This document shows, piece after piece, positions 1 through 38,104 of a DNA stretch of 38,104 nucleotides. Both the position numbers and the translations under genes were made by a program. Numbering within the stretch: the stretch's first letter is position 1; each line of letters starts with the position of its first letter. Under the pieces are notes generated by a model that saw nothing but the letters and a program-made list of their open reading frames with translations, made no database searches and was not told the DNA's origin. Source of the DNA: Gracilaria domingensis. Taxonomy: Eukaryota > Rhodophyta > Florideophyceae > Gracilariales > Gracilariaceae. The stretch is taken from positions 1 to 38,104 of the forward strand of contig VCMS01000257.1 of NCBI GenBank assembly GCA_022539475.1, read 5' to 3'.

Positions 1-2251
1 CTAATAGCCCCAATCTTCGGCTCACACTGTCAATAAAAAATTGTTCTTTCACAGTGAGGTAAAGTCTTCCGTTCGACGGCATTCGATATCCAAATGTAGC
101 CTCTCTCATGTCATTACCAAGAACCTTAGTCCAATCTTCCGTTGTCGTTCCAAAATTATGAAACTCGCTGGAATTGGTCCTCAAGACACGTTGCCTAACA
201 TCCCCCAGAACATTCTTTAAACACAGAGGTAGCAGTTCTGCAAACTTCTTTGTAAACAGTTTCTGTCTCTGGCCACCCCTTGACACATCCGTACTTAGAA
301 GGCTCACAACCGTCAACACCCAAGCGTCCAAACGTGCGAGCAACAGTATTGTGCCATCTAAAAAGGTGCCCGTATCCTTGTCTTCCACATCATACCCAAT
401 AAACTCCTTCAGCACTTGTACCCCGACACGGTTTCGGAAGAACAAGTCTTGATCTTCCGTCGGCATATCCTCGACATTGTCCGCATTGGAGTACTTTAGA
501 CGAACAAATGGGGCTTTTCTCCACCATGAAGTGTTCGGTACACCATTTTCGTCAAGACGCAGTATGTTCTCCTGCGCTTCCTTCAACTGCATTGTGAGTT
601 CGTCAGCATTCTCTTCTACCAGCTTTGTTCTTCTCCAAATCAGATCGTACCCCAGGAGCAGAAATAGTTTATCCCTCGTATTTCTCTTACGAACGCCCAC
701 GACGTCACTCATGGTCTGCCGCATTCTCTGCCTAAGGCACATATCTGCACAAAGTTCCAGTATACACCTGTCGGTAAGAGATGCTTTTCTAATACCTTCC
801 CAGCTCAACTCCTTCAACTCGCTTTCAACCATTTTCTTCAGCAAAGCATCTGGCCCCCCCTCTACCGACGGTGTGAACATGCCAAAACTGCCCAAGAGCT
901 CCACGGGGTTTTTAGGAACCATGTATGAACCACCTTCCTCCGGCTCAATAAGCCCTTCCCCACTCTCAGTTGCGTCTTCCACCTTCTCGGCACGGTTACC
1001 CCAATTTCGGGTGAGCGACTCACCTTCGAGCCATAGCTCACTTGTTTCTCTCCTTGCCCACGTCAGCATGTTGTGATACACTGCTCGAGCAACCCCTCGA
1101 AACTCGTCGCACACCTCAATTTTATGCTTCTTTCGACCTGTCTGCCCAGGTTCACCAGCACGTGTACTCCTATCTCCCTCCTGTTTCAGTGCCCCTCTTA
1201 GCCCTTCAATGACTAGATCCTTCTCTTCAAGCCTCTTTTTCAAAGCCGTACTCTGCTCTTGGGCGACCTTCACTAGAATTCCCCGAACCATCAAGTCCTC
1301 TTGTAGCGTCTTAACCTTTTCTTTCAAGCAATTCAGTTCATTTAAAAGATCAGTCTGTTCATAGAGGTTGATTTCACACCAGTTGGATATCTTCCGGTAT
1401 TTCCTAGCCTCTTCGGCGACAGGCCCGGTAATGCCGCAGGATTCGGTGTTATTTCGTTATCGGAACTATCCTCATGTGCCCATACCTTAGACACGAGAGG
1501 CTGCAGGCGTTCTGTGTCCACCCTTGGCACGGCTCCGAGCTCCAACTCCCGTGTCTGTCCTCCTCCATGGCATGGTATATCAGATGAATTGGGCCTCGTA
1601 CGAGCTGCAACGGCCCCCGTTCTGGAAAGAGGGGAAGGTCGAGAGTAACTCGTCTATCAGTTGTCTCTCGATTTCTTATTGTCTTTCTCCCTTGTCCGAC
1701 CCATTGCGAGGCATGATACGATTCATAGCGGCCCCAGTTCTAGAAGACAGGGATGGACGTGACGATCTTAATATACTAGGGCTCTCACGACTTCTCGTCA
1801 TTGTCCCTTGTTGTCCAGATCCACTGGGCGGCGTAACCCGCGCCCCAGTAGCTCCGGTCTTCGATATCGGCCGGGGACATGAAGGTTTTGGTGTCATACG
1901 AACCTCTTCAGTTCCAGTTGTCATGCCCTCCTGTCCTGACCCGCTGGGCCGAGTTACCTCATCTTCTTGAGGAGCAGAGACAGATGCACGATTTGCATTA
2001 TCGGCAGTTGACGGCACGACATCGTTCGCTGATCCACGAATTCTTGACGCAATCCCGGAAGACGCTCCGCTGCGAGATGGGCGAGAGAGTCCTGTAGAAG
2101 GACGCCCACTGACTCTCTCCTTCGTCGAGGACGACTTCCGTTTAGGAAGTGCGGTGCTTGTAGCCTGATTCGTATCATCCGATGCTCTTCTCTTCTTCTG
2201 TCCACTCTTGTTCCGCTGCGTACTATTTCGCTTTCTCGGCGTTATACCCAT
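1..2251 (-). pseudogene. Basic repeat-containing coiled-coil protein, left copy, broken
   Basis: This is the left counterpart of the gene at 30794-33188. The start is the ATG at 2251 (protein begins MGITPRKRN), matching the right copy. The N-terminal part is rich in Ser, Arg and Lys, looks disordered and carries nuclear-signal-like basic clusters. It is followed by degenerate repeats containing SGSGQ and SRTGA. A single-base loss relative to the other arm ends the first frame at 1676. A second frame runs 1545-1342 and also ends at a one-base loss (ACAGACTGA against ACAGACGTGA in the right arm). From there to the window edge the minus strand can be read as the Leu/Glu-rich coiled-coil and C-terminal region. 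The C-terminus lies outside the window. I recognise no family. Confidence 0.6.
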
Positions 2252-2487
2252 GCTGTGGAGATAAACAGGGTAATGAAACGAAATTGTTGGGGAGGGGGGG
2301 GGAGGTGCATGGTTCAGATATTCCGGGAGACTCCGCAGTTCCTGCTTTTTAGGAATTTGAGGTGCCCAATGGGTCGCAAATATCGCCGTTACAGATGAAG
2401 AGCTCCAGTGTACATGTACAACAACGCGTATTGCAGGCAGCTGCAACATCACAAGCATATTTACTTTCTATTCGGTACTGAACTCAT

Positions 2488-5400
2488 CTATTGCTCCAAT
2501 GTCAGAGCCCAGTCCCAGGCGTACTGCTCTCCGTAGTTGAAATACAACTCTTCGCCCCTCTCAATATCTCTTACTGCTCTACAACGAAGTAGAGCATAGT
2601 TAGAAAGGTCTGACTTAAACTGTATCACGGACTTCGCTTCCACCACCTGCACATTGGCACTTCGAGTCCTGTTTGACCGGGGCTCCGATAAATCGGGATC
2701 CCCGCATGATATCCGGCGTCGTTAATGTAGCCCCCGATACAAAAAGGCGCCGGGACAATGTAGACTTCGCTCTCCTTTCTATCCTGAGCCTGTCCTGGTC
2801 TGTTCCTCAGGTGCAGAAACTCCGTACCAGTCACAGTGACCATCATAGAAAACAACTTGTACCGCACTGGAGTTGCTCCGAGACAGCCACTTCCATACGT
2901 TAAGTGTCTTTCCTTCCGGTTCGTCAGATCCGTGTATACCAAAGTTCCATAAAATGACAGATAGTTTCCCCAGCCAATATCTTATGTTCCGTGAACACCC
3001 CCATACCAGCACGGGGATGTCGAATCTTAGAAGATGCTATATGTAAGCGATAGCGATTGGCTTCAACAGTCAACAGCATATGCATATCCATAAGATTCAG
3101 AGCTCCTCGGTACTTCCCCTCCCAAAGATCTACAGTACGCTGTCCACACTTCTCGACAAAGTCCCAGTCCTTCCAGTATCTTCTAGGAACTGAGTAATAT
3201 GTCAGGCATCACTTGGTACTGGGGGTAACCAAATGGAGCCTCCCATTCAAGCCGACCTCGGTCCCGATGTGGAACCCGTTCATAGGTCGTTGAAGCCGCA
3301 TCACCACCTCCTGTTCAACCAGGATGTCATTCTTCCCCCCGCGAATAACTTCGGCCATAAGAGTCGTTAGATGGTGCTTCGCATGGCTGAAACATGGCCT
3401 ATTCTTCTCGCACCCCAAGCCCATGACAAGATCAACCGGTCTTGTGAAGCGACATATCAACTCCTTCATCAACTCCCTCGACTTCTGCTCCGGTCTTATG
3501 TACTGCCCACCTGGTACTGAACTACCTGGCTCATGTACCTTCCATGTCAACCACTCCCCCGCTCTCGGTTTGGGCACCCGGTCAATTACATTCCTGTTAG
3601 CCGGGAAAGTGGAAGGAATGAAATTGTTCTCCTCAAATGGAGTAAGACTGGCTTCCTCCGATGGTCGCAATCCACGCTTCACCCCATGAACGGCGTACTC
3701 CGTTACGGGCTGTATCCCAAACTTCCGTGGATTCCCTCCAACATTACTGCGATCCGGATGAACACCAGTGGATTCGCATCCACTTTAAACGAAGGCATGA
3801 GTTCTGGTTTACCTTCGCTTCCAGCTTCATCTTTCGTACTCGCCGTTTCCGAAAGTATCCTGTGCCACACATGAAACTGTGCCATGGCACAGAATATAAT
3901 GAAGTGCCCACCTGACCGAAGCGCGGAACTTATTAAGTCAGCCGTACGGATCATGTCTTCCTCACTGAAGACATCGTGACCACTATTCCGTTTGTTCCTC
4001 TTCCTTCGAGTGTTAAAGGGAGGGTCTGTTAGGACAAGCTGTGCTCACCCCATAAAATCTCACTCTGATTCACAAACGTTTCGTGTGTGTGCCTCAGGTC
4101 CTTCATGTCACAGTTGTACGCTACAAAGTGTGACTTTCTCATCCCCTTCCACACTTGTCCATATTCATTCGAAGGAGACTGGATATCCCCTTCATGGGCG
4201 GCTCAATACCAGTCTTTTGGATGTTGTAACCGGCAACCCGAGATTCATGCTCCGCAAGATTCACCGGCTTCTCGAACTCGTCGCTATCGGAGCTCACGAG
4301 GTTCATATACTCTCGACGAGGTGGGGGTGGGGCAGACTTGGTCGAAGAAGGTTCGGCATTACCGGAAGTTTTAGGGGTTTTCGTCAGTTCAATATCAGGT
4401 TTCGCGTGAATGCCGACATGGAACCCTGCCGCATGACGCATATCCTGTATCGGTTTCCATAGCAACTCCGAAAACTTCTGAAATCGAGCAGGCAACTCAC
4501 CGGAGTCAGAGCTAGATACGGTATCCATCCGTATCTCCGAAAACTCTATCCAGTTCCTCATCTGATCAACCCGTAAGCTATAGAGGCTATCGTGGGTGCA
4601 TATGGTTTCGAGGTCTGTCAAAAACTCCTTAGCCAGTATTCGCAGGTTTGTATCGCATTCATCACTCAAGGTCTCCACCGATCCACTAGTACTGCTCTGT
4701 GGCACATCCTTGTGTTGAATCGAGTACTCTGGCTCGGCGGGGCATAACCAGACTCCCGTGTCTCTAGCGCTGTATACTTCAACGTCTGCATATTCATGTA
4801 AATGTATGGTTTCACCATGTGCTGAACGTTCGTGTATCCAAGATGAGCCGCAAAACAACTCCATGCCCATACGACCTCACTGATAGCGAATCCCAGTCGA
4901 TCACAGTTGTCTTTGGAGAACGACGTAAAAGTGGGTATGTACACAGATGGTGCATGGTTCACTTTTCGTTTCTTTTTCGGTTGTTTCTTCTTCATCATTC
5001 GGATGTTGTCGTTCTCTCCCATTATGTGGCCGAGGTATGATAAGTATATAACGACCTCAAATGGGTTCACAGCTGTTGGTGGGATGAACACTGTCGTCTT
5101 CAGAACCTGCTTTCTCCTGGTCATGAAATAACCAACCAGGCATCGCACCGGTAGGTATATACCCATATCCATAGAGAGAAGGAAAAAATCGCGCAGTCTC
5201 TGGTCCTCATCCCCGTCCTTCTTGTCAAGAAGCTTCGTTACAAGATATCGTTGTTCCACAGGTTTGTTATTCACAACACTCTTTCGCAGTGTTGCAGTGT
5301 CAAGTTCTGCAGGTTCTTGGAGTTAGTGGCCTCCTCAAACATCTTCCTTGCCTCCGGAATATCTTATAGTTCTCGGCGCAGAACTCTATTAACCCTCTAA

Positions 5401-5550
5401 ACCCCACGTCCCGTGGCCGATCAGGCCTCCATCGCTGTTTGCCAAAGCATCGCGAAGAACCAAGAAAAGTCTGACATATGCATGGAACGCCGGAGGCGGA
5501 GCACTCATGTCGATAGGATGTATCTCCTCTCCATCATCGGTGGAATCCAT
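2488..5550 (-). pseudogene. DNA methyltransferase-SET fusion, left copy, decayed
   Basis: Left counterpart of the intact gene at 27423-30560, with the same start (ATG at 5550) and stop (2488-2490). The reading is broken by several one-base indels seen by comparison with the right arm, for example near 5290, 5360, 4710 and 4155. Only pieces stay open: 5274-4666, 4870-4139, 3954-3703, 3682-3209 and 3012-2625. At about 3418 an in-frame loss of about 63 bases removes the SAM-binding motif I region (DIFAGTFSTG and following residues in the right copy). Even if it were read through, the product could not be an active methyltransferase. The SET part survives in fragments near 3012-2490. This copy is non-functional. 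Confidence 0.9.
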
Positions 5551-6374
5551 CGCTTCAGCGCAAACAACGGATGCGAGCCTTTAAATGGCGACTTACGCTG
5601 GGCACCCCCGCTTTCGGCAGCTCCTCCCAGCGCACTGCCAGTCTCGTCCGTGTCCGTGTCCGCTCGGTGCGATAGCGTCGCGTGTCGGCCACGTCGCGAT
5701 TCGGAGCTATTGCAAAGGTCGCGTATTGGCTAAACGTCGCGGATCAAGTGGGTGCGAAGCGCTAGTTTTCTCCAGTTTGATATATGTGCACGGCGTGTGC
5801 AGCAAATCACTGCCGGAAGAGCCGGGAGGAGTGTTTGGGAGGTCTCCGGAGGGTGCCAGAATGTGGCCAGAACGTGCCCGCGGGCGGGGGGGTCGGTCGT
5901 GTTAGGGTAGGTACCCTAACACGACCGACCCCCCCCGCCCGCGGGCACGTTCTTGCCACATTCCGGCGCCTTCCCGGGACCTCCCAAAACACACCGCCCC
6001 GTAGTGATTTCGCTACACCCGGCCGCCGGTACGTTGGCGCCGCTGTCCACGTGTATTTGCGGCAGTAGGCTGTACATGGAAGCGAATGAGTGTACTCTTG
6101 ACTACTATGCAAAGCATTTGAAGATCACGATTAGACAGCGCGACCATTGCTCGCGTGAGTCATCATTGCGCGAACTCCACGACTCTAAAGCGTACAATCA
6201 GCGTGCGAGCGGCCACGGACAGGACACGTACGAGACTGGCAGTGCGCTGGGAGGAGCTGCCGAAAGCGGGGGTGCCCAGCGTAAGTCGCCATTTAAAAGG
6301 CTCGCATCCGTTCTTGTATCGTCCAGAGCGAGCGTATTGTTGATATACACCGTTCACTGCAATAGCTGTTCAAT
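5551..6374. promoter_or_regulatory. Palindromic divergent promoter region, left copy
   Basis: This 0.8-kb region separates the start sites of the methyltransferase-SET and ParB-dioxygenase genes. It is itself an imperfect inverted repeat. A block beginning AAATGGCGACTTACGCTGGG at 5584 recurs in reverse complement ending near 6299, so both genes face the same promoter-proximal sequence with a TTTAAA TATA-like box (about 5580 and 6292-6297). At the centre (about 5870-5952) is a G/C-rich palindrome with arms of about 40 bases whose heart reads TTAGGGTAGGTACCCTAA. Relative to the right arm this copy has one central palindrome instead of two and is about 120 bases shorter. The symmetry is visible directly; promoter function is inferred from position. 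Confidence 0.72.
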
Positions 6375-9300
6375 AGGAAGCCAACTCGTGTTCGAAAGCG
6401 TACGCAAAGCGTGACTCCTCGCACTCGGCGGAGCACTCGATTATTGCAAGGTGGAATGCGGGTTTCTCTGCAGATGGATATTGAGAATGAAGGAAAGGTG
6501 ATAGTCGGGGAAGCGTTGTTGCATGGAATTGGAAGTGTTCTACGCCGCGAGTTGCACGGGAAGCAATTGGACCCAGGTCTTGTGGTGGTTCATAATATTC
6601 TCATCAGTCGAAGCGGTCAGACGTTCTACCCTTACCGGGCGGAGGGCCTGGATCTTCCACAATATATCCAGGATCTCCGGACGGCCGCTCCTTGGGATGA
6701 GAAAATGATGGAACCGGTGGCAGCCAGCATTCCGGCGTCCAAGCGAGGAACGGTGAGCGCTATGAGTGAGGTGATGACGCCGACAAGCCGCACGGAGCCA
6801 ATTCGAAGTTCATCAACACCGAGAGGTAGCGCATCAATAGAACCTCCGCGGGCAGGTCCGTCGTCTGTTACGAGCGGTCCATGGAGACGAGAGCATCCCC
6901 AGCTACGAAGCGGACAGGTCAAACAAAGTCTACCTCCGCTACGGAGCCCACTGCGTCGAAAAGGGCATCTCCTGCGATGAATCAGACCGTCGACACAAGG
7001 GGATCTTCTGCGTCGAAACAGACGGTTCAGCAGGGGACGGCTGTGCAAGAGGAGGAAGATGAGATCATGAAAGGTCCCCTTCCAGACGCGGATGCGCAAT
7101 CCGCACAAGGAGCTGGTCCATCTGTACCCCAAACTGCACCAGAAACTGCGGAGCAGCAGGACGATGACGTTGTGCTTCTGTCGCAAGAATGGCACGTTCA
7201 AGTGTTTCTGGCGAGCGGTCTGGAACACAAGGGACACCTACTCGGAGCAAGACGTACAGACGAATTCGTCAGAAGGTACCAAAGGTGAACCTCAATCACT
7301 ACCGGATGGTTGTTGTTACTGTTGAAATCACTCTGGTGGACACTCCGCCCAATTTACTCCGTGGAGTAAGTAAACGCCACGTTGAAGCCCTTGTGAAGAG
7401 TATGGAGGAGCGGGGGATATTGCAGTCCATGGGTTCTCCAGTGGTGGCCTTACAAGATGCTACTACGGGAGAGAGGATACTGACAAGGGACGCCTAACGA
7501 AGAAGTGCTTCATTGTAGATGGTTTGCATCGTCTGAAAGCTATACAATATTTGGCAGCGACTGGTGCACAGAAGTGGAAGCGATTAGCCAAGTTTTGGCG
7601 TTTCAATCTGCTGATACGAAGAGATGGGAGGCCCATTGGGATGAAGGAATTGTTATGTGTTGCTTCGTACCTCAATGAGTCGACGAGTACCATGCGAAGG
7701 ATGATGTTTGCAGACAAGATACACTCTATAGTTAGTGTGGTGCCATTCTAATTGAAGATGTTGAGGGGGTGACGCCGGCAGACGTGGATCCTGCAGAAGT
7801 GACAGAAGTGTTGAAGGAGAGCCAACTGATTGGGACTGTGCAAGAGCGTCAGTATCTGAGATATGCCAATGTCGCCCTGCAACTCATGTCTCGTGAGGGA
7901 ATGCTGGCCCATTTCGAGGAAATATGTGAGACTGTGAGTGACATAGGTCTCACACATCTGTCCCATACGCCGCTATATGTTTTGGATGCCGAGAAGTTTT
8001 TCTTCATTCTTGATTGTCTTCAGATGTTTCTATTGAAGGGCAAGTCGACGAAGACAAAGCAATGGAAAAGCTTTGAGGAGGTTCGAGGTTTCTTTTATGA
8101 TAGAGCAGTGTCTCTGTTCCGCGCGGCTCGAGCAGTGAGGAATGAACTGAACGAGGAAGAGTCGATGGAAGTGTTCCTGAAACGCGAAGTCAGTCTTTCT
8201 GCTCCATCGCATGAAGATGACGTTGAAGACCCAGACAACATCGCAGCTGTGAATCAGTTCCTTTTGGGACAAGTTGTGAACTTCAACACATTGCCGCGTG
8301 TTCGGAGCAGGACGAACTCAATTAGAACTGCCGCTACTTCCGTTCAGAATCGATTGCGGACGATGCTCAAGGTAATTCCGCCCCCCGCACCAGTGAAGCA
8401 GTCTGTGACGAAGAGAAGGACTCCCGCTGCTGCTGCTGCAACATCTGCCAGTGAAGAAGGGAAGCCGCGAAGAAGTGCACGAGAACGGGCGCAGGTGAGT
8501 TATAGGGAAATTGAGCACGGCCGAAATCGAGGTGCCATAGAAGTTCTGGATAGCTCTGAAGAAGAACAGCGGGCTCCGCCGAGGAAGAAACAGAGAAAGA
8601 CTTTCACACAACAGATGAGATCTACTCTGAACAGCATGACACCGGATGACCTGATGTCTCAACTAAATGAACATGTGCTGAGAGGAAGGTCGATGAAGGT
8701 TCAGTTCGTGGCATTGGGAGAGGGAGCGAATGCAGAGAACGCAGGCAGTTCTGAATTTGTGGATGACGATGAGCTTCTTTCTCTGACAGTTCCACGGGTT
8801 GTCACTGTCGAGAAAGATGCTGCGCCAGACGATCAGCAAGAGACAGGTGGGGGGTCATTTGATGACGAGTTACCTACAGCTGTTCCAGAATCTGAGGAGC
8901 ACGGACTTGTTCGAGGAGACCCATATGATGGCCCACCGAACCCATCATGGTGCGGGTATGCCAGGCTGAGACCGCAGGAATGGCAAGGGAAGAACGTAAT
9001 TGAGCACAAGGACCCCTGGCTCAGAGTCATTCACTTACCGAAGGGACATAGGTCGGAGCTGCTAAGTGTCTCGAATCTCAGAGATGTACACCATCTTGTC
9101 TTTTGGCACGCTGCAAGGGCTGAACATCGCCTGCGGGCGGAGACATTTGGTATGCAGTATCCTCGTACTCGACCGACAGGTATGGATGATGAAGAGGCGC
9201 TGTGGGTTGCTGCGAAGGAGCATGACGAATTTGGGCAAATGTTCTTCGCCCGAATGCAAGCTGAGCTAAGGCAGAATGGATATTGCGTGCTCGATGGCTT

Positions 9301-10288
9301 TGCGACGGATAATGGTGTCCCTAAATGGGAGGAGTTGGGAGAAGTTCGGGAGTTCGGAGATGTGTCGGGGAAGTTGGTGGACTTCTTCGAGAATGAGTAT
9401 GGAGCGATGCCGGATATACGGAAAGGAGAGGAGCAGAAGTCGTTTGTTCAAATAATCAACGCTGATGAAGGATGGAAGGACGGTAGCGATGGACCATTTG
9501 AGGGGAGAGTGATGTCGACACGTTGGGGTACGGTGGAGAAGCCGGAGGATAATGAGGAGCTCAGGTGGGTTGTAAGGTCGCGTGCTTTACTTGATGTTCG
9601 AATGGGTACAATTGCTGCGGCTTTGGGACTATGGGACAATGAAAGGGAAGCTGTGAAGATGTACACTCCGAAAACTGGTGGTCGATTTCTGGGGACGACG
9701 AGAAAGTGCAAGCGCCAGACGCTGCACGCCGACTTCAGTTGTCTGGTTACGAAGGAAACAATGAATACTGGCAACCCCGGATACTTTGTAATGGCCTCTG
9801 GGAAAGAGGGCTTTCCTCTCTGGGTGAGCGCTGGAAGCCATCAACTGGTGGGGATGAACAACCAACAGTTGCGAGTGATGTCGGAGGTGTATCCAGCGAA
9901 GAAGATAATCATCCCACCGTACTCTGTATTCGTGGGCCGTGGTGATGTGACACATGCTGGAGCAAGTGGGAAGGACAAGGTGGATAGGCCCGAGTCTATG
10001 GATTTGCTGGTTAGATACCACATGTACATGGTACCAGAGGGCTACGCACTACCTGATGCTGTTCATCGGGTGCGGCATTTCCGACCCACGTTTGTCAATG
10101 GTGACGAGGAGGAGGAGGCGGAGGATGAACTGTTGTCCGATAAGGAGGGTGGGGCGGTTGACATGGACGAAGACCAAGTGGTCGTGGAGATTGGTGTGGA
10201 AGCGGACGCCGGTAGGACCGAAGTGCTCGAGAGTAGTAGTGATGACGATTTGCCAATAATGAGGCTGCGAGCGCCTCGAAGTCGATGA
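6375..10288 (+). pseudogene. ParB-like / 2-oxoglutarate dioxygenase fusion, left copy
   Basis: The start codon is changed to AGG (6375-6377), where the right arm has ATG. One-base losses near 6871, 7182, 7476 and 7741 break the N-terminal half. From 7769 to the stop at 10286-10288 the frame is open (about 839 codons). This open part contains a basic, Ser-rich linker and then a domain with the iron-binding pattern of 2-oxoglutarate/Fe(II) dioxygenases: HAD (residues 653-655), a distal His (729) in GDVTHAG, and an Arg 11 residues later (740) before a strand ending LLVRYHMYM. The tail is acidic. Spacing and order fit the double-stranded beta-helix superfamily, but I cannot choose between TET/JBP-like, PhyH-like and AlkB-like families. 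The dioxygenase half could still be expressed from an internal start (for example the Met codons around residues 40-45), but that is speculative. Confidence 0.82.
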
Positions 10289-10622
10289 GAATGAGATGAT
10301 TAGTAAATTATGAGTGTCTTGCGAGTATTAAGAGAAGTATACTATTGCAAGGCTATACATGAACATAGAAAAGGTGCGGCAGGCTGGTAATTGAACAAAT
10401 GTCAAACGTCTTTGGTCCAGTTGCGTCTAATTGCAACATGCCAAATGCTCGGTATCGTTAACATCATTGGTGGCACCAGTCAATTCGCAATTGAACATGT
10501 AGCGTCCTAACATTTCTGAAACTGCACTTAAGGTTGCTTTTAAGAGAAGTGTGAAACTGAGAAGTCTATACAGTTCCTGTCTATGCGGTACTTGTGGCAG
10601 TATGGTGACTGTATCAGGAAAA
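10289..10622. other. Intergenic, largely unique to the left arm
   Basis: This is the 3' region of the dioxygenase gene and the leader of the HAD-like pseudoenzyme. Bases up to about 10437 fall in the segment deleted from the right arm. I see no repeat, RNA gene or clear promoter element. Confidence 0.5.
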
Positions 10623-11462
10623 ATGGCAGAGGAACAGAGAGACTTGGCGGAAATTTCACCCAATACCTTGTCTAAGTTTATATATGCCAATGGTTACGGT
10701 ATATTAAGTTCCGTTGATGGAACGTTGAGAAGAGAAGGAGAGTCAATTCCAGAAGAAGTTGTGAAGTGTATGAAGTTTATTGACGAACGTGTTGGTTTTG
10801 GACTTGTCACAGGGGGTGATGTGGGCGACGTGGAGGGGAAAATGGAAGGACTCGGAGACTATAAGTTTGGTGTCTCGGCGAATCATGGAGCTTTCCTGCG
10901 TTTCTCTGACGAGAGGGAAATTAAGGCTGCATTCAATGATCACACCCTTGACCATACTGTTGACGGACTACTGTTCCTGGCAAGGGATTTGAATAGGAGG
11001 CATGGTATTGTAAATGATGATGAGAAGGGGTTCGTGGAGACCAGAAGTGATAGTGGACTTCCCAATTTCGTGTACAACAAACTGTGGCAGTGGAAAGAAG
11101 AAGTGGATTCTGCTATTGGGGACCTGTTGCAGAAGATGGATGCGTTTGTTATCTATCCCGGCGATAAAAGTTGCGAAATTGTGGACAAGCGATACACAAA
11201 AGGAAGCGGAGGAGAAAATCTTGTGGATAATGAACCGAGATTTATTGATACGGATGACGTCGTGACGTTCGGAAGTGCTTTGAGCGACGGGCCTTTGCAT
11301 GAGGTAGGCGTGTACGGCGTTCACGTCAAAGAAGATTGTATCCCGGGTGGAGTACACAACCTGTTCGAAAGCGTGGAGGATGTATATTCGACAATTATGC
11401 TGGTGGCTCTGTTGTACGGCTACGAGAAAAAGCAGCACGATAAAAACAACCATGAATCATAA
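10623..11462 (+). CDS. HAD-phosphatase-like protein lacking the nucleophile
   Basis: I chose the ATG at 10623, giving 279 residues, because the product then aligns end to end with the neighbouring paralogue (11515-12387). The fold signature is HAD type IIB, similar in pattern to trehalose-phosphatase-like proteins. At motif I the paralogue has SDIDGTL and this protein has SSVDGTL, so the nucleophilic Asp (position 30) is Ser. Motif II is TGG instead of TGR, and motif IV keeps only one of two acidic residues (SALSDGPL). It is therefore probably a catalytically dead pseudoenzyme that may bind a ligand or partner. It converges on the active-type paralogue with 52 bases between the stops. An upstream in-frame Met at 10602 is possible. 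This copy is intact; the right-arm copy has a stop. Confidence 0.75.
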   Translation: MAEEQRDLAEISPNTLSKFIYANGYGILSSVDGTLRREGESIPEEVVKCMKFIDERVGFGLVTGGDVGDVEGKMEGLGDYKFGVSANHGAFLRFSDEREIKAAFNDHTLDHTVDGLLFLARDLNRRHGIVNDDEKGFVETRSDSGLPNFVYNKLWQWKEEVDSAIGDLLQKMDAFVIYPGDKSCEIVDKRYTKGSGGENLVDNEPRFIDTDDVVTFGSALSDGPLHEVGVYGVHVKEDCIPGGVHNLFESVEDVYSTIMLVALLYGYEKKQHDKNNHES

Positions 11463-11514
11463 AAGGGTATTGAGATATATACGACACTTTTATTACTAAG
11501 ATCTCATATCCAAG

Positions 11515-12387
11515 CTAAGTATTACAGGCATCGTAGCACTTGAAACAAATTCCAAGAGCATTTCTAAACCATTGACACTTACATTTTGTGTACCCGTACA
11601 GTTCTGCCACCCTTCTGATGGTCTCATGCACGTCCTCCACCCCATCAACAAGATATGTTACCGCTGCTGGATGGTCGTCTCCCTTCACATGAACTGCCAG
11701 GGTTGCCATTTCATATAGAGGGCCATCATCGGAAGCATTCCCGAAAGCAACGATTAAATGTGTGTCGAACTGCGGGTCGTTTTCAACCAAGGCTAGCGCC
11801 CCACTATTTTTCGTGAAACGAATGTCCCCTATGTCACAGTTTTCATCTTGAGGGTACGCAACCAGGTTCGGAAAGGATGTCAAAACTTTTGAAATACCGG
11901 AGTTAACTTCTGTTTTCCACTTCGACAGTCCATTGTACGTGAAGTTAGGGAGTCCACTGTCTTTTCTAGTGCTCACAACTGCTTGTTGACGCTCTTCGTG
12001 AAGTTCGTGCGATTCATTCAAGGAGAGTGCAAGTCTCTCAAGATCGGCTGCACATCTTTCGTAGCCTTCCCTGTCAAGGTCCTGATCAATTTCGGTACCA
12101 TTGGATAATCTCACCCGTGCGCCTTGGTTTCCAGAGATGCCAAAAGTGTAGCCACCCAGGTGCTCCATGAAACTCTCGGCATCCTCTATATCTCGCCCAG
12201 TAGCAATTCCGAAACCAACGCGTGCGTTGATGTACTTCATGCATTTGACTGTTTCGGCAGGAATGTTCTCCCCAGCTCTTTTCAGAGTACCGTCAATATC
12301 ACTAATCACGGCGTAGCCATTTTCGAATATTTCGTTAGCCAGCTGCTGAGGAGTTACTTCTTGGGCTCTAACTTCTGAGTTATACAT
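11515..12387 (-). CDS. HAD superfamily phosphatase (type IIB, trehalose-phosphatase-like)
   Basis: A 290-residue protein from the ATG at 12387; the frame is open further upstream but has no ATG there. Motif I is DIDGT (Asp30, Asp32), motif II is ATGR (Thr63), followed by GISGNQGA, and a C-terminal GNASDDGPLYEMA matches the acidic motif IV. In this superfamily the first Asp forms the phospho-enzyme and Mg2+ is bound by the acidic residues. The substrate could be a sugar phosphate or other small phosphoester; the sequence does not decide. The C-terminal tail is Cys-rich (CKC, then three more Cys in ICFKCYDAC), unusual for the family and possibly a metal site. It is tail to tail with its pseudoenzyme paralogue. 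The right-arm copy is also intact, so it may still be under selection. Confidence 0.8.
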   Translation of the reverse strand: MYNSEVRAQEVTPQQLANEIFENGYAVISDIDGTLKRAGENIPAETVKCMKYINARVGFGIATGRDIEDAESFMEHLGGYTFGISGNQGARVRLSNGTEIDQDLDREGYERCAADLERLALSLNESHELHEERQQAVVSTRKDSGLPNFTYNGLSKWKTEVNSGISKVLTSFPNLVAYPQDENCDIGDIRFTKNSGALALVENDPQFDTHLIVAFGNASDDGPLYEMATLAVHVKGDDHPAAVTYLVDGVEDVHETIRRVAELYGYTKCKCQWFRNALGICFKCYDACNT

Positions 12388-13013
12388 GTTTTGAAAGCTT
12401 TCGAAAGGGCTCGTTTTGCAAATGGGTGTGGGTATACGAATGAGAAGGATGTGATTGATGTTCACAAGGTGTTTCGTAGTATAAAAATAGTCTAAGAACG
12501 ACCATATACGGGTATTGTAGTACTGTTTTAAAACGTTACTACGACGAGAAGCTTTTGCATCGATTTGCAGTAGAGAAAGGATGATTTAGTCATAAATTAT
12601 ATGTACGGGTTCAAGTGAGTAAAGAAAACTATGAATATCTTCAACATGAGCTTAGAAATCGAGAAGAGTAAAACAACCTCCATTAAGGGTTGAAACCCAT
12701 AAAAGGTTTACTTTACTTTATACGGGTGACCCAAGTATTGCAAAGGCTTAGTTCTTCAGAAATATCACAATTTTGTACTTGTTTTGTTAATAGTATCGTG
12801 CACTTTAATGATGTGGAATGACCCTTTTCCATCGAGCAAAAACTTAGCGAGGTATTAGTGATAACGGATGTAGTATTTAAAGGGGCATATTTGAACCACA
12901 GAAGGACGAACAATATAAGTAATGTAATAGGAACAGGTCATTTCGATAAAGTAACTTTTATGTTTAACTATCTCTAAAAGGTTTACAACACCGAAAAGTC
13001 ATGTGTTCTAACC
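12388..13013. other. Intergenic between HAD and reductase-like genes
   Basis: An A/T-rich stretch holding the 5' flank of the HAD gene and the 3' flank of the reductase-like gene, both on the minus strand. A 66-codon minus-strand frame (12913-12713) occurs in both arms with one change but has no recognisable motif. The sequence AAAGGTTTAC occurs twice (near 12703 and 12978). I see nothing else. Confidence 0.4.
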
Positions 13014-13916
13014 TCAAAGCTGGGGGAATGGGGAGGGGGATAACTTTTCCTTAACAACGTTGACGTAGTTTGTATGAAAAGGAGCGGGGTCACTGCCTAC
13101 AATGTTTCCTTCTTGGCGGGAAAAGTCGTAGAAGTACGCGTTCCTAAACTGAAAGTCGGAGAAAGAAGTAGGGAAGCCAACGAGAGTTTTTCCATATGCA
13201 AGAAGTCGCCCAACGGTCTCTTCCAGGTTGAAAGTAATACCTGTCTTAAGCGAAACTATCTTCAACAGCTCTTTCATTATTGTGAGCACAACCGTACTGC
13301 ACTCCGTAGCGACTACGTCCATAGGAATGAAACCTCTTGAGGCCCCGACGATGTTGAACGCTGATAGCCACACGAGCTTCTCAAAATAGCTTACGAGAAA
13401 TGTGTCTTCGTCGACAACCCGGCAAGTGAGACCCATAGACCTAAACCTGTCTGCAACGTTGGAGGCCCACTTTCCTGTTGCGACAGTGAGACCATCCGGA
13501 CTTTGAGGAGTGACACCATCCTGCGGAGCTGCGTTTCTTGAGGGGACACCAACGTATAGGACAACTTTTGAACATTTGTCCAGACCGAGCTTCGAAACCA
13601 ATGGTATGATGTCTCCATTCTGGAAGAAAACGAGATTCTCTCTGAGCGAATAAGGGCAAGCCTGAATTACGGTCTCCAGGGTGCTCTTTCTTCCACAAAC
13701 TAGTATCGGTACATCAGAAAGATGAGAGGTAGCAGCCATGCTGCAGAATTCGTGTGCGGAAATGACCGTATCTTCTTCGTTCGCCAGCATGGTACCTATA
13801 CGTCCCCTTCCAACAATAACGGCCCGAGTCTTTCGGGTGGGAGATGAGGCCTGAGGGACGTCGGAGTATCTGGGACTCGGAGGCGGAGTCGGAGGCATGT
13901 CGGACTGGGAGTTCAT
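13014..13916 (-). CDS. Ketopantoate reductase-like (ApbA/PanE) Rossmann protein
   Basis: A 300-residue protein from the ATG at 13916. A Pro/Ser-rich leader of about 30 residues precedes a beta-alpha-beta nucleotide-binding start, VIVGRGRIGTMLA, with the GxGxxG pattern of NAD(P)-binding Rossmann folds. FFQNGDI matches the QNG motif of ketopantoate reductases. FEKLVWLSAFNIVGAS resembles the conserved Lys-Trp-Asn helix at the start of the ApbA C-terminal domain. The likely chemistry is NAD(P)H-dependent reduction of a 2-keto acid, but the substrate is unknown and divergence is high. It carries no obvious transit peptide. It is intact in both arms with only a few amino-acid differences. Why it sits on this duplicated element is unclear; captured cargo is one option. 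Confidence 0.68.
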   Translation of the reverse strand: MNSQSDMPPTPPPSPRYSDVPQASSPTRKTRAVIVGRGRIGTMLANEEDTVISAHEFCSMAATSHLSDVPILVCGRKSTLETVIQACPYSLRENLVFFQNGDIIPLVSKLGLDKCSKVVLYVGVPSRNAAPQDGVTPQSPDGLTVATGKWASNVADRFRSMGLTCRVVDEDTFLVSYFEKLVWLSAFNIVGASRGFIPMDVVATECSTVVLTIMKELLKIVSLKTGITFNLEETVGRLLAYGKTLVGFPTSFSDFQFRNAYFYDFSRQEGNIVGSDPAPFHTNYVNVVKEKLSPSPFPQL

Positions 13917-14274
13917 TGCAAGTGTTCGATTGTTTTTGTGTGACGATAAAAATGGAAGATGGAGCGGAGAACTGCTGGGGTAAAGAGTGATACTTAAGTA
14001 CAAACGGTTGGGAAGCGCAGAACGGGAACATGGTTCACTTTGTGAAAGTGAGCGAAATGTATGATATGGGATTGTACTGAATGAATGATAGGGCTTGTAT
14101 TAGACGACAAGCCACAAAGTGTGATGACGTTTTATGAAAAGTAGGTGGAAGAGTAGAAAGTGTACAATGAATGAAACTGATTTCGAACCTGAGTTGTAAA
14201 GTAGTTGTAAAGTACGAGTTACGGGGAGCTTGAATACAGGATGAAAGGAGCCATTTTGGCTTCATAAATGACGT
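13917..14274. other. Upstream region of the reductase-like gene
   Basis: Lies between the reductase-like start and the epimerase fragment. It has AT-rich leader sequence and no long motif beyond matching the other arm. A 76-codon minus-strand frame (14265-14035) is conserved in both arms but looks like chance. Confidence 0.35.
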
Positions 14275-14563
14275 GAACGGGTTCTATAGCTTCACTCGGA
14301 TTGCCATAATTAAAAGGATGGAGTTGGGTTGCGCCCGAATACGTCTATAAAGGTCGTAGAAGCACTTATGAAGGAAGGAGTTGTAGACATGTTATTGTTG
14401 ATGACGGTGGAGCCAGGGTTTGGTACAGGTGGATGGTGGTATTGGACTGAGTACTGTGAAAGGAGTAGTGAAGGCCGGTGCAAACATTTCAGTTGCAGGA
14501 TCTGCCATCTTTGGCTCGAGTAACCCAGCTCATGTCATAGCTGGTTTTCGAAAGGTTGGTTAG
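14275..14563 (+). pseudogene. RPE: Ribulose-phosphate 3-epimerase fragment, left copy
   Basis: Translation gives the characteristic epimerase segment LRPNTSIKVVEAL...VDMLLLMTVEPGFG. After a frame change it continues VDGGIGLSTVKGVVKAGA, then VAGSAIFGSSNPA, to a stop at 14561-14563. In full epimerases about 25-30 residues separate EPGFG from the DGG phosphate-binding loop; here they are missing and the frame shifts at the junction, so this is a deletion derivative. The whole N-terminal half of the enzyme is absent. The parent enzyme interconverts ribulose-5-phosphate and xylulose-5-phosphate in the pentose phosphate and Calvin cycles. It is most simply a host gene fragment captured by the element before the inversion, since both arms carry it. 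Confidence 0.85.
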
Positions 14564-14599
14564 AGATAGTAGCATAAATTTATTGTTTATTACATTGTT

Positions 14600-14985
14600 A
14601 CCTTTACGTGTTATCATGACTATATTCTCCGCCTCCATTGGAGATGTATTTCTCTTGTATCACAACCGGTCAAGGATGTGAGAGAACATCAATATATCCC
14701 CAGTGGACGCTGGGAGGGAGGATGAACTACTCTACGTGCTATCATTGTTACCCATCCGGTGTCGAGTGGTGACATATTCTTTTTTTGTCACAACCCACAA
14801 AGGATGTGACGGAAGAAGAACATGGCCCCAGTCGAGACAGAGGGTGAGCAACTCTAAGTACAATCACTAGTCCCTAGCTTGCCTCCACTGGCAATATCTT
14901 CCTGGCTTGCTATAACCATCGAGTGGGGTTATGGTGGAAGAGAAAAATATCGCCGGTCGAGGCGAGGTGGGTGGGGATTATGTGA
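14600..14985 (+). repeat. Three tandem ~125-bp units with internal dyad symmetry, left copy
   Basis: Three diverged units follow one another. Each starts near CCTCCAYTGG or CATCCGGTGTCGAGTGG, passes through TATCACAACC or equivalent, then (A)AGGATGTGA or equivalent, and ends near CCCCAGTGGA or CCCCAGTCGA. Within each unit the two halves are roughly complementary, so every unit could fold as a long hairpin. The array lies between the epimerase fragment and the coiled-coil gene and is mirrored in the right arm. Function unknown; subterminal repeats of a transposon are one possibility. Confidence 0.6.
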
Positions 14986-15202
14986 GCGCGAAAGAGGAGA
15001 CAGAGAGGTGGCGCTCAAATAGTGGAAGGTGCGAAGGTGTACAGTAAATGTTTTGGCGGGAAATGGATGAGGGAAACAGTGAGAATCATGGTGCTGCATA
15101 TAGCCCGTGTGGTTGGACAGTGGGGGTGGACAGCACAGTTTAGCTCGATTGCACTGTATCGCAGCGGCAACTTCGATCCAACTACTACTTGTTCTTCTGA
15201 AG

Positions 15203-16132
15203 ATGTCGAACGGATACGTGAAGGATGAGGAGCTGTTGGCGCTGTTGGAGGTGGAGGAGGTACCGCAGACGCAGTCACCAAAGCGGGAAGAGGACTTGAT
15301 TACGGCGGCTGGTCGCATGTCGCAGAAGAAGGAAGTGGCTGATGAAGGAAAGAAGTGTGAGGCGAGGAGAGGGGATGGTGATGAGGTGGAGAAGGGCGTA
15401 GAATTGGAGGTGGAGGGGGTCGCAATGGAGAGAAGGGGTGCGGTGCATCTGAGTCAGTTAGAGGTTGGAGACCAGATAGAGAGTGGGGGCGGAGAGGGTG
15501 ACAGGGAGATGCGGTTTGCGGGGGAGATGAAGGCGAGAGTGGGGATGTTGGGGTTGGTGATGAAGAAGCAACTGGACGATGGAATTGTGGAGATTGTAAC
15601 GGAAATGGGCGGTGTGGTGCTGAGTGGGGGTGGTAGTGGTGTTTCGGTTGAGGCGATTTTGAGCGTGCGGAATTCGTTGTCGGTATTGGGAGTGGAGATG
15701 AGAAATCATGTGTATGGGATAGTGGAGTGTGCGGGAAGGGAGGTTGGAGAGTTGCGGGAGGAGAATAGGGTTCTGAACGAGAGGTTGGACGTGCTGGAGA
15801 AGGAGGTGAAGGAGCTGGGCAAGAGGCAAAGATTGGTGGAAGAGGAGACGGTGAAAGGAGGTGTGGAGGGAAAGACGGAGAAGGGAAGTGTGGGAAGGGT
15901 GGCGATGCAGAAGGGGTCTCCTGTGACAGCGAAGGCAAAGGGTGGTGGGGTTGGGGATGGGAAGAGCCGTCTGAAGAAGAGGCGTAAGGAGATGAAGAAG
16001 GTGGTGGAGGAGGTGCCGCGGGACAGAGTCGGAGCTCCGGTGGTGACTGGGTTTAGGAGTGCGGCGGAGGTAGCGCGGACTGCGGAGGGGATTCTGAGGG
16101 GACAGGAGGAGAGAAGGATGGGAGGGATGTGA
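15203..16132 (+). CDS. Acidic/basic coiled-coil protein, left copy
   Basis: A 309-residue protein from the ATG at 15203 (begins MSNGYVKDEELL). Composition is very rich in Glu, Lys, Arg, Gly and Val, with purine-rich codons. A heptad-like stretch around residues 205-245 (GELREENRVLNERLDVLEKE) predicts a coiled coil, and a basic cluster KSRLKKRRKEMKK follows and could act in nuclear import or nucleic-acid binding. Length and layout resemble an ORF1/gag-like nucleic-acid-binding protein, but no family motif is seen. Just after the stop another frame continues for about 40 codons (VKPFWARRVYEKGEGF and on), identically placed in both arms, suggesting an older frameshift or a C-terminal extension. 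I do not recognise the gene. Confidence 0.55.
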   Translation: MSNGYVKDEELLALLEVEEVPQTQSPKREEDLITAAGRMSQKKEVADEGKKCEARRGDGDEVEKGVELEVEGVAMERRGAVHLSQLEVGDQIESGGGEGDREMRFAGEMKARVGMLGLVMKKQLDDGIVEIVTEMGGVVLSGGGSGVSVEAILSVRNSLSVLGVEMRNHVYGIVECAGREVGELREENRVLNERLDVLEKEVKELGKRQRLVEEETVKGGVEGKTEKGSVGRVAMQKGSPVTAKAKGGGVGDGKSRLKKRRKEMKKVVEEVPRDRVGAPVVTGFRSAAEVARTAEGILRGQEERRMGGM

Positions 16133-16307
16133 AGCCGTTTTGGGCGAGGCGGGTATACGAGAAGGGGGAGGGTTTTCCACCTGACTTCTACAAAATGACG
16201 TTTGCGGAGACGGAGAGAGAGGATGCGAACGCGTGATGGGCGAGAAATGGGTAAATAGCAGGGTTGGTGTGGACTGGGAAGAAGTGATGGGATGATTGAG
16301 GTGGGAT

Positions 16308-16333
16308 GAGTTGCGATTTACATCGCAACTCGG
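16308..16333. repeat. Perfect short hairpin, left copy
   Basis: GAGTTGCGAT, a 4-base loop TTAC, then ATCGCAACTC. It marks the outer side of the segment that I read as LTR/leader-like and recurs at the mirrored site in the right arm (about 18134-18159). Confidence 0.6.
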
Positions 16334-16654
16334 GCGAAAATGGAAACGCAAACTAGCACAAGCGCAGACTTAAGAGAGGGTCGCGGAAAAGAGTGGATGG
16401 GGCGGTGCGGCGAAGTAGAACCTCTACAAAAACTAGGGGACCCAAGAACCAAACTGCGCGAAATGGAATTTAATATTCCAAAATTTCTTAATTTTTTGAG
16501 TGCCAGCCTCTGCTACCCTCTCGCGCGCCCCAAATAGCCCCAAAACTAGCTTAGTTTCCAAAGCGAACAGACTATATTCCACTTTGCAGAACACAGACGA
16601 TCGTACAACGTTCCCCTGCGGGGTAGACATTACCACAACGGTGGAAAGCCTTAT
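16330..16654. mobile_element. LTR/leader-like segment next to the gag spacer, left side
   Basis: From the hairpin to about 16601 this stretch is shared with the right arm, but towards the inner end it shows more differences than the rest (CCCTCTCGCGCGCCCC against CCCCCTCGCACGCCC). It runs to ACTTTGCAGAAC, where the right-arm partner enters the gag frame directly. The right-hand partner sits immediately 5' of gag, so it is in the place expected for an LTR end and leader. No matching second LTR in direct orientation is present in the window. Calling it an LTR is inference. Confidence 0.4.
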
Positions 16655-17866
16655 TCATTCGGACCGAGTAATCGGTTTCCGTCTCTCCAGACTTCTGCCG
16701 GGATCCCGGAGTGCCAGGATGGCCGTGCCTATTGCATCGTTGGTGGCGTACAAGCGCAGCAGGCACTGGATCGCTTCTGGCCAGAACGTAACCCCTCCCT
16801 TGGAGGCACGAGATGAGCCTCTTACAGAGTTGAACTGGTCTTCGGCCACCCCCCGTAAGAAATACGGTAACGCAATGTAGGCCTGGCCTTCGTTCATCCC
16901 GAGAACATCAGCCTCCGCCACAAAACGGGCGAGAAAATCAAGCACCAGGACTGGGTCGTCTCCAGAAAAGGTCTGGTTACGCAGTGAGAGCTGCATACGG
17001 CGGATGCAGTCCTTCACTGTACCCGTCCCACGGGGTGTGCTATCCAATGAGGAATCCTTCAAACGGTAATACCGGTATGAGAGTAGCTTCCGATACATCG
17101 GGTTCGTCGGCTTCAGCTCCCTCAATCCGGAGTTCTTCCCTCCCTTCGACCGGGTACGAACAATACCTTGGGTGGCCGATGACCGCTTAGAGCGGGATGA
17201 GTGCCCTGCACGACCATCTTCGATGGAAGACTCTGACGAGTCAGAACTTTCCGAATCATTCGGGGCGTCAGCTGACGTACTCGAATCCGAGTCGGAGTAC
17301 TGGTTTTGCTCCTTGACCTGCCGCCTGCGGCGTGATTTGTCCCGACCGGTGTTCTTGTCGCGATGCGAAACTTCAACCACCTCCGCCGGAGTGGCGAGTT
17401 CCGCGATAGCGGCCTTCTCCAACGTCTCCAAACGGCTTCGAATCCGATCGAAGCGGGTCTCAATTCCTTCCACGAAGGCAGCGGGTCCTCCAATGCATTC
17501 CAGCACGGAGTTGACATCGGACCGTAGAATACGGAGATCCTCTGCAACATCCTTCACAGGAAATGTGCGGACTTCCTCCCGGAGCGTCCGGACTTCTCCC
17601 GCGAGGGAATCATGAGCTCCCATAAGAGAATTGTGAGCAGCTCGCAGCATGCGAACCTGCTCTTCCAGGGTTGCACCCTGGGGGTCGTCAATCTTCTCCC
17701 GACGGGCCTGAGACGCCTCGGCGGTCGCCTTTACCTGCCCAGCAGGAGCCAATGCGGCAACGGCAGATGCCGGAGCAATCCCATCCGTGGGAGGGATCAA
17801 CGGGGAAAACGGAAGTGTCCGGCGTGCCGGTGGGTTAGACGTCCGCGAGGATGGTCTGTTACCCAA
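16655..17866 (-). mobile_element. LTR-retrotransposon gag-like reading frame (central spacer)
   Basis: About 403 codons on the minus strand in the only single-copy DNA between the arms. The N-terminal third is coiled-coil-like (LRAAHNSLMGAHDSLAGEV), the middle is Ser/Asp-rich and charged. The C-terminal part has the retrotransposon capsid look, with FSGDDPVLVLDFLARFVAEA followed by GQAYIALPYFLRGVAEDQF. No zinc knuckle, protease, reverse transcriptase or integrase follows. The frame has no ATG at its 5' end (it is open through TTG upstream into the repeat arm, and the first in-frame ATG is at 17650). The element is therefore truncated. It may have inserted at, or helped form, the symmetry centre. 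Confidence 0.7.
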
Positions 17867-18159
17867 TCGTCTGAGTTCTGCAAAGTGGAATATAGTCTGT
17901 TCGCTTTGGAAACTAAGCTAGTTTTGGGGCAATTTTGGGCGTGCGAGGGGGTAGCAGAGGCTGGCACTCAAAAAATTAAGAAATTTTGGAATATTAAATT
18001 CCATTTCGCGCAGTTTGGTTCTTGGGTCCCCTAGTTTTTGTAGAGGTTCTACTTCGCCGCACCGCCCCATCCACTCTTTTCCGCGACCCTCTCTTAAGTC
18101 TGCGCTTGTGCTAGTTTGCGTTTCCATTTTCGCCCGAGTTGCGATGTAAATCGCAACTC
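17867..18159. mobile_element. LTR/leader-like segment next to the gag spacer, right side
   Basis: Mirror of 16308-16601. It lies directly upstream of the gag-like frame in that frame's orientation. The sequence at the junction, around GATTGGGTAACAGACC on the minus strand, loosely resembles a tRNA primer-binding site after an LTR ending TTTGCA, but the match is weak. Confidence 0.35.
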
Positions 18160-18334
18160 ATCCCACCTCAATCATCCCATCACTTCTTCCCAGTCCACAC
18201 CAACCCTGCTATTTACCCATTTCTCGCCCATCACGCGTTCGCATCCTCTCTCTCCGTCTCCGCAAACGTCATTTTGTAGAAGTCAGGTGGAAAACCCTCC
18301 CCCTTCTCGTATACCCGCCTCGCCCAAAACGGCT

Positions 18335-19264
18335 TCACATCCCTCCCATCCTTCTCTCCTCCTGTCCCCTCAGAATCCCCTCCGCAGTCCGCGCTACCTC
18401 CGCCGCACTCCTAAACCCAGTCACCACCGGAGCTCCGACTCTGTCCCGCGGCACCTCCTCCACCACCTTCTTCATCTCCTTACGCCTCTTCTTCAGACGG
18501 CTCTTCCCATCCCCAACCCCACCACCCTTTGCCTTCGCTGTCACAGGAGACCCCTTCTGCATCGCCACCCTTCCCACACTTCCCTTCTCCGTCTTTCCCT
18601 CCACACCTCCTTTCACCGTCTCCTCTTCCACCAATCTTTGCCTCTTGCCCAGCTCCTTCACCTCCTTCTCCAGCACGTCCAACCTCTCGTTCAGAACCCT
18701 ATTCTCCTCCCGCAACTCTCCAACCTCCCTTCCCGCACACTCCACTATCCCATACACATGATTTCTCATCTCCACTCCCAATACCGACAACGAATTCCGC
18801 ACGCTCGAAATCGCCTCAACCGAAACACCACTACCACCCCCACTCAGCACCACACCGCCCATTTCCGTTACAATCTTCACAATTCCATCGTCCAGTTGCT
18901 TCTTCATCACCAACCCCAACATCCCCACTCTCGCCTTCATCTCCCCCGCAAACCGCATCTCCCTGTCACCCTCTCCGCCCCCACTCTCTATCTGGTCTCC
19001 AACCTCTAACTGACTCAGATGCACCGCACCCCTTCTCTCCATTGCGACCCCCTCCACCTCCAATTCTACGCCCTTCTCCACCTCATCACCATCCCCTCTC
19101 CTCGCCTCACACTTCTTTCCTTCATCAGCCACTTCCTTCTTCTGCGACATGCGACCAGCCGCCGTAATCAAGTCCTCTTCCCGCTTTGGTGACTGCGTCT
19201 GCGGTACCTCCTCCACCTCCAACAGCGCCAACAGCTCCTCATCCTTCACGTATCCGTTCGACAT
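18335..19264 (-). CDS. Acidic/basic coiled-coil protein, right copy
   Basis: Mirror of 15203-16132, also 309 residues from the ATG at 19264. I see two amino-acid differences between the copies (Glu to Lys in the DDGIVEIVTE segment and Leu to Ser in VEAILSVRN). Both copies are open over 300 codons, which suggests either recent duplication or constraint. The complementary strand also has long Pro/Ser/His-rich open frames because the gene is purine-rich; the minus-strand protein is preferred for its ordered coiled-coil heptads. The out-of-frame extension after the stop is also conserved here. Confidence 0.55.
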   Translation of the reverse strand: MSNGYVKDEELLALLEVEEVPQTQSPKREEDLITAAGRMSQKKEVADEGKKCEARRGDGDEVEKGVELEVEGVAMERRGAVHLSQLEVGDQIESGGGEGDREMRFAGEMKARVGMLGLVMKKQLDDGIVKIVTEMGGVVLSGGGSGVSVEAISSVRNSLSVLGVEMRNHVYGIVECAGREVGELREENRVLNERLDVLEKEVKELGKRQRLVEEETVKGGVEGKTEKGSVGRVAMQKGSPVTAKAKGGGVGDGKSRLKKRRKEMKKVVEEVPRDRVGAPVVTGFRSAAEVARTAEGILRGQEERRMGGM

Positions 19265-19481
19265 CTTCAGAAGAACAAGTAGTAGTTGGATCGAAGTTGC
19301 CGCTGCGATACAGTGCAATCGAGCTAAACTGTGCTGTCCACCCCCACTGTCCAACCACACGGGCTATATGCAGCACCATGATTCTCACTGTTTCCCTCAT
19401 CCATTTCCCGCCAAAACATTTACTGTACACCTTCGCACCTTCCACTATTTGAGCGCCACCTCTCTGTCTCCTCTTTCGCGC

Positions 19482-19867
19482 TCACATAATCCCCACCCAC
19501 CTCGCCTCGACCGGCGATATTTTTCTCTTCCACCATAACCCCACTCGATGGTTATAGCAAGCCAGGAAGATATTGCCAGTGGAGGCAAGCTAGGGACTAG
19601 TGATTGTACTTAGAGTTGCTCACCCTCTGTCTCGACTGGGGCCATGTTCTTCTTCCGTCACATCCTTTGTGGGTTGTGACAAAAAAAGAATATGTCACCA
19701 CTCGACACCGGATGGGTAACAATGATAGCACGTAGAGTAGTTCATCCTCCCTCCCAGCGTCCACTGGGGATATATTGATGTTCTCTCACATCCTTGACCG
19801 GTTGTGATACAAGAGAAATACATCTCCAATGGAGGCGGAGAATATAGTCATGATAACACGTAAAGGT
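19482..19867 (-). repeat. Three tandem ~125-bp units with internal dyad symmetry, right copy
   Basis: Mirror image of 14600-14985, with very few changes between arms. The units differ much more from each other than the arms do, so the tandem array is older than the inverted duplication. Confidence 0.6.
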
Positions 19868-19903
19868 AACAATGTAATAAACAATAAATTTATGCTACTA
19901 TCT

Positions 19904-20192
19904 CTAACCAACCTTTCGAAAACCAGCTATGACATGAGCTGGGTTACTCGAGCCAAAGATGGCAGATCCTGCAACTGAAATGTTTGCACCGGCCTTCACT
20001 ACTCCTTTCACAGTACTCAGTCCAATACCACCATCCACCTGTACCAAACCCTGGCTCCACCGTCATCAACAATAACATGTCTACAACTCCTTCCTTCATA
20101 AGTGCTTCTACGACCTTTATAGACGTATTCGGGCGCAACCCAACTCCATCCTTTTAATTATGGCAATCCGAGTGAAGCTATAGAACCCGTTC
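19904..20192 (-). pseudogene. RPE: Ribulose-phosphate 3-epimerase fragment, right copy
   Basis: Mirror of 14275-14563 with the same internal deletion between EPGFG and the DGGIGLSTV loop and the same stop (19904-19906). Identical breakpoints in both arms show that the gene was already broken when the arms were duplicated. Confidence 0.85.
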
Positions 20193-20550
20193 ATGTCATT
20201 TATGAAGCCAAAATGGCTCCTTTCATCCTGTATTCAAGCTCCCCGTAACTCGTACTTTACAACTACTTTACAACTCAGGTTCGAAATCAGTTTCATTCAT
20301 TGTACACTTTCTACTCTTCCACCTACTTTTCATAAAACGTCATCACACTTTGTGGCTTGTCGTCTAATACAAGCCCTATCATTCATTCAGTACAATCCCA
20401 TATCATACATTTCGCTCACTTTCACAAAGTGAACCATGTTCCCGTTCTGCGCTTCCCAACCGTTTGTACTTAAGTATCACTCTTTACCCCAGCAGTTCTC
20501 CGCTCCATCTTCCATTTTTATCGTCACACAAAAACAATCGAACACTTGCA
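20193..20550. other. Upstream region of the right reductase-like gene
   Basis: Mirror of 13917-14274. AT-rich leader; nothing further recognised. Confidence 0.35.
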
Positions 20551-21453
20551 ATGAACTCCCAGTCCGACATGCCTCCGACTCCGCCTCCGAGTCCCAGATA
20601 CTCCGACGTCCCTCAGGCCTCATCTCCCACCCGAAAGACTCGGTCCGTTATTGTTGGAAGGGGACGTATAGGTACCATGCTGGCGAACAAAGAAGATACG
20701 GTCATTTCCGCACACGAATTCTGCAGCATGGCTGCTACCTCTCATCTTTCTGATGTACCGATACTAGTTTGTGGAAGAACGAGCACCCTGGAGACCGTAA
20801 TTCAGGCTTGCCCTTATTCGCTCAGTGAGAATCTCGTTTTCTTCCAGAATGGAGACATCATACCATTGGTTTCGAAGCTCGGTGTGGACAAATGTTCAAA
20901 AGTTGTCCTATACGTTGGTGTCCCCTCAAGAAACGCAGCTCCGCAGGATGGTGTCACTCCTCAAAGTCCGGATGGTCTCACTGTCGCAACAGGAAAGTGG
21001 GCCTCCAACGTTGCAGACAGGTTTAGGTCTATGGGTCTCACTTGCCGGGTTGTCGACGAAGACACATTTCTCGTAAGCTATTTTGAGAAGCTCGTGTGGC
21101 TATCAGCGTTCAACATCGTCGGGGCCTCAAGAGGTTTCATTCCTATGGACGTAGTCGCTACAGAGTGCAGTACGGTTGTGCTCACAATAATGAAAGAGCT
21201 GTTGAAGATAGTTTCGCTTAAGACAGGTATTACTTTCAACCTGGAAGAGACCGTTGGGCGACTTCTTGCATATGGAAAAACTCTCGTTGGCTTCCCTACT
21301 TCTTTCTCCGACTTTCAGTTTAGGAACGCGTACTTCTACGACTTTTCCCGCCAAGAAGGAAACATTGTAGGCAGTGACCCCGCTCCTTTTCATACAAACT
21401 ACGTCAACGTTGTTAAGGAAAAGTTATCCCCCTCCCCATTCCCCCAGCTTTGA
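20551..21453 (+). CDS. Ketopantoate reductase-like (ApbA/PanE) Rossmann protein, right copy
   Basis: Mirror of 13014-13916, 300 residues from the ATG at 20551. GRGRIGTMLA, FFQNGDI and the Lys-Trp-Asn helix FEKLVWLSAFN are unchanged. Differences from the left copy are a handful of substitutions in the N-terminal half (for example KTRS/KTRA, ANKE/ANEE, GRTS/GRKS and SLSEN/SLREN), and the C-terminal half is identical by eye. Two intact copies with no frameshift, in a region full of broken genes, suggest that this protein is either useful or young in its broken-gene clock. Confidence 0.68.
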   Translation: MNSQSDMPPTPPPSPRYSDVPQASSPTRKTRSVIVGRGRIGTMLANKEDTVISAHEFCSMAATSHLSDVPILVCGRTSTLETVIQACPYSLSENLVFFQNGDIIPLVSKLGVDKCSKVVLYVGVPSRNAAPQDGVTPQSPDGLTVATGKWASNVADRFRSMGLTCRVVDEDTFLVSYFEKLVWLSAFNIVGASRGFIPMDVVATECSTVVLTIMKELLKIVSLKTGITFNLEETVGRLLAYGKTLVGFPTSFSDFQFRNAYFYDFSRQEGNIVGSDPAPFHTNYVNVVKEKLSPSPFPQL

Positions 21454-22079
21454 GGTCAGAACACATGACTTTTCGGTGTTGTAAACCTTTTAGAGATAGT
21501 TAAACATAAAAGTTACTTTATCGAAATGACCTGTTCCTATTACATTACTTATATTGTTCGTCCTTCTGTGGTTCAAATATGCCCCTTTAAATTCTACATC
21601 TGTTATCACTAATACCTCGCTAAGTTTTTGCTCGATGGAAAAGGGTCATTCCACATCATTAAAGTGCACGATACTATTAACAAAACAAGTACAAAATTGT
21701 GATATTTCTGAAGAACTAAGCCTTTGCAATACTTGGGTCACCCGTATAAAGTAAAGTAAACCTTTTATGGGTTTCAACCCTTAATGGAGGTTGTTTTACT
21801 CTTCTTGATTTCTAAGCTCATGTTGAAGATATTCATAGTTTTCTTTACCCACTTGAACCCGTACATATAATTTATGACTAAATCATCCTTTCTTTACTGC
21901 AAATCGATGCAAAAGCTTCTCGTCGTAGTAACGTTTTAAAACAGTACTACAATACCCGTATATGGTCGTTCTTATACTATTTTTATACTACGAAACACCT
22001 TGTGAACATCAATCACATCCTTCTCATTCGTATACCCACACCCATTTGCAAAACGAACCCTTTCAAAAGCTTTCAAAAC
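21454..22079. other. Intergenic between reductase-like and HAD genes, right copy
   Basis: Mirror of 12388-13013. AT-rich, with both genes on the plus strand here. No RNA gene or clear regulatory element is seen. Confidence 0.4.
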
Positions 22080-22952
22080 ATGTATAACTCAGAAGTTAGA
22101 GCCCAAGAAGTAACTCCTCAGCAGCTGGCTAACGAAATATTCGAAAATGGCTACGCCGTGATTAGTGATATTGACGGTACTCTGAAAAGAGCTGGGGTGA
22201 ACATTCCTGCCGAAACAGTCAAATGCATGAAGTACATCAACGCACGCGTTGGTTTCGGAATTGCTACTGGGCGAGATATAGAGGATGCCGAGAGTTTCAT
22301 GGAGCACCTGGGTGGCTACACTTTTGGCATCTCTGGAAACCAAGGCGCACGGGTGAGATTATCCAATGGTACCGAAATTGATCAGGACCTTGACAGGGAA
22401 GGCTACGAAAGATGTGCAGCCGATCTTGAGAGACTTGTACTCTCCTTGAATGAATCGCACGGACTTCACGAAGAGCGTCAACAAGCAGTTGTGAGCACTA
22501 GAAAAGACAGTGGACTCCCTAACTTCACGTACAATGGACTGTCGAAGTGGAAAACAGAAGTTAACTCCGGTATTTCAAAAGTGTTGACATCCTTTCCGAA
22601 CCTCGTTGCGTACCCTCAAGATGAAAACTGTGACATAGGGGACATTCGTTTCACGAAAAATAGTGGGGCGCTAGCGTTGGTTGAAAACGACCCGCAGTTC
22701 GACACACATTTAATGGTTGCTTTCGGGAATGCTTCCAATGATGGCCCTCTATATGAAATGGCAACCCTGGCAGTTCATGTGAAGGGAGAAGACCATCCAG
22801 CAGCGGTAACATATCTTGTTGATGGCGTGGAGGACGTGCATGAGACCATCAGAAGGGTGGCAGAACTGTACGGGTACAGAAAATGCAAGTGTCAAAGGTT
22901 TAGAAATGCTCTTGGAATTTGTTTCAAGTGCTACGATGCCCTTAATACTTAG
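22080..22952 (+). CDS. HAD superfamily phosphatase (type IIB, trehalose-phosphatase-like), right copy
   Basis: Mirror of 11515-12387, 290 residues from the ATG at 22080. All catalytic motifs are kept (DIDGTL, ATGR and GNASNDGPL; here one Asp of the left copy's GNASDDG is Asn). The Cys-rich tail ends CYDALNT instead of CYDACNT, so it has one Cys fewer. The Asp-to-Asn change lies in the Mg2+-binding motif IV and could weaken activity, while the remaining Asp of the pair is intact. It converges on its pseudoenzyme neighbour at 23005. Confidence 0.8.
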   Translation: MYNSEVRAQEVTPQQLANEIFENGYAVISDIDGTLKRAGVNIPAETVKCMKYINARVGFGIATGRDIEDAESFMEHLGGYTFGISGNQGARVRLSNGTEIDQDLDREGYERCAADLERLVLSLNESHGLHEERQQAVVSTRKDSGLPNFTYNGLSKWKTEVNSGISKVLTSFPNLVAYPQDENCDIGDIRFTKNSGALALVENDPQFDTHLMVAFGNASNDGPLYEMATLAVHVKGEDHPAAVTYLVDGVEDVHETIRRVAELYGYRKCKCQRFRNALGICFKCYDALNT

Positions 22953-23004
22953 CTAGGATATGAGATCTTAGTAATAAAAGTGTCGTATATATCTCAATAC
23001 CCTT

Positions 23005-23844
23005 TTATGATTCATGGTTGTTTTTATCGTGCTGCTTTTTCTCGTAGCCGTACAACAGAGCCACCAGCATAATTGTCGAATGTACATCCTCTACGCTTTC
23101 GAACAGGTTGTGTACTCCACCCGGGATACAATCTTCTTTGACGTGAACGCCGTACACGCCTACCTCATGCAAAGGCCCGTCGCTCAAAGCACTTCCGAAC
23201 GTCACGACGTCATCCGTATCAATAAATCTCGGTTCATTATCCACAAGATTTTCTCCTCCGCTTCCTTTTGTGTATCGCTTGTCCACAATTTCGCAACTTT
23301 TATCGCCGGGATAGATAACAAACGCATCCATCTTCTGCAACAGGTCCCCAATAGCAGAATCCACTTCTTCTTTCCACTGCCACAGTGTGTTGTACACGAA
23401 ATTGGGAAGGCCACTATCACTTCTGGTCTCCACGAACCCCTTCTCATCATCATTTACAATACCATGCCTCCTATTCAAATCCCTTGCCAGGAACAGTAGT
23501 CCGTCAACAGTGTGGTCAAGGGTGTGATCATTGAATGCAGCCTTAATTTCCCTCTCGTCAGAGAAACGCATGAAAGCTCCATGATTCGCCGAGACACCAA
23601 ACTTATAGTCTCCGAGTCCTTCCATTTTCCCCTCCACGTCGCCCACATCACCCCCTGTGACAAGTCCGAAACCAACACGTTCGTCAATAAACTTCATACA
23701 CTTCACAACTTCTTCTGGAATTGACTCTCCTTCTCTTCTCAACGTTCCATCAACGGAACTTTATATACCGTAACCATTGGCATATATGAACTTAGACAAG
23801 GTATTGGGTGAAATTTCCGCCAGGTCTCTCTGTTCCTCTGCCAT
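23005..23844 (-). pseudogene. HAD-like pseudoenzyme gene, right copy, nonsense mutation
   Basis: Mirror of 10623-11462. At 23761-23763 the Leu codon TTA of the left copy (position 28) is TAA, just before the degenerate motif I. The rest (23742-23005) stays open, so a product could only arise from a downstream start without the first strand. This is a single substitution relative to the left arm. Confidence 0.8.
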
Positions 23845-23964
23845 TTTTCCTGATACAGTCACCATACTGCCACAAGTACCGCATAGACAGGAACTGTATA
23901 GATTTCTCAGTTTCATACTTCTCTTAAAATCAACCTTAAGTGCAGTTTCAGAAATGTTAGGACG

Positions 23965-26475
23965 CTACATGTTCAATTGCGAATTGACTGGTGCCACCAA
24001 TGATGTTAACGATACCAAACATTTGGCATCTTTCTCGACGGTGACAACCCGTGGAACTGTCACAGAAAGAAGCTCATTGTCATCCACAAATGCAGAACTG
24101 CCTGCGTTCTCTGCATTCGCTCCCTCTCCCAATGCCACGAACTGAACCTTCATCGACTTTCCTCTCAGCACATGTTCATTTAGTTGAGACATCAGGTCAT
24201 CCGGTGTCATGCTGTTCAGAGTAGATCTCATCTGTTGTGTGAAAGTCTTTCTCTGTTTCTTCCTCGGCGGAGCCCGCTGTTCTTCTTCAGAGCTATCCAG
24301 AACTTCTATGGCACCTCGATTTCGGCCGTGCTCAATTTCCCTATAACTCACCTGCGCCCGTTCTCGTGCACTTCTTCGCGGCTCCCCTTCTTCACTGGCA
24401 GATGTTGCAGCAGCAGCAGCGGGAGTCCTTCTCTTCGTCACAGACTGCTTCACTGGTGCGGGGGGCGGAATTACCTTGAGCATCGTCCGCAATCGATTCT
24501 GAACGGAAGTAGTGGCAGTTCTAATTGAGTTTGTCCTGCTCCGAACACGCGGCAATGTGTTGAAGTTCACAACTTGTCCGAAAAGGAACTGATTCACAGC
24601 TGCGATGTTGTCTGGGTCTTCAACGTCATCTTCATGCGATGGAGCAGAAAGACTGACTCCGCGTTTCAGGAACACTTCCATCGACTCTTCCTCGTTCAGT
24701 TCATTCCTCACTGCTCGAGCCGCGCGGAACAGAGACACTGCTCTATCATAAAAGAAACCTCGAACCTCCTCAAAGCTTTTCCATTGCTTTGTCTTCGTCG
24801 ACTTGCCCTTCAATAGAAACATCTGAAGACAATCAAGAATGAAGGAAAACTCCTCGGCATCCAAAACATATAGCGGCGTATGGGACAGATGTGTGAGACC
24901 TATGTCACTCACAGTCTCACATATTTCCTCGAAATGGGCCAGCATTCCCTCACGAGACATGAGTTGCAGGGCGACATTGGCATATCTCAGATACTGACGC
25001 TCTTGCACAGTCCCAATCAGTTGGCTCTCCTTCAACACTTCTGTCACTTCTGCAGGATCCACGTCTGCCGGCGTCACCCCCTCAACATCTTCATTTAGAA
25101 TGGCGACCACATTAACTATAGAGTGTATCTTGTCTGCAAACATCATCCTTCGCATGGTACTCGTCGACTCATTGAGGTACGAAGCAACACATAACAATTC
25201 CTTCATCCCAATGGGCCTCCCATCTCTTCGTATCAGCAGATTGCAACGCCAAAACTTGGCTAATCGCTTCCACTTCTGTGCACCAGTCGCTGCCAAATAT
25301 TGTAAAGCTTTCAGACGATGCCAACCATCTACAATGAAGCACTTCTTCGTTAGGCGTCCCTTGTCAGCATCCCTCTCTCCCGTAGTAGCATCTTGTAAGG
25401 CCACCACTGGAGAACCCATGGACTGCAATATCCCCCGCTCCTCCATACTCTTCACAAGGGCTTCAACGTGGCGTTTACTTACTCCACGGAGTAAATTGGG
25501 CGGAGTGTCCACCAGAGTGATTTCAACAGTAACAAAAACCATCCGGTACTGATTGAGGTTCACCTTTGGTACCTTCTGACGAATTCGTCTGTACGTCTTG
25601 CTCCGAGTAGGTGTCCCTTGTGTTCCAGAACGCTCGCCAGAAACACTTGAACGTGCCATTCTTGGGGACAGAAGCACAACGTCATCGTGCTGCTGCTCCG
25701 CAGTTTCTGGTGCAGTTTGGGGTACAGATGGACCAGCTCCTTGTGCGGATTGCGCATCCGCGTCTGGAAGGGGACCTTTCATGATCTCATCTTCCTCCTC
25801 TTGCACAGCCGTCCCCTGCTGAACCGTCTGTTTCGACGCAGAAGATCCCCTTGTGTCGACGATCTGATTCATCGCAGGAGATGCCCTTTTCGATGCAGTG
25901 GGCTTCGTAGCGGAGGTAGACTTTGTTTGACCTGTCCGCTTCGTAACTGGGGATGCTCTCTTCTCCATAGACCGCTTCGTAACAGACGACGGACCTGCCC
26001 GCGGAGGTGCTACTGATGCGCTACCTCTCGGTGTTGATGAACTTCGAATTGGCTCCGTGCGGCTTGTCGGCGTCATCACCTCACTCATAGCGCTCACCGT
26101 TCCTCGCTTGGACGCCGGAATGCTGGCTGCCACCGGTTCCATCATTTTCTCATCCCAAGGAGCGGCCGTCCGGAGATCCTGGATATATTGTGGAAGATCC
26201 AGGCCCTCCGCCCGGTAAGGGTAGAACGTCTGACCGCTTCGACTGATGAGAATATTATGAACCACCACAAGACCTGGGTCCAATTGCTTCCCGTGCAACT
26301 CGCGGCGTAGAACACTTCCAATTCCATGCAACAACGCTTCCCCGACTATCACCTTTCCTTCATTCTCAATATCCATCTGCAGAGAAACCCGCATTCCACC
26401 TTGCAATAATCGAGTGCTCCGCCGAGTGCGAGGAGTCACGCTTTGCGTACGCTTTCGAACACGAGTTGGCTTCAT
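23965..26475 (-). CDS. ParB-like domain protein, right copy, dioxygenase half deleted
   Basis: 836 codons from the ATG at 26475, with no frameshift. The N-terminus is Arg-rich (KPTRVRKRTQSVTPRTRRS). A Ser/Thr/Lys-rich linker with ASP-x-x-KR repeats covers about residues 120-215. A ParB/Srx-like domain spans about residues 313-420, with the typical loop VDGWHRLKAL (383-392) preceded by SKRHVEALVKSMEERG. A helical region and a basic linker with RKKQRK follow. The left copy continues into a 2-oxoglutarate dioxygenase domain, but here a 1,621-bp deletion between two ATGC tetramers (left-arm 8817 and 10438; right-arm junction 24026-24029) removes it and adds about 20 unrelated codons to the stop at 23965. 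In ParB-fold proteins this domain binds or cuts DNA or hydrolyses nucleotides; here DNA targeting is an inference. Confidence 0.8.
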   Translation of the reverse strand: MKPTRVRKRTQSVTPRTRRSTRLLQGGMRVSLQMDIENEGKVIVGEALLHGIGSVLRRELHGKQLDPGLVVVHNILISRSGQTFYPYRAEGLDLPQYIQDLRTAAPWDEKMMEPVAASIPASKRGTVSAMSEVMTPTSRTEPIRSSSTPRGSASVAPPRAGPSSVTKRSMEKRASPVTKRTGQTKSTSATKPTASKRASPAMNQIVDTRGSSASKQTVQQGTAVQEEEDEIMKGPLPDADAQSAQGAGPSVPQTAPETAEQQHDDVVLLSPRMARSSVSGERSGTQGTPTRSKTYRRIRQKVPKVNLNQYRMVFVTVEITLVDTPPNLLRGVSKRHVEALVKSMEERGILQSMGSPVVALQDATTGERDADKGRLTKKCFIVDGWHRLKALQYLAATGAQKWKRLAKFWRCNLLIRRDGRPIGMKELLCVASYLNESTSTMRRMMFADKIHSIVNVVAILNEDVEGVTPADVDPAEVTEVLKESQLIGTVQERQYLRYANVALQLMSREGMLAHFEEICETVSDIGLTHLSHTPLYVLDAEEFSFILDCLQMFLLKGKSTKTKQWKSFEEVRGFFYDRAVSLFRAARAVRNELNEEESMEVFLKRGVSLSAPSHEDDVEDPDNIAAVNQFLFGQVVNFNTLPRVRSRTNSIRTATTSVQNRLRTMLKVIPPPAPVKQSVTKRRTPAAAAATSASEEGEPRRSARERAQVSYREIEHGRNRGAIEVLDSSEEEQRAPPRKKQRKTFTQQMRSTLNSMTPDDLMSQLNEHVLRGKSMKVQFVALGEGANAENAGSSAFVDDNELLSVTVPRVVTVEKDAKCLVSLTSLVAPVNSQLNM

Positions 26476-27422
26476 GTTGAACCGCTATTGCAGTGAACGG
26501 TGTATATCAACAATACGCTCGCTCTGGAGAATACAAGAACGGATGCGAGCCTTTTAAATGGCGACTTACGCTGGGCACCCCCGCTTTCGGCAGCTCCTCC
26601 CAGCGCACTGCCAGTCTCGTCCGTGTCCTGTCCGTGGCCGCTCGCACGCTGATTGCACGCTTTAGAGTCGTGGAGTTCGCGCAATGATGACTCACGCGAG
26701 CAATGATCGCGCTGTCTAATCGTGATCTTCAAATGCTTTGCATAGTAGTCAAGAGTACACTCATTCACTTCCATGTACAGCCTACTGCCGCAAATACACG
26801 TGGACAGCGGCGCCAACATACCGGCGGCCGGGTGTAGCGAAATCACTACGGGGCGGTGTGTTTTGGGAGGTCCCGGGAAGGCGCCGGAATGTGGCCAGAA
26901 CGTGCCCGCGGGCGGGGGGGGTCGGTCGTGTTAGGGTAGGTACCCTAACACGACCGGACCCCCCCACCCGCGGGCATAAAAACGCACATTTTTCAAAAAA
27001 TCGCCCAAAACGTGCCCGCAGGCGGGGGGGATGGGGGGTCGGTCGTGTTAGGGTACCTACCCTAACACGACCGACCCCCCCCTCGCCCGCGGGCACGTTC
27101 TGGCCACATTCTGGCACCCTCCGGAGACCTCCCAAACCACTCCTCCCGGCTCTTCCGGCAGTGATTTCGCTGCACACGCCGTGCACATATATCAAACTAG
27201 AGAAAACTAGCGCTTCGCACCCACTTGATCCGCGACGTTTAGCGCAATACGCGACCTTTGCAATAGCTCCGAATCGCGACGTGGCCGACACGCGACGCTA
27301 TCGCACCGAGCGGACACGGACACGGACGAGACTGGCAGTGCGCTGGGAGGAGCTGCCGAAAGCGGGGGTGCCCAGCGTAAGTCGCCATTTAAAGGCTCGC
27401 ATCCGTTGTTTGCGCTGAAGCG
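26476..27422. promoter_or_regulatory. Palindromic divergent promoter region, right copy
   Basis: Between the start codons of the ParB-domain gene (minus) and the methyltransferase-SET gene (plus). The outer parts are mirror images: the block with GCCATTTAAA and GGCTCGCATCCG occurs at 26543-26565 (minus) and about 27383-27406 (plus), giving both genes a TATA-like box. Further in, the sequences AGCGAAATCACT and GGCCAGAACGTGCCCGC are also mirrored. The centre has two G/C-rich palindromes (about 26897-26976 and 27008-27110), each with TTAGGGTA and TACCCTAA about a 2-base axis. The axis is GG in the first and CC in the second. A short AT-rich spacer (ATAAAAACGCAC and on) separates them. Confidence 0.75.
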
Positions 27423-30400
27423 ATGGATTCCACCGATGTTGGAGAGGAGATACATCCTATCGACATGAGTGCTCCGCCTCCGGCGTTCCATGCATATGTC
27501 AGACTTTTCTTGGTTCTTCGCGATGCTTTGGCAAACAGCGATGGAGGCCATGATCGGCCACGGGACGTGGGGTTTAGAGGGTTAATAGAGTTCTGCGCCG
27601 AGAACTATAAGACTATTCCGGAGGCAAGGAAGATGTTTGAGGAGGCCACTAACTCCAAGAACCTCCAGAACTTGACACTGCAACAACTGCGAAAGAGTGT
27701 TGTGAATAACAAACCTGTGGAACAACGATATCTTGTAACGAAGCTTCTTGACAAGAAGGACGGGGATGAGGACCAGAGACTGCGCGATTTTTTCCTTCTC
27801 TCTATGGATATGGGTATATACCTACCGGTGCGATGCCTGGTTGGTTATTTCATGACCAGAAGAAAGCAGGTTCTGAAGACGACAGTGTTCATCCCACCAA
27901 CAGCTGTGAACCCATTTGAGTTCGTTATATACTTATCATACCTCGGCCACATAATGGGAGAGAACGACAACATCCGAATGATGAAGAAGAAACAACCGAA
28001 AAAGAAACGAAAAGTGAACCATGCACCATCTGTGTACATACCCACTTTTACGTCGTTCTCCAAAGACAACTGTGATCGACTGGGATTCGCTATCAGTGAG
28101 GTCGTATGGGCATGGAGTTGTTTTGCGGCTCATCTTGGATACACGAACGTTCAGCATACCGTGAAACCATACATTTACATGAATATGCAGACGTTGAAGT
28201 ATACAGCGCTAGAGACACGGGAGTCTGGTTATGCTCCGCCGAGCCAAAGTACTCGATTCAACACACAGGATGTGCCACAGAACAGTACTAGTGGATCGGT
28301 GGAGACCTTGAGTGATGAATGCGATACAAACCTGCGAATACTGGCTAAGGAATTTTTGACAGACCTCGAAACCGTATGCACCCACGATAGCCTCTATAGC
28401 TTACGGGCTGATCAGATGAGGAACTGGATAGAGTTTTCGGAGATACGGATGAATACCGTATCTGGTTCTGACTCCGGTGAGTTGCCTGCTCGATTTCAGA
28501 AGTTTTCGGAGTCGCTATGGAAACCGATACAGGATATGCGTCATGCGGCAGGGTTCCATGTCGGCATTTACGCGAAACCTGATATTGAACTGACGAAAAC
28601 CCCTAAAACTTCCGGTAATGCCGAACCTTCTTCGACCAAGTCTGCCCCACCCCCACCTCGTCGAGAGTATATGAACCTCGTGAGCTCCGATAGCGACGAC
28701 TTCGAGAAGGCAGTGAATCTTGCGGAGCATGAATCTCGGGTTGCCGGTTACAACATCCAAAAGACTGGTATTGAGCCGCCCATGAAGGGGATATCCAGTC
28801 TCCTTCGAATGAATATGGACAAGGTGTGGAAGGGGATGAGAAAGTCATACTTTGTAGCGTACAACTGTGACATGAAGGACCTGAGGCACACACACGAAAC
28901 GTTTGTGAATCAGAGTGAGATTTTATGGGGTGAGACAGAGCTTGTCCTAACAGACCCTCCCTTTAACACTCGAAGGAAGAGGAACAAACGAAATAGTGCT
29001 CACGATGTCTTCAGTGAGGATGACATGATCCGTACGGCTGACTTAATAAGTTCCGCCCTTCGGTCAGGTGGGCACTTCATTATATTCTGTGCCATGGCAC
29101 AGTTTCATGTGTGGCACAGGATACTTTCGGAAACGGCGAGTACGAAAGATGAAGCTGGAAGCGAAGGTAAACCAGAACTCATGCCTTCGTTTAAAGTGGA
29201 TGCGAATCCACTGGTGTTCATCAGGGATCGAAGTAATGTTGGAGGGAATCCACGGAAGTTTGGGATACAGCCCGTAACGGAGTACGCCGTTCATGGAGTG
29301 AAGCGTGGATTGCGACCATCGGAGGAAGCCAGTCTTACTCCATTTGAGGAGAACAATTTCATTCCTTCTACTTTCCCGGCTAACAGGAATGTAATTGACC
29401 GGGTGCCAAAACCGAGAGCCGGGGAGTGGTTGACATGGAAGGCACATGAGCCAGGTAGTTCAGTACCAGGTGGGCAGTACATAAGACCAGAGCAGAAGTC
29501 GAGGGAGTTGATGAAAGAGTTGATATGTCGCTTCACAAGACCGGGTGATCTTGTCATGGACATCTTCGCGGGAACTTTTTCTACGGGTATGGCGTGCCTA
29601 TCGCTGACAAAGCATAGGAAGTTCTTGGGGTGCGAGAAGAATAGGCCATGTTTCAGCCATGCCAAGCACCATGTCACGACTCTTATGGCCGAAGTTATTC
29701 GCGGGGGGAAGAATGACATCCTGGTTGAACAGGAGGTGGTGGATGCGGCTTCAACGACTTATGAACGGGTTCCACATCGGGACCGAGGTCGGCTTGAATG
29801 GGAGGCTCCATTTGGTTACCCCCAGTACCAAGTGATGCCTGGACATATTACTCAGTTCCTAGGAAGATACTGGAAGGACTGGGACTTTGTCGACAAGTGT
29901 GGACAGCATACTGTAGATCTTTGGGAGGAGAAGTACCGAGGAGCTCTGAATCTAATGGATATGCATATGCTGTTGACTGTTGAAGCCAATCGCTATCGCT
30001 TACATGTAGCATCTTCTAAGATTCGACATCCCCGTGCTGGTATGGGGGTGTTCACGGAACATAAGATATTGGCTGGGGAAACAATCTGTCATTTTTATGG
30101 AACTTTGGTATACACGGATCTGACGAACCGGAAGGAAAGACACTTAACGTATGGAAGTGGCTGTCTCGGAGCAACTCCAGTGCGGTACAAGTTGTTTTCT
30201 ATGATGGTCACTGTGACTGGTACGGAGTTTCTGCACCTGAGGAACAGACCAGGACAGGCTCAGGATAGAAAGGAGAGCGAAGTCTACATTGTCCCGGCGC
30301 CTTTTTGTATCGGGGGCTACATCAACGACGCCGGATATCATGCTGGGGATCCCGATTTATCGGAGCCCCGGTCAAACAGGACTCGAAGTGGCAATGTGCA

Positions 30401-30560
30401 GGTGGTGGAAGCGAAGTCCGTGATACAGTTTAAGTCAGACCTTTCTAACTATGCTCTACTTCGTTGTAGAGCAGTAAGAGATATTGAGAGGGGCGAAGAG
30501 TTGTATTTCAACTACGGAGAGCAGTACGCCTGGGACTGGGCTCTGACATTGGAGCAATAG
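27423..30560 (+). CDS. DNA amino-methyltransferase (beta class) fused to SET domain
   Basis: Intact, 1,045 codons. Residues 1-480 match no family I know; they include the nuclear signal KKKQPKKKRKV (188-198) and a Ser/Pro-rich linker (about 395-430). The methyltransferase spans about 480-755: catalytic motif IV DPPF (511-514) comes first and the SAM-binding motif I, DLVMDIFAGTFSTG (709-722), comes after it, preceded by EQKSRELMKELICRF. This order is that of beta-class N6-adenine/N4-cytosine methyltransferases. The SET domain covers about 870-1032: GMGVFTEHKILAGETI, then YINDAGYH where NHSC is usual, then RDIERGEELYFNYGEQY with the catalytic-type Tyr and GEEL. SET domains normally methylate protein lysines. 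The variant IND motif leaves activity open. A TATA-like box lies only about 30 bases before this ATG, so Met15 (27465) may be the true start. The left copy is dead. Confidence 0.88.
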   Translation: MDSTDVGEEIHPIDMSAPPPAFHAYVRLFLVLRDALANSDGGHDRPRDVGFRGLIEFCAENYKTIPEARKMFEEATNSKNLQNLTLQQLRKSVVNNKPVEQRYLVTKLLDKKDGDEDQRLRDFFLLSMDMGIYLPVRCLVGYFMTRRKQVLKTTVFIPPTAVNPFEFVIYLSYLGHIMGENDNIRMMKKKQPKKKRKVNHAPSVYIPTFTSFSKDNCDRLGFAISEVVWAWSCFAAHLGYTNVQHTVKPYIYMNMQTLKYTALETRESGYAPPSQSTRFNTQDVPQNSTSGSVETLSDECDTNLRILAKEFLTDLETVCTHDSLYSLRADQMRNWIEFSEIRMNTVSGSDSGELPARFQKFSESLWKPIQDMRHAAGFHVGIYAKPDIELTKTPKTSGNAEPSSTKSAPPPPRREYMNLVSSDSDDFEKAVNLAEHESRVAGYNIQKTGIEPPMKGISSLLRMNMDKVWKGMRKSYFVAYNCDMKDLRHTHETFVNQSEILWGETELVLTDPPFNTRRKRNKRNSAHDVFSEDDMIRTADLISSALRSGGHFIIFCAMAQFHVWHRILSETASTKDEAGSEGKPELMPSFKVDANPLVFIRDRSNVGGNPRKFGIQPVTEYAVHGVKRGLRPSEEASLTPFEENNFIPSTFPANRNVIDRVPKPRAGEWLTWKAHEPGSSVPGGQYIRPEQKSRELMKELICRFTRPGDLVMDIFAGTFSTGMACLSLTKHRKFLGCEKNRPCFSHAKHHVTTLMAEVIRGGKNDILVEQEVVDAASTTYERVPHRDRGRLEWEAPFGYPQYQVMPGHITQFLGRYWKDWDFVDKCGQHTVDLWEEKYRGALNLMDMHMLLTVEANRYRLHVASSKIRHPRAGMGVFTEHKILAGETICHFYGTLVYTDLTNRKERHLTYGSGCLGATPVRYKLFSMMVTVTGTEFLHLRNRPGQAQDRKESEVYIVPAPFCIGGYINDAGYHAGDPDLSEPRSNRTRSGNVQVVEAKSVIQFKSDLSNYALLRCRAVRDIERGEELYFNYGEQYAWDWALTLEQ

Positions 30561-30793
30561 ATGAGTTCAGTACCGAATAGAAAGTAAATATGCTTGTGAA
30601 TGTTGCAGCTGCCTGCAATACGCGTTGTTGTACATGTACACTGGAGCTCTTCATCTGTAACGGCGATATTTGCGACCCATTGGGCACCTCAAATTCCTAA
30701 AAAGCAGGAACTGCGGAGTCTCCCGGAATATCTGAACCATGCACCCCCCCCCCCCCAACAATTTCGTTCCTTCACCCCGTTTATCTCCACAAC
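30561..30793. other. Short intergenic with poly-C tract
   Basis: This stretch links two plus-strand genes. A run of C residues near 30743-30756 differs in length and pattern from the left arm, as expected for a slippage-prone tract. No other feature is seen. Confidence 0.5.
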
Positions 30794-33188
30794 ATGGGTA
30801 TAACGCCGAGAAAGCGAAATAGTACGCAGCGGAACAAGAGTGGACAGAAGAAGAGAAGAGCATCGGATGATACGAATCAGGCTACAAGCACCGCACTTCC
30901 TAAACGGAAGTCGTCCTCGACGAAGGAGAGAGTCAGTGGGCGTCCTTCTACAGGACTCTCTCGCCCATCTCGCAGCGGAGCGTCTTCCGGGATTGCGTCA
31001 AGAATTCGTGGATCAGCGAACGATGTCGTGCCGTCAACTGCCGATAATGCAAATCGTGCATCTGTCTCTGCTCCTCAAGAAATGAGGTAACTCGGCCCAG
31101 CGGGTCAGGACAGGAGGGCATGACAACTGGAACTGAAGAGGTTCGTATGACACCAAAACCTTCATGTCCCCGGCCGATATCGAAGACCGGAGCTACTGGG
31201 GCGCGGGTTACGCCACCCAGTGGATCTGGACAACAAGGGAAATGACGAGAAGTCGTGAGAGCCCTAGTATATTAAGATCGTCACGTCCATCCCTGTCTTC
31301 TAGAACTGGGGCCGCTATGAATCGTATCATGCCTCGCAATGGGTGCGGACAAGGGAGAAAGACAATAAGAAATCGAGAGACAACTGATAGACGAGTTACT
31401 CATCAACCTTCCCCTCTTTCCAGAACGGGGGCCGTTGCAGCTCGTACGAGGCCCAATTCATCTGGTATACCATGCCATGGAGGAGGACAGACACGGGAGT
31501 TGCAGCTCGGAGCCCGTGCCAAGGGTGGACACAGACCGCCTGCAGCCTCTCGTGTCTAAGGGTATGGCACATGAGGATAGTTCCGATAACGAAATAACAC
31601 CGAATCCTGCGGCATTACCGGAGCCTGTCGCCGAAGAGGCTAGGGAAATACCGAAAGATATCCATACTGGTGTGAAATCAACCTCTATGAACAGACGTGA
31701 TCTTTTAAATGAACTGAATTGCTTGAAATAAAAGGTTAAGACGCTACAAGAGGACTTGATGGTTCGGGGAATTCTAGTGAAGGTCGCCCAAGAGCAGAGT
31801 ACGGCTTTGAAAAAGAGGCTTGAAGAGAAGGATCTAGTCATTGAAGGGCTAAGAGGGGCACTGAAACAGGAGGGAGATAGGAGTACACGTGCTCGTGAAC
31901 CTGGGCAGACAGGTCGAAAGAAGCATAAAATTGAGGTGTGCGACGAGTTTCGAGGGGTTGCTCGAGCAGTGTATCACAACATGCTGACGTGGGCAAGGAG
32001 AGAAACAAGTGAGCTATGGCTCGAAGGTGAGTCGCTCACCCGAAACTGAGGTAACCGTGCCGAGAAGGTGGAAGACGCAACTGAGAGTGGGGAAGGGCTT
32101 ATTGAGCCGGAGGAAGGTGGTTCATACATGGTTCCTAAAAACCCCGTGGAGCTCTTGGGCAGTTTTGGCATGTTCACACCGTCGGTAGAGGGGGGCCAGA
32201 TGCTTTGCTGAAGAAAATGGTTGAAAGCGAGTTGAAGGAGTTGAGCTGGGAAGGTATTAGAAAAGCATCTCTTACCGACAGGTGTATACTGGAACTTTGT
32301 GCAGATATGTGCCTTAGGCAGAGAATGCGGCAGACCATGAGTGACGTCGTGGGCGTTCGTAAGAGAAATTCGAGGGATAAACTATTTCTGCTCCTGGGGT
32401 ACGATCTGATTTGGAGAAGAACAAAGCTGGTAGAAGAGAATGCTGACGAACTCACAATGCAGTTGAAGGAAGCGCAGGAGAACATACTGCGTCTTGACGA
32501 AAATGGTGTACCGAACACTTCATGGTGGAGAAAAGCCCCATTTGTTCGTCTAAAGTACTCCAATACGGACAATGTCGAGGATATGCCGACGGAAGATCAA
32601 GACTTGTTCTTCCGAAACCGTGTCGGGGTACAAGTGCTGAAGGAGTTTATTGGGTATGATGTGGAAGACAAGGATACGGGCACCTTTTTAGATGGCACAA
32701 TACTGTTGCTCGCACGTTTGGACGCTTGGGTGTTGACGGTTGTGAGCCTTCTAAGTACGGATGTGTCAAGGGGTGGCCAGAGACAGAAACTGTTTACAAA
32801 GAAGTTTGCAGAACTGCTACCTCTGTGTTTAAAGAATGTTCTGGGGGATGTTAGGCAACGTCTCTTGAGGACCAATTCCAGCGAGTTTCATAATTTTGGA
32901 ACGACAACGGAAGATTGGACTAAGGTTCTTGGTAATGACATGAGAGAGGCTACATTTGGATATCGAATGCCGTCGAACGGAAGACTTTACCTCACTGTGA
33001 AAGAACAATTTTTTATTGACAGTGTGAGCCGAAGATTGGGGTCTATTAGCGATTGTTTCGTTGGTGAATGCGAGGAAGGGGATATGGAGTTCAAGGAAAT
33101 GGACATGAACGATTTCGGAAGTAACACAGGATCACAAGAAAAGGCACCACAAGGTGAACATGTAGAGGATGGAGCCCTTAATGTTTAA
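30794..33188 (+). pseudogene. Basic repeat-containing coiled-coil protein, right copy, broken
   Basis: Starts at the ATG at 30794 (MGITPRKRNSTQRNK), with basic clusters such as GQKKRRAS. Degenerate repeats of roughly 35-40 residues with SRTGA and SGSGQ follow. Next come a coiled coil (around NELNCLK to LEEKDLVIEGLRGALKQ) and a folded-looking C-terminal part, open from 32205 to the stop at 33186-33188. Compared with the left arm there is a one-base loss near 31080, another near 31245, and a GAA-to-TAA change near 31729, so it cannot be read through. The C-terminal 327 codons (LFLLLGYDLIWRRTKLVEEN and onward) are clean and could form a separate product. It overlaps the end of the transposase gene by 11 bases, tail to tail. 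No family recognised. Confidence 0.62.
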
Positions 33189-36100
33189 GGCTGTACAAGG
33201 TCAACGTGCTCAGTTGGTCCTTCATCTGAATCATGATAGAATCGATTGATGTAGAATCGGTGTTGAAACCATTGAAGTGGAGGACAAAAGGTGGAGCAGG
33301 GTAGTTTGATCGGACAACATGGACAGTTCCCTGTAGTGCAGAAGCCGGAACCATCCCGTACCAAGGAGTTAACTCTACGATAGTCTTCGCTTTGGAATGA
33401 CGAGGGAACGGAAGAGTGTGGTTCTTTTCATCGTTTGTAGCCCATCGTAAAGATATGCATTTCAATATGTGGTCGATGTTTGTTGCGGGGGGTAAAACCT
33501 CGAAATACCGGACGAATGCCACCTCTGGTGCGGTAAATGCAGAATCAAGGAGAGATATTCGAATCAGAGCGACTACCTGGGCAACCCAAGTCTCTGAATC
33601 TTCTCCGCTTACCAATACAGTGGAAAACTTTGGCTTTCTACTGGGACCAAATGCTGGAGAAGCGAAGACACGTTGGATGATGGGGTATTTGGGTCGTCCC
33701 AGCTTAAGTGCCTTAGAAGACGAATCGAAGTGTTCAAGAGTCGGAACGAAACCGCCTTTCACGAGGACCGAATTCACCAGAGTTATCCTTGTCTTTTCTG
33801 GGAAGTATGTAATAGAGTGCTCATCCAGTGTTTCTTTCACGAGACTGAGGAAAGGAGGAAGGGCCTGTTCACCAATTTGATCAAGAATCGACCTTGTGTC
33901 CGTACTTGAGAACATTTCTCTAACAGCAGTCCATGTTTTTGAACTGGACATACTTGAAACACAATGTTGAAGAGCTCGTAAAGTGAAAGAACGCCCTCTC
34001 ATTGCAAACCGAGGAAGCTGTGTGGAAGTTCCTGGTAAACCAGGATTACGCTGGTAAGGAGTATTGCCATTCCATTGCTTTCTAACATTTCCGTGCTCAA
34101 TGGAGCGAATAGTCTCCTCCACAGCCGTTGCTGTTCTTCTGGACGTCTTTTTGTAGTGTCTTTTAAATAGCAGGTGTGCATGTTCGTATATGCCTGCGTC
34201 GTAGTACTTGATACTTCCCAGACGGCGAATATCGTCCACGAGATGATCGAGAAGATGAAACTTCAGAGTTCCCAGTCTGGAGGGATGAAAATCCGCCAGA
34301 GTCTTTGTTGCGGAACGCTTGAAGGCTTCAATCTCCGAACTAAGACACAGGAGAGAGCTTTCAGTCCAATACGGGTCACGATTGTATCTGAATAAGGTCG
34401 AAAGCAAGTCCGAGTACTGAGAGAAAACGGTTGTGATTGGGGCAACGTCCTGTTCTCCACAGCATATGTCAAAGAATGCTCCTATGAAGGGAAAGACCAT
34501 GTCAAGTGCTTTGTATTTTTTGGCCTTCAGCATTCCACGGAGACCGTCTTTCGTGAAGATACCATTCAAAGATTTGCCTTTCTCCTGCGTGGAGAAATCG
34601 ATATGTAATCCTTTGGCAGGAGAATCGCGTTCTATGGCAGCTAGAATTGCGTTTGCATGGTTGAAGAGTTGGGTGCGTATCGTTCGAAATGAACGCGATG
34701 CAGATGTTCCTATTGTGGTGCACAGGGTGTCTGACTGCAGTCTCTCGATTGTGGCCGTTTTTATCAACTTTGAGATGCCGAGATGCAAGTTGTGTAATGG
34801 TTCGAATGAGAACAGACTGTATGGAGACAATCCCGGGATCATTCCAAGGCTTACGGAAGTTTCGAGGAACGAAGGAATGAGAGATATGGAATTTGAACGC
34901 ATCAGAGTATCCGCTTGAGATCTACTCTCCCTCGCACGACGGGACGTCTTTCCGCCTCGTCTTTTCGTGCATGTTGCAAGATAGCTGTGTATGTCTTTCG
35001 GATGCTTTTCGTGTGCTTTTGAGAACGTCCGTTGAATGAGGTGGGAATAGGACTGCATAAAGATGAGCGAGGGGCTTTGCATCTATGACACGGGCTTTCC
35101 GTTTTGGTGCCATGAAGAATAGACAGAATGTCCTTAGCCTCAGGAATATCCGCACAATAACTTGCAAGCAGAGGATGGCACACTCGACTTAGTTTGTCTT
35201 CGCCGATGAACTGAAAACCTTTCTGCGTGAGATTTAGAATGGGCTCCAGGACTTGACGAAGAGATTCTTGAAGGATTTGCATCCTGGACTCGCGTAGAGA
35301 CTTGCTAGAAACAAATGGCATTGCGTCTGCTTCAGATGCGGAAACCTCGATCAGTGTGGTAGGGAAGTATGCCACTACTGTGAGGTCATCACGGATACAC
35401 TTACGGCGAAGCTGGTCGGAGAAGTTGAGAAATATGAGGTGAAGAGGATAGGCGGTAACCGATATTTGCTTTAGAGTTGTTGAAGACTTATCGGTGTATA
35501 CCTGCAGAAGACCTACGAAAGATTCACTGTAACTTATTTCTTGGGAGTACCACACTATTCTACTATCCAAAGAGCCCATGACCATTTCCTTAAGTTTTGA
35601 GGTGGCGTCTCTTGCGAGAGAGCCGGACATGGGGTGAGATATTTTCGTGGAGTGGGTCTGAGGTATAGGGTGAAAGAATGTGTTTTCGTTGTTAGCCAAC
35701 TGGAGCTGTTTCACAAGTGTCTGAACGGGGTCTCTCGTGTAGAGGGTGGCGCTGAACTTACATCCTTCTGGCGAGACAGTTCTGCGATTGAACCCGTCCT
35801 TTGAGGCGTATCGTTCGAAAATGGCGTTCTTCAGTTCTGTACAGCGCTTGGAACTTGTTATGGTCTCGTTGAATCGCTTTTGCGAGAATCGCGGGTCCCA
35901 AAGTAGCCCAATTAGCTCGTCCGCCTCACGATGACCAAGGTTGGAAGCTACTGAAGCCAGACAAACCGTGAGATAATCCATATGCAAATCACCGAAGGCC
36001 TCCTCAGAAGGCACTGGGCGGGAACTGCTTCCGTGTTCTCGCTGTAATGACGCGGGACCCGGGGAAGGAGAAACACAATGCGAAGTGTCCGGAATGGGAG

Positions 36101-36362
36101 GGGCGCACGGAGTGGGGTCGACGATGTCCTCGGACACTGGAGGCTCGGGAAGGCGACAAGGGGCAGTGACCGTTTCGGAAGATGCGGGCGCGGGTGCGGA
36201 AAGCTTGAGACGCTTGCTTCTCCGAATGGGCCGGCTATTGTCGTCTTCCAGCGCTGCTTTCAGACGAAACGGGCAATGGTTGACATGCTGTTGAAGGGAT
36301 AAGACTCCTCGGCGAGTAACGAAGGGGCACCCACGCTTCTTATGTGTACAGTAGTACACCAT
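33178..36362 (-). pseudogene. Plavaka-like (CACTA-type) transposase with one frameshift
   Basis: I take the ATG at 36362 (MVYYCTHKK), the first ATG of the long frame. An N-terminal C2HC-type finger follows (CTHKKRGCPF, then LQQHVNHCPF). The first frame continues to 34902 with the transposase core pattern DKSSTTLKQISVTAYPLHLI, LRRKCIRDDL and CHPLLASYCADIPEA, then CHRCKAPRS. The second frame (open 35082-33178) carries LFSFEPLHNLHLGISKLI, GTLKFHLLDHLVDDIRRLG and a YYDAGIYEHAHLLFKR segment. These match, in order, the landmarks of Plavaka-type DDE transposases (nuclear cut-and-paste enzymes) as I know them. The two frames overlap, and the change of frame falls at about 34925-35000. It is either a real mutation, making a dead transposase, or a sequencing error; no slippery site is evident. 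Confidence 0.78.
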
Positions 36363-36772
36363 GGGAAGAACAAATGACTGAGAAACTACGACAAAGACTG
36401 CAAGGGAAGGGCGTCCGAAGGGAGAAGGAGGTCGAGCGACAGTCAATATCGACGTCTTGCTCAGAACGGAGAATATATTTTGAGTTTAAATCACGTGCTT
36501 TCGTTCAAAAAGGAACGTAGGTGCACGTCGACCTCAACACAAGGGTGTACTTCTCGTACTATCTACCACTGGTAATAAACCTGTGGTTCCCCAACGTTGT
36601 ACGCTGTACACTTGTCCAATCTCGCACAGAAAAAAAATCTCTTCCGTCCGCCGCCGCCGCCCCCGTCCAACGTCCGACCTTCTGTTACCGTCGTGATCCG
36701 TGCCATCCTCGCGTTCTACTCCGCTCCGTCGTACTTTTTTCCGCCCTCGCACTCGCTACGAAGTAGCGTGCT
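36363..36772. other. Upstream region of the transposase
   Basis: Contains a TTTAAATCACGTG sequence near 36484 and a pyrimidine-rich CCGCCGCCGCCGCCC tract near 36649, but no gene that I can support. Short frames on both strands look random. Confidence 0.35.
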
Positions 36773-36853
36773 GAGAAAGAGAATGAAGTACGCTTCATCT
36801 CTGCTTAATGGATTCCATTAAGCGGACATGAAGCGTACCTCATTCTCTTTCTC
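36773..36853. repeat. 81-bp imperfect palindrome (hairpin)
   Basis: Arms of 39 bases at 36773-36811 and 36815-36853 around the apex ATT, with about four mismatches. The arms begin GAGAAAGAGAATGAAGTACG. The sequence beside it repeats parts of one arm (CATAAAGCGGACAT at about 36871) and has another small hairpin (CATCCGT...ACGGATG). It sits about 400 bases upstream of the transposase start, where subterminal or terminal repeats of the element would be expected. That role is inference. Confidence 0.7.
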
Positions 36854-37111
36854 CGCCCTCGTCGGACGCCTCCATAAAGCGGACATCATCCGTATCTCAC
36901 GGATGTATTCCGTGCAGTTTTTTTGTACGTTCTCTTCAATACTCTTCTTTGTATCTTTTCTCTAAGCTAACCCATCGTCACCACGTTTTTTCGCGCTATG
37001 CGACATGTAAACGGCAGAAAATAAGCTTTGGGTTACCGGGTTCCCGTTTTCAACCTCCAGCTCGTTCTATTTGTTCAACTACGTTCTGCTTACGATATGT
37101 TCCATCTTGTT

Positions 37112-38037
37112 CTACGTCTTGCTACTCACATTGACTTGATTGAAGGTAACCACTCTTTGACGTGCGTCCTTTGTATTTCTTCCGACGTCCACAACGACTG
37201 TAAGTATGCGACCAGTTTCATTTCGTCTCTCAAGATCGATCTCTGACTGCTCGTGTAACCTATCACGCTGTATTGCCGATCTTGGTTCACTGTCTTGCGC
37301 CATAGGCGTCTCTAGCGTCTCGCATCTTGCGCTACTCTTGGTTTGTTGGCGATCTTGGTTCCGCCATAGACTCTTCTCTCTTCTCGCGTCTTGCGCTGCT
37401 TTTCGTGTATTGGCGATATTGGTTGATATTGGTTGACTGGCTTGGGCGATACGTTCATCATTGGCGATCTTGGTTGACAAGGTTGCGCCATAGGATGGTC
37501 TCTCTCTTCTCGCGTCTTGCGTTACTTTTGGTGCATTGGCGATATGGTTTGACTTGGTTGCCTCATAGGCTCGCATCTCTTCTCGCGTCTTACGTTGATC
37601 TTCTTGTATTGGCGATCTTGGTTGACTGGCTTGCGGGATAGGCGATTCTGGTACTTGGTTGCGACATAGGCTGCTCTCTCGTTCATCGCATCTTGCCGTA
37701 TGTTTGCTGCATGGGCATTCTTGGTGTCGTTGCTTGTGAGTTCTCGCTCCCGGACCTTTCGCGTTTTACCATGAATGGATTGCTGGTAATCTAACCGATT
37801 CTTTTTCCTTCTTCTTCTTCCTTTTGCGGTTACTAAGTTCCTCAAATTTTCTAGCGCAACGTTTCTGTTTTGCTTTATCAATGGTACGTTCCATCGCATT
37901 TCAAATGTATCGCAACGGATCATTTGACTAACTTTGGATACTTTCTGCTTGGCGTAACCAGGTAAATGACTTTTGATGCGGACGTAGCTCAACGAGTTGG
38001 CAGGTGGAAGGTTTCTCAAAGTAGGGTAACCATGCAT
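37112..38037 (-). CDS. Lys/Arg-rich repeat protein in two overlapping frames
   Basis: Frame one runs from the ATG at 38037 (MHGYPTLRNLPPANSL) for 171 codons to 37522 and has a basic cluster KGRRRRKKNR. Frame two (37576-37112) continues with repeats of the type IAN-x-x-K-x-x-QDARREKS. Because the DNA under the second half is a tandem repeat, the switch of frames may reflect an indel within the repeats. The first half (KQKVSKVSQMIRCDTFEMRW) looks like ordinary coding sequence. No family is recognised. It could be a host gene or belong to another repeat element, so the call is weak. Confidence 0.4.
37268..37735. repeat. Minisatellite with ~50-76 bp diverged units
   Basis: The phrase TTGGCGATCTTGGTT or close variants recurs at about 37273, 37347, 37410, 37461, 37537 and 37609, with weaker relatives at 37640 and 37711. 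CTCTTCTCGCGTCTTGCG occurs between them. Spacings are about 73, 63, 51, 76 and 72 bases. Confidence 0.75.
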
Positions 38038-38067
38038 CTGGGCATGGATTCCCTACATGGGACCGGA

Positions 38068-38095
38068 GAGGATGAGGCGCTTCGGCCTCATCCTC
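38068..38095. repeat. Perfect 11-bp-arm hairpin
   Basis: GAGGATGAGGC, loop GCTTCG, then GCCTCATCCTC, about 30 bases upstream of the start of the basic repeat protein. Function unknown. Confidence 0.55.
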
Positions 38096-38104
38096 GTGGA
38101 GTGC

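Follow-up and report, generated by a model that had tools for sequence, protein, structure and literature searches.

A giant Plavaka-type DNA transposon of about 22.5 kb in the red alga Gracilaria domingensis carries, tail to tail with its transposase gene, a gene whose predicted product joins a DNA amino-methyltransferase (MTase) to a SET domain. By homology and in structural models, this pairing in one protein is conserved as a family. We regard the fusion architecture and its mobile setting as very nearly certain. The whole reading, in which a putative bifunctional methyltransferase of a Plavaka giant works as an anti-silencer, we consider evenly balanced between right and wrong. The window analyzed here is the whole 38,104-nt stretch at positions 1 to 38,104 of contig VCMS01000257.1 (assembly GCA_022539475.1); the genome comprises 77.9 Mb in 680 contigs.

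The MTase-SET gene is a single-exon, ATG-to-stop ORF of 1,045 aa at 27423..30560 (+), matching the one open frame of 1,045 codons described in a sequence-only reading of this DNA. An N6_N4_Mtase domain at residues 506-743 (28938..29651, +) is placed by Pfam, the family alignment and the predicted structure (PF01555, E 4.4e-15, 56.7 bits vs a cut-off of 26.7). Motif IV, DPPF (residues 511-514; 28953-28964, +), precedes motif I, FAGTFSTG (residues 715-722; 29565-29588, +), which is the beta-class order that the sequence-only reading had recognized; an RPEQK motif occupies residues 688-692. The top PHROGs match of the protein is to phage DNA methyltransferases (phrog_67, E 1.9e-22), and in the PDB its sequence is matched by beta-class enzymes of bacteria, among them 5hek (M1.HpyAVI), CcrM and MboIIA. 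The predicted structure and its PDB matches give residues ~470-760 a beta-class MTase fold.

The SET domain spans residues 873-1032 (30039..30518, +; PF00856, E 3.4e-7, 31.1 bits vs a cut-off of 22.4), and with it both halves exceed curated cut-offs in the HMM search that the sequence-only reading had proposed. The NHxC motif is absent from this domain, where YINDAGY replaces it, and Tyr1031 lies in EELYFNY; the earlier claim of a SET domain stands by the Pfam match, with a departure at this motif. The SET end of the family profile reaches EZH2, SETD8/KMT5A, KMT2C and the PBCV-1 SET protein (E 4e-5 to 1e-2). Structure prediction, the other check proposed, found the MTase fold, and Foldseek matched the model to named viral SET proteins at E 2.8e-5 to 9.5e-4, with TM-scores by target of 0.34-0.61, in a table that gives no aligned residues; the PDB rows shown are all MTase folds.

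The N-terminal region (residues 1-470; 27423..28832, +) is mostly helical, aligns along the family and has no Pfam match above chance; no chromodomain appears in the protein up to E 1 in Pfam. It contains the basic stretch PKKKRKV at residues 192-198 (27996..28016, +), which we take to be the letters of the SV40 nuclear signal. The SV40-type signal noted earlier is present as letters in the window copy, but the exact string is not common to the wider family: a K/R run of at least four lies within the first 520 residues in 24/32 aligned proteins, at varying places.

With residues 470-1045 as the query, we screened 6,610 candidates drawn from 5.8 billion proteins and recovered 31 homologs at E <= 1e-3. 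Their precomputed Pfam labels name both domains in 22/31 and the MTase alone in 9/31, and the named red-algal sources are one Chondrus crispus and one Pyropia vietnamensis. Twenty-nine of the 31, together with the window protein and two further lineages of the G. domingensis genome, form a 32-protein alignment (A2); P0031 (covering 45% of the query) and P0032, neither with a Pfam SET match, were excluded from A2 and A4. At E <= 0.01, Pfam finds N6_N4_Mtase in 32/32 of the aligned proteins and SET in 31/32. The H position of NHxC is D in 30, H in 1 and Q in 1, and we therefore file this as a SET domain rather than a proven lysine methyltransferase. Other SET residues are kept: G873 in 30, G875 in 31, G893 in 32, E1026 in 32 and Tyr1031 in 31. 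The ND replacement would seem consistent enough to represent a variant site rather than decay. A search of the 5.8 billion proteins seeded by the first 500 residues of the MTase-SET protein gave no lead, nor did P0001 against plasmids, viral contigs and GTDB genomes.

Within the genome there are at least four fusion lineages, namely the window's, L029 (45% identity), L017-L019 (28%) and L050 (32% over 1,056 columns), and each has both domains present in one protein. The MTase tree joins L050 to P0003 and L029 to P0002 (support 99 each); in the SET tree, L029 again groups with P0002 (100), and P0003 is placed elsewhere with weak support (63). From these groupings, the fusion lineages appear either to predate the species or to have been exchanged. 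The two trees have 9/30 bipartitions in common, a number that with shuffled tips averages 0.15 and never exceeds 2, suggesting that the MTase and SET halves were by and large inherited together; one pair of well-supported splits is in conflict.

We considered whether two genes had been run together. Long frames elsewhere rule this out, the SET profile search finding frames of at least 1,050 aa around the same SET match on other contigs, as do the 31/72 tblastn rows that cross from MTase into SET without a stop when the L029 protein is the query, and the occurrence of the fusion in other sources. Of the 150 MTase matches listed, 76 have a SET match within 1.5 kb downstream; the commonest spacing is 387 nt (36 cases). 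Judged by match edges, 49 of these 76 pairs are in frame.

The gene also bears the marks of selection. The window copy and 17 genomic copies all read DPPF, F(A/V)GTFSTG, YINDAGY and EELYF(N/D)Y. For dN/dS we used the window copy and 17/28 loci, leaving out frames shorter than 800 aa, those lacking a match, and L032, which is the same place as L021. The pooled pairwise dN/dS is 0.43, a value that the choice of long frames, biased against stops and not directly against replacements, may lower somewhat. By region, it is 0.51 (N-terminal), 0.27 (MTase), 0.43 (linker) and 0.44 (SET); all bootstrap ranges lie below 1, and those of MTase and SET overlap. As transposon copies drift after insertion, a dN/dS below 1 points to constraint on the source copies, the SET domain included. 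A chance ORF is ruled out by the motifs kept in these copies and by dN/dS below 1 in both domains.

The right-hand copy of the element (17868..38104, +) extends from the CGTCTG of its left terminus up to where the contig stops, and the left-hand, inverted copy (8..16599, -) is cut by the contig start and holds a second MTase-SET copy with a broken frame (2488..5550, -). The left terminus lies at 16599 in the left arm and 17868 in the right arm, and among the matches scored at least 28 other places end within a few bases of it. The right terminus is ~0.5 kb past the contig end, as judged from L045 and from eight loci that share this end string. A complete copy at C99:113290-135813 (L048, L049) measures 22,524 bp and has imperfect terminal inverted repeats, CGTCTGTGTTCTGCA and CGTCTGTCTCTTGCA, alike at 12/15 positions. 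For a target-site duplication of 2-3 bp, this one copy shows GTA on one flank and CGG on the other, which are unlike each other except if the terminal CG counts as the duplicated bases. The element ends seen start with CG, and no other duplication flanks the one complete copy; possibly this CG represents a duplicated target site at CpG. In copy C134 the left terminus is missing. The right-hand copy lacks 1.6 kb at 24026/24032, and position 24026, considered as the left end of the element, proved to be merely this deletion.

The Plavaka transposase gene (33178..36446, -) is split in the window into two overlapping ORFs, one with PF18759 (34902-36446, -; 68.2 bits vs a cut-off of 26.3) and one without a Pfam match (33178-35082, -); transposase frames of 1,100 aa are intact at other places in the genome. 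Among the 123 Plavaka matches listed, which do not include the window's own transposase, 31 have an N6_N4_Mtase match converging 3-9 kb away (27 at 5.3-5.9 kb), with one on the same strand and two diverging. We also compared 20 stretches around long SET frames with the window. L017-L019 represent another lineage with no nucleotide match to it, and the remaining stretches match it beyond the MTase-SET gene, mostly over at least 5 kb, some rearranged. A host gene was rejected as an explanation, as the same MTase-SET gene recurs over contigs within a single repeat whose termini are fixed. The mobile-element setting touched on by the sequence-only reading is thus borne out by the gene's place in a repeated element with a Plavaka transposase. 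Outside the element's right end in C61, ORFs at L045:1087-2991 resemble a Ty3-type reverse transcriptase and an integrase remnant.

Most of the contig is a giant inverted repeat (8-33041) centered on 16600-17867. Sequences like the 1.27-kb central spacer, at 91-96%, turn up in 11 other places. Where the arms align longest, over 6,167 bp, they differ by 55 substitutions without a single gap; the remaining three blocks contain 5-22 gap positions. Given these 55 substitutions, a read fold-back origin of the palindrome is unlikely, and we take the arms to be two element copies head to head around the spacer.

Other ORFs lie within the element. Three encode HAD-type hydrolases (10551-11462, +; 11515-12465, -; 22002-22952, +), with PF08282 matches at E 4.5e-5 in the first and E 4.6e-12 in the second, and the ORF at 20464-21453 looks like a ketopantoate-reductase-type oxidoreductase and has no Pfam match. 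These ORFs are possibly metabolic cargo in the transposon.

Beside the MTase-SET gene lies a divergent neighbor (23965..26475, -) that is 3′ truncated in this copy; its left-arm counterpart (7769..10288, +) has the 3′ part. The intergenic region between them (26476..27422) is mirror-symmetric, with a 76-nt inverted repeat of 100% identity beside each start (26553-26628 / 27318-27393) and two GGTCGTGTTAGGGTA palindromes (26924-26955, 27041-27072). The GGTCGTGTTAGGGTA 15-mer is found at 6 places in the window, where none would be expected, only in this region and its left-arm counterpart; elsewhere it is found in 15/50 loci, all among L009-L028, at 3 to 8 places each. The palindromes lie between the two divergent starts, and their number varies between copies.

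The neighbor protein has no Pfam match. Its N-terminal part is weakly ParB-like (phrog_3264, E 7.4e-4), and the palindromes are possibly binding sites for this ParB-like protein of the element. ParB_N (PF02195) has 0 matches in the genome and 10 control genomes are positive, which counts against a ParB reading. The C-terminal part carries an HxD..GSH..GRGDxxHAG..RYH pattern that, in alignment A3, is kept with small variations in L019, P0036, P0037, P0038 and P0039 and changed in P0033; that part is missing from P0034 and P0035. This pattern would make a 2OG-Fe(II) dioxygenase possible; Pfam, PHROGs, NCBIfam and a PDB profile search returned no 2OG dioxygenase match. The AlphaFold2 model has a pLDDT of 40.7, and the closest database proteins are three from G. 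domingensis (80, 92 and 97% identity). In the C382 lineage (L017-L019), a 950-aa relative adjoins MTase-SET, but the two genes lie in tandem instead of diverging (L019:6941-9793, with pieces at L017:119-2982). The MTase-SET homolog P0004 and the neighbor homolog P0036 have the same contig count (4) and the same longest contig (20,528), which suggests that they are linked in another species.

We hypothesize that the fusion protein would enter the nucleus, where its MTase domain would methylate an exocyclic amino group in DNA, mainly that of the element itself, and the SET domain tethered to it would methylate a nearby chromatin protein. The earlier suggestion that one protein could mark DNA and histone together is partly supported: two methyltransferase folds in one conserved protein are borne out, and 6mA or 4mC writing by the MTase and a histone as the SET substrate are possibilities. 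The target would more likely be adenine N6, going by DPPF/Y, which by the convention given in the consulted part of PMC8885841 favors adenine, N4C enzymes being mostly SPPY, in a domain from which, the same text states, substrate specificity is not readable. Together the two marks could keep the element transcribable, and the symmetric divergent promoter region with its palindromes may couple MTase-SET to the ParB-like/dioxygenase-like neighbor. That both domains are catalytic seems somewhat probable; the anti-silencing role itself is a tentative proposal, short of an even chance. A further extension is doubtful: a self-contained kit in which one protein writes an amino-methyl DNA mark and a chromatin-protein methyl mark, and the ParB-like, dioxygenase-like partner, paired via the palindrome-studded promoter, reads or removes them, in a host without detectable C5-methyltransferase. 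In that case the element would mark itself, and perhaps the host as well, with a non-5mC chromatin code of its own.

The same protein might instead limit its own element, with SET writing a repressive mark and the DNA mark recruiting silencing so that copy number is damped. This is unlikely, yet it fits the high copy number (at least 150 SET matches scored, 8 of them with far higher scores than the others and resembling host genes) and bdelloid rotifers, in which, according to the excerpted report (PMC8885841), transposons are marked by amino-methylation, which is linked to SETDB1; a transposon gene, however, should be selected for activity more readily than for self-repression. Alternatively, only the MTase would be enzymatic and SET a dead binding module, such as a histone-tail reader or a dimer part. 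The ND in place of NHxC and the higher dN/dS of SET than of MTase speak for this option, which the kept glycines, E1026 and Tyr1031 and the overlapping bootstrap ranges make improbable. Still less probable is control of transposition, with the MTase methylating termini or promoter palindromes to time excision or protect copies. Dam methylation controls transposition of some bacterial insertion sequences, and here a bacterial-type MTase sits inside a DNA transposon whose palindromes are, in the window, confined to the promoter region of two element copies; this account, however, leaves the SET domain unexplained, and the MTase has no known recognition site. Finally, we give practically no credence to an assembly or frame error having joined two genes, for although a giant inverted repeat can be a sign of assembly trouble, the long frames on other contigs, the stop-free tblastn rows and the same fusion in Chondrus and contigs from other sources refute it for the protein family.

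No C5-methyltransferase (PF00145) was found in the genome's six frames, where an intron-split or gap-lying gene could escape, compared to 10/14 positive control genomes; PF05063 and PF12851 have 0 matches in the genome and 0 in the control genomes, and are hence uninformative. The fusion also makes it possible to test a disputed question, namely if 6mA or 4mC exists in a eukaryote as a genuine mark laid down by an enzyme, here in a seaweed without detected C5-methyltransferase. The mobile element possibly writes chromatin marks of its own; if so, the conserved fusion, mobile and under selection, would physically tie the marking of DNA to that of protein, as the work of a genomic parasite.

In fold and motif order, residues ~470-760 resemble the beta-class N6-adenine MTases CcrM, M.BceJIV and M1.HpyAVI, which are bacterial, with solved chains of 188 to 350 residues, and are without SET or a helical N-terminal region. 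Among eukaryotes, bdelloid rotifers are also reported without a C5-cytosine methyltransferase, and their N4CMT likewise joins a beta-class MTase to a chromatin-type domain. As described in the portion of PMC8885841 used here, N4CMT has SPPY and a chromodomain (a reader) and is an allelic host gene, whereas MTase-SET has DPPF/Y and SET (a possible writer) and is a high-copy transposon gene.

Our literature search found no description of an MTase-SET fusion, and an earlier mention is possible. The earlier view that this pairing is not a characterized enzyme holds to that extent, with the qualification that the Chondrus crispus relative already bears the source name 'adenine specific DNA methyltransferase'. 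As far as searched, a fused amino-MTase and SET on a Plavaka giant is a new combination of things already known one at a time, namely transposons with a SET gene and transposons with a DNA demethylase-like dioxygenase. SET genes on DNA transposons occur, as here, in HarbingerS and MuDR of Phytophthora (cited in PMC12730594) and in the oomycete proto-Helentron (PMC4067079), and the available passages of these two sources mention no DNA methyltransferase with the SET gene. Amoebidium has Plavaka giant repeats with tyrosine recombinase genes, the corresponding extract (PMC11244446) mentioning no MTase-SET. Fungal Plavaka elements, in the sections of PMC12730594 at hand, likewise place a transposase beside a DNA-modifying enzyme, a TET/JBP dioxygenase proposed to counter silencing; TET/JBP enzymes are known from other transposons, too. 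The fungal Plavaka ends are TGT..ACA or CATCA..TGATG (PlavakaA / PlavakaB), compared to CGTCTG..CAGACG in Gracilaria, and their cargo is TET/JBP where the Gracilaria element carries the amino-MTase-SET fusion.
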